Part shown: piece by piece, positions 1-52,134 of the stretch
Layout of the letters: each line of letters starts with the position of its first letter
How positions within the stretch are numbered: the stretch's first letter is position 1
NCBI GenBank assembly: GCA_938003855.1
Contig: CALKXD010000121.1
Coordinates: 1-52,134, forward strand
Direction: 5' to 3'
Length of the DNA: 52,134 nucleotides
From: an uncultured Granulosicoccaceae bacterium
Lineage (GTDB): Bacteria; Pseudomonadota; Gammaproteobacteria; Granulosicoccales; Granulosicoccaceae
Translations under genes and position numbers: made by a program
Notes under the pieces: model-generated
Databases searched by the model: none
What the model saw: only the letters and a program-made list of their open reading frames with translations
What the model was told of the DNA's origin: nothing

Positions 1-189
1 GGTAGATCAAAGTGAGTTTGACTTTATCCGGGTAGATATAGTGATGGCAGTGTACATGCTACCGGGTTAACTCAATTTTTAACTGGACAGTTTGCCTTTC
101 CAGGCACAGGGCTGTTTTGTTTTTATATTATCTTTTACAAAGTGCGGCAGCGGATTTCCCGCATTGCTTCATCACTAATCACGTACGGG

Positions 190-864
190 TCAAACGTCGT
201 TCTGCTGAATGGCTACAACCCGCGCGGGTGCACCATCGGCGTGGGGCAGGTTTATCGGCAGGGCACACAGTGTCGTTGTTGTGGTTGTGATCTGTCTTAC
301 GCCTCTAAGATATTCTATCAGGATGATATTGTTACGAAGTAATATATGATGGCTGACGTGTTCCTCGATAGGGCGAACCTCGCCGTCGAGCAATCGTCGG
401 ATGGTCCAGTCCTGTGGGAAATCAAATGCGATAGCTGACGGTCTGCGATTCAGTAACCAGTGGCAGGCCTGTGCAGACAGATAGGGGGCGTCTCGCCAGT
501 AGGATTGCGTGAGCCAGTCGCGCTGTTCATCCCAACACGACCTAAACAATGCAATCTCCCCTGATTGCAGATGGTCGGCAGCGGTGGCGATGCGGTTGGC
601 GGTTATTTCTTCGTTCGGGGAAACATCACTGATATCTATCACGCAAGCCTTGCCAACAACCTTTGTTAAGTCGAGATCCGACATTGTGGCGCCGCCGGGC
701 ACCATATGGCAGGGTGCGTCAATGTGGGTAAAGCCGTGGCAAGTGGTCGTTAATGAGCTGACTTCGAATAGATCGCCAGTGGAGAAATCGCCTTTTTTAC
801 CGCGAGAGACCGGCCAGCGGAAGTGACCTTCCTCGATGGGCATGGAGAGATCGATAATCTGCAT
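190..864 (-). CDS. Cyclase-family (kynurenine formamidase-like) metal hydrolase
   Basis: 224-residue protein of the cyclase family (PF04199), which includes KynB-type arylformamidases and other metal-dependent amide or ester hydrolases. The family metal signature is visible as H43-G-F-T-H47-I-D49-A-P-C-H53; the usual Gly-Thr is Phe-Thr here. The C-terminal family motif with paired histidines is also present (E-H-V-S-H-H, about residues 167-172). There is no signal peptide, so it is probably cytoplasmic. The ATG at 864 is the only good start. It lies 143 nt downstream of the outer-membrane barrel gene on the same strand and could be the last gene of that transcript, but nothing links its chemistry to surface proteins. 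The substrate cannot be named; kynurenine-pathway partners are absent from the window. Confidence 0.8.
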   Translation of the reverse strand: MQIIDLSMPIEEGHFRWPVSRGKKGDFSTGDLFEVSSLTTTCHGFTHIDAPCHMVPGGATMSDLDLTKVVGKACVIDISDVSPNEEITANRIATAADHLQSGEIALFRSCWDEQRDWLTQSYWRDAPYLSAQACHWLLNRRPSAIAFDFPQDWTIRRLLDGEVRPIEEHVSHHILLRNNIILIEYLRGVRQITTTTTTLCALPINLPHADGAPARVVAIQQNDV

Positions 865-1007
865 TGTGATAAATCACCCGTTGGCCTGTGCTTGAACATG
901 GTGCCGTGTAACATCGATAACTCCCGCAATGATACGATAGTTTCGTGGTGCAAATCATTGTTAGCGGGTGATGCCGAGGCCGATTGCCTCAGTCCTGTGC
1001 GGTCGAT

Positions 1008-4000
1008 TTAATACTTACCAACCAGGTTCAAAAACCAGCCACGCACGTCGTAGTCATCCGTGGCTAGATTATCGTCAAAGCCGGTGAAATTGTAGCCGAC
1101 CGAAAACTGCAGATGGGTACTGACATTGTATCCCAGGGCCAGCAACGCACCCTGCAGCAGGGTGTCGCTTGCGTCGGATTTAAGCCAGTGGTACGAGCCA
1201 ATGACATCAGCGCCGAGCGGGGCTTTATAGCGCACTCGAAAAGCAGACAGCGCTGCATCGTTGGATACCCAGTCGCCCCCGTTTCGCTGCAGCCGGACCC
1301 GACCGTCACGGTGTGCCAGCTTGCCACCAATGCTCCATCGCTTGCCGAGTTCATACATGCCTTCGACGCTGTAGATCGATGAACGGGTATCGCTTGTGTC
1401 CGCTTGCGATAGAGGCGGGAGGTCGTGCAGGTAGGTCAGCCGGCCAAGCAGGTTGAATCGATCATTATTGACAGGACGGTAGGCAAAACCGACACCGGCT
1501 TCGGTGAATCTGGCATCATCGTCTGCCAGACGGTCGCTTGTCGATGAGGTATTCAGTCGGGCCTGCCAGCGCAGCGACGGTGATTGACGGTAGTCGAGGT
1601 GGTTTGTCATCACCCATTGATCTGTGTCTGTTGTGTCTGATTTGTCCCGGCGATATTCGAGTTTACTGCTTACGTGACTTGGCCCGTATTTATAGCTCAG
1701 CCCGGTGGAGACGGTATTGCGTCTTGTGATTGATGCCTGCTCGTCTTCGATGCGCGATGACTGGACCGATAACGTGCCGGTGGCGTGGCGATTAAAAGTG
1801 TTGCTCAAGCCGATAGTATTCGCGAGGCCGGTTTGCTTGTCATCGTCACTGAACTGGTGTTCTGTGTAGATTTTAAGATTGTCTGACAGGGTTTTTCTCT
1901 GACCCAGGGTGGTGGCATTGCGCAGTTCGTTCTGTGGGTTGTTGAGCAGACTGAAATTGCTATAGATACTGTAAGTGTCGCTCATTTTCCTTTCGGCACC
2001 TATCTGCAGGTTGGTGCCCCGATCCCCTGAACTGAGCTCTGTGCTCAGAGTCATTTTGTCGTCTATGCGTGCAGTAGCACCGGCGGTAAGCAGTGTGTTG
2101 TCGTTGTAGTTTCCGCTGCTCTGAAGAACGCCTTGAGCAATGCCGTAAACTGAAACCGAATCCGTTAACTTAACCTGCATTTTACCTGCTCCCAGTGTGG
2201 CAGACTCGGCTTCGCCAGAGGAAAATACCTCATCTCTGACGCGCCTTACCTCTGCGCTTAAGGTGGTATAGTCCGAGTATTTATAGTCGGCTTGAAATGC
2301 TGTGGTTGTTTCGCGGCTGGTGTTTTTCTTTTCCAGTTGTGTAGCGCGTCCAGACAATGTAAATGAGTCTCTGAGTTCTGCCACTACTTCTATACCACGG
2401 TCTGTGGTGTCTGTTCCGTTATCGAGACCCGCGGTTGAGAACCCGGCGTCGCGATACTTGCTCCAGGCGGCAACGACGATCGGTTTTTCAACAGACAAAA
2501 TATCATTGGCAGTGACTCTGGCCTCCAGACCCACTGCCATGCCGGATGATGCACTGCTGTTGCTGTTAAACGGGGTAAAGGTCAGGCCACCGTCACCGGA
2601 ATCGAAGCTGCCTGAATTCTGGCCGGACTCACTTTGCGCAACCTCGACTCTGAAATAGGTATTGTCAGTTTTCCTGACGGTGACATCGAGACCTTTGATA
2701 TCGTAGTCTTCGTTGTCACGGTTTTCGTGCGCCCAGGTACCGCCAACTGCGATGTGATCTGTGATCCATTGCTTGCCGCGTACCCCGAAGGTGGCGTCGC
2801 CTTCACCGACCGTCGACGGTGCGTACTCGTAGTCAACCACCAGGAAGGTATTGTCGTCCGGTTGCGGCTCGTCGCGAATAATCGACGGACCGCTGCTGGT
2901 GGATACACTGAGCAGTGGCCTGGTCAGAAGGATACGGCCCTGAAATTCGTCGAGTTCATAGTCACGGCCGCGTACCAGCGCTATTTTCTGCAGCACCTGC
3001 TCTGACGAGTTTCGTCTGACTTCAATCCAGATTTTTTCAGACCCCAGGACAATATCCTGATCGCGCAGGTAATAAAGGCTGCCGCCGGTGGCCTCGAACT
3101 CATTGTGGCGGAAACGGGTCTGTGACTCGGACATGAAGGCTGAGATCTGTGTTTTAGTGTCGCCGAGTGTTGTGGTTTTGTGACTGCGATGCTGTAACCG
3201 GGCACCATAGAGACTGCGATTAAACGCTGCATATTCGGTTCCGCTGAATGCTGTATTGAAGTTCCCCCACAGTGCGTGGGATTTATCCCAGTCAACCCGT
3301 AGATAGAGTTTACCCTGGCTATCGGTGTCTTCGACGATGGTTGAGTCATCGCCATACAGCAGATAGTACTGATCCGGGTCAATTCTTCGGAATACGCTGC
3401 TGGCATCTTTGCGGTGGAAGTTGTTGAATAGTTCCGAGACATCTTCTGTGCCGGTGTCCATTTGCGCGGTGATCAAATATTTACCGCGAACTTTACCTTT
3501 GAGATAAAACGCTAAGCGACCGTCGACAAATATGTCGCCGCCGTAGTGGTCTTCATCAACGGCTAACGGTTCTATACTGCCGCTGACGTTGTTTTTTCCG
3601 ATAGTGAGATCTGCCATACCCACCATAAAAAAGTAGTTGGGTTTAACGTCAATATCGAGTTTTTTGCGCGAGGTTTCACCGGTTACAGATTCTGCTGAGA
3701 TCTCGAACGCATGGTTGCCCGGTGGCAGAATATACTGCGAGGTAAACCCGTCTTCGCTGTTTATGGCAATCTTTTCGCCATTCACGTTAACCGTTTGAAT
3801 GCCGTTCAGGTCCTGGCCGCGGACGGTCACAGTACTGCCGGTTACGTCGATTGACTGCCGGGTATAGTTACGGTTGTAGGTCTCCAGATCTTCACTGAGC
3901 GATTTTACAGAGACCTTGTCCGTCGCCTGTAGTGATCCGGGGTCAGCTGTGAGCAGATCATTGGTTGAAACAAAAGTGATGGTGCTTGTTTCTGTTTGAT

Positions 4001-4661
4001 CAAAGTTACCTTTAGTGTCAAAGACCCGCAGGGCAATGTCATAGGTGTCGTCGGCGATCAATGCCTGGTCTGCCAGCCTACCGTGTTTGGTGGTACCGTC
4101 CCATTCTATCTCGGTGATGGTTCCTGATAATGTACCTTGCAGAACATGCAACGGCGTACTTTCCGGCGTGCTGTTGGCGGGCAGAATCAGTAGCTGCCAG
4201 CGGTCTATAAAGTGTCCGTAGTTGGTTGCGATTGAGATGGTTACCGGATTTTTCAGAGCACCATGCTCAATGGCCGCTGTGGCGGGGACTTTTATACCGA
4301 GCACAGGCTCGATTGTGGTCGGGTCTCGCGATACCCAGTAGTGACCATTACCGCTGTCAGAATATCTGTCGGCGGCTTCAATAGCGGTTGCAACCGGCAG
4401 TGCGTCGGGTCGGGGGTGTGTGGTTTTAAGGCTGACGTCAACCCGCCGGCTTCCCTGCAGTGTATTGCCGGCGTGTGACTGAGGACCGGGGTTTCCTTCA
4501 CCGTAGGTGATGATCCGCAACGAGTAGGGGGCTTCCTTTTCGCAGTCGTCGTAGAGGCAGTTAGGGTGTAATGCGAAACTGTAGCGTGGTTCGACTAGCG
4601 TGGCTGTACCACTGATCACGGCACAGGAGATTGCAATATTCAAGTAGTTTAATTTGATCAC
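1008..4661 (-). CDS. Large outer-membrane beta-barrel protein with N-terminal Ig/FlgD-like domains
   Basis: 1217 residues with an N-terminal hydrophobic signal (about 1-30). Residues about 30-330 look like beta-sandwich modules, including a FlgD-like stretch (W-D-G-T-T...G around residues 195-200) and a second Ig-like unit. A central segment follows with a conserved-looking Y-Y-L-L-Y-G-D-D-S-T motif. The C-terminal half is rich in alternating polar/aromatic strands and ends in Gly-Lys-Tyr, as outer-membrane barrels do. It starts at GTG; the GTGA overlap shares 4 bp with the end of the upstream DUF11/OmpA gene, so translation is probably coupled. From its position I infer that it anchors, exports or assembles the secreted repeat proteins encoded upstream. 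I do not recognise a named family; it is not a TonB receptor, as no plug or TonB box is seen. Confidence 0.75.
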   Translation of the reverse strand: MIKLNYLNIAISCAVISGTATLVEPRYSFALHPNCLYDDCEKEAPYSLRIITYGEGNPGPQSHAGNTLQGSRRVDVSLKTTHPRPDALPVATAIEAADRYSDSGNGHYWVSRDPTTIEPVLGIKVPATAAIEHGALKNPVTISIATNYGHFIDRWQLLILPANSTPESTPLHVLQGTLSGTITEIEWDGTTKHGRLADQALIADDTYDIALRVFDTKGNFDQTETSTITFVSTNDLLTADPGSLQATDKVSVKSLSEDLETYNRNYTRQSIDVTGSTVTVRGQDLNGIQTVNVNGEKIAINSEDGFTSQYILPPGNHAFEISAESVTGETSRKKLDIDVKPNYFFMVGMADLTIGKNNVSGSIEPLAVDEDHYGGDIFVDGRLAFYLKGKVRGKYLITAQMDTGTEDVSELFNNFHRKDASSVFRRIDPDQYYLLYGDDSTIVEDTDSQGKLYLRVDWDKSHALWGNFNTAFSGTEYAAFNRSLYGARLQHRSHKTTTLGDTKTQISAFMSESQTRFRHNEFEATGGSLYYLRDQDIVLGSEKIWIEVRRNSSEQVLQKIALVRGRDYELDEFQGRILLTRPLLSVSTSSGPSIIRDEPQPDDNTFLVVDYEYAPSTVGEGDATFGVRGKQWITDHIAVGGTWAHENRDNEDYDIKGLDVTVRKTDNTYFRVEVAQSESGQNSGSFDSGDGGLTFTPFNSNSSASSGMAVGLEARVTANDILSVEKPIVVAAWSKYRDAGFSTAGLDNGTDTTDRGIEVVAELRDSFTLSGRATQLEKKNTSRETTTAFQADYKYSDYTTLSAEVRRVRDEVFSSGEAESATLGAGKMQVKLTDSVSVYGIAQGVLQSSGNYNDNTLLTAGATARIDDKMTLSTELSSGDRGTNLQIGAERKMSDTYSIYSNFSLLNNPQNELRNATTLGQRKTLSDNLKIYTEHQFSDDDKQTGLANTIGLSNTFNRHATGTLSVQSSRIEDEQASITRRNTVSTGLSYKYGPSHVSSKLEYRRDKSDTTDTDQWVMTNHLDYRQSPSLRWQARLNTSSTSDRLADDDARFTEAGVGFAYRPVNNDRFNLLGRLTYLHDLPPLSQADTSDTRSSIYSVEGMYELGKRWSIGGKLAHRDGRVRLQRNGGDWVSNDAALSAFRVRYKAPLGADVIGSYHWLKSDASDTLLQGALLALGYNVSTHLQFSVGYNFTGFDDNLATDDYDVRGWFLNLVGKY

Positions 4662-7600
4662 CGATCAGCCTCCGGATTGGCAGCTGGATCGATTTCCACG
4701 CGGATTCTGGACATCAGCTTTTTACCCAGGGCGCGCGCAAGGATATCGCGAACAGTATCTGCTCTTTGGTGCGCCAGAATGGTGTTGTACTGGGCGCTGG
4801 CGCGGTTGTCGGTGTGAGCCGAGATTGTAATGACGCCTCCGCCATACTCACGAAGCGCGTCAATTATATCGGCCACGACACCGCGTTGATCGTCACGTAT
4901 AGACGCATCGTCGGTATCGAAGAAAATGGAACCCAGCTTGACTTCAACTGCTTGTCTGGCGGCGGCTGTGTGAGGCTCGCAGCCGTGTGCATACTGATCC
5001 ATTGGTTCCGGCAGGAAAACACCGAAGTTCATTCTGTTCAGTGCTCTATTGTCGATCCTCAGCACGTAAGGGTTTTCTGTCGTGAATAGCGCGTTGGCTG
5101 GCAGAGATGCAGGATCGACCTTGAGAATGAAGTTACGCCCGTTTGCCGTGTTTCCGGCGTCAACATCGGGAATACTGAAGCGGCCATACCCGTCAGCGGC
5201 TATCAGCAGTCCGCTGGCGGTGGCAAGTCTTGCACCGGGGATACCGGTCTCGCCAATACCCAGATTACTGAGCGTGATTTCGATGATGTCTACGGGGTCA
5301 GTGCCGGTAGTGCTATCGGCAAGCGTTGGTATGCCGATGGTGTGGCGGGTACAGACTTTTATGTCCTGCGCATTTATGCCGCGCGCCCGGTCACCAATGT
5401 GTCGTTCGGTAACTGAGCCGTTATTGTCTATCTCGATTCGAGTGCCTTCGCGGGTAGAGATTTCAAAGCGGTTATCGTTTGTTGCCGGCATGTTCACCAC
5501 CACTGCCGTGCTGGCCGGGTCGTCATTGATGCTGCCACGCGCGGGCAGATCGGGTAATTTCAGTGTGACGTAGTAGGGGCTCTGAATGGTTACCTGTGTT
5601 GCAGTAGCGGGATCCTGAATACCGTCTTTGTCGCGATCCCAGAATACCTTGCCAGTCAGCGTGGCCTGGCTTAATACGGTATCTGCGACGAGCTCTACAC
5701 CCGCGACTGCTTCGTTACTGGCCTCTCCGTTAGGGCCACTGGCTTTTACCCTGTTGGTGTAGTAACCACGGACCACGCCGGTGCCGACGCGCATCATATA
5801 GCTGATGCGTATCGACTCTTCAGGTGCCAGATCAATCTGACCGAGTGTCATGGTATTGGTAATCGCCGCATCCAGCGGCGTGATGACATCGTCTGCGGTG
5901 CCGAGTTCCAGATCCGCGCCTGTTCTGGTGAGCAGTACTGTGTTCGGCACGTAGGAAAAACCTGCGGGCGGGGTATCTATAATTTCGATATCCAGCGCCG
6001 GGGCCTGCTTGAGATTTTCAGCGGTTATCGTGTACTTCAACAGACCACCGACAGAGGTGCTCCGCTGGCTGGTACTTTTAGTCAGCAGAATTTCGGCGTC
6101 GTTGGCTCTGGCGTCAATCGGCAGGTGATTGAAAATGACATTCTGATCCCCCGATTCGAGCGCAAACTCGATGAAGTATCGGGTGTCGTCTCCGACTTGC
6201 GGGGCGTCTGGCTGTGGCTGGATCTCACAGGCATTGGTGTTGCTGAGTGCATCGACGGTACATAGTGATTCATTGTTGTTTGAATCGAAGGTTCCAGACA
6301 CCGCACAGCCGATCGCAGCGCTGCCGCAACCTGCTGCACCGACCGGTCTGATGATGGCGGAGAAGTCCGGGTGATAGGCCGCTGGCGCACTGACTATTTC
6401 CAGCCGATAAACATCGGCACTGGCACAAGTGCTGTGTGCCCCCGGTATAACATCGAATGCATACAATCCGTCGGCGGCAGTTACCTGACCTTGTTGATTG
6501 TCGCGTAGGCAGGTCGCATCGATTACTGTGCCAGTCGCATTCACCAGATGGAGCGTTACCCCCTCAACGGCGGAGCGTTCGATGCTGTCGTAGACAACCC
6601 CGCTCGGATCAACTGGCAACGGCAATAGCACTGTCTGACCGGCGACAACCGGCCCGGTTGTTTGTACGCTGTCCATGAAAACGCCGTTGACATTATAAAA
6701 CTCTATAGTGTATTCACCGGGAATCAGATCTAGAAACTCATACTCACCGTTTTCATCTGTGGTGGTTATGGCAACCACCCGGCCATCGCTATCCAGCAGG
6801 TTCAACGTCCAGTCGGTTTTTCGGGTTTCATCGCTGTTAACCTGGCCGTCTTTGTTGTGGTCAAGCCAGGCTGTGCCGGTTATAGAGGCCGGTGATTCGT
6901 AGGTAATGGTGACCGTGGCGCGGTTTGATTCGGCGTTGGTAGAATCAAACACAGTGTATTCAACGGGTGTCGGGTTGCGCAGATAACCCGCATCCGGTGT
7001 GAAGGTGATATTGCCGGTAACCAGGCTGACCCGCCAGACACCTTCACCGGCGACAGGCAGAACGGTTACCGATGCATCGGTCTGCGGATCAACAAGAGTC
7101 ACTGTCACCGGGTCGAGATTTTCCTCCGGGTCCGAGTCATTGCTCAGAACGGCGACGACTACCGGTTGGGCCAGCGGTTGGTTGAGTGCCTCATCATCTA
7201 CCGCCAGTGGAGCTGTTTGCGGATAATCAACGGTAATACTGGCCTGATTAGATACCAGCCCGGTAGTGTCTGAAATCGTGTAAAACACGGGAGTCGGGTC
7301 ACTGAAAAATCCCGACAGTGGAGTGAAGGTTACGCCACCTGTTTCATTGTCTATTTGCCAGTAGCCCTCGCCAGCGACGATCAGGTTGTCGGTATCGCCA
7401 TCACCGTCGGTATAGGTTGATCGGGCATCGGTAAACGTAACGGTACGGGCATCGAGATCATTCTCGGGATCAGTGTCTGCACCCTCGCCGTTGTCGGCCA
7501 GAACGTTCACCGTGGTTGGATTTTCCGGTGACGGCACAGCCGGGTTTACTTTCACATCGGCCTTCGCCAGTGGTGCTGTCTGCGGGTAGTTGATACTGAG

Positions 7601-10588
7601 CCCGGCGGCATTGGACACCTGACCGCTGCGATCGCTGATGGTGTAGCTAACCGGGGCCGGATCGTCGGTGTAACCCACCTCAGGCGTGAAGGTCACCGTA
7701 CCGGTGTTGTTGTCTGCTATCCAGCTGCCAACGTTTGCGACAGTAAGGCTGTCGAAGTCGCCATCACCATCGGTATCCAGTGCGTCTGGGTGGATCAGGC
7801 TAACGGTTGTGTCGTCTTTGTCGTTGTTGATATCACTGTCGTTGGTGCCACCGGGCAGGGTGACCGGGACCGCACTTATCTCAGAGCTCACGTGGTCTGC
7901 GGTGGCGACAGGTGGTGTAGTTATCATCTGAACGGTGATCACGCCACTGTCAGCGCCGATGCTCTGCCCGCCGGGGTCAATTGAACTGACTGACGCCAGA
8001 TTGTCTATTTTTGTTGCCGCGATGTCGGCATCTACGACAGTGCGTATGGCCGTACAGTTCATCTGATCGCCCGGTTCCAGGGTGAACGGGCCTGTGGATA
8101 ATTGTGCAGAAACCGGTTGACCCGGTGGCAGACAGCGCAGGCTGCCCCGGTCCGCCAGTGGGTCGCTTATCGTGACCTCTGTGAGTGGCAGATTTCCGGT
8201 GTTGCTGACCAGAAAGGCATAGTTGATGATGTCACCGGCGATGGTAAAGCCTTCTTCCACAGCGGTTTTTACGATTTTTATTGCGGGCTGCTGGCTTATA
8301 CCGGTCTCTGCGGAGTCGCTAAGTGTGCCGGCCTCTGCGGTATCGACAGTCACAGAATTAACCAGCGCTGTTCCTGCAACAATATCTGCCAGTGACGCGG
8401 AATAACCCGTGTTGTACGTCCAGGTCTCACCGACATCCAGCGCGCTGGCAATGCCAACATCACCGGTCGGTCCGGTTAACAGTGTTGTTGTGCCATCGGG
8501 GAGTTGATCGCTGACGACGACATCGGTCAGGGTGATGTTGCCGGTGTTGCTTATCGTTATCCGGTAGGACAGCAACTGTGGTTCAGAGATAGTTTGTTGC
8601 TCAACAGTCTTTTCAACACTAAAGCCCGGTGTGCTGGTGATGGTGGTGGTAGCGCTTGCGGTATAGAGGTCTGTGCCTGTCTGCTCACTGGTAACAGTGA
8701 CGGTATTGTTCTTCGGTGACCCGGCGTCTATGTCACTTTGGCCGACGCTGTACGTTGTGGTGTACTGCCATGTTTCTGCGACGTCGAGGGTGCCGATAGC
8801 TCCGCTGTCATTGAGCGGGCCCACCAGTACGGCGGTTGTACCGTCGGGAAGTGTGTCTACCGGTGTGACGCCGGTCAGGCTGGTATTGCCGGTGTTGATG
8901 ACGTCAATAACATAGCTGACAGTGGCAGGTGCGCTGAGCGTTGCCTGGTCTGCGGTTTTGGTCACCCGTATTTCAGGGGCGCTGCTGACGACTGTTGTCG
9001 CCGATGCGGTTTGCGGATCTGCCTCTGCCGGGTTAACGCTGATGGTGTTGGTGAGATCAGCGGTGGTGTCTATATCGGCCTGGGTTACCTGATAGGATGA
9101 GGTGTAGTTCCACGATTCGCCGACATCCAGTACACCTGCGACACCGGTGTCGCTGGATGGGCCATTGAGCTCTATCACCGAACCATTGGAGTACTGATCA
9201 GTCATTGCGACATCACTCAGTGTGACGTTGCCGGTGTTGGTAATCTCTATCCTGTAGCTGAGCAGGCCGGGAGTGCTGACAGACGTCCGGTCGACCGTTT
9301 TTGCAACGGTGAAGGCGGGTGTTGTGACTATTTCCGTCGTTGCGGAATCGCTCTGAGGGGTTGTGCCGGTTTCATTGCTTACCACTTCAACGCGATTAAC
9401 CAGATCCACTGCAGAGTCAATAGTGTTCTGATCCACCGGGTAGCTGATGTTATAGATCCAGGTTTCGGCAACGTCCAGCACACCCGCGGTGGCACTATCG
9501 GCAACAGGCCCGGCGGGGGTGACGTCGGTGCCATCGGGCAGGTAATCCGTGACGGTCACGCCGGTGAGCGAGAGATTGCCGGTGTTTTCGACCGCTATGG
9601 TGTAGTTCAGCGTTGCTGGTGCTGACAATGAAGGGCTATCGACGGCTTTGGTGACGGTGAAGCCTGGTTTCGATACTATAAGTGTCTCGGCTGTTGCGGT
9701 CCGCGCAGCGCTGCCGGTTTCCAGAGCCGTAACTGTCACCGAATTGATCAGTGCGTTGCCGCTATCGATATCGGTTTGGGTCGCTGTATAGCTTGTGGTG
9801 AACTCCCAGCTTTCACCCGGGGAGAGTTGTGCGGGTTGTCCGGTATCGCCAGCGGGACCGGTGAGCGTCGCGGTTGTTCCATCCGGCAATGTATCGGTGG
9901 GGGTGATCCCCGTGAGGGTCTGGTTGCCAGTGTTGGTCACAGCTATGGTGTAGGTCAGTGTTGACGGTATTGCTACAGAAGGTTGGTCGACTGCCTTAGT
10001 TACGGTCAATGCCGGCCTCTGTGAAACCGGCACGGCGACGGAGTCTGATACCGCTGGCAACTCATTGGTTGATACGGTAACGGTGTTATCTATATCGGCG
10101 TCACCGCCTCCGTTGGTATCGATGTCGGATTGCTGGACCTGGTAAGTTCCCTGCCATTGCCATATTTCGTTGGCGCCCAGGATGCCGTCGTTATTTGTAT
10201 CGCCGCTGATCAGTGACATATCCGCGTCGGCGATAATGCTGTCGGCCACGGTGACATTGGTGAGACCGAGCAGACCCGGGTTTTCTGCGGTAACGGTGTA
10301 AGTGATTTGATCCCCCGCCGCGATCGGGTCAGACAGCGCCGAGGTATCAGCGGATTTGGTGATTTTCAGGCCTTTTGGCAGAACCACCACGCTTGCGGTG
10401 TTGTTGGCTGTGTTGTTTTCGAACTGACCCGGAGAGGCGGCGACAACACCGGTGTTGGTGTATTGCGCCGCAGCCATGCCATTCACTGCCGAGACTACCG
10501 GGTTGGATATAGTGAAGCAGCACAAGCCGACAGCGACAGCGGTCAGCTGTCGCTTTGCTCGTCTAAAATGGAGTGGCCCGGGTATCAA
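4658..10588 (-). CDS. Giant surface protein: DUF11-type repeats, CshA-type repeats, SdrD-B-like modules, C-terminal OmpA domain
   Basis: 1976 residues. A signal peptide (about 1-34) is followed by a segment resembling the N-terminus of the 1591-residue neighbour (Tyr-x-Asn-Thr...Gln-Phe-Glu-x-Asn). Then come seven DUF11/DUF7507-type beta-sandwich units of about 115 residues (about 70-885; recurring N-T-G-N...L-P-D-G-T), three CshA-type fibril units (F-T-P-x-x-G-Y...Y-T-I-S-D), SdrD-B/prealbumin-like units (G-T-A-W-L-D-H-N-K-D-G), one more DUF11-like unit, and an OmpA domain at 1881-1976 with the peptidoglycan-binding motif H-T-D-N. The OmpA end should hold it to the cell wall in the periplasm while the repeats extend outward; that topology is inference. 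The start is TTG, overlapping the previous stop as TTGA; no ATG occurs in frame before the signal peptide. It overlaps the barrel gene by GTGA. Confidence 0.85.
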   Translation of the reverse strand: MIPGPLHFRRAKRQLTAVAVGLCCFTISNPVVSAVNGMAAAQYTNTGVVAASPGQFENNTANNTASVVVLPKGLKITKSADTSALSDPIAAGDQITYTVTAENPGLLGLTNVTVADSIIADADMSLISGDTNNDGILGANEIWQWQGTYQVQQSDIDTNGGGDADIDNTVTVSTNELPAVSDSVAVPVSQRPALTVTKAVDQPSVAIPSTLTYTIAVTNTGNQTLTGITPTDTLPDGTTATLTGPAGDTGQPAQLSPGESWEFTTSYTATQTDIDSGNALINSVTVTALETGSAARTATAETLIVSKPGFTVTKAVDSPSLSAPATLNYTIAVENTGNLSLTGVTVTDYLPDGTDVTPAGPVADSATAGVLDVAETWIYNISYPVDQNTIDSAVDLVNRVEVVSNETGTTPQSDSATTEIVTTPAFTVAKTVDRTSVSTPGLLSYRIEITNTGNVTLSDVAMTDQYSNGSVIELNGPSSDTGVAGVLDVGESWNYTSSYQVTQADIDTTADLTNTISVNPAEADPQTASATTVVSSAPEIRVTKTADQATLSAPATVSYVIDVINTGNTSLTGVTPVDTLPDGTTAVLVGPLNDSGAIGTLDVAETWQYTTTYSVGQSDIDAGSPKNNTVTVTSEQTGTDLYTASATTTITSTPGFSVEKTVEQQTISEPQLLSYRITISNTGNITLTDVVVSDQLPDGTTTLLTGPTGDVGIASALDVGETWTYNTGYSASLADIVAGTALVNSVTVDTAEAGTLSDSAETGISQQPAIKIVKTAVEEGFTIAGDIINYAFLVSNTGNLPLTEVTISDPLADRGSLRCLPPGQPVSAQLSTGPFTLEPGDQMNCTAIRTVVDADIAATKIDNLASVSSIDPGGQSIGADSGVITVQMITTPPVATADHVSSEISAVPVTLPGGTNDSDINNDKDDTTVSLIHPDALDTDGDGDFDSLTVANVGSWIADNNTGTVTFTPEVGYTDDPAPVSYTISDRSGQVSNAAGLSINYPQTAPLAKADVKVNPAVPSPENPTTVNVLADNGEGADTDPENDLDARTVTFTDARSTYTDGDGDTDNLIVAGEGYWQIDNETGGVTFTPLSGFFSDPTPVFYTISDTTGLVSNQASITVDYPQTAPLAVDDEALNQPLAQPVVVAVLSNDSDPEENLDPVTVTLVDPQTDASVTVLPVAGEGVWRVSLVTGNITFTPDAGYLRNPTPVEYTVFDSTNAESNRATVTITYESPASITGTAWLDHNKDGQVNSDETRKTDWTLNLLDSDGRVVAITTTDENGEYEFLDLIPGEYTIEFYNVNGVFMDSVQTTGPVVAGQTVLLPLPVDPSGVVYDSIERSAVEGVTLHLVNATGTVIDATCLRDNQQGQVTAADGLYAFDVIPGAHSTCASADVYRLEIVSAPAAYHPDFSAIIRPVGAAGCGSAAIGCAVSGTFDSNNNESLCTVDALSNTNACEIQPQPDAPQVGDDTRYFIEFALESGDQNVIFNHLPIDARANDAEILLTKSTSQRSTSVGGLLKYTITAENLKQAPALDIEIIDTPPAGFSYVPNTVLLTRTGADLELGTADDVITPLDAAITNTMTLGQIDLAPEESIRISYMMRVGTGVVRGYYTNRVKASGPNGEASNEAVAGVELVADTVLSQATLTGKVFWDRDKDGIQDPATATQVTIQSPYYVTLKLPDLPARGSINDDPASTAVVVNMPATNDNRFEISTREGTRIEIDNNGSVTERHIGDRARGINAQDIKVCTRHTIGIPTLADSTTGTDPVDIIEITLSNLGIGETGIPGARLATASGLLIAADGYGRFSIPDVDAGNTANGRNFILKVDPASLPANALFTTENPYVLRIDNRALNRMNFGVFLPEPMDQYAHGCEPHTAAARQAVEVKLGSIFFDTDDASIRDDQRGVVADIIDALREYGGGVITISAHTDNRASAQYNTILAHQRADTVRDILARALGKKLMSRIRVEIDPAANPEADR

Positions 10589-13500
10589 GGGGCATTCACT
10601 ATGACATCGAATGTCAGTGTCACCGGGCTGCCTGCCGGGACTGTGGCCAGAGTCCAGCTCAGTCCTGCACCGGTCGGATCGCTATCGTCATTTGCCGTGC
10701 CGCCGGCGATAGACCCTGCGACGTAGGCAAAACCCGGCAGCACGATATCGGTTACCGTCGCGTTGGTGGCAACATCGGGACCAGCGTTGCTGATGGTCAG
10801 CGTGAAAGTGACTGTGTCGCCAATGTTCGGGGTGATGTCACTCACCACTTTTGTTATCGATAGATCAATGCCAAGGTCGTTGTTTATAATTTCACACACC
10901 ACCGCCGCCCCCGGAGCCAGAGTTACCTGAGTACCGGTTGCGGTACCCGACGTCGGGAGTCCGCTCGTCAGTCCGTTGCTGTCACTGCAGGACCAGGTTC
11001 CCTCTGCGTAGCGGGGCAGATCAAGCTCGGTGATGCTGATGACTGTGTTAGCCATAACATCTATCGGTGTGCCGCTGGTCACTTCTGACCCGTCTATAGA
11101 AATATCAAAGTCTTCGACCGCTTTGTCGCCGCCGTTGTCGTTGATGACGGTTTTGATCAGTGTCAGTGTGGGTGAGATATCGTTGTTGGTAATCCCGCAG
11201 GTCACAATGGCACCTGACGCGAGTGTTATCAGCTCTCCCGATGCCGCACCGGTGGTTGGCAGATCAGCGGTAAGTCCGGTGCTGTCGGAACAGCTCCAGG
11301 TACCTGCCAGATAACCGTCGGGCTCAAGTTCACTGATCGTAATGGCGGTGTTGGCGACTACCGTCTGCGCGGTGCCTTCGGGGACTTCTGTGCCGTCGAT
11401 GGAGAGATCAAAATCGTCAATCGTCAGCGCGCCACCGTTGTCGTTTATCAGTGTTTTGGTCAGCGACAATGTGGGTGCAATATCGTTGTTGGTGATCATG
11501 CACGTGACATCGGAACCGGGAGCAAGTGACAACGAGTCTCCAGTGGCGACACCGGCAGATAACAGACCGGTACTTAAACTGTTTGCATCGGTGCAGGCCC
11601 ATGTGCCTTCGGTATAACCGGGGTAATCCGCTTCACCGATGGTGATCGCGGTGTTTGCCAGAACAGTTTGCGGGCTGGCACTGGCGGCAAGTGCGCCGTT
11701 GAGCAGCATGGTAAAGTCGGTATTGGTCAGCAGGCCACCGTCATCATTGATTACGTTCATGATCAGAGTCAGTCTGGGGCTTATATCATCATTGACGATG
11801 GCGCAATTCACGTTTGAGCCCGGGGCAAGCGTCAGATCGGTTCCGGTAGCCGTACCAGCGTCGGGTAGGTTTGTGGTCAGGCTGTTACTGTCCACACAAG
11901 ACCAGCTACCGTGGGTATATCCGGCAACGTCTAACTCACTGATGGTGATACTGCTATTTGCAGTAACGGTTTGTGCGACGCTGGCGGGGACTTCGTTGCC
12001 GTCGATGGACAGCTCGAAATCTGCGATGGTAAGCGCTCCTCCATCGTCGTTTATGACGGTTTTAGTCAGTGTTAGTAACGGTGCGATATCATTGTTTGTG
12101 ATTTCACAGACGACCGCTGAGCCTTCCTGCAGATTGACCGTTGTCGCCAGGGCGTCGCCACCGGTAGGCAGTCCGGTGGTCTGGCTATTCTGGTCACTAC
12201 ATGCCCAGCTGCCATTGGTGTAGCCGGGCAGGTTGAGTTCACTGATGATGAGATCGGTATTCGCAGCGACCGTATTTGACACACCACTGGTGACGACGTT
12301 GCCGTCTATAGAGAGATTGAAATCTCCGACGGTTAAATTGCCCCCGTCATCATTAATCAGCGTTTTTGTCAGCGTTAATGTGGGTGCGATATCTGAATTA
12401 GTGATCGAGCAGGTGACTTCGGCGCCGGGCTTGAGTTCAATGCTGACGCCTGTTGCGGCACCGGCCGTTGGCAATCCCGGAGTCAGGCTGCTGGCATCGA
12501 CACATGACCAGCTACCTGCAGAGTAACCCGGCAGGTCTAACTCGGAAATAGTCACAGCGGTGTTGGCCGGTACATTCACCGGTGTGCCGGACGCGACCGC
12601 GGTGCCGTCAATAGCGATATTGAAATCAGCAATCTCCAGTGCGCCTCCATTGTTGTTTTGAAGCGTTTTTACAAGCGTTAGCGTGGGCTGGATGTCGTCA
12701 TTGGTAATACTGCATTGCACAGCAGACCCGGGTACCAATGTCAGAAGCTCGCCTGACGCGTCGCCGTTAGCTGGTAAACCTGTTGCCAGACCATTGGCAT
12801 CAACACAGGACCAGCTGCCGCTGGTGTATCCGCCCGTTACTGCTTCACTGACTTCGATTGCGGTGTTGGCCATGACCGGAATAACCTGACCGCTGGTGAC
12901 AGGTGTTCCGTCAATCGATAGATCAAAGTCTCCTGCCACTAGATCACCGCCGTTGTCGTTTACGACGGTTTTGACCAGAGACAGTGTCGGTGTGATATCG
13001 TCATTAGTTATCTCACAGGTCACGGCTGATCCCGGTTTGATCGTCATTGAGACTCCGGTTGCCGTGCCGGCATCGGGTAAGGTGCCGGTTAGAGCATTTG
13101 CGTCAACGCAACTCCACGACCCCTCGGTATAGCCCGCAAGATCAAGCTCGCTAATCGTCAGCGGTATGTTGGCGGTAATTGTCTGAGCGGTATTGTGCGC
13201 GACGGCAGTGTTGTCTATCGCTAAGCCGAAGTCTGCGGCAACCCGATCACCACCATTGTCATTGATGATCGTATTCACCAGCGTCAGCGTGGCCGGAATA
13301 TCATTGTTGGTTATTTCGCATTGCACGGCAGAGCCGGGTTTCAGATTAACGGTCGTGTTGGCAGCACTTCCGGCAGTGGGCAATCCGGTTGTCTGCGCGT
13401 TGCCATCGGTGCACGACCAGGCGCCTGAGTCATAGCCGTCGACGATAAGCTCGCTGATCGTGATATCGACATTCGCCAGTACGGCCTGCGCAATGCCACT

Positions 13501-15360
13501 GACTGCTTCAGAGCCATCGATTGAGATGTCGAAATCTGCAATGGTCAGGTCACCGCCGTTGTCATTGGTGAGTGTTTTGGTCAGGGTGAGTGTCGGGGCG
13601 ATGTCATTGTTGGAGATCTCACAGGTGACGGCTGCCCCTTCGGAGAGCTCAACCACAGTGCCGGTGGCGATGCCTGCTGTTGGTAGACCGGTGGTAAGCC
13701 CGTTGGCGTCAACACAGGCCCATGTGCCTTCTGTGTAGCCACCATCATCAACTTCACTGATCGTATACGGTACGCCGGCTGATAACAGGTTGGCCACGCC
13801 ATTAGTGACTTCTGTTCCGTCTATAGAAATTTCAAAATCGTCAACCGTCAGCAGCCCGCCGTCGTCATTAACGATGGATTTTGTAAGCGTTAGTGTGGGG
13901 GCAATATCGTCGTTAATGATAGAACACGTAACCTCCGAACCGGGCGCGAGAGTGACGCTGGTGCCAATCGCGGCGCCGGCTGTTGGCAGTGCCGTTGCCA
14001 GCCCGTTTGCATCCACACAGCTCCAGGTACCCGCGGTGTAACCCTCTATTGCCAGTTCAGCAACGGTGATAGAGGTGTTGGCGTCGACTGATACAGCAGT
14101 GTTGTTGCTTGCCTCTGTGCCGTCGATAGAGATATCGAAATCGTCAATAGTCAATGATCCGCCGTTGTCATTGGTCAGTGTTTTTGCAAGTGTCAGTGTC
14201 GGTGCTATATCGTTATTGCTGATCGAGCAGGTAACCTCTGCGCCGGCGGCCAGCGTCACCGGTGTGCCGGTTGCGTTGCCGGCGGCAGGCAGGCCCGTAG
14301 TCAGGCTGGTGGCGTCAACACAGGCCCATGTGCCAGTGGTATAGCCGGGTAAGGCCAGTTCACTGATTGTCAGTACGGTGTTGGCTGCAACGGTCTGCGC
14401 TGTGCTGGCTGGTACCCCTGAACCCTCTATCGAAAGATCAAAGTCTGCAATAGAGAGGTTGCCGCCGTTGTCGTTGGTGAGGTTCTGTACAAGAGTCAGT
14501 CTAGGGGCGATATCGTTGTTGCTGATTTGACAGGTGACCTCGGCTCCCGGACTGAGTGTTACCACGGTCGACGATGCGAGGCCTGCAGTGGGTAGTCCGC
14601 TGGTCAGACCACTTGCGTCTAAACATTCCCAGGTGCCTTCTGCATAGCCTGGATCGTCGAGTTCACTGATGGTGATTGGCGTATTGGCACTGACCGGCTG
14701 AGCCAGTCCGCTGGGCACCACGGTGCCGTCAATGGCGGGGTCAAAATCGGCGGCAGTCAATGTGCCACCATCATCGTTGACAACGGTTTTGGCCAGTGTC
14801 AGCGTTGGTGCTATATCATTGTTAACGATGGTACAAACGGTGGATTCGCCAAATGCGAGAGTGATTTCACCGTCGTTATAGGTGTCTTTACTGAGTGTTC
14901 CGGTGCTGCAACTCCACAGCCCTTCAGTGTAGCCGTCTACATCTGCCTCTGCCAGAGTGTAGGTTCCGGGAGCGACATAAAGCGTGTCGGATGTGAATGT
15001 GGTTGTGGATCCGGCCGTTGTACCTGAATCGAAAGACAGCGCACCGGCACTGGAGTTAATCCCGAAATCTACCAGTGACAGGGTGCCGCCATCGTCGTTT
15101 ATGACCTGTTTTACAATGATTATTTCAGCATTGGGAGTCACGCCGACTGTATTGCTGTTGTTGGCGTTGTTGATTTCGAATTGATCTGCCGAGGGTGACA
15201 CCACGGCCGTATTTTCGTAGTCTGACAGCGTCATTGGGTATGCGACCATTGGGATCAGCATTAACCCGAGCACACTCAGACGCGGAGCACTGAACTCCTT
15301 TTCAAGAAGCGTGTGCCTGATGGTTTTATAGAATCGATCTGTTTTAGTATTTTTTATCAT
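10585..15360 (-). CDS. Secreted tandem CnaB-like repeat protein with terminal DUF11 module
   Basis: 1591 residues. An N-terminal segment contains a hydrophobic export stretch (about 27-43), then a spacer, a divergent first repeat (78-184), 13 repeats of exactly 101 residues (185-1497), and one DUF11 module (1498-1591). Each 101-residue unit keeps Trp60-x-Cys62, Glu49 in an I-S-E-L-type strand followed by G-Y, Cys93 and Asn97. Lys7 is present in 10 of 13. This Lys/Glu/Asn layout is that of CnaB (prealbumin-like) domains that form Lys-Asn isopeptide bonds; the Cys pair could add a disulfide. The likely role is a rigid extracellular stalk or adhesin. It ATG-starts 28 nt after the 632-residue gene and shares its last 4 bp with the next gene. 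No sortase motif or lectin domain is seen, so the ligand is unknown. Confidence 0.85.
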   Translation of the reverse strand: MIKNTKTDRFYKTIRHTLLEKEFSAPRLSVLGLMLIPMVAYPMTLSDYENTAVVSPSADQFEINNANNSNTVGVTPNAEIIIVKQVINDDGGTLSLVDFGINSSAGALSFDSGTTAGSTTTFTSDTLYVAPGTYTLAEADVDGYTEGLWSCSTGTLSKDTYNDGEITLAFGESTVCTIVNNDIAPTLTLAKTVVNDDGGTLTAADFDPAIDGTVVPSGLAQPVSANTPITISELDDPGYAEGTWECLDASGLTSGLPTAGLASSTVVTLSPGAEVTCQISNNDIAPRLTLVQNLTNDNGGNLSIADFDLSIEGSGVPASTAQTVAANTVLTISELALPGYTTGTWACVDATSLTTGLPAAGNATGTPVTLAAGAEVTCSISNNDIAPTLTLAKTLTNDNGGSLTIDDFDISIDGTEASNNTAVSVDANTSITVAELAIEGYTAGTWSCVDANGLATALPTAGAAIGTSVTLAPGSEVTCSIINDDIAPTLTLTKSIVNDDGGLLTVDDFEISIDGTEVTNGVANLLSAGVPYTISEVDDGGYTEGTWACVDANGLTTGLPTAGIATGTVVELSEGAAVTCEISNNDIAPTLTLTKTLTNDNGGDLTIADFDISIDGSEAVSGIAQAVLANVDITISELIVDGYDSGAWSCTDGNAQTTGLPTAGSAANTTVNLKPGSAVQCEITNNDIPATLTLVNTIINDNGGDRVAADFGLAIDNTAVAHNTAQTITANIPLTISELDLAGYTEGSWSCVDANALTGTLPDAGTATGVSMTIKPGSAVTCEITNDDITPTLSLVKTVVNDNGGDLVAGDFDLSIDGTPVTSGQVIPVMANTAIEVSEAVTGGYTSGSWSCVDANGLATGLPANGDASGELLTLVPGSAVQCSITNDDIQPTLTLVKTLQNNNGGALEIADFNIAIDGTAVASGTPVNVPANTAVTISELDLPGYSAGSWSCVDASSLTPGLPTAGAATGVSIELKPGAEVTCSITNSDIAPTLTLTKTLINDDGGNLTVGDFNLSIDGNVVTSGVSNTVAANTDLIISELNLPGYTNGSWACSDQNSQTTGLPTGGDALATTVNLQEGSAVVCEITNNDIAPLLTLTKTVINDDGGALTIADFELSIDGNEVPASVAQTVTANSSITISELDVAGYTHGSWSCVDSNSLTTNLPDAGTATGTDLTLAPGSNVNCAIVNDDISPRLTLIMNVINDDGGLLTNTDFTMLLNGALAASASPQTVLANTAITIGEADYPGYTEGTWACTDANSLSTGLLSAGVATGDSLSLAPGSDVTCMITNNDIAPTLSLTKTLINDNGGALTIDDFDLSIDGTEVPEGTAQTVVANTAITISELEPDGYLAGTWSCSDSTGLTADLPTTGAASGELITLASGAIVTCGITNNDISPTLTLIKTVINDNGGDKAVEDFDISIDGSEVTSGTPIDVMANTVISITELDLPRYAEGTWSCSDSNGLTSGLPTSGTATGTQVTLAPGAAVVCEIINNDLGIDLSITKVVSDITPNIGDTVTFTLTISNAGPDVATNATVTDIVLPGFAYVAGSIAGGTANDDSDPTGAGLSWTLATVPAGSPVTLTFDVIVNAP
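10870..14808 (-). repeat. Tandem 303-bp coding repeat, 13 units
   Basis: Thirteen in-frame units of 303 bp (101 codons) with no length variation, inside the 1591-residue gene. Units differ by many substitutions, so this is an old array, but uniform length suggests maintenance by selection or by unequal recombination. The array is a likely site of copy-number change between strains. Confidence 0.9.
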
Positions 15361-15388
15361 GATCTAATTGCCCGCTGTCCCGGCATAC

Positions 15389-17287
15389 TCAAGGAGCGAT
15401 TACAGTTGCTTTAAAGGTTAAAACTTCCGTCGTGTTTGGGGCCAGGCTGGCAATTCCCCATTCGAGGCCGGTTCCCGCTGGTGACGTCTCTAGCATTGTC
15501 GAGCCACCTGTCATAGAAGCTGTGACGTAGCTGAAACCGGCTTTTACGACATCGGTAACCTGAACATCTGTCGCGTTGTTCGGACCGTTGTTAGTCACTT
15601 TGATCGTGAAGGTAACGGTGTCGCCCGCATTGGGTGAGCTGTCGTCGACGGACTTAAACACCTCGAGGTCAACGCCCCGGTCATCATTAATAAATGTACA
15701 AACGACGTTTTCCCCGTCTGTTATGTCCAAACCGTCTGATCCGATTGTGTCAATGCCATTGCATGTGATCTCCATCAGTGCGTAGCCCTGGGCGCCGGTT
15801 TCGGAGAGCGTGTAACTTCCGGGTAGAACACTGGTGTTGGTAATGGCAGTGGCGCCGTGCGGGCCGCTGGTGGATACGCCGCTGGCGTCTTCAAAACTCA
15901 GAACGAAATCACCGACCAGTGCGGTGCCGCCATTGTCGTTGATGACAATTTTTTCGAGAGTCAGGAATGCTTCCGGCGGAGGGACGAAGAGGTCGTCATT
16001 GATGAGCGTGCAAACTGCGGAGTCACCCGCACTCAGTGTTATCGTTGTGCCGGTTAAGGTTGTACCAGTGCAACTCCATGACCCCAGGTAACCGCCCGGA
16101 CCGGTCTCCGATAGCGTATAGGTGCCGGGGCTGACTGTGGCCTTTGTTATATCTGCATCACCACTTTTACCGGCGATGGCATCTGCGCCACTTGCGATTA
16201 AGTTGAAATCAGTGGTTGTTGATGAACCACCGTTGTCGTTAACGACCTGCTTTAACATAGTGAGTTCCGCCGTGGCGAAAACCCAGTAGTCGATAATTTC
16301 TTTGGTATGGCTACGTGAGGTGTCTGCCGCGAAAACTTCTTCATCGATGGCAAGCGTGATTTGATTGGCTGAAAGCGGATCCGATCCATACAGGACAGCC
16401 CATGATCCGTCGCCACCATCCTCACCGACCTGATTTAGTACGCCGACGGTGTAGTTGCCGTTAACGGTATAGGTATACCCGCTGTTTGAGGCGTTATTGC
16501 CGGCGATTGAATCGCTGCCCCTGGCAAGCGCATAGGCAATACCGTTTACGCTGCCACTGCCTGCTTCGGCTACCAGGTAGCCGATAGTCTCTGGAGCTCG
16601 CGTGCCGGCAATCTGACCAATGTGCTTACCGACGCAGATTCCGTCTGAGTGTCCGCTGTTATAGGGCTCATTGGTCCGTGATTCACAGTCTGATGCGGTA
16701 AAAACACTGGCACGGTTGTCCTGATTGCTGATCACCTGTCCGAGTACGACGTGGTTGGTATAGGTGTTGGTGATGGTCGCGCTGACATCTTCCATCAAGG
16801 ACTGAGTCCAGCCTCCATCAGTCGCACTCCGCCCCACCGTCTTGTCCGACTCAACGGTATAGGCTTCGTATTGACGGCCATCCGGCAAGGTGTGTGCGCC
16901 GCTGTCGGTCACCAGACAATGCACATCTGCGGTGACTGCTGTGGAGTCCTCCCATCCCTGAATCCGTATGTCGAACGTGTTTGTACTTATGTTTCGAATA
17001 CGAACGACTGCCGGGGTGTAGTCGTAATTCGGGGACGATCCCGAGAAGGACTGCAGGTTATATGTGCAAATTGGAATCGCACTGGAGTAGTTGTTCGATA
17101 GCGTGACGGTTTGCCAGTTGCTCGATACCGATCTGAGCAGGTGTACCTCAAGGTCAGCGGTAAGCACAGCAGCATGCGTGTTGGTTAGCAGTCCGCAGGA
17201 TGCAAACAGAATTGCCGCTGTTGCGATAACCGATCGGTGAAACAGATCCCCGATTTGACTGCCTATTGAGTTGAACTGCTGCTGCAA
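15389..17287 (-). CDS. Secreted protein with two CnaB-like repeats and terminal DUF11 module (first gene of operon)
   Basis: 632 residues. Signal peptide about 1-39 (hydrophobic 19-34, cleavage likely after T-H-A). A 300-residue N-terminal region (40-340) with several Cys and many Gly/Asn is of unrecognised fold and could be the functional head. Two repeats of the same family as the 1591-residue neighbour follow at 341-439 and 440-538 (Lys, S-E-T-G, Cys pair, I-N-D-D), then a 94-residue DUF11 module (539-632) of the same length as the neighbour's terminal module. The start is TTG at 17287, preceded by AGGA with 8 nt spacing; the nearby ATG is out of frame. It is probably the first gene of the four-gene operon and may be the tip or minor subunit. 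Confidence 0.8.
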   Translation of the reverse strand: MQQQFNSIGSQIGDLFHRSVIATAAILFASCGLLTNTHAAVLTADLEVHLLRSVSSNWQTVTLSNNYSSAIPICTYNLQSFSGSSPNYDYTPAVVRIRNISTNTFDIRIQGWEDSTAVTADVHCLVTDSGAHTLPDGRQYEAYTVESDKTVGRSATDGGWTQSLMEDVSATITNTYTNHVVLGQVISNQDNRASVFTASDCESRTNEPYNSGHSDGICVGKHIGQIAGTRAPETIGYLVAEAGSGSVNGIAYALARGSDSIAGNNASNSGYTYTVNGNYTVGVLNQVGEDGGDGSWAVLYGSDPLSANQITLAIDEEVFAADTSRSHTKEIIDYWVFATAELTMLKQVVNDNGGSSTTTDFNLIASGADAIAGKSGDADITKATVSPGTYTLSETGPGGYLGSWSCTGTTLTGTTITLSAGDSAVCTLINDDLFVPPPEAFLTLEKIVINDNGGTALVGDFVLSFEDASGVSTSGPHGATAITNTSVLPGSYTLSETGAQGYALMEITCNGIDTIGSDGLDITDGENVVCTFINDDRGVDLEVFKSVDDSSPNAGDTVTFTIKVTNNGPNNATDVQVTDVVKAGFSYVTASMTGGSTMLETSPAGTGLEWGIASLAPNTTEVLTFKATVIAP

Positions 17288-17421
17288 AACATCGTTCCTG
17301 AAACGTCATCAACGCGGGCTGGCATCAAGGAGCCAGTTCTTAATTAACGCCAGTTAATAAGATCCGTCGAATTATTTGAGACGTTGAGTCGCAAGGCGTA
17401 ACGAAAAATGGATTTACAACT

Positions 17422-17430
17422 CTTATACCA
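17422..17430 (-). promoter_or_regulatory. Candidate extended -10 promoter of surface-protein operon
   Basis: On the minus strand this reads TGG-TATAAG, an extended -10 (TGn-TATAAT-like) element. No good -35 hexamer sits 16-18 nt upstream, which fits an extended -10 promoter or one needing an activator. It would give a leader of roughly 130 nt before the TTG start at 17287. Confidence 0.35.
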
Positions 17431-17431
17431 A

Positions 17432-17450
17432 TCAACCAATGTTTGGTTGA
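17432..17450. promoter_or_regulatory. Perfect 8-bp inverted repeat next to the -10 box (candidate operator)
   Basis: TCAACCAA-TGT-TTGGTTGA, arms of 8 bp around 3 bp. On the minus strand it ends one base upstream of the extended -10 element, where the -35 and spacer would lie, so a bound regulator would control the operon. The regulator family is unknown. Confidence 0.45.
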
Positions 17451-17572
17451 CCTGTCCGGGTTTACAATCGTTTACCTGGGCGGGCTGTCACATCCCGTAG
17501 AAATGTTCAGAAATCCACGTTTTTTGCGTAAAGTAAATTGCAGTTGTGAGTTGTTGGTTGCTGTTAAAAAAA

Positions 17573-17586
17573 GTAAAGCGCTTTCA
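17573..17586. promoter_or_regulatory. LacI/GalR-type palindrome
   Basis: GTAAAGCGCTTTCA, with the AAAGCGCTTT core and central CG typical of LacI/GalR-family operators. It lies about 290 bp upstream of the first surface gene. No LacI-family gene is in the window. A 10-bp palindrome can arise by chance. Confidence 0.25.
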
Positions 17587-18068
17587 GTGGCGTGATTGTG
17601 GCGGGTTGGAATGGCGTTTGTGTTGGTTGCATGCGCGAATTTATAGAGTATTGTCTTGAACCGCTGCAGGATCGCTGAAGTTCCGGCGACGGGTGATCTG
17701 TATAACCTGTGTTTTGCAATGAGCTCTAGGGTCGTGGATTCGGGTGGGTTCTAAAGTAGACCAGGCAACCAGTTCAGCTGTGTGCGATCAGTGTTCCGGT
17801 AGGTACTGGTAGGGAGCTGGCGGTTGCGATCGTTCAGAAGAGGCTGTCGGTGGCAGCTCCAGCAGGTGAATTTCGGAATCCGCTCCGGTGTGCGACCCGA
17901 TACCGCAGGGTGCTGCACTGACAGAATTGGCCGATGTTGCTACCGCGTCACTTCAGGGTGATAAGACTTGTAGATGCCGCTAATTGAGCGGGGGTACTGA
18001 TCAGCACATGTCGGTAGGGTTGTCACCCGTGATCCGCTGAAGGAGTCTGTTATAGACGATATCACAAG

Positions 18069-18106
18069 CAGCAATTGTCACTATTGCAGTGAATGCGAAA
18101 TTGCTG
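18069..18106. other. Inverted repeat just after the ABC ATPase stop codon
   Basis: CAGCAATT (18069-18076) pairs with AATTGCTG (18099-18106), with a smaller TCAC/GTGA pair inside. It lies within 5 bp of the ATPase stop on the minus strand. No T-run follows, so it is at most a 3'-stabilising or Rho-dependent end. Confidence 0.3.
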
Positions 18107-18110
18107 TGAT

Positions 18111-19766
18111 TCAATCAGGCGAAGGAAGTTTGTCCAGCCAATCGGTTCGCATCTCCGGAACCGAGTCCAGTAGTAGTTGCGTGTAAGGGTGATACGGGGG
18201 AGTCATGACGTCGCTAGTCGTGCCGTATTCCACGACTTTTCCATCGCGCATGACGGCGATCGTATCTGCCATTTTAATAATCGTAGAGATATCGTGAGAA
18301 ATGAAAATATAGCTCACACCGATGCGGTTCTGCAGACTCCGCAGAAGTGACAGTATTGATTTAGCGACAACGGTGTCGAGCGCGGAGGTGATTTCGTCAC
18401 AGATAATCAACCTGGGGTTGGCAGCCAGTGCACGCGCCAGGTTAACACGCTGTTTTTCACCACCAGACAGTTCCCGGGGGTAACGCTGTGCAAACCCGGC
18501 GGGGAGTTCGACCATATCGAGTAGTTCGGCCACGCGTTCGTCAATGGCGGACCGTGACAGGTTAAAATAAAATGCCAGAGGCCGACCGAGTATTTTTTTT
18601 ATTCGGTGGCGGGGGTTTAACGCGACGTCTGCCATTTGAAACGCAAACTGAATACTGCGCAGTTGCTCACGGTCGCGCAGATGAATAGCACTATCGAGCG
18701 GTTGTCCAGCCAGTGATATTGATCCGGATTTGATGTTCATTAATCCGGATATGACCCGGCCCAGAGTGGTTTTGCCGGAGCCTGATTCGCCAATGACACC
18801 AATTGTGCGTGATGCATAGGCGTCGATGCTTACGCTTTGCAGTGCCAGAAACTTATGTGCTCTGCCGTACCCTGCGGTAACGGTTTTGACCGTCAGCAGT
18901 GGTAGAGAGTCCGGGGGGGCGGTGTTTACCTGCAGCGTGCGGGGTTCGGGCAGGTGCCCGGGCATCACATGAGCCGCATCTATCAGTTGGGCTGTGTAGG
19001 CCTGTTGCGGATGATTGATTATCTGGCTGATCGGCCCGTGTTCTACCGTGTGGCCGTCTTTCAATACCAGGACGTCGTCGGCGATCTGCGCTACAACAGC
19101 GAGGTCGTGACTCACATAAATAGCCGAGGTGTGTTTGCTGCGAATGAGTTTTTTAAACGACCGCAGTACTTCAATCTGTGTTGTGACATCGAGTGCTGTT
19201 GTGGGCTCGTCCAGAATCAGCAGAGTGGGGTCGCAGATCATTGCCATTGCTGCCATCAGGCGTTGCAGTTGTCCGCCACTCACCTGATGCGGGTATCGAT
19301 CACCGATAGTTTCGGGATTTGGCAGATCAAGCTCACGGTATAGCGAAATGGCTTTCCGGTTGGCATCGGCCTGCGTCATCACGCCGTTGATGACAGCGCT
19401 CTCGGTTACCTGTCGATTCAGTGTCAGCGCTCCATTAAAAGCAGCCGCGGCGCTTTGGGCAATGTAGGCGATGTCTATCCCTCGAATGGCTCTGCGCTGG
19501 GAGTTCGATAATTGCAGTACATCGACGTTACCAAGTCTGACAGAGCCTGCGTTGATGACGCAGCCGGCTCTGGCAAAGCCAAGGCAAGCCAGAGAGATAG
19601 TTGTTTTTCCGGAGCCGGATTCGCCAATCAGTGCGGTGACTTTACCCGGGGCAATGGAGAAGTTTATGTCAGAGACAATCGGTGTGAGCTGGCGTTTTCT
19701 GTTTTGCGCGGAGACGCAAAGCCCGTTGACCTGAAGCGCGGGCGCTTGCTTGCCGTGGTCTGTCAC
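18111..19766 (-). CDS. Fused double ATP-binding protein of a peptide-type ABC importer (DppD-DppF/GsiA type)
   Basis: 551 residues holding two complete nucleotide-binding domains in one chain. NBD1: Walker A G48-ESGSGKT, signature V-S-G-G-Q (162-166), Walker B L-L-I-L-D-E (182-187), H-loop H220. NBD2: Walker A G326-ESGSGKT, signature L-S-G-G-E (433-437), Walker B L-I-I-C-D-E (453-458), H-loop H491. The Pro normally after the Walker B Glu is Ile in NBD2. It powers import through the two permeases encoded just upstream. The GTG start overlaps the permease stop (GTGA), so it is the last gene of a four-gene operon. Substrate class (dipeptide, oligopeptide, glutathione, opine) cannot be told from the ATPase. 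Confidence 0.92.
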   Translation of the reverse strand: MTDHGKQAPALQVNGLCVSAQNRKRQLTPIVSDINFSIAPGKVTALIGESGSGKTTISLACLGFARAGCVINAGSVRLGNVDVLQLSNSQRRAIRGIDIAYIAQSAAAAFNGALTLNRQVTESAVINGVMTQADANRKAISLYRELDLPNPETIGDRYPHQVSGGQLQRLMAAMAMICDPTLLILDEPTTALDVTTQIEVLRSFKKLIRSKHTSAIYVSHDLAVVAQIADDVLVLKDGHTVEHGPISQIINHPQQAYTAQLIDAAHVMPGHLPEPRTLQVNTAPPDSLPLLTVKTVTAGYGRAHKFLALQSVSIDAYASRTIGVIGESGSGKTTLGRVISGLMNIKSGSISLAGQPLDSAIHLRDREQLRSIQFAFQMADVALNPRHRIKKILGRPLAFYFNLSRSAIDERVAELLDMVELPAGFAQRYPRELSGGEKQRVNLARALAANPRLIICDEITSALDTVVAKSILSLLRSLQNRIGVSYIFISHDISTIIKMADTIAVMRDGKVVEYGTTSDVMTPPYHPYTQLLLDSVPEMRTDWLDKLPSPD

Positions 19767-20620
19767 AATTCGTCCGGCAGGGCGGCGTCGGTGGTTTTCA
19801 GGAACCAGTCAACCAGCAGGTTTACGGATAGCGTAACAACTGCGATAAAGACTGCCGGGTACAGTGGTGTGTAGGTTTCGTACAGCAGGCCCTGCATATT
19901 CTCTTTTACCATAACACCAAGGTCTGCGTGGGGGGCTTGTACACCCAGTCCGAGAAAGCTCAGTGCTGAGATAAACAGTATTGCATAGGTGAAGCGAATG
20001 CCGAATTCTGCAGCCAGGGGGGCGAGAGCATTGGGCAGCATTTCGTGCCATATGATCCAGCCCATATTTTCACCTCTGACGCGAGCGGCTTCTATGTAGT
20101 CCTGCACAACGATATCCATGCCCAGTGCGCGGGCAACCCGATAGACACGAGTGGAGTCGATCAGCGCAATGGTCACAATCAGCACCGTAATGGAGGAACC
20201 CAGTGCCGAGATCACTATCAATGCAACCATGATCGCAGGGAATGAAATCAGTGCATCAACGCTTCGGCTTAACAGAGTGTCTATCCAGCCGCGTTTAACG
20301 GCGGCAAAGAAGCCCAGACTGCAGCCCAGAACAAAAGCAATAATCGCTATGGTGAATGCCACGCTCAACGTGACTCGTGCCCCGTACAATAGCCGGGAGA
20401 ATACATCGCGGCCTAGAAAGTCACTGCCGAGTAACAGGGTTTTGTCGGGTAGTGAAAAACTCTCGTTGGTGAGGATTGCCGCTTCCGGGTGGGGCGCGAT
20501 GAAAGGTGCAAAAAGAATGATCAGCAGAACGGTTGCCAGAACTGTTAAGCACAATACCGGTGTGACAGTCAGTTGCGCGACCAGAGTTCTGAAGCTACTG
20601 TTGCCTGCACCGGCGCTCAT
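19763..20620 (-). CDS. Peptide-type ABC importer permease, DppC/OppC family
   Basis: 285 residues from the ATG at 20620. A longer frame reaches 20713 but would overlap the upstream permease by 97 bp; the ATG chosen gives the typical ATGA 4-bp overlap and the usual DppC length and N-terminus. There is one helix near the N-terminus, then a family-typical L-G-S-D-F-L-G-R-D motif (about residues 64-72) and five further membrane segments. The cytoplasmic EAA loop reads E-A-A-R-V-R-G...L-P-N-A-L, which docks on the ATPase. It forms the inner-membrane pore together with the DppB-type permease. Position between the second permease and the ATPase fits the standard order. Confidence 0.92.
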   Translation of the reverse strand: MSAGAGNSSFRTLVAQLTVTPVLCLTVLATVLLIILFAPFIAPHPEAAILTNESFSLPDKTLLLGSDFLGRDVFSRLLYGARVTLSVAFTIAIIAFVLGCSLGFFAAVKRGWIDTLLSRSVDALISFPAIMVALIVISALGSSITVLIVTIALIDSTRVYRVARALGMDIVVQDYIEAARVRGENMGWIIWHEMLPNALAPLAAEFGIRFTYAILFISALSFLGLGVQAPHADLGVMVKENMQGLLYETYTPLYPAVFIAVVTLSVNLLVDWFLKTTDAALPDEL

Positions 20621-21570
20621 TTTGGGTACCTCAGGCGCGGGTTGGAGATAATGGCGATGATGTCTGCGAGCAGATTCAACAGCACGTAGACTGAACAGAA
20701 AATGATGGCACACACCTGTACCACCGGGATGTCACGAGTAGTGACTGATTCCACCATGAGTCGTCCCAGACCGGAAAAATTAAATAGCGTCTCCACCACC
20801 ACGATTCCGGAAATAAGGTAGGCCAGGTTGAGAGCGATTACGTTAGCAATAGGGGCCAGCGCATTAGGCAGTGCGTGCACCAGCAACAGCCGCCATCTTG
20901 GAACCCCTTTTAATATAGCCATCTCGGTAGCGGGCGAGCTCAGAACATTGATGACAGCTGTGCGAGTCATGCGAACCATATGAGCCAGCACCGTGAACAC
21001 CAGCACGCAGACCGGAAGCACCATCATACGGGCGACGGTGTAGAAGTCCTGGCCGGGGCGCAGGTTGGCAATCGCCGGGAGCCAGCCGAGTTTCACAGCG
21101 AAGATCATCACCAGCACAATGGCCACGAGGAAATCCGGCAATGATATGAGGCTTAGGCTGAACCCGGATATCATGCGGTCAGTAAGGCTGTTGGGTTTGA
21201 TCGCGGACAGCAGTCCCAGCATCACCGCCAGTGGCACAGCGATCACTGTGGTAACACCGGCGAGCATTATGGTGTTCCAGATGCGTTCACCGAGTAGCTG
21301 GCTGATATCTGCGCCACTGACCATCGAGGTGCCGAGGTTGCCGGACAGTAGATTGCCAAGCCATTTAAAGTAGCGAACCGGAGCCGGATCATTCAGCCCG
21401 AGACGTAGTCGGACGTTTTCCAGGAGTTCCGGGGTGGCTCCCTGACCGAGTATGGCCTGAGCCACATCGCCCGGAAGAATTTCAGTACCGATGAAGATCA
21501 GTGCAGACACTGAAAATAAAATAACGATACCCAGCAGCAACCGCTGCAGGATGAGCAGCAGCAATGTCAT
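20617..21570 (-). CDS. Peptide-type ABC importer permease, DppB/OppB family
   Basis: 317 residues, all hydrophobic segments expected of the DppB/OppB family (six helices). The N-terminal membrane helix is followed by the family motif around L-P-G-D-V-A (residues 32-37) and R-L-G-L-N-D-P. The EAA-like loop reads E-M-A-I-L-K-G...H-A-L-P-N-A-L. It pairs with the DppC-type permease, whose start overlaps this stop by 4 bp. The gap to the upstream binding-protein gene is 212 bp, larger than elsewhere in the operon, which is common where the binding protein must be made in excess. Confidence 0.93.
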   Translation of the reverse strand: MTLLLLILQRLLLGIVILFSVSALIFIGTEILPGDVAQAILGQGATPELLENVRLRLGLNDPAPVRYFKWLGNLLSGNLGTSMVSGADISQLLGERIWNTIMLAGVTTVIAVPLAVMLGLLSAIKPNSLTDRMISGFSLSLISLPDFLVAIVLVMIFAVKLGWLPAIANLRPGQDFYTVARMMVLPVCVLVFTVLAHMVRMTRTAVINVLSSPATEMAILKGVPRWRLLLVHALPNALAPIANVIALNLAYLISGIVVVETLFNFSGLGRLMVESVTTRDIPVVQVCAIIFCSVYVLLNLLADIIAIISNPRLRYPK

Positions 21571-21741
21571 GCAGTTGGCAGGCCTTTCAAGGGCAGAAGA
21601 CCTGCGGCAGGTAGGATCAGGCCAGGGCAGACCAGAGTGAGCCCGCCCGCATGCTGGTTCTGGATGGAAAGATCGATAGCGGTGGTAAGCGGCTGACTGC
21701 GCCTTGCGATCAATTTCGGGGCATTAAGAATGACTGGTCGC

Positions 21742-21773
21742 CTCAATTGATCGAGCGCCTGAGCCTAATTGAG
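21742..21773 (-). other. Hairpin between binding-protein and permease genes
   Basis: CTCAATT (21742-21748) pairs with AATTGAG (21767-21773), loop 18 nt, 10 nt after the binding-protein stop. No T-run. It could protect the 3' end of the binding-protein message and lower permease expression, as in other ABC importer operons; this is inference. Confidence 0.3.
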
Positions 21774-21782
21774 CCTTGGCGC

Positions 21783-23372
21783 CTAGCTTTCGATCCAGAC
21801 GGTTCTGGCGAACTGGTAAAAGCCCAGGGGTCCAGAGGGATGTGAGCTGATGCCATGCACGTTTTTGGCTTTTGCATCCAGTATGTCGCGGAAAGCCAGA
21901 GTGATATGACCGCCGTCATCCTGCAGTATTTGCTGCATCTCGCAATACATGCCTTTGCGTTTGTCGAAGTCGACCGTCGAGCGTGCTTCCAGTAACAGCG
22001 AGTCGAATTTGTCGTCGGCAAATTTGGTTTCGTTCCAGTCACTGTCACCCTTGAAGGCAATAGAGAACATCAGATCCGGCACAGGTCGCATGTCCCAGCC
22101 GGAAACCACCATCGGTTTTTGTATCCAAACTGCGGACCAGTAAGTGTCAGCCGGTGGCTGTATCAGATTTAAATTGATACCGGCGGCAGCGGCCGATTGC
22201 TGCACCACCTGGCAGGCGGCCAGGGCACCGGCACCCGGAACATCGGAGGCGTAGAGATCAATACTGGTGTTTTCCAGACCAGCCTTTTTGATATAAAAGC
22301 GTGCTTTGTCCGGGTCATAAGTGCGTTGCGCGACGTCGCTGCAGAAGTACGGGTCGGTGGGTGAGATGGGATGATCGTTGCCGATGGAGCCATAGCCTTT
22401 AAAAACATTATTGACAATCTGTTCGCGATTGACCGCGTACTTCATCGCCTCGCGAAAGTCTGCATTGCTGGTGGGTTCACGGTCGAGCATCATGGCGAGG
22501 TTGACGAACGCGCCGCTCGGGCTGCGAATCAGGTCAACCTTTTTGTTGCGTTCTATCAGGCTGACGGCTTTCGGATCGAGTTCGAGCATAACGTTGATGT
22601 CACCGGACAACAGTGCGTTGACACGTGCGGTGATATCGCCGATGCCAACGACTTCTATTTCGTCGACCCAAGGGCCGTCAGAGCCCCAGTAATTGTCGTT
22701 GCGTTCGAAGGTATAACGTGTGCCGGCAATCCATTCTTTGACTTTAAACGGCCCGGTGCCGACGGTAGTATTGACGAAGTCTTCATAGCCGTTCTGGGAT
22801 ATTTGAACGCGGGTATCTGACAACACGATTGGGAAATCTGCATTGGGAGCCGTCAGTTTAAATTTAACGACATGATCACCGTCTTTAGACATTTCGGCGA
22901 TCTGCCCCATGTATCCCTTGGCGGGTGATTCGGAGCCTTCACGGGTATGGCGGTTGCAGGAGTAGATAACATCGTCAGCGGTAAATGGTTTGCCGTCATG
23001 CCATTGAACATCCTTGCGCAGATTGAATATCCATTCGCTGGCGTCTGCACCGACGTCCCAGGATTCAGCTAGCCACGGTATTGGTTGCAGATCCGGACCG
23101 CGATTGATCAGGCTGTCGTATACCGTGTAGCCCATCATGATATTGGCTGTTGAAAAGTAGCTGGTGGGATCTAGCGAATCTTTGGCCTGCATGGCTTCTA
23201 CGCCAATGGTTATTTTGCCCCCTTTTTGCGGGGTTTTGGCGTAGACAGGGTTGCTCAGTAGTGATGTGGCCGTGGTGGCAGTGGCACCCAGCGCTGCCAT
23301 GTGAGTCATGAACTCGCGTCGGGTGATCTGGCGAGAATGCAGTGCATTGATGAGATCTTTTGCTGAGGCCAT
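21783..23372 (-). CDS. Tat-exported substrate-binding protein of peptide-type ABC importer (SBP_bac_5)
   Basis: 529 residues, usual length for the family-5 periplasmic binding proteins (DppA/OppA/NikA). The N-terminus has a twin-arginine motif T-R18-R19-E-F-M followed by a hydrophobic stretch and an A-x-A-like cleavage region near 45, so export is by Tat rather than Sec. Family landmarks include L-A-E-S-W-D and the W-x-F-x-L-R-x-x-V-x-W-H-D-G-x-P-F segment (about 120-137). The start is supported by AAGGTG seven nt upstream. It delivers substrate to the permeases encoded downstream. It is divergent from two oxygenase genes, suggesting that its ligand is processed by them, but the ligand is unknown. 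Confidence 0.92.
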   Translation of the reverse strand: MASAKDLINALHSRQITRREFMTHMAALGATATTATSLLSNPVYAKTPQKGGKITIGVEAMQAKDSLDPTSYFSTANIMMGYTVYDSLINRGPDLQPIPWLAESWDVGADASEWIFNLRKDVQWHDGKPFTADDVIYSCNRHTREGSESPAKGYMGQIAEMSKDGDHVVKFKLTAPNADFPIVLSDTRVQISQNGYEDFVNTTVGTGPFKVKEWIAGTRYTFERNDNYWGSDGPWVDEIEVVGIGDITARVNALLSGDINVMLELDPKAVSLIERNKKVDLIRSPSGAFVNLAMMLDREPTSNADFREAMKYAVNREQIVNNVFKGYGSIGNDHPISPTDPYFCSDVAQRTYDPDKARFYIKKAGLENTSIDLYASDVPGAGALAACQVVQQSAAAAGINLNLIQPPADTYWSAVWIQKPMVVSGWDMRPVPDLMFSIAFKGDSDWNETKFADDKFDSLLLEARSTVDFDKRKGMYCEMQQILQDDGGHITLAFRDILDAKAKNVHGISSHPSGPLGFYQFARTVWIES

Positions 23373-23691
23373 TGACAGTCACCTTGGTTGTGATCGTTTG
23401 AGGGTAGTTAAGACAACGCTTATACCCGCCAGAATCTGCGATTCGTTGTTGGTCATTCTGTGACAGTCGCCGCTGCAAATCAAGGTTATGCGGCGTTTGA
23501 TGATTGAATCCCGGCTGAAAACACTGGATCGGGGTTGTTCTTCTGCGCTACGATCGGGGCTGTGAGTCCGGGCATGCACGTTGGAATACTGTGTTAACGG
23601 CATGATCAAACTCTGTTGCGTGGCAGTTGCACTGTGGTGCATTGCCCTGCGATTCCCGGGTAAATTTACATTTGAGCAGGTGTGACAGTAC
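23373..23691. other. 319-bp divergent intergenic region (importer / oxygenases)
   Basis: Contains the control region for the importer operon (leftward) and the oxygenase pair (rightward). A TATAAG box on the minus strand near 23450 could serve the importer, without a good -35. An octamer GATCGGGG occurs twice about 23 bp apart (around 23530-23560), possibly a regulator site. I see no gene; small frames here lack ribosome sites. Confidence 0.4.
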
Positions 23692-24564
23692 ATGAGCGAC
23701 AACTCGCCAACGATGGCTGCTCCGCAGTCAGAAGCCGGCTCCGGCACGCATGCCTCTGCAATGATAGATTTATCCCGCTACCCTGTCGGTGATCTAGATA
23801 GTGACCAGGGCCGGGCATTTGCCGATCAGTGTCGTCTGCAGTATGAGCAGACCGGGTTGTGTATGTTGCCGGGTTTTATTAACAAGTCAGCACTCGATGA
23901 ACTGGCTAGCGAAGCAGCGGTATTCAGTGATCAGGCCTATTTTTGCAAGAGTTCCCACAATGCCTATCTGGATGGTGGGGATGCCAGTGTCAGTACGAAT
24001 GACGCGGCCAATCGACAAGAGCAGACTTTTGTCGGATCCGTCGCCTACGATAATATTGCGGAGAACAGCCGGTTAAAGCACCTGTATCAATGGGATCCGC
24101 TGAAAGACTTTATCGGCTATGTGCTAGGCAAATCGCCGTTCTATCGCTTTGCAGATCCTTTCGGTGCGTGTTCGATTAATGTATTTGTCGAGGGCGGTGA
24201 ACACGGCTGGCACTTTGATGAGTCCGAATACACGGTAACCTTAATGCTGCAGGCACCGGAAGCGGGTGGGGCGTTTGAGTATGTGCCACAGATTCGCGGC
24301 CACAAAAATGAAAAAGAAATAGTCGGTCGAGTGCTCGACGGTGAACGCGAAGGTGTGGTGGAACTGCCTTTCACTGCCGGCACACTGCTGATCTTCGGTG
24401 GTAATCAAACCTTGCATCGGGTAACCCGGGTCAGAGGCAGCCGGCCGCGATTAGTGCCGGTTTTGTGTTACGCAGAGGAGCCGGATCTGGTTAATAGTGA
24501 ATCCGTCCGGCAGCTTTTCTGGGGCCGAAGCGCAGCGGATGCGCAACCTGGCGCAACCGGTTAA
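23692..24564 (+). CDS. Fe(II)/2-oxoglutarate-dependent oxygenase (HalD/ArpA-like)
   Basis: 290 residues, cupin-fold oxygenase. The iron triad is visible as H174-F-D176 and distal H242, with R251/R253 placed to bind 2-oxoglutarate. The G-G-E-H-G-W-H-F-D context and the late L-H-R-V-T-x-V-x-G-x-R-x-R segment resemble the ArpA/HalD group of amino-acid-acting enzymes. Asp176 is kept, so a hydroxylase is expected rather than a radical halogenase, which has Gly or Ala there. An AGGTG lies about 9 nt before the ATG; a shorter product from Met24 is possible. It is six nt upstream of a second oxygenase and divergent from the peptide-type importer, pointing to hydroxylation of an imported or amino-acid-like substrate. 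The substrate is not identifiable. Confidence 0.8.
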   Translation: MSDNSPTMAAPQSEAGSGTHASAMIDLSRYPVGDLDSDQGRAFADQCRLQYEQTGLCMLPGFINKSALDELASEAAVFSDQAYFCKSSHNAYLDGGDASVSTNDAANRQEQTFVGSVAYDNIAENSRLKHLYQWDPLKDFIGYVLGKSPFYRFADPFGACSINVFVEGGEHGWHFDESEYTVTLMLQAPEAGGAFEYVPQIRGHKNEKEIVGRVLDGEREGVVELPFTAGTLLIFGGNQTLHRVTRVRGSRPRLVPVLCYAEEPDLVNSESVRQLFWGRSAADAQPGATG

Positions 24565-24570
24565 CCCGTC

Positions 24571-25374
24571 ATGATAACAACTCAGGAGATCGATCAATTC
24601 GCCGCTGACGGGGTGGTGTGCCTGCGCGGATTGTTTAATAAAAAGTGGTTGCGGAGTCTGGCGGCAGGCGTTGAGAAAAATTTTAATAACCCCGGCCCGT
24701 TTAATACTGTGTATACCGATCCCGATAGTCCGGGAGGCTTCTATGACGACTACTGCAATTGGCAGCGTATTGAAGAATACCGTGATTTTCTGCAGCATTC
24801 GCCGGCCGCGGAAATAGCAGCGCGAATTACACGGTCTGATACTGCGCGTATTTATCATGAGCATGTGCTGGTGAAAGAACCGGGTACTCGTGAGGCAACA
24901 CCGTGGCATCATGATTTACCTTACTACGGGGTCGACGGCGAGCAACTGTGTTCTATCTGGTTACCGCTTGATCCGGTGCCGAAGAGTGCGTGTCCGGAAT
25001 TTGTTCTTGGCTCGCACAATGCCGGTCCACTCTATTATCCCAAATTGTTTCTTACCAGTGAAAATTACGCTGAAGGGATACCCGGTTTTGAAACAATTCC
25101 GGATATTGAAGGGCAGCGTTCAGATTACTCTATTATGTCTTGGGATCTGGAGCTTGGTGATTGTATAGTTTTCCATATGCGCACTGTCCATGGCGCTCCG
25201 CCGACAGCGGGTTTGACTTCGCGTCGGAGGGGGTTCTCGACGCGCTGGCTGGGAGACGATGCTCGGTTTGCGAAACGCGCCTGGAAGACGTCGCCACCGT
25301 ACCCTGAAGTGGATCTTGAGCACGGTGATGCCATGGTGCATGATTCTTTCCCGCAAATGTGGCCTTCAGTATAA
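24571..25374 (+). CDS. Phytanoyl-CoA dioxygenase (PhyH) family Fe(II)/2-oxoglutarate oxygenase
   Basis: 267 residues, usual PhyH-family length. Iron ligands: H113-H-D115 in W-H-H-D-L-P-Y-Y and H207 in T-V-H-G-A, followed by Arg residues at 218-220 that can hold 2-oxoglutarate. Bacterial members hydroxylate many small molecules (ectoine, amino acids, natural products), so the family name says little about substrate. It begins 6 nt after the previous oxygenase and has no own Shine-Dalgarno, so the two are probably translated together. Two successive oxygenases suggest two oxidations on one scaffold or on related ones. Confidence 0.85.
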   Translation: MITTQEIDQFAADGVVCLRGLFNKKWLRSLAAGVEKNFNNPGPFNTVYTDPDSPGGFYDDYCNWQRIEEYRDFLQHSPAAEIAARITRSDTARIYHEHVLVKEPGTREATPWHHDLPYYGVDGEQLCSIWLPLDPVPKSACPEFVLGSHNAGPLYYPKLFLTSENYAEGIPGFETIPDIEGQRSDYSIMSWDLELGDCIVFHMRTVHGAPPTAGLTSRRRGFSTRWLGDDARFAKRAWKTSPPYPEVDLEHGDAMVHDSFPQMWPSV

Positions 25375-25377
25375 GCC

Positions 25378-25424
25378 GCAGGTTGTTGCATAGCCGGTAG
25401 ACAATAGTGTGTTGCAGCACCTGC
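25378..25424. other. Long imperfect hairpin after the oxygenase pair
   Basis: GCAGGTTGTTGCA (25378-25390) pairs with TGCAGCACCTGC (25413-25424): 12 pairs including one G-U and one bulge, loop 22 nt, beginning 3 nt after the PhyH-family stop. No T-run follows. Probably marks the 3' end of the rightward transcript. Confidence 0.4.
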
Positions 25425-25558
25425 CTGTATCTGTGAACCGGTGGCTGATTTTATTGTACGGTCAGGTGGTGCCTGGCGGTGTTTGCGCTATAGCTGATCG
25501 TCAATCCGGTCTGTCGTTGTCGACGGTGTTTTCTATAGAGTCGCTTTTTTTACACGGT

Positions 25559-26137
25559 CTAATACAACCCTGGTTTTTCGTCGCCCAACTGGATTCCAGT
25601 TCCGTTGATTACGCGGACAAAATAGCTGAACATCGCAACCACCTGCACAATCTCTGATATCTCGCGGTCGTCCCAACCCGAGGCGCGCAAAGTGTCGATA
25701 TCTGAACGCTCTATTTCTGCAGGCTGCCGGCATAGCTTGCGAACATACCTTAGTGCTGTTGTGTGCTGCTCACCACCGCAGGCTTCGATGGTATCTGTCT
25801 CGAGTGATGCGAGTCTGTGTTGAGCCTGCTGTGGATCTTCAGACAGGGAAATATAGTTTTGCCCGTGATGTGCTCTGGCGTACTCGCAGCCGGCTAGAAT
25901 AGCGACGTAGGTTCCCACCAGCTCTGAGAATGCCTTGGGCAAAACGTTGCTGTGGTGATGGAGGGCCGCTTTGTAGAGGTCATCGGCGGGTAGTATGGTT
26001 TGCGGGGTTAAGCTGAATCCGCGGTAGAGGTTGTCCAGCTGGCCATTTGGACTAAGCACACGGTCGTAGATTTCCCGCAATTCTGAGTTGGCGTGCTGAT
26101 ACTCTATATGGTCTATCCAGCAAACGGTATTTTGCAT
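25559..26137 (-). CDS. AhpD-like (carboxymuconolactone decarboxylase fold) protein
   Basis: 192 residues, all-alpha AhpD/CMD family, peroxidase-related subgroup. The active-site region reads E72...G-C84-E-Y-A87-R-A-H-H91. In AhpD-type thiol peroxidases it is C-x-x-C-x-x-x-H, so here the second Cys is Ala. A two-Cys redox cycle is therefore not possible at this site; the protein may use one Cys with another thiol or act as a decarboxylase or isomerase-like member. It converges with the oxygenase pair and diverges from the GST gene. No clear ribosome site precedes the ATG. Confidence 0.75.
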   Translation of the reverse strand: MQNTVCWIDHIEYQHANSELREIYDRVLSPNGQLDNLYRGFSLTPQTILPADDLYKAALHHHSNVLPKAFSELVGTYVAILAGCEYARAHHGQNYISLSEDPQQAQHRLASLETDTIEACGGEQHTTALRYVRKLCRQPAEIERSDIDTLRASGWDDREISEIVQVVAMFSYFVRVINGTGIQLGDEKPGLY

Positions 26138-26303
26138 GACTGATTCCGGATTTCGAGGTATATTGAAGTGTAGAGCATGCGGTCACTGCGACCAATACAT
26201 CCGGGGGAGAAAAAGTTTTTTTACAACCGTGCAGGATCACAGGCTGCTGCCCCGGCCGGTCAGCAGATGACCACAGCCGTCTGTAAGCCAACTCGATACT
26301 AAA

Positions 26304-26993
26304 ATGCCCGATACCCCTTCAGTCCTGTTTTATGCCTACCCTAATACCTATTCGATAGGTGTGCATCTGTTGCTGGAAGAATGCCAGGTGCCATATACAG
26401 TGATTAACCCGAAACTTAATCCGGCAATAACGGATAGTGCTTTTTATCTGGCCAGTCCACACGGTCGGGTTCCGGCACTGGTGTTGCCGAACGGATCTGC
26501 CATGTGCGAGTCAGGTGCGATTGCTCTGTATCTGGCTGATACCTTTGCCGGGCAGCGGTTTACTGTGGCAGCGGACTCGGTCGAGCGTCCCGGGTATCTG
26601 CAGTGGTTGTTTTATCTGTCGAGTACCTTGCAGCCCGATGTCATGATGGTGTTTCATCCAGAGCACTATACGTCAGATAGCAAACAACAGGCAGAGCTCA
26701 GAGATGCTGCCACGCGGCGTCTGTTGCCTGTGTGGGATGTACTGGAAAAAGCCTGCAGCGGTCAGTTGTGGATGTTCCGGCAAGGGCTTACCGCTGTCGA
26801 CTTTGCGCTAGCTACTGTGTTGCTCTGGCCAGAGTGTTTCCCACCGGCCTTGAACCGCTATCCCGCCCTTACCGCTATGCTGGATGCGCTGTCTGCGCGT
26901 GATTCGTTTAAGCGAATCATGCCCTGGCATCGCGGGGAGGTCAGTGAAATACCGGCCTTGCAAACACCACAGGAGCATCCGGGGGATGTCTGA
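26304..26993 (+). CDS. Glutathione S-transferase family protein
   Basis: 229 residues with the thioredoxin-like N-terminal domain (about 1-85) and all-alpha C-terminal domain. Landmarks: L-F-Y-A-Y-P-N-T-Y-S start with Tyr/Ser near the catalytic position, V-P-A-L (56-59) cis-Pro loop, and C-E-S-G-A-I (69-74), where E-S binds glutathione. The C-terminal N-capping box region A-V-D-F-A-L is present. Likely conjugates glutathione to, or isomerises, a small electrophile. The last 8 bp overlap the next gene's start, so the two are a transcriptional pair. Substrate unknown. Confidence 0.85.
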   Translation: MPDTPSVLFYAYPNTYSIGVHLLLEECQVPYTVINPKLNPAITDSAFYLASPHGRVPALVLPNGSAMCESGAIALYLADTFAGQRFTVAADSVERPGYLQWLFYLSSTLQPDVMMVFHPEHYTSDSKQQAELRDAATRRLLPVWDVLEKACSGQLWMFRQGLTAVDFALATVLLWPECFPPALNRYPALTAMLDALSARDSFKRIMPWHRGEVSEIPALQTPQEHPGDV

Positions 26994-28095
26994 TCCGCAA
27001 TCCGGAGCGTTAAATCTGTTAAAAAACTGCCTTGGGGTGCGGTCTGGTGATTCTGTTCTGATGGTTCTAGAACCCACTGATGAGCTCTACGACCCGGAAG
27101 TTGGTGTACTGATCAGGAGCTGCCTGGATGAATTACGTGCGGTAGTCACTGTGGTGGTAGCGCCTATGATCACTGAGCCTGCAGATTTTCCTGACTGTGT
27201 TGCAGTACCAATGGCTCGTTGTGATCACACGCTGTTTTTAAGCCGGGTTGGCGATTATGTACGTTTTGTCGCGTTGCCCGGCAGCGGCAGTCGCGCAACC
27301 AGTTACACACTTACGTCAGAGATGCTGGGAGCGCCCTATGCGGCCATCGATAATCGCTTACTGCTTCAATTGCAACAAAGACTTGAAGATGAATTAATGC
27401 GTGCAAAGACCTGGCACATTGAGTGCCCGTTAGGGACTGACATAAGCGGGCAGTTCTGCTGGCAGAGTCTGGCCGGTGGGGAGGATGACGATCTTACCGT
27501 AACACTGTTCCCTGTGGCGACGTTTAAGCCTGTACCGTGTGACAATGCCACCGGTCAGGTGGCACTGTCCCGGTGGTTGATGCCCGGTGGTGCGGCCAAA
27601 CTAGATAGTGCGGATATGAGCATTGATGGTGTCGTGATGGCAAATGTCAGTGATGGCCATCTGGGGTCGTTTAGCGGTGCGCTGGCGGAGGTCGGGAAGT
27701 TAAATCAGCACTATGACTACATCAGTAAAACACTTGGCATTAACCGAACCCGTGTTCACTCATGGCACGCAGGTATAAATCCCCAAACCACTTTTAAGCA
27801 AAATGCCGATGATCATCTGGATCGCTGGAGTGCGATCTCGTTTGGCAGTCCGCGCTATCTGCATTTCCATACCTGCGGTGATGAACCACCGGGGGAAGTT
27901 GCCTGGTCTGTTTTTAATCCGACTGTTTCGATCGACGGTGAGCGGTATTGGGAAAACGGTCACTTTATCTGGTTGCATCGGCCTGAAAACAAAGCCCTGA
28001 TAGATAGTTGTCAGGGCGGACACTTTCTTCTGCAGCCGAGTCTGCCGATCGGTATTGACAATGATCGTGACGGCAATAACGGGTTGGCTATTTAG
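26986..28095 (+). CDS. M29/NicX-like metal-dependent protein
   Basis: 369 residues from the ATG at 26986, which has AGGAG 10 nt upstream. A longer frame to 26884 would run inside the GST gene and is less likely. The layout resembles the M29 aminopeptidase/NicX (2,5-dihydroxypyridine dioxygenase) superfamily: an N-terminal Rossmann-like part (G-D-S-V-L-M-V, 21-27), a middle domain with D-G, and metal-type motifs H258-S-W-H261-A-G-I-N-P and Y-L-H293-F-H295. The similarity is from memory of motif order and is not strong. If right, it could be a peptidase or a ring-opening dioxygenase. It overlaps GST by 8 bp and its stop codon overlaps the convergent phosphofructokinase gene by 8 bp. Confidence 0.5.
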   Translation: MSDPQSGALNLLKNCLGVRSGDSVLMVLEPTDELYDPEVGVLIRSCLDELRAVVTVVVAPMITEPADFPDCVAVPMARCDHTLFLSRVGDYVRFVALPGSGSRATSYTLTSEMLGAPYAAIDNRLLLQLQQRLEDELMRAKTWHIECPLGTDISGQFCWQSLAGGEDDDLTVTLFPVATFKPVPCDNATGQVALSRWLMPGGAAKLDSADMSIDGVVMANVSDGHLGSFSGALAEVGKLNQHYDYISKTLGINRTRVHSWHAGINPQTTFKQNADDHLDRWSAISFGSPRYLHFHTCGDEPPGEVAWSVFNPTVSIDGERYWENGHFIWLHRPENKALIDSCQGGHFLLQPSLPIGIDNDRDGNNGLAI

Positions 28096-29362
28096 GTGTC
28101 CATTCTGCGCACTTCGGCTGAACTTTGTTCTTTTGCAGCTTTACATAGGTTGGCAGGCCGTTTTTATACGGCGGATAGTTTTCACCTTCGATCAGTGGTT
28201 GCAGATAGGTTTTGCACGCGTCGGTGATGGAAAATCCATCTTCGCTGATATAATTGGCAGGCATCATATCTTCAATATTGGCGACGTCGGCGAGAGCGAC
28301 CTGACCGATTTCCCATTGGTACGGTTGATCACTGGTGCGAACGATTGTGGGCATTACCGCGTTCTGGCCATTTACGGCTAATTCAACAGCGGCTTTTCCG
28401 AGTGCGTAGGCGTGTTCAACATCTGTTCCGGAGGCAATGTGCCGGGCGGCTCTTTGCAGGTAGTCGCAGTTTGCCCAGTGGCATTTGTATCCGTAGGCCT
28501 GCTTGACCATGTCTGTCACCACGGGTGCCACACCACCGAGTTGCGCATGGCCGAATGCGTCACGGATGCCTGAGTCGGAGAGAAACTGACCATCCGGTTT
28601 TTTTGCGCCTTCGGAGACCACCACAATGCAGAACCCTTTGCTTTTTACGGTGGTATCCACTTTCTCTAGAAAGGCTGACTGGTTGAAGGCTATTTCCGGA
28701 AACAAAATGATATCGGGACCGAGTTCACGCTCGTCTCGTGCCAGACCGGCGGCTGCAGCGATCCAACCGGCATGGCGCCCCATCACTTCCATCACAAACA
28801 CTTTGGTGGATGTTGAGCACATTGAGGCGACATCCATTGATGATTCAAGGATGGAGACAGCCACGTACTTGGCGACAGATGCGAAGCCGGGGGAACAGTC
28901 AGTGAAGGGCAGGTCGTTGTCGATGGTTTTTGGTATGCCGATGCAAGTGATCGGGTAGCCCATGGTGACAGAGAGTTGTGACACTTTATAGGCGGTGTCT
29001 TGCGAATCGCCACCGCCATTGTAGAAAAAGTAGCGGATGTCGTGTGCCTTGAAGACGTCGATCAGGCGTTCATACTCAACGCGGTGCTCGTCAAAAGACT
29101 TCAGTTTATAGCGGCACGATCCAAATGCACCGGAGGGTGTGTGCTTGAGCGCTTCTATATCGGCGTCGCTTTCCAGGCTACTGTCAATGAGATTCTCGGT
29201 GAGTGCGCCGAGGATGCCATCTTCTCCCACCAGTACTTTGTTGATTGTGTCGGGGTATTTCCGGGCGGTCTGGATCACCCCGGCGGCGGATGCATTGATG
29301 ACAGACGTGACGCCGCCCGATTGGCCGTAGAAAGCGTTGTGTGATGACATAGAGTGAGCCAT
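28088..29362 (-). CDS. pfp: Pyrophosphate-dependent 6-phosphofructokinase
   Basis: 424 residues. It phosphorylates fructose 6-phosphate reversibly with PPi in glycolysis/gluconeogenesis. Diagnostic residues: G-G-G-D119-S (where ATP enzymes have G-G-D-G-S; Asp at this site favours PPi), P-K145-T-I-D-N-D (Lys in place of the Gly of ATP enzymes), and M-G-R-H-A-G-W (194-200) for sugar-phosphate binding. The length and these motifs fit the long group of PPi enzymes related to GGNDS-type bacterial forms, though the third Gly at 118 is unusual. Start ATG 29362; an ATG four codons later is an equal alternative, and neither has a clear Shine-Dalgarno. Confidence 0.9.
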   Translation of the reverse strand: MAHSMSSHNAFYGQSGGVTSVINASAAGVIQTARKYPDTINKVLVGEDGILGALTENLIDSSLESDADIEALKHTPSGAFGSCRYKLKSFDEHRVEYERLIDVFKAHDIRYFFYNGGGDSQDTAYKVSQLSVTMGYPITCIGIPKTIDNDLPFTDCSPGFASVAKYVAVSILESSMDVASMCSTSTKVFVMEVMGRHAGWIAAAAGLARDERELGPDIILFPEIAFNQSAFLEKVDTTVKSKGFCIVVVSEGAKKPDGQFLSDSGIRDAFGHAQLGGVAPVVTDMVKQAYGYKCHWANCDYLQRAARHIASGTDVEHAYALGKAAVELAVNGQNAVMPTIVRTSDQPYQWEIGQVALADVANIEDMMPANYISEDGFSITDACKTYLQPLIEGENYPPYKNGLPTYVKLQKNKVQPKCAEWTPK

Positions 29363-29517
29363 GGTTAAAAAAGTGGCAATTATCGCTCGAAGTAACTGTC
29401 AATTGCCATCAGTCGCTGGATTATCCCGGTTAGCCGGGTGAGTCCCCGGTGCAGGCAGCCCATTGTACTGACGGCTTGATGAGCGTCAGGTTTTTGATCG
29501 TGCTGAAGCTAGAGATG

Positions 29518-31131
29518 TCAACTAGAGCAGGTCAGCATAGTGCAGCCCGGTTTGCGGGTTGCCCAGTCCGGTCGCAGTCCGGCGTATTGCTGGTGCGCGG
29601 GTTGCTCTTCGTAGGGTGATTGCAGAATTTCGAGTAACTTATCGATAGTGCTGTAGTCACCCTGCTCGGCGTCGTCAATCGCCTGCAGGGCAATATAATT
29701 GCGCAATACGTACTTGGGGTTGGTTTTGTTCATCAGTGTTCGACGTTCATCAGTGCCGGTATCCGACACCCTGAAAGCCCACCTGCCCAGCCAATGGCTG
29801 AACGCGTTTTTAGTTTCATCTGTCAATGTGTCAGGCTGGTAAAACGACGGGGTGATTGTGTTTAGCAGGGAATCCGGTGTGTCAGTGCTGTCCGCTTGGG
29901 CCAGCGCTCTGAAGAAGATCGTGTAGTCGGTCGGTGTAAGTTGCAGGATTTCCCACAATTGGTCGAACAATGCTTTGTCTGATGCGGTGGCCGTAGTAAT
30001 ACCGAGTTTAGCGGCAACAGTCTGATGCCACAGGTCATCATAGAATGCATCATAGCTACCGAGAATTTCTTCCAGCGGTTTTGTGTTGTTGTCGAACAGA
30101 GGCAGCACAGCATTCGCCAGCCGGTATAGATTCCAGAGACCGATTTGCGGCTGGTTGCCGTAGCAGTAGCGTCGGCGCTGGCGGTCTATAAAGTTGGGTG
30201 TCCAGCTGGGGTCGTATTCTTCAAGCCAGCCATAGGGACCGTAGTCGATTGTCTGTCCCAGAATAGACATGTTGTCGGTATTCATTACGGCATGCACAAA
30301 ACCGACGCGCTGCCAGTGCGCCATTAGTTCTGCGGTTCTCTGCAGCACTTCCTGAAACCACTGCTGGTAGACGTCGAGTGACGGCTTGCCCAGATGTGGG
30401 AAGTCTTTTGTGATGACGTGGTCTGCCAGTGTTTTCAGGGCGTCGTGTTCGTGATGGGCGGCATGAATCTCAAAGTTGCCAAACCGCACAAATGAGTGCG
30501 CTGTGCGGCAGAGGATCGCGCCTTGCTCGGCCTGTACATTGCCATCGTAGAAAACATCGCGATCAACATTATCACCGGTCAGGCAAAGGCTGAGTGAGCG
30601 GGTTGTCGGTATGCCCAGATGGTGCATCGCCTCTGAGCAGAGGTATTCGCGGACCGACGAGCGCAACACCGCAAAGCCGTCGCCCTGGCGGGAGTACGGT
30701 GTTGCTCCGGCGCCTTTCAGTTGCAGTGTCCAGTGTTGTCCTGTCTGATCGTGCATTTCTCCCAGGGCAATTGCACGTCCGTCACCGAGTTGTCCGGCCC
30801 AGTTACCGAATTGATGGCCACCGTAGCGCATCGCGTAGGGGGTTGTGCCTGAGGCAAGGTCGTGGCCGGTCAGCAATCGCGCGGTGGCCTCCGGTGCTGC
30901 CCCGATCTTGAGGCCCAGTCGTGCTTCCATGTCTTTCGACCAGGCGATCAGTTTTGGCGCACTGGGGACGACTGGCATTACCGCAGACCACATGATGTGA
31001 TCCTGCGGCGGGTGTCGTTGCCCGGAGTCAGGGTTGCCGGGCAGAGCCTCGGTAAATGCGGGTGTCAGATTGAGGCCGTCGATTGTCGTAATGCCAGGTG
31101 ACGGTTCAGGTTCTGTGCTGTTTGATTTCAT
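29518..31131 (-). CDS. selO: Protein adenylyltransferase SelO (YdiU/UPF0061)
   Basis: 537 residues from the ATG at 31131; a frame to 31233 would add 34 residues with no family resemblance. SelO is a pseudokinase-fold enzyme that transfers AMP to Ser/Thr/Tyr of proteins in redox stress. Seen: Y-G-G-H-Q-F-G (103-109), G-D-G-R-A (116-120), Q-L-K139-G-A-G-x-T-P-Y-S-R, R-S-S-V-R-E-Y (157-163), N-T-D-N-M-S-I-L-G and T-I-D-Y-G-P. The C-terminus ends with Cys-Ser-Ser where eukaryotic members carry selenocysteine, so this is the Cys form. It lies upstream of the PPi-phosphofructokinase on the same strand with a 155-bp gap; probably independent. Confidence 0.93.
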   Translation of the reverse strand: MKSNSTEPEPSPGITTIDGLNLTPAFTEALPGNPDSGQRHPPQDHIMWSAVMPVVPSAPKLIAWSKDMEARLGLKIGAAPEATARLLTGHDLASGTTPYAMRYGGHQFGNWAGQLGDGRAIALGEMHDQTGQHWTLQLKGAGATPYSRQGDGFAVLRSSVREYLCSEAMHHLGIPTTRSLSLCLTGDNVDRDVFYDGNVQAEQGAILCRTAHSFVRFGNFEIHAAHHEHDALKTLADHVITKDFPHLGKPSLDVYQQWFQEVLQRTAELMAHWQRVGFVHAVMNTDNMSILGQTIDYGPYGWLEEYDPSWTPNFIDRQRRRYCYGNQPQIGLWNLYRLANAVLPLFDNNTKPLEEILGSYDAFYDDLWHQTVAAKLGITTATASDKALFDQLWEILQLTPTDYTIFFRALAQADSTDTPDSLLNTITPSFYQPDTLTDETKNAFSHWLGRWAFRVSDTGTDERRTLMNKTNPKYVLRNYIALQAIDDAEQGDYSTIDKLLEILQSPYEEQPAHQQYAGLRPDWATRKPGCTMLTCSS

Positions 31132-31370
31132 GAAAAACAGTATACAGGTCTGTTGCGAGGTTTTGACCGCGAGGCTTGTCAGGGTGCACCCGTGCAGCGC
31201 CATTTTTACCCGTGGATTGCTCATTAAGGTCATTCGACCAAAGGTTACTGGTAACCTGACGGTTGTGACTGCTTAGTTCAACATTACAATGATCTGTTCG
31301 ATGTAACGGTTTTGCTACAAAATATGTTTCAAGACTGGTACATTCTGTCAGGTGTCATTGGAGTTTTCGT

Positions 31371-31964
31371 GTGCGCAAAAAGCCACCATTAATAGCCGCT
31401 TTTCTTGTTGTAAGCCTTGTTGAGGTGCTGCCTGCAATGGCGGTTGACGATCAGTTACCCATTGCCGGGGAGTTGACCGCTTTGCCGGTGCCGTCGTCTG
31501 ATACCATCAGCGACAGCGGGCCTGTCGGGGTGGGCGCAACGGATCAGTCCGGTAGTCTCTCGACGACTGATCTGATCACCGATCTGTCGACCAAAGCATC
31601 TGGTGAATTAACTGACCAGCAACAGAGTGCGGGTGAATTGGAAGACAAAGAAAAAGTATGGTTGGAAATCAATCAGGCAATATCGAGCTTAAACGATATG
31701 GTCGGATCTGAAATGTTCCGTGAATTGCACCGGGCAAGTGACAGCCGTATGGAAGTGCGACTGGACGCCGGATACTGGCGGCGTGTGATGTATCAGACCC
31801 GCGTCGACCTTAAAAATGATATCAGCAATATCTGGCATCTGTATGTCAGGCAGTACAATGGCTACAACGAATCATCTGTCTATTTTGTTGATGATATTAC
31901 GGGTAAAACGATTGATATTTTTTCCCGCGCTGAAGCGGCCAGATCGACAACGGTCGGTCAATAA
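31371..31964 (+). CDS. Secreted or periplasmic protein of unknown function
   Basis: 197 residues. The start is GTG, with GGAG 7 nt upstream. A signal peptide is clear: R-K-K, hydrophobic 7-20, cleavage probably after A-M-A (24). Residues 25-95 are low in hydrophobics, rich in Ser/Thr/Asp/Gly, and look disordered. Residues about 95-185 form a predicted folded part (E-I-N-Q-A-I-S...W-R-R-V-M-Y...I-W-H-L-Y-V). No family recognised, no Cys, no lipobox. It is divergent from selO and convergent with the transporter gene. It has normal base composition for the window, so there is no sign of recent transfer. Confidence 0.7.
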   Translation: MRKKPPLIAAFLVVSLVEVLPAMAVDDQLPIAGELTALPVPSSDTISDSGPVGVGATDQSGSLSTTDLITDLSTKASGELTDQQQSAGELEDKEKVWLEINQAISSLNDMVGSEMFRELHRASDSRMEVRLDAGYWRRVMYQTRVDLKNDISNIWHLYVRQYNGYNESSVYFVDDITGKTIDIFSRAEAARSTTVGQ

Positions 31965-32146
31965 CCGGCCACTTTATCCGTTGTAGAGCAGGCGATACGT
32001 TGTCTTTGGTAAATGCTGGTTGAGCCGGCTGAATGAGGTAGTCCGGGGTACTCGTATGTTATGTCGAACTGCGGTAGCCGGGTTCTTCTGCGGTGGTAAA
32101 TTGTTTGTCGGGTGCACCGGCACAGGCAACCGAAGTGCCGATGAAA

Positions 32147-32974
32147 TCATTGCCCCTGAGTAACTGCGTGTCCGGTTGATGGTGTAGTGATTTCCAGTCC
32201 GGCCGCGACCATAATAAAAAGTGCGGCAGTGAGTTCTCTTAACGACAACGCTTCGCCAGCGATAAGCGGCGCACTGATACCTGCCACCAATACCTCCGAC
32301 ATCATCAGTATGCCGACACGCCCCGGTGAGAGAACCTGTGCGCATAGGGCGCAGACATAGAGCGATGGCAGCACAATAAGCACATTGAAGCCGAACAACC
32401 ATGGCAGTGCCGTCAGCCAGTCGGCGATTGACGGACTTACCAGGCCGCCGGTGAGTGTGTCCGCCTCGACGGCGAGGAAAGCGGCACTGGCTAAAGCGGC
32501 GGCTAGAAACTGGGCGGGAACGATGTCGAGCGCATCGATTTCCGGTGACTTTCTGATCAGCACGGTACCGATGCCCCAGAACAGACCCGATGCCAGTGCC
32601 GCCAGATCACCGTAGTTAAAATTCCGGTCGAGTGCACCGGGCTCGTACAGCATGATGCCAAGGCCAATGAATCCGATAAGCATAGCCAGCCAGCGTCGCG
32701 CACCGGCCACTTCGTTTAACAACAGCACGCCGAGTAGTGTGGACCATATTGGCGTCATGTAGAACAGCAGCGTGGTGCGCATTATAGTGGTGTGAATAAA
32801 GCCGGTGGCGTAACACGCGAGACCGATTCCGATACTTGCACCAATAAATAGCAGTGCCGTGAAATTTGCCTGCAACTGGCGTCGTCTGATCAGCATTAGC
32901 GGTATTAGAAAAAAGAATGGTAGCAGGTAGGCTGCCAGTACTGCCCAGCCTCCGCTGATGCCTGCGGCTTCCAT
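32147..32974 (-). CDS. DMT-superfamily transporter (EamA), start uncertain
   Basis: 275 residues from the first ATG, inner-membrane protein with nine recognisable helices. The EamA family normally has ten, in two repeats. The missing first helix is encoded in frame directly upstream (I-A-V-F-F-A-A-I-W-G-L-Y-W-L-P-L), but no ATG, GTG or TTG lies between the in-frame stop near 33110 and that helix. The position where the start belongs reads ATA (33053-33055) before N-T-D-L-K. Either translation begins at a non-standard codon, giving 302 residues, or the start codon is mutated. Likely exports or imports a small metabolite; substrate unknown. Confidence 0.8.
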   Translation of the reverse strand: MEAAGISGGWAVLAAYLLPFFFLIPLMLIRRRQLQANFTALLFIGASIGIGLACYATGFIHTTIMRTTLLFYMTPIWSTLLGVLLLNEVAGARRWLAMLIGFIGLGIMLYEPGALDRNFNYGDLAALASGLFWGIGTVLIRKSPEIDALDIVPAQFLAAALASAAFLAVEADTLTGGLVSPSIADWLTALPWLFGFNVLIVLPSLYVCALCAQVLSPGRVGILMMSEVLVAGISAPLIAGEALSLRELTAALFIMVAAGLEITTPSTGHAVTQGQ

Positions 32975-33055
32975 TTTACGCAGCGGCAGCCAGTACAGCC
33001 CCCAGATGGCGGCAGCAAAAAAAACGGCAATGCTTGGTTTGAGGTCGGTGTTTAT
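32975..33055 (-). other. In-frame N-terminal extension of the DMT transporter without standard start
   Basis: 27 codons continuous with the transporter frame, encoding the expected first membrane helix. They begin at ATA where an ATG would be expected, and include a run of eight T (minus strand). No Shine-Dalgarno is seen before ATA. Confidence 0.55.
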
Positions 33056-33357
33056 GGGATCGACGCGGGTTGCAGAACTTAAGTTATTGCGAGCTATGGT
33101 ACGCCAGAGTCAGTGCGCTGTTTTAAGAGAATTTACCCGACGCCCCGCTAGCATTGAATGATAGGGGAGGGGATATTTCTCTGCTAGCGGCCCAACCTTG
33201 CGATGGGCCGCCTGCTTGAGTGTAATGGCGTAAACGCCTTGCAACTATCGGGCGTTTGTCTGAGTCCGCGGGCCGAATCGAAGCATTGTGACGCCGGATT
33301 TTGTCCCGAATCTATAGCGGGAGTTTGCGTTACCTTCCGGTGTGTCACGACTTTGCA
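33056..33357. other. Non-coding gap rich in inverted repeats
   Basis: Between the DMT transporter leader and the end of the TSP3/OmpA gene. Two overlapping perfect inverted repeats at 33145-33211 (separate entry) and a GGCGT-AA-ACGCC palindrome at 33227-33238. No gene seen. Confidence 0.5.
33145..33211. repeat. Two overlapping, mutually exclusive hairpins
   Basis: Hairpin A: CCGCTAGCA (33145-33153) with TGCTAGCGG (33182-33190), 9 bp, loop 28. Hairpin B: GCGGCCCA (33187-33194) with TGGGCCGC (33204-33211), 8 bp, loop 9. They share GCGG at 33187-33190, so only one can form at a time. No T-run follows B on either strand. Confidence 0.55.
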
Positions 33358-35007
33358 CTAACGGTTGAATTTCAGTTCAAACTCCACTCGCCGGTTTGTT
33401 TTGCGTCCGGCAGGTGTGTCATTGCTGGCGAGTGGTTGTGATTCGCCATAGCCATAGGCAATCATTCTGGTGACTTCAATGCCACGCGAAGCAATGTAGC
33501 TGGCAGCAGAGCTTGCCCGTCCCATGGATAGATCCATATTGTTGTTGGCGTTGCCTGATCCGTCTGTGTGGCCGCGTATCTCCAATGTGGCAGTCGGGTA
33601 CTTGCGCATTAGTCCTGCAACCTTGTCGAGAATGGAGGTTGATGCTTCAGTCAGTGTTGTGCTGTTTGAATTGAACTCAACATTGGTCAGTGCGTTGCTG
33701 AGGATCTGGCGATCTTCAGCGCTTAATGAGGGGCGCTCTGCAGGGCATCCCTGTTCGCCGGCGGTGCCGGGTGCATCGGGGCAAAGATCGTTGTTATTGG
33801 CAATGCCGTCGCCGTCGCTATCAAGCGGGCAGCCCTGATTACTTTGGGTGCCTGCTTCGGCGGGGCAGCGATCATCACTGCCGGTAATGCCATCGCCATC
33901 CGGGTCATCGGCCAGTTTCGGGCAACCGTTGTTGTCTTCCGACCCCGGTTGGCGCGGACAGTTGTCGAGATCATCGATGATCCCGTCGCTGTCGGTATCA
34001 GCGGCGGCCGGACACCCGTCTGAATCGGAAATGCCGGCTTCGTTCGGGCACAGGTCGACATTGTCGGGCAGGCCGTCTAGATCGGTGTCGACCGCTGAGG
34101 CGTTGTCGGGCAGGCAGCCATCGTTAGTGGCGCTGCCAACTTGCTGTGGGCATCGGTCCTCTGCATCAAAGACGCCATCACCGTCGGCATCTGACGGACA
34201 ACCCTGGTTGCTGCCAGGGCCGGGCAGCGCCGGACAGTCATCGGCAGAGTTAACAACCCCGTCGTTGTCGTCATCTTCGGGGCAGCCATCGATCGGGCCA
34301 GCGACAGCCGGGCATTGGTCTTCGAAGTCGTTGATACCGTCGCCATCGCTATCCTTAGGGCAACCGTTGTCAATTGCCGATCCGGGTTGCTGCGGACAGT
34401 TGTCGGCATCACCGGCAACACCGTCGTTGTCCGGATCGTGCGGACAACCGCTGTCGGCTTTTGCACCTGCAACTTCAGGACAATTGTCTTCGCTGTCAGG
34501 CAGGCCGTCAGCATCGCTGTCTAGTTCGCCGCCAGCGTTGGTACCTGCATTGCTGTCTTCAATGGTATCGCCATCAGCGTCCAGTGTGTCGGTTGTTGAC
34601 ATAGAGGGCGGGGTGGCCGCGGCGTTACTTTTGATCGCGCCGCTGTTGGTCGCACCGGGGCACCCGGCGTTGGCGACCGCACCGCTGGTGTCAGGACAGG
34701 CATCGACGTCGTTGCGCAATCCGTCGTTGTCGTTGTCCTGTGCGGCAAATGTCGGGGCGGCAGGGCAACCCTGGCTGGCTGGCAATCCGACTTGTGCGAT
34801 GCATTGGTCATTGGCATCCGGCACGCCGTCGCCGTCGCCGTCGGCATCGCCAGCCATGCTGCTGTCGGTAATCACGGGCGGTGTGGTATTGCTGCCGTCG
34901 AACATCAGCCAATAGCCCAGCAGGGCAAACAAAGCGATAACCGGTATCGCAACGAAAAACACTTCGCGTTCCTGATCATCCCTGAAATTGAATAAATGGT
35001 TTTTCAT
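33358..35007 (-). CDS. Membrane-anchored thrombospondin type-3 repeat protein with C-terminal OmpA domain
   Basis: 549 residues from ATG 35007 (GGGG just upstream; a GTG five codons earlier is less likely). A cytoplasmic-type charged N-terminus (R-D-D-Q-E-R-E) precedes one membrane helix (about 17-36) with no cleavage site, so it looks inner-membrane anchored. About 11 thrombospondin type-3 repeats follow (D-x-D-x-D-G...D-x-C-P...G-C-P), each a Ca2+-binding loop with paired Cys. The C-terminal OmpA domain (about 440-549) has N-S-N-S...G-H-T-D-G-S-G-N and the Arg motif for diaminopimelate. It should span the periplasm and grip peptidoglycan. It follows an MscS-TM-helix gene on the same strand by 150 bp. 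Confidence 0.88.
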   Translation of the reverse strand: MKNHLFNFRDDQEREVFFVAIPVIALFALLGYWLMFDGSNTTPPVITDSSMAGDADGDGDGVPDANDQCIAQVGLPASQGCPAAPTFAAQDNDNDGLRNDVDACPDTSGAVANAGCPGATNSGAIKSNAAATPPSMSTTDTLDADGDTIEDSNAGTNAGGELDSDADGLPDSEDNCPEVAGAKADSGCPHDPDNDGVAGDADNCPQQPGSAIDNGCPKDSDGDGINDFEDQCPAVAGPIDGCPEDDDNDGVVNSADDCPALPGPGSNQGCPSDADGDGVFDAEDRCPQQVGSATNDGCLPDNASAVDTDLDGLPDNVDLCPNEAGISDSDGCPAAADTDSDGIIDDLDNCPRQPGSEDNNGCPKLADDPDGDGITGSDDRCPAEAGTQSNQGCPLDSDGDGIANNNDLCPDAPGTAGEQGCPAERPSLSAEDRQILSNALTNVEFNSNSTTLTEASTSILDKVAGLMRKYPTATLEIRGHTDGSGNANNNMDLSMGRASSAASYIASRGIEVTRMIAYGYGESQPLASNDTPAGRKTNRRVEFELKFNR

Positions 35008-35157
35008 TATTACCCCGGCCACTGTACACGGTGCCGGTGCTATAGGTGCCTGTCAGGCAACGCGCACCGTACAAAAAGAAAGGTTGGTTGGACTTCCCAC
35101 CGGCGATCGCATCGTTGATACGTGCCGGTGGGGCTCGGTTATCTCCGGCCGCTGGAA

Positions 35158-36300
35158 TCAGGCGATTTTGTCAGCGATGCTGTCCGCAATGCGTTTTGCC
35201 GCATCTCTGCCACCAAAGCCAAACGCAAGGGCGCAGGCGACAGCGACCGCGCCGAGGGTAAATCCGAATGCCATATTGACTATATTATCTGCCAGGCCCA
35301 TTGCCCGCAGACCCATGGCCAGAACCAGTCCAAGGATGGCGAAGCGGGCTATATTTGCCAGCCCGGGACTCGACTTTGCCACCGCCGAGTAGGCGAGGGT
35401 GCTGAGATAGTTGCCGATAACCAGAATTATACCACCGACCAGTATGCCGCCGCCGAACTCCAGTACGCGCGCCATTATCTGCGAGATGATGTCTATATCG
35501 AGGCGATCAACGGCCGCTGTGAAGCCAGTCAGCATTGCGAAAAACATGATTGCACCGCCGATCAGTTTCGTGGGTGTGAAAGTGTCAGAGAAAATTCCCG
35601 TGAGGCCGAGTTTCGCTGGCATCTCGTCTACGTTGAGCCCTTCTAGAATGCCGCCGAGAATCTGCACGACAAATTTGGCAACAAAATAAGTGACGGTGAT
35701 GATTATGGCCGCGGCAATTATGTTGGGTATCGCAGACATCAGCTTGTTGATCATTGCTGTGGCTGGAGCGGAGATCGCTTCGATGTCGAGGATGCCGAGC
35801 GCGGCCACGATAATGGGCAACAGGATTGCGGCGAAGACAAACGTGCTGCCAAGCCGGGAGATCTGGATGTCGCTGTTGCCGGTTTTCAGTGCCAGTTGTG
35901 TGTCTGCCTTGGAGAGCCCCATGCCAACGAACTCTGAAATGATTTTCGCCAGTATCCAGCCGACGTAGCCGACGATGCCGGCACCGATAATGTTCGGGAT
36001 GTAGCCAAGAAATTGATTGGCCATATTTTTCAGTGGATCGAGTACGTCGGTTAGCCCCATTTGCGCGAGCACCGCAATAAGTACAAACAGCATAATCAGG
36101 TAGTAGACCATTGTGGCTATGGGCGTGGCCAGGTCGGTAACGGTGCCGTCTGAGTTGGTGCGGTGGAGGGCGGCGACTTTATCGAGTGCGGATTTTAACA
36201 GTCGGCGCACAACTTTGGCGATGATCATGCCGATGATCAGAATCGCCAGGGCGATGGCAATCGGTGTGAGTTTTTCGATCAGGGATGCGGAGTCATTCAT
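35158..36300 (-). CDS. Mechanosensitive-channel-like membrane protein with TM-helix repeats
   Basis: 380 residues, about 10 hydrophobic segments. Repeated units typical of the MscS-associated conserved TM helix (PF05552) occur: I-P-N-I-I-G-A-G-I-V-G-Y at about 102-113 and I-P-N-I-I-A-A-A-I-I-I-T in the second half. The MscS beta domain is not present, so it is a TM-helix-only relative; channel function is inferred from family annotation. GAGG 9 nt upstream supports the ATG at 36300. It lies upstream of the TSP3/OmpA gene on the same strand, so both may be expressed together as an envelope-stress pair. Confidence 0.8.
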   Translation of the reverse strand: MNDSASLIEKLTPIAIALAILIIGMIIAKVVRRLLKSALDKVAALHRTNSDGTVTDLATPIATMVYYLIMLFVLIAVLAQMGLTDVLDPLKNMANQFLGYIPNIIGAGIVGYVGWILAKIISEFVGMGLSKADTQLALKTGNSDIQISRLGSTFVFAAILLPIIVAALGILDIEAISAPATAMINKLMSAIPNIIAAAIIITVTYFVAKFVVQILGGILEGLNVDEMPAKLGLTGIFSDTFTPTKLIGGAIMFFAMLTGFTAAVDRLDIDIISQIMARVLEFGGGILVGGIILVIGNYLSTLAYSAVAKSSPGLANIARFAILGLVLAMGLRAMGLADNIVNMAFGFTLGAVAVACALAFGFGGRDAAKRIADSIADKIA

Positions 36301-36668
36301 TTTTAGGTACCTCGGTATTTTTTTTTATGACCGGTGGAGTATGTCAGTTGCAGCGGTATTTTCAGATGAATAAAAGAAAAATAACGTAACTTATTGTTGG
36401 ATAGGCTTAAACCTTTAAGGTTAGTAATTTTCTGGTTGTCTGGTCATGGAATTTGGACCGATGAAATTTCAACGCCAGGGAGGTGTCTGGCTTGCCCGTT
36501 TCGAGTGGTTTATCACACCTGCCGTGACGAAAAAGTTGAACCCACAAAGCGGTGAAATAGGCGAATCCGGGCAGAATGGCGTGTTAATTACATTAAAAAC
36601 AATTGCTTATTTGTTTTTGATCTACCGGCTGGACAATAAATTGCTTATCCTGGGCAAGGCTGTAATAA

Positions 36669-36697
36669 TTGACTATAAATGTACATATAAATATATC
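36669..36697 (+). promoter_or_regulatory. Candidate sigma-70 promoter of the ArsR-methyltransferase gene
   Basis: TTGACT (36669-36674), 17-bp spacer, TATATC (36692-36697). A better -10 hexamer, TATAAT, is at 36702-36707 but has a poor -35. Either would give a very short leader before the ATG at 36724, which has no Shine-Dalgarno. Confidence 0.45.
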
Positions 36698-36704
36698 TTT
36701 ATAT
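36685..36704. promoter_or_regulatory. AT-rich palindrome over the -10 box (candidate ArsR-type operator)
   Basis: ATATAAA (36685-36691) and TTTATAT (36698-36704) flank a 6-bp centre. It covers the -10 region of the regulator's own promoter, the place where ArsR-family repressors bind for autoregulation. Confidence 0.5.
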
Positions 36705-36723
36705 AATAATGAAAATATGAATT

Positions 36724-37668
36724 ATGGAACAGCTTCTTAGTGGTTTACGCGCCGCAGGCGAACCGACACGACTCCGGCTGCTGGCCCTGTGCGCCTATGG
36801 TGAACTCAGTGTCAGCGAATTAACGCAGATTCTGGGGCAGAGCCAGCCGCGCGTGTCGCGACATTTAAAGCTGTTGGTGGAAGCGGGTTTGCTGGAACGC
36901 TTTCGTGAGGGGGCTCAGGTGTACTACCGTATTGCTGATCGCTCTGAAGAAGCGCATTTGGCCCGAACTGTGGTCGACCTGCTGCCCCCGGAGGACTCAG
37001 AGCTCAACCGTGATTTGCAGCGACTGGATCAGGTAAAGCAAAAGCGCGCTGATGTTGCCCACCATTATTTCAAAGAGAACGCGGCACGCTGGAACGAAAT
37101 ACGTGCCTTGCACGTGCCAGAGGCGCAGCTGGAGCAGGAGTTACTCGAGGTCATTGGAGAGCAGCCGATTGCCGATTTTCTGGACATTGGTACTGGCACA
37201 GGCCGGGTGCTGGAGCTGCTGAGCAGTCGCACTGAGCGGGGCATGGGTATCGATTTGTCCCAGGAGATGCTGACTGTCGCGCGAGCCAATCTGGAAAAAG
37301 CGTCGCTGCGTAACGTGCATGTTCGTCAGGCAGATATGTACAACATGCCGGTGGCCGATGCGTCGATTGATCTGGCTGCGCTGCATCTGGTCCTGCACTA
37401 CAGCGATTCTCCGGCACGGGTGATTGAAGAAGCTGCGCGGGTGTTAAAACCCCAGGGCCGATTAGTCATTGTAGATTTTGCGACGCACAACGAAGAGCAC
37501 CTGCGGATAGATCACAAGCATCATCGACTTGGTTTTGATGATGCCGAGATTGAGTCATGGTTGCTGCAAAACGAATTGGTTCCGGAACAGTGCAGAGATC
37601 TTCAAGGTAGCCCGCTGACCGTCAAGATATGGCAGGCAATGAGGCTTGGCCAGACAACAACGCACTGA
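36724..37668 (+). CDS. ArsR-family regulator fused to a SAM-dependent methyltransferase domain
   Basis: 314 residues. Residues 1-75 are a winged helix-turn-helix of the ArsR type (L-S-V-S-E-L-T-Q-I-L...S-R-H-L-K). Residues about 105-310 are a class I methyltransferase fold: motif I L-D-I-G-T-G-T-G (153-160), G-I-D-L-S (175-179), then a Leu-rich core and V-L-K-P-x-G-x-L-V-I-V-D. It lacks the Cys sites of metal-sensing ArsR proteins. The family sits beside methionine-cycle genes, and metF follows 37 bp downstream, so I infer that it senses S-adenosylmethionine or S-adenosylhomocysteine and represses the operon. Whether it still methylates anything is open. A palindrome over its own promoter suggests autoregulation. 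Confidence 0.88.
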   Translation: MEQLLSGLRAAGEPTRLRLLALCAYGELSVSELTQILGQSQPRVSRHLKLLVEAGLLERFREGAQVYYRIADRSEEAHLARTVVDLLPPEDSELNRDLQRLDQVKQKRADVAHHYFKENAARWNEIRALHVPEAQLEQELLEVIGEQPIADFLDIGTGTGRVLELLSSRTERGMGIDLSQEMLTVARANLEKASLRNVHVRQADMYNMPVADASIDLAALHLVLHYSDSPARVIEEAARVLKPQGRLVIVDFATHNEEHLRIDHKHHRLGFDDAEIESWLLQNELVPEQCRDLQGSPLTVKIWQAMRLGQTTTH

Positions 37669-37705
37669 TTTTGATCCCCGATATAGTTACCCAGGTTTAT
37701 CACTT

Positions 37706-38575
37706 ATGAACGATGTAAATTTTTCCTACGAGTTTTTTCCGCCGACCAATTCGATTGGTGAGCGGCGGTTTTGGCGCAGTCTCGGCTACATTGAAACCAT
37801 GAACCCGTCCTTTTTCTCTATCACCTACGGTGCGTTGGGTAGCGGTCAGGAACGCAGTCTGACGACAATAGAAAGCGTGGTGGCCGAAACGGATGTGCCG
37901 ATCGCGGCTCACCTTACGTTTGAAGGGTCGACTAAAGCGGAAATCAATGAGGTGGCGCGAAAGCTGGCGGCGATGGGCGTTGATAAGATAGTCGCATTGC
38001 GCGGAGATGCGAGAGACAACGCGGCCGATGCGTTAAAGCGTGGTCCGTGTTATCAGAATGTGGCCGAATTCATTGCCGGGCTAATCGAGATTTATCCTTT
38101 TGATATCAGCGTGGCCTGTTATCCGGAGGTGCATCCGGGCGCGGCCAGCGCTGCCGCGGATATACAGGAATTGAAGTCCAAGTGTGATGCCGGTGCTAAT
38201 CGGGCGATCTCGCAATTTTTCTTTGATGTCGATGGCTTTGAGAAATTTCGTGATAACGCAACTGCGGCGGGTGTCGATGTACCCATAGTCGCTGGATTAT
38301 TGCCGATTCGGGATTTTCAGAAAATGACTGAGTTTGCAGCCAGATGCGGGACGCAGGTGCCGCAGCGACTGCATGATCTATTTGCACCGGCGAAAGGTAA
38401 TCCGCAACTGGCGGCGCGAATTGCGCTTGATGAAGTAGAGTCTTTTATTGATGCGCTGGTTGACCGCGATTGCAGCAATTTTCACATTTACACGCTGAAC
38501 CAACCTATCGAATTGCGTCAGTGCTTTGGTCAGGCTCAGCGGTTTTCTGCCTCTGATGCACTGGCCACAGCTTAA
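37706..38575 (+). CDS. metF: 5,10-methylenetetrahydrofolate reductase
   Basis: 289 residues from the ATG at 37706, matching the usual bacterial length; the 20 extra upstream codons would overlap the regulator gene and are not family-like. The enzyme reduces methylenetetrahydrofolate to methyltetrahydrofolate with an FAD cofactor, supplying methyl groups for methionine. Seen: F-S-Y-E9-F-F-P-P with catalytic Glu, H-L-T-F (54-57 region), A-L-R-G-D FAD/folate loop, A-C-Y-P-E-V-H-P and the C-terminal H-I-Y-T-L-N-Q-P signature. Probably co-transcribed with the ArsR-methyltransferase regulator. Its stop overlaps the convergent kinase gene by 4 bp. Confidence 0.95.
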   Translation: MNDVNFSYEFFPPTNSIGERRFWRSLGYIETMNPSFFSITYGALGSGQERSLTTIESVVAETDVPIAAHLTFEGSTKAEINEVARKLAAMGVDKIVALRGDARDNAADALKRGPCYQNVAEFIAGLIEIYPFDISVACYPEVHPGAASAAADIQELKSKCDAGANRAISQFFFDVDGFEKFRDNATAAGVDVPIVAGLLPIRDFQKMTEFAARCGTQVPQRLHDLFAPAKGNPQLAARIALDEVESFIDALVDRDCSNFHIYTLNQPIELRQCFGQAQRFSASDALATA

Positions 38576-40380
38576 TCGGATACCCGCTGGCGGGCGAGCA
38601 ACAGCTGCTTTATCGCATCGAGTAAGTCAGCGGGAGCGGCCGGTTTGTGCATCAATCGGAATCCGCTTTTAGAGGCTTCCAGAACGCGCTTTGGTGATGT
38701 GTCTCCGGTGATGATAATGGCAGGAATTGTTTTGTTGGTCGCCTTGCGTACATTGAAGATTGCTTCGTCTCCACGATGATTTTCACGGAGCCGGTAATCT
38801 GTGATTAACAGGTCCGGCAAAATGTCGCTCTCGTTGAGAATTGCGATGAGCTCGGTGTCGGAATCGGCGGTGATTGTCGCATAGCCCTGATCACCGAGCA
38901 TTATTTCCATACCTTCGCGAATGTCGCGCTCGTCGTCGATGACGGCAATCACAGCATCTATGGCATCTTGTGAGAGCAGGTTATTTGCTGCCGGTGTTGG
39001 TGGCGTTATTGATTCAATACGACCCAGTGGAATAGTAAGAGTGAACTTACAGCCCTGATTTACATTGGATTGGATTTTCAGACTGGTGTGCAAAAGCTCG
39101 CTTAATCGATTGACAATCGAAAGCCCCAGACCAAGGCCTTTGGAGCGATCCCGCTCTGGATTGCCAATCTGATAATACTCTGAAAAAATAGCATGATGTT
39201 CCTGGTTGGGGATGCCTTTGCCATCGTCTTCTATATCGACTAGCAGGTTGCTGTTTTCGGTGCGGGTTGAAATTTTTAGTTCATTGCCGTTGCTGTGGAT
39301 AATGGCGTTTTCAATCAGGTTGCGCAGCATCCGGTCAAGCAGCACGCGATCCGTGCGAATGGTGGCATCTACGGAGTCGAACACCAGGCGGATATTGTGT
39401 TCTGCGGCGGTGCTGGAAAATGCTTGTTCGAGTGTTTGCAGTAGTGGCTGGAGCGCAAAGTCTTTTTTGAAAACCTTGACCACACCGGCGTCTAGTCGAG
39501 ATAAATCAAGCAGGCTGGAAAACAGATTGGTTAAAACGCTCGCAGATTGCTGTGCCTTTTGCATGGTTGGACGCCCAGCCGGTAAAACGTGCTTTTCCAG
39601 TGATCCTAGAAACAATCCTAATGCGTGAAGCGGTTGGCGCAGATCGTGACTGGCGGCCGCTAGAAAGCTGTCCTTGGCTTTGCGTTCGAGTTTGCCACTG
39701 CGCAATTCAGTCACTACCTCTGAAAGTCGGGCATGTGTTTTATTTGATTCTTCGACTAAAAACCGCGAGCGGCGATTTGCTCTGATCAGGGTATACGTTG
39801 AGATAGCTGCCGTGGCAAACAACAGAAAACCGAAAAACCAGAATCCACGGTACAGGGTATCCATGCGATGGTTGAGCTCATCGCGCTGCTGTGAACTTAG
39901 GATGAAATACTGGTGGCCGACGGCATGTACCCGCTCCGATATCTGTCTGGTGTTCTCGTAGATGGATTGTGCGGCTTCAATAGTCAGCGGGGTGTTGGAA
40001 GAGATCAGCGGATCAGTTTTTTCAAGAAAATCGTTTGCATCCTTCAGCAGCGGCGCCAGTTGTGGCAACGGTGTGTTTTTACCGGGGTTTTTCAGGGAAA
40101 AGACGTTCAGTGCGCTCCAGACCATCTCAAATTGTTTTTTGTACTGCTCAGTCTGCTGTGGTGTCGGGTCGGCATTGACGCTACTCTGGACATAAGTGCT
40201 CAACGTGTGGCGAAACTCGTCAAATATACTGTCTGTTTGCAGTAAAAAATTCAGGCCGCCCGGGCTGCTGTTGCTCAGCTGTACACGGGCTTTATCGATC
40301 TGTGACACAATGAGTGCGATCTGGGTGGCACACAACAGGGCAAATATAAACAGAACGAACGAAAGTTGCTTGCCGCTCAC
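38572..40380 (-). CDS. Hybrid sensor histidine kinase with C-terminal receiver domain
   Basis: 602 residues. Two membrane helices (about 6-26 and 178-200) bracket a 150-residue, mainly helical periplasmic sensor. Then: HisKA with A-S-H245-D-L-R-Q-P-L (autophosphorylation), HATPase with N-L-I-E-N-A (354-359), D-D-G-K-G-I and G-L-G-L-G-L, and a receiver domain (about 476-595) with phospho-acceptor D528, T558 and K579. No separate output regulator is encoded nearby. It starts at GTG overlapping the stop of the upstream periplasmic gene (GTGA), so the pair is co-translated; the partner could bind or modulate the sensor domain. Confidence 0.93.
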   Translation of the reverse strand: MSGKQLSFVLFIFALLCATQIALIVSQIDKARVQLSNSSPGGLNFLLQTDSIFDEFRHTLSTYVQSSVNADPTPQQTEQYKKQFEMVWSALNVFSLKNPGKNTPLPQLAPLLKDANDFLEKTDPLISSNTPLTIEAAQSIYENTRQISERVHAVGHQYFILSSQQRDELNHRMDTLYRGFWFFGFLLFATAAISTYTLIRANRRSRFLVEESNKTHARLSEVVTELRSGKLERKAKDSFLAAASHDLRQPLHALGLFLGSLEKHVLPAGRPTMQKAQQSASVLTNLFSSLLDLSRLDAGVVKVFKKDFALQPLLQTLEQAFSSTAAEHNIRLVFDSVDATIRTDRVLLDRMLRNLIENAIIHSNGNELKISTRTENSNLLVDIEDDGKGIPNQEHHAIFSEYYQIGNPERDRSKGLGLGLSIVNRLSELLHTSLKIQSNVNQGCKFTLTIPLGRIESITPPTPAANNLLSQDAIDAVIAVIDDERDIREGMEIMLGDQGYATITADSDTELIAILNESDILPDLLITDYRLRENHRGDEAIFNVRKATNKTIPAIIITGDTSPKRVLEASKSGFRLMHKPAAPADLLDAIKQLLLARQRVSD

Positions 40381-40892
40381 AAGATCACGATTTCCAGTAG
40401 CTGCCAGACACAGATATTCTTGTTGGTTTCGGTGAGGGCCTCCGGGTAATCGTCAAATGGCAGCATAATCCACAGGGGGCCCTGATCCCTTATTCGCATG
40501 TAGTTGCCGTCTTTTTTATAGGCGACAATCGCTGGCACATTGGCAAAGTTTTTTGTGTCAGCGTCGAACCAGTATTTATCCAGTGCTTTGGCTCGAATCT
40601 GTGTTGACCCGGCGCCGACAGCTTTCAGTAAGCGTGTGACTTCTACGCCGGTGAAAAGGGTGGGGTTGTCCGTCCAGGGGGTGGAGGTGGTGAATTCAGT
40701 TTGCGTCATTGCCTCGAGCATGGCGAGATCGAATTCGGCGGAATCACCGTTATTGGTGGTGGTGATGTTCCCGGTGATTCGCAGCAGCACGTCGCCGGTC
40801 GGGGAGGCAAGCTGCTGGGCATGTGCCACTGGCAGAAATGTCAGTAGAAACAGTAAAGTGCTTTTCTGCAGCAGAGCAAATTTTTTTTTCAT
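40377..40892 (-). CDS. Periplasmic molybdopterin-oxidoreductase-fold protein
   Basis: 171 residues from ATG 40892, supported by GGGAG 6 nt upstream; a frame to 41282 would run backwards through the MFS gene and is rejected. Signal peptide 1-24 (M-K-K-K, Leu-rich, A-H-A). The mature part resembles the short sulfite-oxidase/Oxidored_molyb fold: L-R-I-T-G-N start, F-T-G-V-E-V-T-R-L-L-K-A-V, A-K-A-L-D-K-Y-W...P-A-I-V-A-Y and G-P-L-W-I-M-L-P-F. The molybdenum-ligating Cys of true enzymes is not seen, so it is more likely a binding or sensing relative. It is coupled by a 4-bp overlap to the hybrid kinase, suggesting a periplasmic accessory to signal sensing. Confidence 0.75.
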   Translation of the reverse strand: MKKKFALLQKSTLLFLLTFLPVAHAQQLASPTGDVLLRITGNITTTNNGDSAEFDLAMLEAMTQTEFTTSTPWTDNPTLFTGVEVTRLLKAVGAGSTQIRAKALDKYWFDADTKNFANVPAIVAYKKDGNYMRIRDQGPLWIMLPFDDYPEALTETNKNICVWQLLEIVIL

Positions 40893-41069
40893 GGATACTC
40901 CCGAGTGATTGTTGAGGTGGTGTGCGGACGGCGCTGGTGCCTCAGTATCATCAGCCACTGCACGATGCTGGCTGATTTTCGAAATTTTTCGCGGATGCGG
41001 GGTATGCTGTCGCCACCGGTTGTCTTTTCGTTCAAGTGAATCGTACTCGTTGATTCCACGGAGTGCTAC

Positions 41070-42263
41070 ATGCATACAAAAATGCGGTTTCTGCTTTTGA
41101 ACATGGCCCATTTTCTTGATCATTTGTTTATGCTGGTTTTTGCCACTGTGGCCGCACTTGCGTTGGTCACAGAGTGGCAGGCCAGCTACGCCGAGTTGAT
41201 TCCTTACGCTACCCCGGGTTTTGTCGCATTTGGCTTGTTTGCACTGCCGGCAGGATGGTTGGCCGATCGCTGGAGTCGCCATGGCATGATGGTAGTATTT
41301 TTTGTCGGCATTGGTGTCGCGGCCATCGCCACGGGTATGGCGGGCTCACCGCTGCAGATCGGTCTGGGGCTCTTTTGCATCGGTGTGTTTGCCGCGATTT
41401 ATCATCCGGTCGGTATCGCTTTGGTGCTGGAAGGACAGCAGCGTACGGGCCTGCGGGTGGCTGTGAACGGAGTGTGGGGAAATATGGGGGTGGCGGTAGC
41501 GGCCTTGTTGACAGCGTATTTCATTGATCGCAGTGGTTGGCGTGCCGCGTTTGTCGTGCCGGGTATCGTGTCCTGTGGTCTCGGCCTGGTTTATTGGGGG
41601 TTGATGAAAAAAAAACCGCCACAGACCTTAGCCAGCGGCGGCAACAAGAAGCCTGCCTCTGCGGCTGATCATGGCATTGTGCTGCGAATTCTGGCGGTCG
41701 TATTTTTTACCACCGCTCTTGGCGGTTTGGTGTTCCAGAGTACAACTTTCGCCCTGCCACGCATTCTCGCTGAGCGAGTATCGACAGTGGAGCAGGCGGC
41801 GACTTTCATCGGGCAGCTGGCATTTTTTGCGTTTGCTGCCGGATCAATGGGACAACTGGTGGTGGGATATCTACTGGACAGACACCCTGTGGCGTACGTG
41901 TTTATGACCGTTGCGGCGATGCAGGTGCTGTTTTTTGGTGTGGCAATTACCGCTCAGGAAGGGCTGGCGATTTTCGCGGCGGTTGGCTACATGGTGGCGG
42001 CGTTCGGACAAATTCCGATCAACGATGTGCTCATCGGAAGAATAGCGGCACCGGCGTTGCGCAGCCGGATTTTGGCTGTTCGCTATACAATCACGTTTGT
42101 TGTAATGGCTAGCACCTTACCGTTGATTGCATGGATTCATGCAACGCACGGATTTAGTTTGCTGTTCAAGGTATTGGCTGGTGCGGCGGCACTGATCTTT
42201 GTGGCGGTCTGTACACTTCGCTCTTCTGCGGTTAATTTATCCACTAGCTCTGCAGCCGGTTGA
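41070..42263 (+). CDS. Major facilitator superfamily transporter
   Basis: 397 residues, 12 predicted helices in two halves. The loop between helices 2 and 3 carries G-W-L-A-D-R-W-S-R, the MFS signature; a related G-Y-L-L-D-R-H occurs in the second half. GGAG 6 nt before the ATG supports the start. It is divergent from the molybdopterin-fold/kinase pair across 177 bp and is followed at 100 bp by an amidase gene. Secondary inner-membrane transport of a small solute; direction and substrate not evident. Confidence 0.88.
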   Translation: MHTKMRFLLLNMAHFLDHLFMLVFATVAALALVTEWQASYAELIPYATPGFVAFGLFALPAGWLADRWSRHGMMVVFFVGIGVAAIATGMAGSPLQIGLGLFCIGVFAAIYHPVGIALVLEGQQRTGLRVAVNGVWGNMGVAVAALLTAYFIDRSGWRAAFVVPGIVSCGLGLVYWGLMKKKPPQTLASGGNKKPASAADHGIVLRILAVVFFTTALGGLVFQSTTFALPRILAERVSTVEQAATFIGQLAFFAFAAGSMGQLVVGYLLDRHPVAYVFMTVAAMQVLFFGVAITAQEGLAIFAAVGYMVAAFGQIPINDVLIGRIAAPALRSRILAVRYTITFVVMASTLPLIAWIHATHGFSLLFKVLAGAAALIFVAVCTLRSSAVNLSTSSAAG

Positions 42264-42363
42264 GGCTTTACGGTCCGTGTGCAGGAACAAAATACCGTTG
42301 TGCCAGTGATCGCTTTTCACCGGTATGGTGTCCCGGTTAATCATTAAATGAGTACATAAGACA

Positions 42364-43803
42364 ATGTCAGAACCCTGTGATCTATCGGCTGTCGAGGCAC
42401 TTGAGCAAATTCACTCGAGGCAATTGTCGCCGGTAGAGTTGTTTGAAAGTTGTGTGCACCGAATTGAAGCGGTCAACGGTACGCTCAACGCTGTCGTGGC
42501 ATCGGATCTCGACGCAGGGATTGCCCACGCGCGTGAAACGGAACAGAAGCTGATCAGCGGAAAGCCAATCGGCTTGCTGGGCGGGCTGCCGACCGGTATC
42601 AAGGACCTTGAAGAGACGGCCAACCTGCGTACCACCTTTGGATCGCTTCTGTACAAGGATTTTGTTCCCGACACGGATGATCGCCTGTCAGCCTGTATCC
42701 GTGCCGATGGCGGAAACATCTTCTGCAAAACCAATACCCCTGAGTTTGGTGCCGGCGGCAATACGGTAAACCGGGTCTACGGTGCAACGGGCAATCCATT
42801 TAATCCTGATTTGACTTGTGCGGGCTCATCGGGCGGCACTGCTGTGGCACTCGCGACCGGCATGATGCCGGTAGCAACCGGGTCTGATTATGGCGGGAGT
42901 TTGCGAACACCGGCCGCTTTTTGTGGCATCACCGGATTCCGACCGTCGCCGGGGGTGGTGCCCGGTGTAGCAGGCGGTGGTGCGCTGACACCTTTTCCGG
43001 TACTTGGTCCGATGGGGCGCACGGTGGCGGATACCCATTTGCTGTTGCGCTCGCAGGCGGGATTTGACCGGCGTGATCCGTTTAGCGCCAGCGACAAAGC
43101 CATTGCTCCTGACCTGGTTGCTGAAGACCTGGGAAGCATCCGTGCGGCGTGGTCTGTGGATCTGGATTGTTGCCCGGTTGATGCCAAAATCCGGGAGGTG
43201 TTTCTATCCAGAGTGGCGCTGCTGAAAGGGGCGTTTAAGCAGTGCGATGAACGGGCTCCCGGGATGGACAACGTGCACGAGGTGTTCGAGGTGCTACGCG
43301 GGCTTGGCTTTGTCGGGGCACATGCGGATCGATTGAAAAACCATCGCGACTTACTCGGGCCTAACGTAATAGACAACACTGAACGTGGCTTGAAGCTGTC
43401 TGCTGAGCAAATAGCGCAGGCTTACACTCATCAATCCGATATCTATCGAGATACGCTTGAGTTTTTTAATGAGGTTGACGTTCTTATTTGTCCGGCAGCG
43501 GCGGTGAGTCCGTTTCCCCACAGTCAACTGACCGTGACAGAAATCAATGGTGAGACTATGCCTACCTATATGCGTTGGCTTGCCTTGTCGTATGTTCCTA
43601 CCACGGCCATGTGCTGCAGTTGTGTTATCCCCTGCGGGTTGGACCATGCCGGAATGCCATTCGGAATACAGATTGTAGGGCCTTGCGGTGGTGATAACCT
43701 GGTGCTGGCGGTGGCAGCCGGGATTGAAAGTTTGCTGGCTGCAGACGAAACCAGCAGACGTCCGGTTGCGGATATCGCGGCGCTGAGTGCCAAAGCCCGC
43801 TGA
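42364..43803 (+). CDS. Amidase signature family hydrolase
   Basis: 479 residues, usual size. The Ser-cisSer-Lys triad is visible: K80 in G-I-K-D, cis-Ser S155 in G-S-S-G-G, and nucleophile S179 in G-S-D-Y-G-G-S-L-R. Hydrolyses an amide bond; the family includes GatA, indole-acetamide and aryl amidases. It is not GatA, since gatB/gatC are absent and the usual T-D-T-G-G-S is S-D-Y-G-G-S. No signal peptide, so cytoplasmic. It follows the MFS gene and might act on a substrate that transporter handles. Confidence 0.9.
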   Translation: MSEPCDLSAVEALEQIHSRQLSPVELFESCVHRIEAVNGTLNAVVASDLDAGIAHARETEQKLISGKPIGLLGGLPTGIKDLEETANLRTTFGSLLYKDFVPDTDDRLSACIRADGGNIFCKTNTPEFGAGGNTVNRVYGATGNPFNPDLTCAGSSGGTAVALATGMMPVATGSDYGGSLRTPAAFCGITGFRPSPGVVPGVAGGGALTPFPVLGPMGRTVADTHLLLRSQAGFDRRDPFSASDKAIAPDLVAEDLGSIRAAWSVDLDCCPVDAKIREVFLSRVALLKGAFKQCDERAPGMDNVHEVFEVLRGLGFVGAHADRLKNHRDLLGPNVIDNTERGLKLSAEQIAQAYTHQSDIYRDTLEFFNEVDVLICPAAAVSPFPHSQLTVTEINGETMPTYMRWLALSYVPTTAMCCSCVIPCGLDHAGMPFGIQIVGPCGGDNLVLAVAAGIESLLAADETSRRPVADIAALSAKAR

Positions 43804-44036
43804 GTGTTATGCTGGTGTCGGGTAGACCTTGCGGTCACTTTAGTTGAGCTGCGGGAAATTGCTGTGGCAAAAATGATCAACTGGTTGTATTGGGCGTATA
43901 GACATACTGCTGCGGTTGGCGGGATTGCGTAGATGAGACGACGCTGATCTGCCCTATACCAACCATGTAGCTGCGGCAGCCATCGCCACCGTAGGAATAG
44001 TTAGCCACTTAACCAGACGTAAGCCGGAGAGCCACC

Positions 44037-44675
44037 ATGGTTTATTTTATTGAATTCCTGTTTCGTTGGACCCATGTGTTGTTTGGAATGACTTGGGTGG
44101 GTTTGCTGTACTACTTTAATTTCATCCAGGGTGAGTACTTCAAGGAGGCGGAGGCCTCTGCCAAGGCCGATGCATTGAGCAAGCTTGCCCCGCGCGCTTT
44201 GTGGTGGTTTCGCTGGGCGGCGCTGATGACCTTTGCCACCGGCCTTTATTTGTTTGTGATGCTGGGCGCTGCGGTGAATCAATATATTGCCGTTGCTGCC
44301 TTAATGGGTACAATCATGTTTCTGAATGTATGGGGGATAATCTGGCCTCATCAGAAAGTGGTTTGCGGTTTGAAGGAGGGCGATATCGCCGCTTCTGCCA
44401 GTAAAGCACTGCTGGCATCGCGTACCAATACGGTATTTTCGGGACCGATGCTGTTTGGGATGCTGGGCTCAAAACATGGCGGGTTCAGCGCGGCGGGTGG
44501 TATGGCCGGGGTGTCGTTTTCGGACCCGGGTTTTATACTGGTAGTGCTGATGATCATCGCACTCGAGATCAATGCTGTTTTCGGACAGTTGCGCCAGTTG
44601 GCGACTGTCAGCGGTGTCATTCATATGAGCGTGGCAGTCACGGCAGTGATGTATCTGATCCTGCATTTTCTATAG
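44037..44675 (+). CDS. PuuD-like membrane protein (urate-oxidase N-terminal domain), no cytochrome c domain
   Basis: 212 residues, about 6-7 membrane helices. The N-terminus R-W-T-H-V-L-F-G-M-T-W-V-G-L-L-Y-Y-F-N-F matches the start of the membrane domain of PuuD urate hydroxylases (PF06181). In full PuuD a cytochrome c domain follows the membrane part; here the protein ends after the last helix, and no C-x-x-C-H is present. His residues such as H13 could ligate haem. GGAG upstream supports the start. Urate oxidation is not established: no purine-catabolic genes surround it. It may be a shortened relative of unknown role. Confidence 0.75.
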   Translation: MVYFIEFLFRWTHVLFGMTWVGLLYYFNFIQGEYFKEAEASAKADALSKLAPRALWWFRWAALMTFATGLYLFVMLGAAVNQYIAVAALMGTIMFLNVWGIIWPHQKVVCGLKEGDIAASASKALLASRTNTVFSGPMLFGMLGSKHGGFSAAGGMAGVSFSDPGFILVVLMIIALEINAVFGQLRQLATVSGVIHMSVAVTAVMYLILHFL

Positions 44676-44734
44676 CCGGATTTTGACATCGCTCAAAGAT
44701 GTCTGAACCTCGATTCTGAAGCGGCGGATATTTC

Positions 44735-45490
44735 ATGTTTGATCTAAAAGACAAGGTTGCAATCGTCACGGGGTCGACTCGCGGCATCGGCAAGGCGATT
44801 GCTCGAAGCTATGCGCTTCTGGGCGCCCGGGTGGTTATCTCCAGTCGCAAGGCTGACGCTTGCAATGCCGTCGCAAAAGAATTCACTGACGAAGGACTCG
44901 ACGCCGTAGCCATTCCCTGCCATGTGGGGCGCAAAGACGAGCTCGAGGCGCTGGTGTCCAAAACTCTCGCGCAGTGGGGCAGTATTGACGTACTTGTCTG
45001 CAATGCGGCGACCAATCCGGTCTACGGCCCGATGCATACAGTCTCTGATGAGGCGTTCGATACGGTAATCAACACTAATGTGCGCGGTGTATTTCAGCTG
45101 TGCAATATGGTCTGCCCGGGTATGGCTGAGAGGGGGCAGGGATCGGTTATTGTGGTGTCCAGCATTGCGGCGCTCAGAGGTGATGCCGTGTTGGGAGTCT
45201 ATGGTATTTCGAAAGTTGCCGAGACCGCACTGGTGCGAAACCTTGCTGTCGAGTGGGGGCCGAAAGGGGTCAGGGCCAATGCCATTGCACCCGGTTTGAT
45301 CAAGACTGATTTTGCAAAGGCGCTTTGGGAAGACCCGGAGCGCCTGGCGCGTGTCGAGCAGACCACACCGCTGAGGCGAATTGGTCAGCCTGAAGAGATT
45401 GCCGGTGTGAGTGCATTTTTAGCCAGCGACGCTGCTTCCTTTGTCACCGGTCAAACAATTGTGGCTGATGGTGGAATGACTATTTGCTAG
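44735..45490 (+). CDS. Short-chain dehydrogenase/reductase
   Basis: 251 residues, classical SDR. The NAD(P) motif T-G-S-T-R-G-I-G (12-19), N90-A-A, catalytic Ser142/143, Y156-x-x-x-K160 and the I-A-P-G-L motif are all present. R16 and S/R at 37-38 suggest NADP(H) preference, which is inference. It ends in the usual G-Q-T-I-V-A-D-G-G. Oxidises or reduces a hydroxyl/keto group on an unknown small molecule, in the cytoplasm. It follows the PuuD-like gene by 59 bp and may share its transcript. Confidence 0.92.
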   Translation: MFDLKDKVAIVTGSTRGIGKAIARSYALLGARVVISSRKADACNAVAKEFTDEGLDAVAIPCHVGRKDELEALVSKTLAQWGSIDVLVCNAATNPVYGPMHTVSDEAFDTVINTNVRGVFQLCNMVCPGMAERGQGSVIVVSSIAALRGDAVLGVYGISKVAETALVRNLAVEWGPKGVRANAIAPGLIKTDFAKALWEDPERLARVEQTTPLRRIGQPEEIAGVSAFLASDAASFVTGQTIVADGGMTIC

Positions 45491-45600
45491 GCCGAGCTTT
45501 TTTAATATATTGGCTGTTGTATGGTTGCACGGGTGGCTGCATTCGCAAAAACCCGACCTTTAAGTAATCGGAAAATGACTCCGCTCCAGAGAGAAAGGGG

Positions 45601-45678
45601 CGTGTCCCGGAACTGATAGTCGCTATCAGGCCGCCCGGGATTGTCCGGGCAGTTGGTGACGTTAGCGTCACGGGCACG
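45601..45678. other. 78-nt cloverleaf-forming element (unknown structured RNA or DNA)
   Basis: A closing helix of 7 bp (45601-45607 with 45672-45678, one G-U) encloses three perfect hairpins: CTGATAG-TCG-CTATCAG (45613-45629), GCCCGG-GATTGT-CCGGGC (45633-45650), and GTGACG-TTAG-CGTCAC (45656-45671). Loops of 3, 6 and 4 nt, no T-psi-C loop and no anticodon loop exclude a tRNA. Strand and function unknown. Confidence 0.5.
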
Positions 45679-45786
45679 ATCAAAAAATCACGCTGCCGGG
45701 GTGGATGCCGATTGTCGTTCCGGATTCTGTCCAGTGTGGGTTCTGTAAAAGCTCTGTAAAGAAAAGCGCTGGTATTCTGATCGCAC

Positions 45787-45815
45787 TGCGCATAGCCGGC
45801 TGCAGTTGCTATACT
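45787..45815 (+). promoter_or_regulatory. Candidate promoter of the WbqC-like gene
   Basis: TGCGCA (45787-45792), 17-bp spacer, TATACT (45810-45815). The -10 is good, the -35 matches only three positions. Leader would be about 45 nt. Confidence 0.35.
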
Positions 45816-45840
45816 TACGGCCTGACGGAGTAGACGGGCT

Positions 45841-45855
45841 GTGCAGTGAGTGCAC
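45841..45855 (+). promoter_or_regulatory. Leader hairpin before TTG start
   Basis: GTGCA-GTGAG-TGCAC, 5-bp arms, ends 12 nt before the TTG start of the WbqC-like gene; could affect initiation. Confidence 0.3.
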
Positions 45856-45867
45856 ATAGAGTAAATA

Positions 45868-46716
45868 TTGAACACAAAATATTTAAGTGATATCCAGCCC
45901 CAGTTTTTCCCACGGCTGCACTATTTCTCGCGAATGCTCAATTCTCATGAGTTCATATTTCGCGACGATGTGCAATTTGTCCGTAACCATCGATATCCGA
46001 ATGGCGGGCGGCAACCTTCCTACCAGATGCACACGCCGGTTTACAGCCACAGCGGTCCCTTGCTGCTCAATGCCCAGATCAAAAAAAAGTCTGGTTTGTC
46101 TATACGCAAGCAGCAACTTTCCTATGAGCCTGACTGGACTAGAAAGCTGATCAACAAGCTGGATGAGGCCTATCGTAAAGCGCCGTATTATGAATCTATT
46201 CGTGGTGAGTTGGTGGTGCTGCTCGAAAATTATTATGCATCGCTTGGCGAGTTAAATATTCGAACGACCATTTGGGGTCTTTGCCATCTGTTGGGTGTTG
46301 AGTACAGCAGTAGCAGGAGCCTGGCGTCGATCGCCGCGCAGGTTGCCTCTGATGACAGCTGTCGTCTGAAAAACCTCTCGCTTGGCAGCGAACACCTCGG
46401 TGATCATTCCGCAGATGCCGGCACTGCGACTGATCGTATTCTGAGGTTGTGCAAAATTACCGGGTGTCGTGGTTACATTGCAGGCGGAACCGCTATCGAC
46501 AGCTATTTTGAGCTCGATAAATTTGAAGCAGGCGAAGTCCAGGTGTGTCGTCAGGGGTGGACCTGTGAGGAATACCCGCAAGCGGCTGCCGGCAACAGCG
46601 TGTTTATCGCGAATTTATCAATTATTGATCTGCTTGCTAACCTGGGCGCACCGCAATCGATGGCGCTGTTAACCAGTAACTTTAGTTTGAACGCCGTGGA
46701 AGTGACAAGCTCCTGA
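45868..46716 (+). CDS. WbqC-like family protein
   Basis: 282 residues, WbqC-like family (PF08889), often found in polysaccharide, O-antigen and glycopeptide gene clusters, enzymatic activity not firmly defined. The family start Q-P-Q-F-F-P-R-L-H-Y-F (10-20) and D-D-V-Q-F (33-37) are present, followed by R-N-H-R. The start is TTG: the next Met (residue 23) would remove the conserved Q-P-x-F-P-x-L segment. The C-terminal part has Y-F-x-L-x-x-F and L-S-I-I-D-L-L-A-N-L-G, also family-typical. It converges with the GH18 gene; likely takes part in sugar or amino-sugar modification for the glycan made next door. Confidence 0.82.
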   Translation: MNTKYLSDIQPQFFPRLHYFSRMLNSHEFIFRDDVQFVRNHRYPNGGRQPSYQMHTPVYSHSGPLLLNAQIKKKSGLSIRKQQLSYEPDWTRKLINKLDEAYRKAPYYESIRGELVVLLENYYASLGELNIRTTIWGLCHLLGVEYSSSRSLASIAAQVASDDSCRLKNLSLGSEHLGDHSADAGTATDRILRLCKITGCRGYIAGGTAIDSYFELDKFEAGEVQVCRQGWTCEEYPQAAAGNSVFIANLSIIDLLANLGAPQSMALLTSNFSLNAVEVTSS

Positions 46717-46724
46717 CAGCGGAG

Positions 46725-46773
46725 TAAAAAAGAACACGGCTGCCGGGCCGCTGATTAAGGGGTATTGCCGTGT
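46725..46773 (-). terminator. Rho-independent-type terminator of the glycan operon
   Basis: On the minus strand ACACGGC pairs with GCCGTGT (forward 46767-46773 and 46734-46740), followed by TCTTTTTT (forward A-run 46725-46733). It lies about 70 nt after the GH18 stop. The 26-nt loop is long, so moderate confidence. Confidence 0.5.
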
Positions 46774-46841
46774 GTATCGTGTGCCCGAGTCAGTCACCGA
46801 TATTGCATTGCAGGAAATCACCGGCAAACTGTCGGCTTTGT

Positions 46842-48050
46842 CTAGTGGCCCTTTACCGCGTCCCATACACCGGGATCTTCCCCGCCGATGCGCCAAAAAG
46901 CGATGTTACTTAGCCCGCGATGACGGACGATATCGAGCTTCGCGCGAATGCTCTGCTGGTTTTCGAAATAGGCAACATAGGGGTGGCCGTCGGTGTTTGT
47001 GTATTTCAATCGGTTGCTGTGGGTATCTGACTGGTAGCTGCTGTTGCCGTTGTACGTTGTTTTCAGGCGTATGATGTCGCTGAAGGTCATGTCTTTGTCT
47101 ATGCCTTTCACAACGGTATCTTCCTTTAGTTTCCACAGCTGTGAGTACAGTGGTAAACCGATGACAAACTTTGAGTTGTCGAGATTTTGCTGCATCAGAT
47201 AGTCCAGGATGTCCTCCAGCCAGTCTGCGCTGGCAATACTGCCGGGCTTGCTGCCTATATAGTGTTCACCGTAGGCCATGATGTGCATCTGATCGACGTG
47301 CTCCTGCAGTGCTCGCCAGTCCTGTGCGTGTGAACCGTTGTCTTCACGAGGGTTGAACTCAGCGGTCTTCGGGTGCAAGGCTATGACTAGTTCTTTCTGT
47401 TGCTGTTTTAGTGCGACTGACAGGCGTGCGATGAAATTTGTATAGTCTTCCCGGTCTGCGCGGCGTAAATTCTCATAGTCTATATTGATGCCATCGAAGT
47501 TGTATTCGACGGCAAGCTCGACCAGATGATTTATGTGGTGGTCCATTGTCTCGGTGCTTGACAGCATCTGGTGGACAATGTCGCGATTCCAGTTGCCTTC
47601 CGGATGGTCTGGATTGAGGTCGGGCAGGTTGGCGACGATGGCGTACGCTTTGTCGCCGTTTTGCTGAACTTTTGCGATCATATCGCGATTCGGTTTTGCG
47701 TAGCGGTAAGTTTTTATATCGCCAATGTTATCTATATAAAACCAGAAAAAAGAAACGTGGCTGATGATGTCGCGGTTGGCCTGATAGGATTTGAAGGCAC
47801 GAGCCTGATCCCAGTACGGGAGCCAGACCAGCACTACGCATTCATCGGGACTGTTGTCACATTCGTGGGCAGCGCTTTGTAGTGTCACCAACAGAAGTAT
47901 GGCGATCAAAGCAACTCTAACCTTGCTGGCTAGCGCATTAGGTAACCGAAGTCTGGAGCAGCAGTCCGGCAGGGGCGGCAGGCATTGGTGATGTTTACCG
48001 ATGTGAAAATAGTCAGGCAATGAGGCGTTTGATTTTGTAGGCTTCTGCAT
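46842..48050 (-). CDS. Exported glycoside hydrolase family 18 protein
   Basis: 402 residues. The catalytic GH18 motif is complete: D186-G-I-N-I-D191-Y-E193, with E193 the acid/base. Supporting family strands include H-V-S-F-F-W (98-103) and H-I-M-A-Y-G. A hydrophobic export signal lies at about 46-60 with A-A-H cleavage region, behind an unusually long 40-residue leader. The ATG at 48050 overlaps the upstream deacetylase gene by 38 bp; a later start is possible, but no good alternative codon with a ribosome site is seen. Expected to cut a beta-1,4-N-acetylhexosamine polymer in the periplasm or outside. Last gene of the glycosyltransferase/deacetylase set. Confidence 0.88.
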   Translation of the reverse strand: MQKPTKSNASLPDYFHIGKHHQCLPPLPDCCSRLRLPNALASKVRVALIAILLLVTLQSAAHECDNSPDECVVLVWLPYWDQARAFKSYQANRDIISHVSFFWFYIDNIGDIKTYRYAKPNRDMIAKVQQNGDKAYAIVANLPDLNPDHPEGNWNRDIVHQMLSSTETMDHHINHLVELAVEYNFDGINIDYENLRRADREDYTNFIARLSVALKQQQKELVIALHPKTAEFNPREDNGSHAQDWRALQEHVDQMHIMAYGEHYIGSKPGSIASADWLEDILDYLMQQNLDNSKFVIGLPLYSQLWKLKEDTVVKGIDKDMTFSDIIRLKTTYNGNSSYQSDTHSNRLKYTNTDGHPYVAYFENQQSIRAKLDIVRHRGLSNIAFWRIGGEDPGVWDAVKGH

Positions 48051-48720
48051 AGGTTGATTGCGTTTGCATACCCCGGTACCTGGCTTGATTGGTGATGCCA
48101 GCGACAGACAATGGTGAGTTTTCGGACTTCAGCTGTGAGGCGTAAAATTTAAGCGCCTCTACTTTTTTGGCAAAATCTTCGTCGGTAAGTTCAACGTATA
48201 AGTTCGGCCGTTCGGGCGACTCGCTATGGCCCCAACTGGAGTATGGCAATTCGTAGGTGATCACCAGTGGCTGAAATTGCTTGAAGGTGGAATCGGCTGG
48301 TCGCGTTGCTGTAATTACTGCCGAGTAGAGTGCGCGGTGATCCTGGTTATAGTCGTCGTGATCGGGGGTAATCAGAATATCCGGTTTGACGTTTTGCAAG
48401 GAGCACCGTGCATCACGTTCTATTAGAGAGATTAGTGTTGAATTTGGCAGCCCGTCCAGTTTTAGATGGTATTCGTTGCCTGGTAGGGCTAGCTCGTAGT
48501 CGGTGAACTGATAAAATTTGGCGACATTTTCAATTTCCCTGATGCGCTCTTCCGGGCCGGATGATCCCTTATTAGAGAAATCCCGTGTCTCACCGACAGT
48601 CACGTAAAGCACATGCACTTTACAGTTTTGACGAATCATTTTCGCGATCAAGCCTCCACAACCAAATACTTCATCGTCCGGGTGCGGGGCGATGATGAGC
48701 ACAGTTTTATTGCTGAACAT
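48013..48720 (-). CDS. PIG-L (LmbE-like) family N-deacetylase
   Basis: 235 residues. Zinc site: A-P-H13-P-D-D16-E-V near the N-terminus and D-Y-N-Q-D-H128-R later, the two family metal motifs. It removes acetyl groups from N-acetylglucosamine-type sugars; members act on GlcNAc-inositol, bacillithiol or mycothiol precursors, and lipid- or polymer-linked sugars. No signal peptide, so cytoplasmic. GGAG 6 nt upstream supports the ATG at 48720. It lies 42 nt after the glycosyltransferase gene and overlaps the GH18 gene, so it probably acts on the same glycan or its precursor. Confidence 0.92.
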   Translation of the reverse strand: MFSNKTVLIIAPHPDDEVFGCGGLIAKMIRQNCKVHVLYVTVGETRDFSNKGSSGPEERIREIENVAKFYQFTDYELALPGNEYHLKLDGLPNSTLISLIERDARCSLQNVKPDILITPDHDDYNQDHRALYSAVITATRPADSTFKQFQPLVITYELPYSSWGHSESPERPNLYVELTDEDFAKKVEALKFYASQLKSENSPLSVAGITNQARYRGMQTQSTYAEAYKIKRLIA

Positions 48721-48762
48721 TTAATTCTCCGTGAAAACTTCGGTTGGGTTGTTTTGGCGGTA

Positions 48763-50784
48763 TCAGGAGACGTTGCCCGGGACACGTGCAGGGCTCGTCC
48801 AGCGACCATTCGACTTTACGAAAAAGGCCATCGGGAAGGTGCCGAGAAAATACAGCGCGTCCAGCCAACGTAGTGCAAAGTAAAAAAGACCATGCCACAG
48901 CATGGCCGGGATGCGAGTGATTTTGGCTACTATCACTGTGCCGAAATAGTCCAGTCCGAAAAACAGCACGACTCCGGTAAAAAAAACGCTGGCGTTGATA
49001 TCCGGGAACACAGCCGGCAGTGTCCAGCCGGTAAGCAGTGGAATAGCGGCAGCTACAGCAAGCAGTGGCAGTACCACAAGGGCGGTACTGATAACAATGG
49101 ACTCAACCATAAAAAACAGCAGTGCAGTTATAAAACGGCTGCGCCAAAGCCCGTGTCTGATGACGGTTTGCCAGAATCCCAGATGCCAGCGTTTGATCTG
49201 ACTGGTGTAGTCCCGAAAAGATGTCGGTTCATGGCAGTAGGCGATTGCCTTTGGACTGTAGGCAATACGCCCAAGCTGCTTTCTGTGCAACTCGAAGGTC
49301 ATGTTGAAATCTTCAATCACCAGGCCATCTGCTGCTATATCGATCCGCGGAATGATACGGGTTCGGTAAATACTCGAGAAACCGGGAATGATGAAGCTGA
49401 CATTCAGGTGGCGGGTGGTCTGTCCGTAGCGCAGAAAAGCCTGGGTTATAAGATAGAGCTTGATGCGATAACTGACAAAATAGGAGCCGTAGTTGAAGGC
49501 GTTTTTTTCACGCCATTTCGGGATAGCGTGTCCGGCAACGGCTGAGACTTCAGGGTCATTGAATAGTGGCAGCGCATGCGAGAGGTAGTCGGGGTCGATC
49601 TCGGAGTCGGCGTCAAGTATCAGTAGGAATTCGAAGCGTTCACACAACCTGAAGTATTTTATTGCCGCCTCCAGCGCCCGGGCTTTGCCCATGTTGCTGA
49701 TGAGGTCGATGTGATTGACGTCGAGTTGTTCGAGGATCTCACCGGTGTTGTCGCGTGAGGCGTCATTGACGACAAATACATTCTCACCACCGACCAGATT
49801 GATCGCTGACATTACTGTTGGCCGGATGCCGGTGCCCTCGTTGTAAGCGGGCACCAGAATGGCGACATGATTACGGTTAAACACAGTTTTCGGGGGGTTG
49901 TCCGGTGTCAGCACGGTGCCGCTGTCCGGTCGCGTTGAGGTCAGCTTAAGGATGGCAAGCAAAAACAACAGTGGCAGCCCCAGTGACAGCGCCATTGATT
50001 CCAGAGTGTTTGTCGTCATACCGGTGCCGCTTGTCAGTGGCAATCTGCCGAGTGCTCCGAGAATCAGGCTTGCGGTTGCGACGAAGATCAGATGCTGGTG
50101 CAAACGAAGCTGTCTGGCGTTTACCACTATACTGATCAGATAGAGTGGGAAGACTGTTAAAAAATAAATATAAAAACCGGTGAGAACCAATTGCCCCTGT
50201 ACCGACTGAGCCGATTTCTCGGCTGGATCGATTCGCAGCATAGCGGTGAGATCGGCTGCCAGTGTCAGCCATGCCAGAAGGCCGAAATATCCGACCATGG
50301 TCGCGGTAATTTGAGCCCTTCTGCTGAGCAGGCGGTCCTTAAGGTGCCCGTGACCCTGAGAGTACTGCGCTGCAATTTTGGAAGCTGTTAATGCGACTGG
50401 CAGGAGTAGCAGGAACCAAATCAGTGCACTGTGCTGTTCTAGTGGCAGCATGCCAATCCAGCGGGACCCGAAATGCCAGCTACAGGCGGCCAGGAAAGCG
50501 ACGGCGGCCGTGATCACGTAAGTTGCGGTGCCGCTGCGTTCGTCGCGGGGTACTTTCAGCGAAAACATAATCACCAGTAAGGTGAGTATGGTGTAGTTAA
50601 GCAGCGTAATTACTGTTGTGACCGACGGTGTGGCCAGCGCAAAAACAGCCACTGATAGTAGCGCGATCGAAGCGATACTGGTCTGATCACGAAAGCACTG
50701 GACAAGAAAGCGTGCGAGTCCAATCAGGCCCCAGAATAAAAAATTCCAGCTGACCAGCAAGGGAATGATGAATAGGTATTTCAT
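48763..50784 (-). CDS. Processive family-2 glycosyltransferase with membrane domains (polysaccharide synthase)
   Basis: 673 residues. An N-terminal membrane region of about eight helices (1-285) is followed by a cytoplasmic GT-A domain (about 305-540) with D341-A-S, D391-A-D393, E491-D492 and Q529-I-K-R-W533, the D,D,D,QxxRW set of processive beta-glycan synthases (cellulose, hyaluronan, poly-GlcNAc), then about four C-terminal helices. The long multi-helix N-terminus is unlike PgaC, so it is a distinct subgroup. It should both polymerise and move the chain across the inner membrane, using a UDP-sugar. The neighbouring deacetylase and GH18 suggest an N-acetylhexosamine polymer; this is inference. 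The ATG has no clear ribosome site. Confidence 0.9.
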   Translation of the reverse strand: MKYLFIIPLLVSWNFLFWGLIGLARFLVQCFRDQTSIASIALLSVAVFALATPSVTTVITLLNYTILTLLVIMFSLKVPRDERSGTATYVITAAVAFLAACSWHFGSRWIGMLPLEQHSALIWFLLLLPVALTASKIAAQYSQGHGHLKDRLLSRRAQITATMVGYFGLLAWLTLAADLTAMLRIDPAEKSAQSVQGQLVLTGFYIYFLTVFPLYLISIVVNARQLRLHQHLIFVATASLILGALGRLPLTSGTGMTTNTLESMALSLGLPLLFLLAILKLTSTRPDSGTVLTPDNPPKTVFNRNHVAILVPAYNEGTGIRPTVMSAINLVGGENVFVVNDASRDNTGEILEQLDVNHIDLISNMGKARALEAAIKYFRLCERFEFLLILDADSEIDPDYLSHALPLFNDPEVSAVAGHAIPKWREKNAFNYGSYFVSYRIKLYLITQAFLRYGQTTRHLNVSFIIPGFSSIYRTRIIPRIDIAADGLVIEDFNMTFELHRKQLGRIAYSPKAIAYCHEPTSFRDYTSQIKRWHLGFWQTVIRHGLWRSRFITALLFFMVESIVISTALVVLPLLAVAAAIPLLTGWTLPAVFPDINASVFFTGVVLFFGLDYFGTVIVAKITRIPAMLWHGLFYFALRWLDALYFLGTFPMAFFVKSNGRWTSPARVPGNVS

Positions 50785-50944
50785 GCGATAGTCATAAACA
50801 CACAGGAACGTTGGCTCGTACTTGTGACATTGCCTGTTTGTTGTCGATGAAAATGCCCGCTGTCAATTGAGACGGCGGGCAGGCGAGGCTGTTGATGATC
50901 GTGGGGTAAGTCATCAACTCAGCAATGCGTGCTGGCACTGGAGG

Positions 50945-51979
50945 CTACACCGGCAACTCATGTATTGGACGGTTAGGCCACTGTTGGGGGTTGTACGATT
51001 TCTCGTTAACCGCTTCTTTTATCGGAATTCCAAACTCATTGCACATAGCGGCCAGACCGGTTGACAGTTCGGTTTGAATTCGCCAGCCCAGTTGCATGAG
51101 TTTAGAGACATCCGGTTCCCGTCCGCCGTGGTCTTCGATGAAATGTTCTTTATACTCAACGGGCAACTCACGTCCGATTACGTCTGACAGTGCTCTCACC
51201 AGCTGGTTGATAGACAATTGGGTGTTACCACCAACATTGTAAGGTGACGCACTTTCGCCGGTTTTCATCACTATCTCAAGGCCGGTCAGCAGATCAGAAA
51301 TGTACAAGTGTGTCCGAGTTTGCGTGCCGTTACCAAAAATAGTCAGAGGTTGCCCTGCTTTAATATGTGTCAGTGTATTGGGTATCAGGCGTGTGTCCAG
51401 TTTGGACATATTGGGTCCGTATGAATTGAAAATACGAACTATTTTTGCTTTGAGATGGTATTTTTCCACATAGAGTTTTACCAGCATTTCACCAAAGCGC
51501 TTGCCCTCTTCGTAGGTTGAGCGTTCCCCCACAGGGTTGACGTTGCCGTGATAGTTTTCAACCTGAGGAAACTCTTTCGGGTCGCCGTAGACTTCGGCAC
51601 TGCTGGTATACACCAGTGTGGCGTTGTGCAGCTTGGCCACATTTAAAATATTCTCCGTCCCCTGCGAGCAGGTTCGCATCATCTCCTCACCGTAGATTGC
51701 AATGTTCGGCACCCCTGTGGGGCAGGCAAAGTGATAGACCTCGTCATACTTTGTATTCTGTGCCCGAAGAACTGCATTGCCATCGTTAATGTCGATGTGA
51801 TCAAAGCGAAAGTTGGGGTATTTCAACAGTCGAGAGATATTTTCTTTTGAGCCGGTGATCAGGTTGTCTATGCCATGAACACAGTGCCCGTGTTCAAGTT
51901 GCTTCTCAGACATTGAACTCCCTACGAAACCGGCTGCCCCTGTCACTAATATATTTTTTATTTTTTTTATACTTTCCAT
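50945..51979 (-). CDS. NAD-dependent sugar-nucleotide SDR, UDP-glucuronate decarboxylase-like
   Basis: 344 residues from ATG 51979, which has GGAGG 5 nt upstream; the ATG at 52039 lacks one. Extended SDR: G14-A-A-G-F-V-G20 NAD site, T-S-S-A-E-V-Y-G (125-132), Y156-E-E-G-K160. The catalytic Y-x-E-G-K-R context and the R-I-F-N-S-Y-G-P motif match UDP-glucuronic acid decarboxylases (UDP-xylose synthases) better than dTDP-glucose dehydratases. Likely provides a nucleotide sugar for the adjacent glycan genes; 160 bp separate it from the glycosyltransferase gene. A UDP-glucose dehydrogenase is not in the window. Confidence 0.85.
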   Translation of the reverse strand: MESIKKIKNILVTGAAGFVGSSMSEKQLEHGHCVHGIDNLITGSKENISRLLKYPNFRFDHIDINDGNAVLRAQNTKYDEVYHFACPTGVPNIAIYGEEMMRTCSQGTENILNVAKLHNATLVYTSSAEVYGDPKEFPQVENYHGNVNPVGERSTYEEGKRFGEMLVKLYVEKYHLKAKIVRIFNSYGPNMSKLDTRLIPNTLTHIKAGQPLTIFGNGTQTRTHLYISDLLTGLEIVMKTGESASPYNVGGNTQLSINQLVRALSDVIGRELPVEYKEHFIEDHGGREPDVSKLMQLGWRIQTELSTGLAAMCNEFGIPIKEAVNEKSYNPQQWPNRPIHELPV

Positions 51980-52064
51980 GTTGCCTCCGTTTTTGCGACC
52001 AAAACTGCCGCCGATATGTCTGTGCCGTTGACACATCATGATTCTATTAGTGAGGCTACACCAA

Positions 52065-52092
52065 AATATATGACCATCTTGTACTACTTGAA
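52065..52092 (-). promoter_or_regulatory. Candidate promoter of the sugar-nucleotide SDR gene
   Basis: On the minus strand TTCAAG (forward 52087-52092), 16-bp spacer, TATATT (forward 52065-52070). Leader about 80 nt to the ATG at 51979. The -35 is weak. Confidence 0.35.
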
Positions 52093-52134
52093 GCTCATTT
52101 TCGTGATTTGATTCCTAAGAGTTGACTTGTTTAC

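Follow-up and report, generated by a model that had tools for sequence, protein, structure and literature searches.

The window analyzed is a 52,134-nucleotide stretch of DNA from an uncultured Granulosicoccaceae bacterium. Positions 1008 to 17287 are occupied by four ORFs, all on the minus strand, that together encode 5,416 residues and that we refer to, in the direction of reading, as P4, P3, the giant and BAR. P4 and P3 are separated by a gap of 28 bp, and the P3/giant and giant/BAR pairs overlap by 4 bp each. The four-gene block is found in the same order in 13 to 14 related genomes (barrel identity, 45 to 60%), and it stays constant while the flanking genes change. This same-order recurrence confirms that the arrangement is far beyond chance. 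An earlier note, made from these letters alone, had described four same-strand genes of about 5,400 residues that form a self-contained unit, and both statements hold, since the four genes co-occur and their flanks do not. Its report of no sortase, usher or type 1, type 5 or type 9 export component is also correct; none is linked to the locus. The PADLOC and PHROG libraries and Rfam gave no match for the locus, and the search for promoter-like sites ahead of P4 was negative. A weak terminator-like site at 1039 to 1053, within the barrel gene, is near chance level.

P4 (15389 to 17287; 632 aa), the proposed tip subunit, has a signal peptide, a lectin-like N-terminal region, two SpaA_2 (CnaB-like) domains and a C-terminal truncated DUF11 domain (Pfam), and it lacks an N-terminal hairpin. 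The lectin-like region (16898 to 17176) is a putative H-type-lectin-like β-sandwich, based on an H_lectin match below the Pfam cutoff (E = 3e-4; 21.2 bits versus a cutoff of 24) and on an AlphaFold2 model that is confident for residues 1 to 92 and too poor to use past about residue 110. When residues 1 to 92 of the model were compared with known structures by VIA-align, Z was 8.4 for phage AP22 gp53, 7.2 for the R2 pyocin fibre and 6.4 for the Helix agglutinins; H-type lectins and discoidin score 5.9 to 6.6, and phage and pyocin fibre knobs 7 to 8. P3 (10585 to 15360; 1591 aa), the proposed shaft subunit, carries 14 SpaA_2 (CnaB-like) domains (10867 to 15129) between an N-terminal tag and a C-terminal DUF11 catcher (Pfam), both described below. 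Thirteen of the repeats are exactly 101 aa long and one is divergent. The repeats have a conserved Cys pair; of the 101-aa ones, 10 carry Lys at the isopeptide position and all 13 carry Glu (judged by eye). P3 also contains a PapD_C match, no segment of which passes by itself. PDB sequence searches with P3, P4 and the barrel turned up no convincing relative, and 9IFR was absent from the matches.

The giant (4658 to 10588; 1976 aa), the proposed base subunit, consists of a tag, DUF7507/DUF11 repeats, three CshA repeats, SdrD_B, a conserved C-terminal region and part of an OmpA domain. The conserved region (4949 to 6871) is fused or adjacent to the barrel, and barrel and giant occur together, in 76 of the 77 loci that include the upstream DNA; in 16 of these they form a single fused gene (G018, L079 and L100 are one-gene versions). 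CnaB stalk proteins accompany the barrel only in Granulosicoccaceae (13 of 80 named loci). The earlier note had tied the barrel to all of the repeat genes and held that barrels regularly occurring without them would refute this. Such barrels are found with respect to the CnaB genes and not with respect to the giant; the outcome divides in this way because the giant is a near-obligate partner of the barrel and the CnaB stalks are lineage specific.

BAR (1008 to 4661; 1217 aa), the dedicated outer-membrane barrel protein, matches no curated Pfam family over the cutoff. Its AlphaFold2 model (pLDDT, 75.5; pTM, 0.69) has two Ig-like domains (3726 to 4343; residues 80 to 285), whose expected place is the periplasm, followed by a large β-barrel region (1014 to 3674) with about 40 strands by DSSP. 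BAR is thus predicted to be a very large barrel. The best structural matches of the barrel model are the FimD usher, SlpA, SprA and porins. A specifically SprA-like barrel was not upheld: the matches to SprA, FimD, SlpA and TonB-dependent receptors are all weak and about equal, that to SprA (Foldseek E, 2.9e-7; TM, 0.12) reflects fold similarity only, and SprA_N of Pfam has no match in the barrel family. Nor did any of 10 members of the barrel family match the usher family (PF00577), at E values up to 5. Of 299 genomes sampled from the phylum, 44 had a match to the barrel family, for which we found no described function. BAR is likely to be both the exit pore and a collar in the outer membrane; neither an energy source nor an export chaperone was identified.

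What the earlier note overlooked is that DUF11 and OmpA domains at this locus are split between proteins, which is how the parts appear to be joined. At the C terminus of both P4 and P3 lies a DUF11 (CLIPPER) domain that breaks off at position 85 of the 114-position model, and P3 and the giant, directly after their signal peptides, begin with exactly the missing piece, 86 to 114. The catcher (1 to 85) and the tag (86 to 114) do not overlap on Pfam DUF11. Catcher 1, at the P4 C terminus (15392 to 15670; cut at 85 to 87 of 114), has Lys545 and Asp579, and catcher 2, at the P3 C terminus (10588 to 10866; cut at 85 to 86 of 114), has Lys1504 and Asp1538. Tag 1, at the mature N terminus of P3 (15133 to 15234), is the missing C-terminal hairpin with the invariant Asn as Asn50; tag 2, at that of the giant (10379 to 10480), has Asn45 and by itself matches DUF11 86 to 114 of 114. 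Joining P3 to the giant gives a DUF11 match over 1 to 114 of 114 with 83.3 bits, compared with 70.9 bits for P3 alone, and joining P4 to P3 gives a match over 1 to 113 of 114 with 101.6 bits, compared with 81.6 bits. Control joins of P3 to the N termini of the barrel and of P4 score 71.7 and 72.8 bits. In the orthologue L029, the join raises the DUF11 score from 88.0 to 97.0 bits.

We also scored these joins with a second, independent DUF11 model, derived from sequences of other bacteria. Addition of the P3 tag gains 6 to 7 bits on average and moves the end of the match from 86 to 111, compared with -0.7 to 1.9 bits and ends at 88 to 97 for the controls. The giant tag also moves the end to 111, with an average gain of only 1.7 to 2.8 bits that is no clearer than that of the barrel N-terminus control. 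The joins are seen here as gains in score, some of them small. Among 143 DUF11 matches in the fetched loci, all 31 C-terminal ones end at 83 to 86 and internal ones never do. The end residue is the same in 29 of 29 catchers, which also have an invariant Lys and catalytic Asp (29/29) at a spacing of 34; the Asn of the tag hairpin is invariant in 30 of 30. A Lys-Asn isopeptide bond is known for the CLIPPER domain, and the Lys-Asp spacing in 9IFR is 33 (PMC12617251). At the junctions two chains share the triad, with Lys and the acid on one and Asn on the other, and the cut lies just ahead of the strand with the reactive Asn.

The second split lies between the giant, whose C terminus provides about two-thirds of an OmpA domain, and BAR, whose N terminus provides the rest. 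The first part (4661 to 4954; Pfam OmpA 1 to 76 of 98, or an incomplete 1 to 68 of 98 in the full protein) has the usual peptidoglycan-contact Asp and Arg, and the second (4422 to 4562), at the mature N terminus of BAR, has the family consensus GEGxPxxxNxxxEGxQxNRRVDV. The upstream part alone scores 42.9 bits (1 to 67), the join 49.3 bits (1 to 98) and the control 42.5 bits; this gain depends on trimming a duplicated strand β-3, and the naive join adds only 0.8 bits. In the one-gene homologue G018, a complete, contiguous OmpA domain lies between the giant-type and barrel parts.

Because each gene boundary cuts a domain in two, we propose that these proteins snap together. Each subunit would be exported with its own predicted signal peptide, whose cleavage would expose a hairpin of about 30 residues on P3 and on the giant; this tag would then complete the preceding subunit's catcher. 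The catcher contributes Lys and Asp to the CLIPPER triad and the tag contributes Asn, so that an isopeptide bond forming spontaneously between the two molecules probably seals the joint. A natural case of such a bond is reportedly provided by the "sporesilk" paper. With only a catcher and a lectin domain on P4, a tag and a catcher on P3 and only a tag on the giant, this grammar would set the order P4, P3, giant, with P3 possibly in several copies. Since the giant supplies most of the OmpA domain and BAR the remainder, the fibre base would be clamped to peptidoglycan and to BAR, through which the fibre would exit and which would serve as its collar. Judging from sequence, we favor with reasonable confidence a lectin-tipped fibre made without sortase or chaperone, joined head to tail through split domains, probably covalently, and docked by OmpA to peptidoglycan and the barrel. 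Its most likely role is to present the lectin for attachment.

The strongest competing explanation is that the joining is noncovalent: the hairpin would serve as a pair of donor strands, in the manner of chaperone-usher or type V pili, and no isopeptide bond would link the subunits. Domain complementarity needs no chemistry, and some DUF11 domains keep the fold without the bond (PMC12617251). However, the invariance of all three junction residues, the agreement of the Lys-Asp spacing with 9IFR and the position of the split just before the strand carrying the reactive Asn make this unlikely. Much less probable is that P3 closes on itself or mainly on other P3 molecules, so that the resulting rings or homopolymer would involve neither P4 nor the giant. 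Both halves are present on P3, and its own catcher and tag score about as well together as the P4-P3 pair, but self-closure would leave the tag of the giant and the catcher of P4 without a use, and ring closure is improbable for a rod of 14 CnaB domains. A homopolymeric P3 section within the fibre is compatible with the favored head-to-tail assembly. We give slightly less credence still to ordinary fibrillar adhesins that merely neighbor a porin, with tolerated cut ends and hairpins left over from domain loss. Individual DUF11 adhesins anchored by OmpA have been described (PMC12617251) and most taxa have barrel and giant without P3 and P4, but the identical catcher ends, the tags directly after signal peptides, the order and grammar kept in 13 to 14 genomes and the lack of catcher-type ends in five genomes with untagged giants all argue against it. 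Finally, frameshift or assembly artefacts within one huge gene, which junctions inside domains and the one-gene versions might suggest, are contradicted by 13 to 14 genomes, which keep the boundaries, the 4-bp overlap of giant and barrel, and a separate signal peptide for each protein.

Split-domain assembly may not be confined to this block. Genomes of Pseudoxanthomonas and Luteimonas that have tagged giants also encode unlinked proteins with the catcher ending, and five genomes with untagged giants showed no DUF11 match ending at 83 to 89. One candidate catcher (L260) was excluded because its reading frame was wrong. One genome (G121) encodes at least seven tip-like proteins with the catcher end, most on separate contigs, and one barrel cluster with tags. 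In a paralogous cluster (C33), the pattern is backed by motif only (17.0 to 20.9 bits). We tentatively suggest, as a possibility somewhat short of an even bet, a natural plug-and-play display system, general among Gram-negative bacteria, in which secreted proteins bear a truncated CLIPPER domain, the catcher, as a C-terminal sorting signal and are captured covalently, with no enzyme, by tags at the N termini of shaft proteins or of base proteins bound to the barrel.

The closest single protein is Acinetobacter silvestris B9T28_05395, which resembles the giant in its CshA-type and CLIPPER repeats, C-terminal OmpA-like domain and Lys-Asp-Asn triad; it is described as a single-chain adhesin with intramolecular bonds, and the accessible passages of PMC12617251 mention neither a split domain nor partner subunits nor a dedicated barrel. 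Earlier work deals with OmpA-anchored DUF11 adhesins and not with the split. The giant resembles such adhesins in its layout, with DUF11/DUF7507 stalk repeats and a C-terminal (incomplete) OmpA domain in one chain, but the junction domains do not have their triad within one chain. In chaperone-usher pili (FimD/FimH type), which the proposed fibre would resemble in the way it works, a piece of the following subunit completes each Ig fold, the tip adhesin has no donor segment and the outer-membrane barrel is large; FimD tops the VIA-align list for the model of BAR, with a Z of 16.2 and an rmsd of 11.4. In contrast, the locus has no usher Pfam match and no PapD-type chaperone gene in the four-gene block, whose flanks change; its donor is a hairpin with a reactive Asn, its multidomain subunits reach 1,976 aa and its anchor is OmpA on peptidoglycan. 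The type 9 translocon SprA (8gl8; 36 strands) is a very large barrel, as BAR is predicted to be, but the locus has no SprA_N match or other type 9 part and its host is a gammaproteobacterium. Sortase-built Gram-positive pili share the CnaB-rich shaft, the adhesin tip and, if the bond forms, the covalent chain; at this locus there is no LPXTG motif or linked sortase, the C termini read ...VxAP* or similar, and the only sortase found in the genome is on another contig (C7). If our proposal is correct, this is a Gram-negative surface fibre built without sortase, usher or chaperone, a widespread barrel family gains a testable role, and truncated DUF11 C termini become readable as sorting signals. 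The joints are proposed to share their chemistry and geometry with SpyTag/SpyCatcher and with other split CnaA/CnaB domains made by engineering (PMC5487036, PMC6539128), in which a catcher with Lys and an acid faces a short tag with Asn or Asp; the tag at this locus has Asn. Those pairs are engineered, whereas the split at this locus is natural, falls within a CnaA-like domain (DUF11) and would serve as the principle of assembly, which would make it a natural counterpart of SpyTag/SpyCatcher and a source of candidate orthogonal protein-ligation pairs.

The earlier note's observation of a four-gene surface-fibre locus is confirmed, and the same gene order is found in 13 to 14 related genomes, where contig ends cut the block short. 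The genes, all on the minus strand, encode P4, the proposed tip subunit (15389 to 17287), P3, the proposed shaft subunit (10585 to 15360), the giant, the proposed base subunit (4658 to 10588), and BAR, an outer-membrane barrel protein (1008 to 4661). P4 and P3 are separated by 28 bp, while P3/giant and giant/BAR overlap by 4 bp. Pfam and NCBIfam place SpaA_2/CnaB domains in P4 and P3, and DUF7507/DUF11, CshA, SdrD_B, and OmpA domains in the giant, but no family from either database matches BAR above its cut-off. The block is flanked by an arylformamidase-like gene and an oligopeptide/nickel-type ABC transporter. Because flanking genes vary across orthologous loci while the four genes remain linked, we place these neighbors outside the system.

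The DUF11 matches of P4 and P3 cover model positions 1 to ~85 of 114 and stop at the final residues of each protein (the "catcher"). The mature N termini of P3 (MTLSDYENTAVVSPSADQFEINNANNSNTVGVTP) and of the giant (QYTNTGVVAASPGQFENNTANNTASVVVLP) resemble the absent part (the "tag"), and that of the giant by itself matches Pfam DUF11 positions 86 to 114. Joined in silico, P3 and the giant score 83.3 bits over positions 1 to 114, compared with 70.9 bits for the P3 C terminus alone and 71.7 and 72.8 bits for control joins, and P4 joined to P3 scores 101.6 bits over positions 1 to 113. An orthologous locus (L029) behaves in the same way (88.0 to 97.0 bits). With an independent DUF11 model, for which only internal repeats from other bacteria were used, and joins scored over 14 to 15 genomes, the P3 tag adds a mean of 6.3 to 7.3 bits and shifts the end of the alignment from 86 to 111, while shuffled tags, BAR N termini, and P4 N termini change the score by −0.7 to +1.9 bits (ends 88 to 97). 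The giant's own tag gains only 1.7 to 2.8 bits, so it is supported by the Pfam result and by where its alignment ends (111). Among 143 DUF11 matches in the fetched loci, all 31 C-terminal ones end at 83 to 86 and none of the internal ones do.

A second domain is divided between the giant and BAR. The giant ends in OmpA positions 1 to 76 of 98, among them the TD...R residues, which make contact with peptidoglycan in OmpA-type domains, and BAR carries after its signal peptide the family motif GEGxPxxxNxxxEGxQxNRRVDV, the closing part of the domain. In L029, the trimmed join aligns with OmpA 1 to 98 at 49.3 bits (first part alone, 42.9; control, 42.5; naive join with the duplicated beta-3 left in, 43.7). 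A single 2249-aa protein in genome G018, in which a giant-type C region, a complete OmpA domain, and a barrel are continuous, serves as a "Rosetta stone" for the split reading. Six other one-gene versions (L079, L100, L087, L113, L083, and L077) retain, between the OmpA parts, a hydrophobic stretch that resembles a signal peptide and has an AxA motif; this stretch may be vestigial or may still be cleaved. The OmpA domain of G066 and G055 lacks the typical residues, and the split shape is seemingly retained (by eye); the barrel protein of the G066 locus (L044, 11666 to 16816) has three complete-looking OmpA-like repeats followed by a degenerate split OmpA part. At the sequence level, both DUF11 and OmpA are split across neighboring proteins; that the subunits join, and in what stoichiometry, is inferred.

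DUF11, renamed CLIPPER, contains a Lys715-Asn806 isopeptide bond with Asp748 close by (structure 9IFR), in a domain derived from an adhesin resembling the giant (PMC12617251). Lys and Asp are invariant in catchers (29/29), spaced 34 residues apart in the window versus 33 in 9IFR, and Asn is invariant in tags (30/30). The triad for one bond is thus divided over two chains, which would allow an intermolecular Lys-Asn bond between tag and catcher and covalent ligation between subunits. The shaft is probably bonded inside its domains too, since the P3 CnaB repeats have their own Lys (10/13), Glu (13/13, by eye), and Cys pair.

Residues 1 to 92 of mature P4 give a confident model, which matches phage and pyocin fibre knobs (Z 7 to 8.4) and H-type lectins, e.g., Helix agglutinins, and discoidin I (Z 5.9 to 6.6). 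Together with a below-threshold Pfam H_lectin match, these fold similarities suggest that the region may bind glycan. The AlphaFold2 model of BAR (45 homologues; mean pLDDT 75.5, pTM 0.69) has a floppy N terminus, where the isolated OmpA part lies, followed by two Ig-like domains and ~40 strands of at least 8 residues reaching the C terminus. The closest Foldseek matches are SlpA, SprA, FimD, and TonB-dependent receptors (E 6e-8 to 1e-6; TM by query length, ~0.2 or less), and VIA-align gives FimD at Z 16.2 (rmsd 11.4, 345 residues) and slightly lower scores for porins and AlgE. The model supports a very large barrel, with the structure matches assigning no family; a pore that large could pass folded Ig rods, and its role in export is inferred.

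Searches with BAR covered 76 relatives, larger sets from the class (369 genomes) and the phylum (299 genomes), and named genomes; at the orthologous locus, most of the named relatives are uncultured Granulosicoccaceae MAGs. Of the 80 named loci, 77 include upstream DNA, and 76 of these pair BAR with the C-terminal region of the giant, as adjacent genes (60) or a single fused gene (16), in Gammaproteobacteria and in records labelled Desulfobulbaceae, Nitrospirae, Campylobacterales, Acidobacteria, Myxococcales, and Eisenbacteria. In contrast, P3 and P4 accompany BAR in 13 of the 80, nearly all labelled Granulosicoccaceae, which argues that the giant and BAR are the core and the CnaB stalk an addition. 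P3 orthologues range from 480 to 1597 aa. The earlier interpretation is partly supported, and is extended by the split domains: a self-contained system fits the relatives in which the four genes stay linked amid varying flanks, and the proposed tie of repeat genes to the barrel stands for the giant but not for the stalk genes.

Tags and catchers also occur elsewhere. In the 6.8-Mb draft genome holding the window, a paralogous cluster (L004, G000:C33:22000-41000; 2786 to 19001 therein) encodes two DUF11 proteins that carry a tag motif at the N terminus and are truncated at the C terminus (weak profile gain, 17.0 to 20.9 bits), a barrel protein of 2017 aa that likewise has a tag motif, a separate OmpA-like protein, and a large untagged protein that may be that cluster's tip. 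The sole sortase found in this genome (L226, G000:C7:38625-38993) lies far from the four-gene locus. Genome G121 (loci L220, L221, L223, and L224) has at least 7 secreted proteins with varied N-terminal modules on four contigs, each ending in a DUF11 cut at 85 to 92 as if it were a C-terminal sorting signal, and a barrel cluster with tag motifs. In Pseudoxanthomonas and Luteimonas genomes, giants start with tag-like sequence and several unlinked proteins end in a catcher; the genomes of L078, L080, L115, L125, and L129, whose giants are untagged by eye, gave no DUF11 match ending at 83 to 89. Extra secreted DUF11-bearing proteins adjoin the four-gene block at one locus (L063, 14534 to 15253, and L027, 1173 to 2732), and the L063 protein, with a truncated DUF11 end, could be an alternative tip. 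One open frame at G159:C2 ~442000-464000 encodes 11,777 aa with more than 25 DUF11 repeats and a barrel.

A fibre built on naturally split DUF11 or OmpA domains is not described in the literature searched. PMC12617251 names phage capsids and an alpha-helical hairpin, that of the "sporesilk" fibres, as natural cases of isopeptide bonds that form by themselves between molecules. As in the engineered SpyTag/SpyCatcher pair (PMC5487036), the residues needed here for one isopeptide bond lie on two chains.

Follow-up and report, generated by a model that had tools for sequence, protein, structure and literature searches.

Split DUF11 ends that probably join the proteins of a Granulosicoccaceae surface fibre without a sortase

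In the 52,134-nucleotide stretch of DNA from an uncultured Granulosicoccaceae bacterium analysed here, which we call the window, three neighbouring genes of the minus strand, A, B and C, encode proteins that carry at their ends the complementary pieces of a split DUF11 domain. We consider it reasonably probable that A, B and C make up one multi-protein surface fibre, having a shaft of SpaA_2 units and split-DUF11 joints that are probably sealed by intermolecular Lys-Asn isopeptides without a sortase. The original prediction for this DNA covered the repeats of B, which stand as described, and missed the split DUF11 joints at both ends of the protein; the larger finding lies in these protein ends, not in the repeat array. 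The parts of the cluster are as follows, the signal peptides of A, B and C being by-eye calls:

15389..17287, minus strand: gene A, 632 aa; signal peptide, an N-terminal head of its own, two SpaA_2 units and a C-terminal truncated DUF11, acceptor only; proposed tip
15392..15676, minus strand: acceptor of A, a DUF11 cut off by the stop after profile columns 1-85 of 114
15653..15655 and 15551..15553, minus strand: Lys8 and Asp42 of the acceptor of A
10585..15360, minus strand: gene B, 1591 aa; signal peptide, donor strand, 14 SpaA_2 units and a truncated DUF11 acceptor; proposed shaft
15130..15231, minus strand: donor of B, a DUF11 tail of 34 aa (TLSDYENTAVV...TPN) whose isopeptide Asn is at 15211..15213
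14827..15129, minus strand: first SpaA_2 unit of B, divergent
10870..14808, minus strand: thirteen 101-aa SpaA_2 units of B
10588..10872, minus strand: acceptor of B, likewise cut off by the stop after DUF11 columns 1-85; Lys8 at 10849..10851 and Asp42 at 10747..10749
4658..10588, minus strand: gene C, 1976 aa, its TTG start overlapping the stop of B; donor, DUF7507/DUF11 repeats, CshA repeats, SdrD_B and a C-terminal OmpA-like domain; proposed base
10373..10474, minus strand: donor of C, 34 aa (AAAQYTNTGVV...LPK), with its Asn at 10454..10456
4724..4924, minus strand: OmpA-like domain of C (PF00691), proposed peptidoglycan anchor
1008..4661, minus strand: gene D, 1217 aa, overlapping the stop of C by 4 bases; putative barrel-like envelope protein

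Gene D has no Pfam or NCBIfam match above the cut-off, and its barrel nature was judged by eye and from weak matches. Elsewhere in the window, at 23692..25374, there are two adjoining PhyH-like oxygenases, one of which matches the halogenase HalD family (E 2.3e-19).

Both A and B end in columns 1-85 of the 114 of DUF11, at the same seam and without the strands that bear the isopeptide Asn, and both B and C start with a signal-peptide-like stretch followed by 34 residues resembling the DUF11 tail. The A end alone scores 88.0 bits (columns 1-85), rising to 101.9 bits (columns 1-113) when the B donor is joined to it, as compared with 89.2 bits when that donor is reversed; in the same way, the B end scores 71.1 bits alone, 84.1 bits (columns 1-114) with the C donor, and 73.4 bits with the reversed donor. 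The gain from joining is hence 13 to 14 bits, versus 1 to 2 bits for the reversed control. By themselves, the donors match DUF11 weakly (14.7 bits for C, no score for B), and at these ends a DUF11 (PF01345) is complete in neither chain alone and becomes complete after joining two chains. In the profile alignment to the CLIPPER structure 9IFR, the acceptor Lys8 corresponds to Lys715 and the donor Asn102 to Asn806, two residues that are bonded to each other in that structure (PMC12617251; the papers cited here by PMC number were available in part), and the acceptor Asp stands 34 residues past the Lys in the window acceptors and in the deposited 9IFR alike. The available text of PMC12617251 prints Asp748; if Lys715 and Asn806 are right, this is position +33, where the deposited 9IFR has Asn, its Asp being at +34.

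The arrangement A-B-C(-D), in the same order and on the same strand, is present in 14 genomes including that of the window, in some of which C or D is cut by the contig end or lies outside the stretch, and five further clusters, from a scan in which the close relatives are uncultured Granulosicoccaceae, bring the total to 19; the length of B goes from 383 to 1606 residues across clusters. In these 19 clusters, the acceptor Lys is kept in 39/39 cases (18 A ends, 19 B ends and two further proteins of locus L119), all of them stopping at the seam, and no A has a donor. Donors with the Asn are found at 37/37 starts (19/19 of B and 18/18 of the C starts present), a count resting on every B and C having matched, given that the search pattern includes the Asn, and a length of 34 aa is shared by each of the 28 donors examined, which come from 14 clusters. 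Judged from sequence, this joint conservation of Lys and Asp on one chain and Asn on the other is what a natural tag/catcher pair with a putative bond would display.

A control set of 616 DUF11 domains from 123 loci (after dropping 12 loci of contigs present twice) contained 106 that reach within 8 residues of the ORF stop; on the 130-column model, 105 of them break off at columns 90-99 and one at column 50, and internal DUF11 domains mostly extend to columns 105-130. The loci had been chosen for SpaA_2, D, a B-like protein, an acceptor or X3 (a protein of a second family, f75, presented below), so the following are group and not genome frequencies of DUF11 ending at the ORF stop: 42/207 in Granulosicoccaceae, 51/92 in f75, 8/13 in a third family, f132, 2/5 in Cocleimonas, 1/188 in D-homologue loci of other families, and 2/111 in the remaining loci (L057 and L052). 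This regularity bears on whether the split is an artefact, with one large gene interrupted by a stop or a frameshift, or with a gene in decay, an explanation that we find scarcely credible: some neighbours do share a frame and are separated by one to three stops, but every cluster has the same seam, the two halves have signal-peptide-like stretches between them, and the stops coincide at one place with a single exception. Readthrough of the stop codon from A into B was likewise considered and rejected, given that it is in-frame in some clusters only and that a signal-peptide-like stretch lies in between.

The residues themselves are kept more strictly at the seam than elsewhere, with the Lys in 106/106 and the Asp in 104/106 terminal acceptors, as against a complete triad in 266/368 scorable internal DUF11 domains. 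This speaks to the alternative that the joints are real but are held by non-covalent donor-strand complementation, with Lys, Asp and Asn kept for folding. Donor-strand fibres without isopeptides are common (PMC9715654), and the Lys-Asn bond is here inferred from sequence; however, such strictness at the terminal acceptors, the Asn in all donors and the bonding of the same positions in 9IFR (PMC12617251) make the non-covalent alternative unlikely as compared with sealed joints.

For the fold of the joint, an artificial chain read across the stop of A into B was modelled by AlphaFold2 from an alignment with 12 natural in-frame neighbours from relatives. The best model had a pLDDT of 81.0 (60.9-68.9 in the other four), with values of 88-98 in the acceptor (residues 1-90), 41-62 in the linker and 93-94 in the donor. 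Its top Foldseek match was 9IFR (E 5.1e-7), and VIA aligned 116 of the 123 residues of 9IFR over positions 1..182 of the model with a Z of 12.5, a larger number of residues than the 95-residue acceptor has to offer by itself. The joint model also matches isopeptide pilins (EbpB, BcpA and PilA), and unrelated Ig-like proteins such as integrins match at similar Z. The predicted fold, together with the sequences, is that expected for donor-strand complementation, where a sandwich is open at one end and its missing strand is carried by the next subunit.

The mechanism we propose is the following. Once secreted beyond the inner membrane, A, B and C would come together there, A and B each offering at the C-terminus an open groove with a reactive Lys and a catalytic Asp, and B and C each contributing, as the mature N-terminus, the missing strand pair with the reactive Asn. 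The N-terminus of B would enter the sandwich of A, and that of C the sandwich of B, their folds being completed by donor-strand complementation; insertion would set the Lys beside the Asn of the other chain, and the Lys would attack the Asn with the help of the Asp, as in CLIPPER, with an intermolecular isopeptide forming without any enzyme, as in a natural tag/catcher. With A being acceptor only (tip), B carrying both pieces (shaft), and C being donor only with the OmpA-like anchor (base), the order would be A-B-C in an adhesive fibre that C may hold through its OmpA-like domain. We infer both the compartment of this assembly and the role of D, which may help at the outer membrane.

Swapped pairs fit equally well (B-B at 84.8 bits, A-C at 101.4 bits), and the order A-B-C is not set by this fit because the B donor suits the B acceptor (84.8 bits) as well as the C donor does (84.1 bits). 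These near-equal values would suit a B that mainly joins to itself, either into a homopolymeric pilus or into a closed ring, to which A would be added as cap and C as base only occasionally, but the acceptor-only A and the donor-only C are co-encoded in every cluster where present, and self-joining is in any case compatible with the A-B-C fibre and not exclusive of it; as the main state of affairs, we regard it as quite improbable.

With regard to known assembly machineries, no sortase sorting signal was found by reading the C-termini, A and B stopping at the DUF11 seam and C ending past its OmpA-like domain. There is a sortase gene on another contig of the same Gram-negative genome (G000 contig C7, 38625..38993). 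Among the 14 window proteins, the Pfam scan found no chaperone or usher genes, and for a PapD_C line inside B no stretch passes on its own; lacking a chaperone and an usher among these 14 proteins, the cluster would not classify as a chaperone-usher pilus. It resembles such pili in having an incomplete Ig-like fold completed by the N-terminal strand of the next subunit, and differs from them in the absence of chaperone or usher matches in the window proteins scanned, in its long multi-domain subunits and in its isopeptide triad.

CLIPPER 9IFR of Acinetobacter silvestris (PMC12617251) shares the fold, the Lys and Asn positions and the setting in a Gram-negative fibrillar adhesin with an OmpA-like end, but there one chain makes an intramolecular bond, whereas here the domain would be shared between two proteins. 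The SpyTag/SpyCatcher and CnaB splits (PMC5487036) are likewise split isopeptide domains, in which the tag is a strand with the reactive Asn or Asp; those are man-made, in contrast to the natural split described here, which lies in DUF11 and would chain subunits. The Sulfolobus acidocaldarius thread (PMC9715654) also combines donor-strand complementation with a proposed intermolecular isopeptide and no sortase, although there the N-terminal amine of subunit n+2 reacts with Asn57 within a fibre of one subunit, and here a Lys side chain would react with the donor Asn of a different protein. An intermolecular isopeptide in a helical fold has been described by Remaut, Sleutel and Sogues 2025 (as cited in PMC12617251), and Gram-negative isopeptides are known from Mfa5 (PMC7835359) and CLIPPER (PMC12617251). 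The F-ENA anchors were considered and set aside, as DUF11 occurs there only as repeats in the available part of PMC11952670.

No paper on natural split DUF11 joints was found in the literature searched, most subscription journals and preprints lying outside that search, and the split isopeptide domains in the papers found are engineered only. Laboratories make wide use of split isopeptide domains, and if our reading is true, it would explain a covalent multi-protein fibre of a Gram-negative cell without a sortase, provide ready-made ligation pairs from two families, with 34-residue donors in one of them, and turn proteins annotated as ending in DUF11 into predictable fibre subunits. Granulosicoccus is a kelp-surface bacterium (PMC8944128), a life that suits an adhesive fibre and proves nothing.

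In a search of 369 genomes of the class, the acceptor profile found 9 genomes at E <= 1e-12, including that of the window. In two genomes of f132, 8/8 matches are C-terminal acceptors on proteins with differing heads, among them DUF285/PARCEL repeats and PKD. Acceptor-only proteins with varied heads, some of them far from the donor genes seen, occur at L119 (3..1232 and 15765..16487), L128, L129 and L210-L216. No donor gene for the acceptor-only proteins of f132, L128 and L129 lies within the stretch read, and a search for the f132 donor partner with C gave one match (G373) to residues 411-541 of C, which is thus not the donor. The "PamR" CPR pilus name of NCBIfam was rejected, its match being far below the cut-off and over the PKD region, with no paper of that name found. 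Such scattering with differing heads would also be expected if the truncated DUF11 were a C-terminal sorting or secretion tag for a transporter, the N-terminal strands of B and C being unrelated to it; nevertheless, in the window the next gene opens with the matching missing piece, and joining restores the full profile and a CLIPPER-like fold, for which reason we hold the tag explanation to be very improbable. As pieces of split joints, the scattered acceptor-only proteins are candidate exchangeable tips.

The second gammaproteobacterial family, f75, shows the same tip-shaft-base logic as an independent occurrence, with another putative anchor, IPTL-CTERM. Its cluster in G109 has two acceptor-bearing proteins, one of them cut at its start, besides X3 (donor, GEVED, one complete DUF11, acceptor) and X4 (donor, GEVED, SdrD_B repeats, IPTL-CTERM). 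In 16 loci of the family (15 loci of X3 relatives, plus L218), acceptors stand at 51 C-termini, and donors are listed for 22 ORFs. An acceptor is present as well in 17 of these ORFs; among the other five, four have an IPTL-like tail and the fifth is cut. The acceptor Lys is kept in 49/49 aligned (two gaps) and the Asp in 49/51, with Glu in the other two; two more X3-like ORFs of L246 fall outside the donor pattern and read NNC at the same place. At E <= 1e-25, X3 has relatives in 27 of the 63 genomes searched in its order, some of them matching through the shared GEVED or DUF11 part only; the phylum-wide search gave 0/398 genomes at E <= 1e-40, an empty result that shows little, and against plasmids there was one weak match over 46% of the query that leaves the ends uncovered. 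L057 (Lysobacter, 8128..) and L052 (Hyphomicrobiales, 6340..) have one ORF each that stops at the seam, with no donor recognised in the next same-strand genes. For the Gammaproteobacteria in general, the reading that C-terminal DUF11 catchers and N-terminal tags bond spontaneously, so that varied acceptor-only heads would click onto a shared donor-bearing shaft and base without sortase, chaperone or usher, is in our judgement evenly balanced between being right and wrong.

Relatives of D are found in 49/369 genomes of the class, that of the window included. In many of these, other families among them, the C-like neighbour of D is one long adhesin chain whose DUF11 domains are complete, and at L160, L163, L165 and L171 a single polypeptide contains both a C-like and a D-like part. 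An open frame on contig C2 of G147 (L162-L163) spans 11777 residues, contains numerous DUF11 domains and has a D-like barrel at its end. In 20 D-homologue loci of other families there is one ORF stop inside DUF11, off the seam, and because of this the split joint is not general to D clusters. The Granulosicoccaceae fibre looks like an adhesin of this single-chain type divided into parts that would snap together.

As for the repeats of the shaft, the span of 10870..14808 given in the original prediction proved exact (13 x 303 bases, aa 185-1497 of B), as did the invariant length of 101 aa, with W-x-C anchors 101 aa apart throughout and 95 from the divergent first unit. The residues it listed were likewise borne out: Glu49, Cys62, Cys93 and Asn97 are in 13/13 units and Lys7 in 10/13, being Gln, Asn and Met in units 2, 6 and 11 of the array (3, 7 and 12 when the divergent unit is counted). 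The divergent first unit and the two units of A also have the Lys, Glu, both Cys and Asn, so that over the 16 SpaA_2 rows of the window the Lys is present in 13/16 and the Glu, each Cys and the Asn in 16/16. The identities between units are 48-67% in protein and 51-64% in DNA, and Tandem Repeats Finder sees no tandem DNA array in B, and the array is therefore old and diverged and not a recent expansion.

Protein B matches SpaA_2 (Pfam PF19403) with 405 bits and E 6.1e-124 over 14 stretches, followed by one DUF11, which is why the match cannot be due to chance, and the 16 matches in the genome are all above the curated cut-off. According to the accessible part of Costa et al. 2025 (PMC12617251), SpaA_2 is an isopeptide family having Lys, Glu and Asn in that order, disulfides are prevalent in it and occur in 58.2% of Pseudomonadota isopeptide domains, and the presence of isopeptides and disulfides together, both in SpaA_2 and in Pseudomonadota, is already predicted there. 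The isopeptide-like Lys/Glu/Asn pattern was thus rightly recognised, the repeats belonging to a CnaB-like (prealbumin-like) Pfam family listed as isopeptide-forming in that paper; the order holds at the family positions in 13/16 window units, with the Lys replaced in three. Of 601 aligned SpaA_2 domains (some contigs being present twice), 521 have no gap at the five positions, and 501 of these carry Lys, Glu and Asn together; the Cys pair is in 581/583 domains checked, so that the Lys/Glu/Asn and Cys pattern is a family hallmark and not an oddity. The suggestion that isopeptide plus disulfide would be unusual in a Gram-negative is not supported at family level, where the combination is ordinary, and the repeat array, for its part, belongs to a known family as one of its ordinary members. 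As compared with the SpaA_2 isopeptide domains of PMC12617251, with which they share the family match, the residue order and the predicted disulfides, the window units differ in forming a 14-unit shaft, in their invariant 101-aa spacing, and in three units without the Lys. The giant adhesin of Mobiluncus mulieris (5U5O; PMC10619420) similarly has Ig-like repeats with isopeptide and disulfide, but it is one protein of 7651 residues from another kind of bacterium, and the available part of that paper mentions no split joints.

By sequence, the repeats of B have no credible match among solved structures (best E 0.12). Two adjacent units, modelled by AlphaFold2 from an alignment of 54 of the 59 pairs found, are predicted to have a CnaB-type fold (pLDDT 93.2), Lys7 falling in strand 2-10, the first, and Asn97 in strand 90-99, the last. 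Foldseek put Spy0128 chains first (3GLD and 3B2M, E 6e-7), and VIA gave a Z of 8.6 over 173 residues, with an rmsd of 6.3 across two domains; Spy0128 is the classic isopeptide pilin. Against the disulfide- and isopeptide-bearing Mobiluncus adhesin 5U5O, the model has a Z of 7.8 over 97 residues at 2.8 A. The original reading of the repeats is in this way partly supported, and each SpaA_2 bead of B would be closed by a disulfide and, very probably, by an internal Lys-Asn isopeptide, the latter with the exception of units 3, 7 and 12.

Concerning these Lys-less units, the Glu or Asn is also lost in 8/15 Lys-less SpaA_2 domains versus 5/506 Lys-bearing ones (Fisher 6e-11, the rows being related and not phylogenetically independent). 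The four 14-unit arrays, those of the window, L116, L121 and L123, are largely collinear, and among them units 3 and 7 lack the Lys only in the window. In unit 12 of the 14 (window 11476..11778), the Lys is absent in 4/4 arrays (Met, Asn, Asn and Thr), with Glu49 and Asn97 retained in all four, and since this holds in all four congeneric arrays, a bead without the isopeptide lock is an old, kept feature; unit 12 is possibly a kept weak link. In the B array of L120 (3579..8252), all 11 spacings between regular units are of 103 residues, versus 101 residues throughout in the six other B arrays checked, the L120 array having changed its unit length as a whole.
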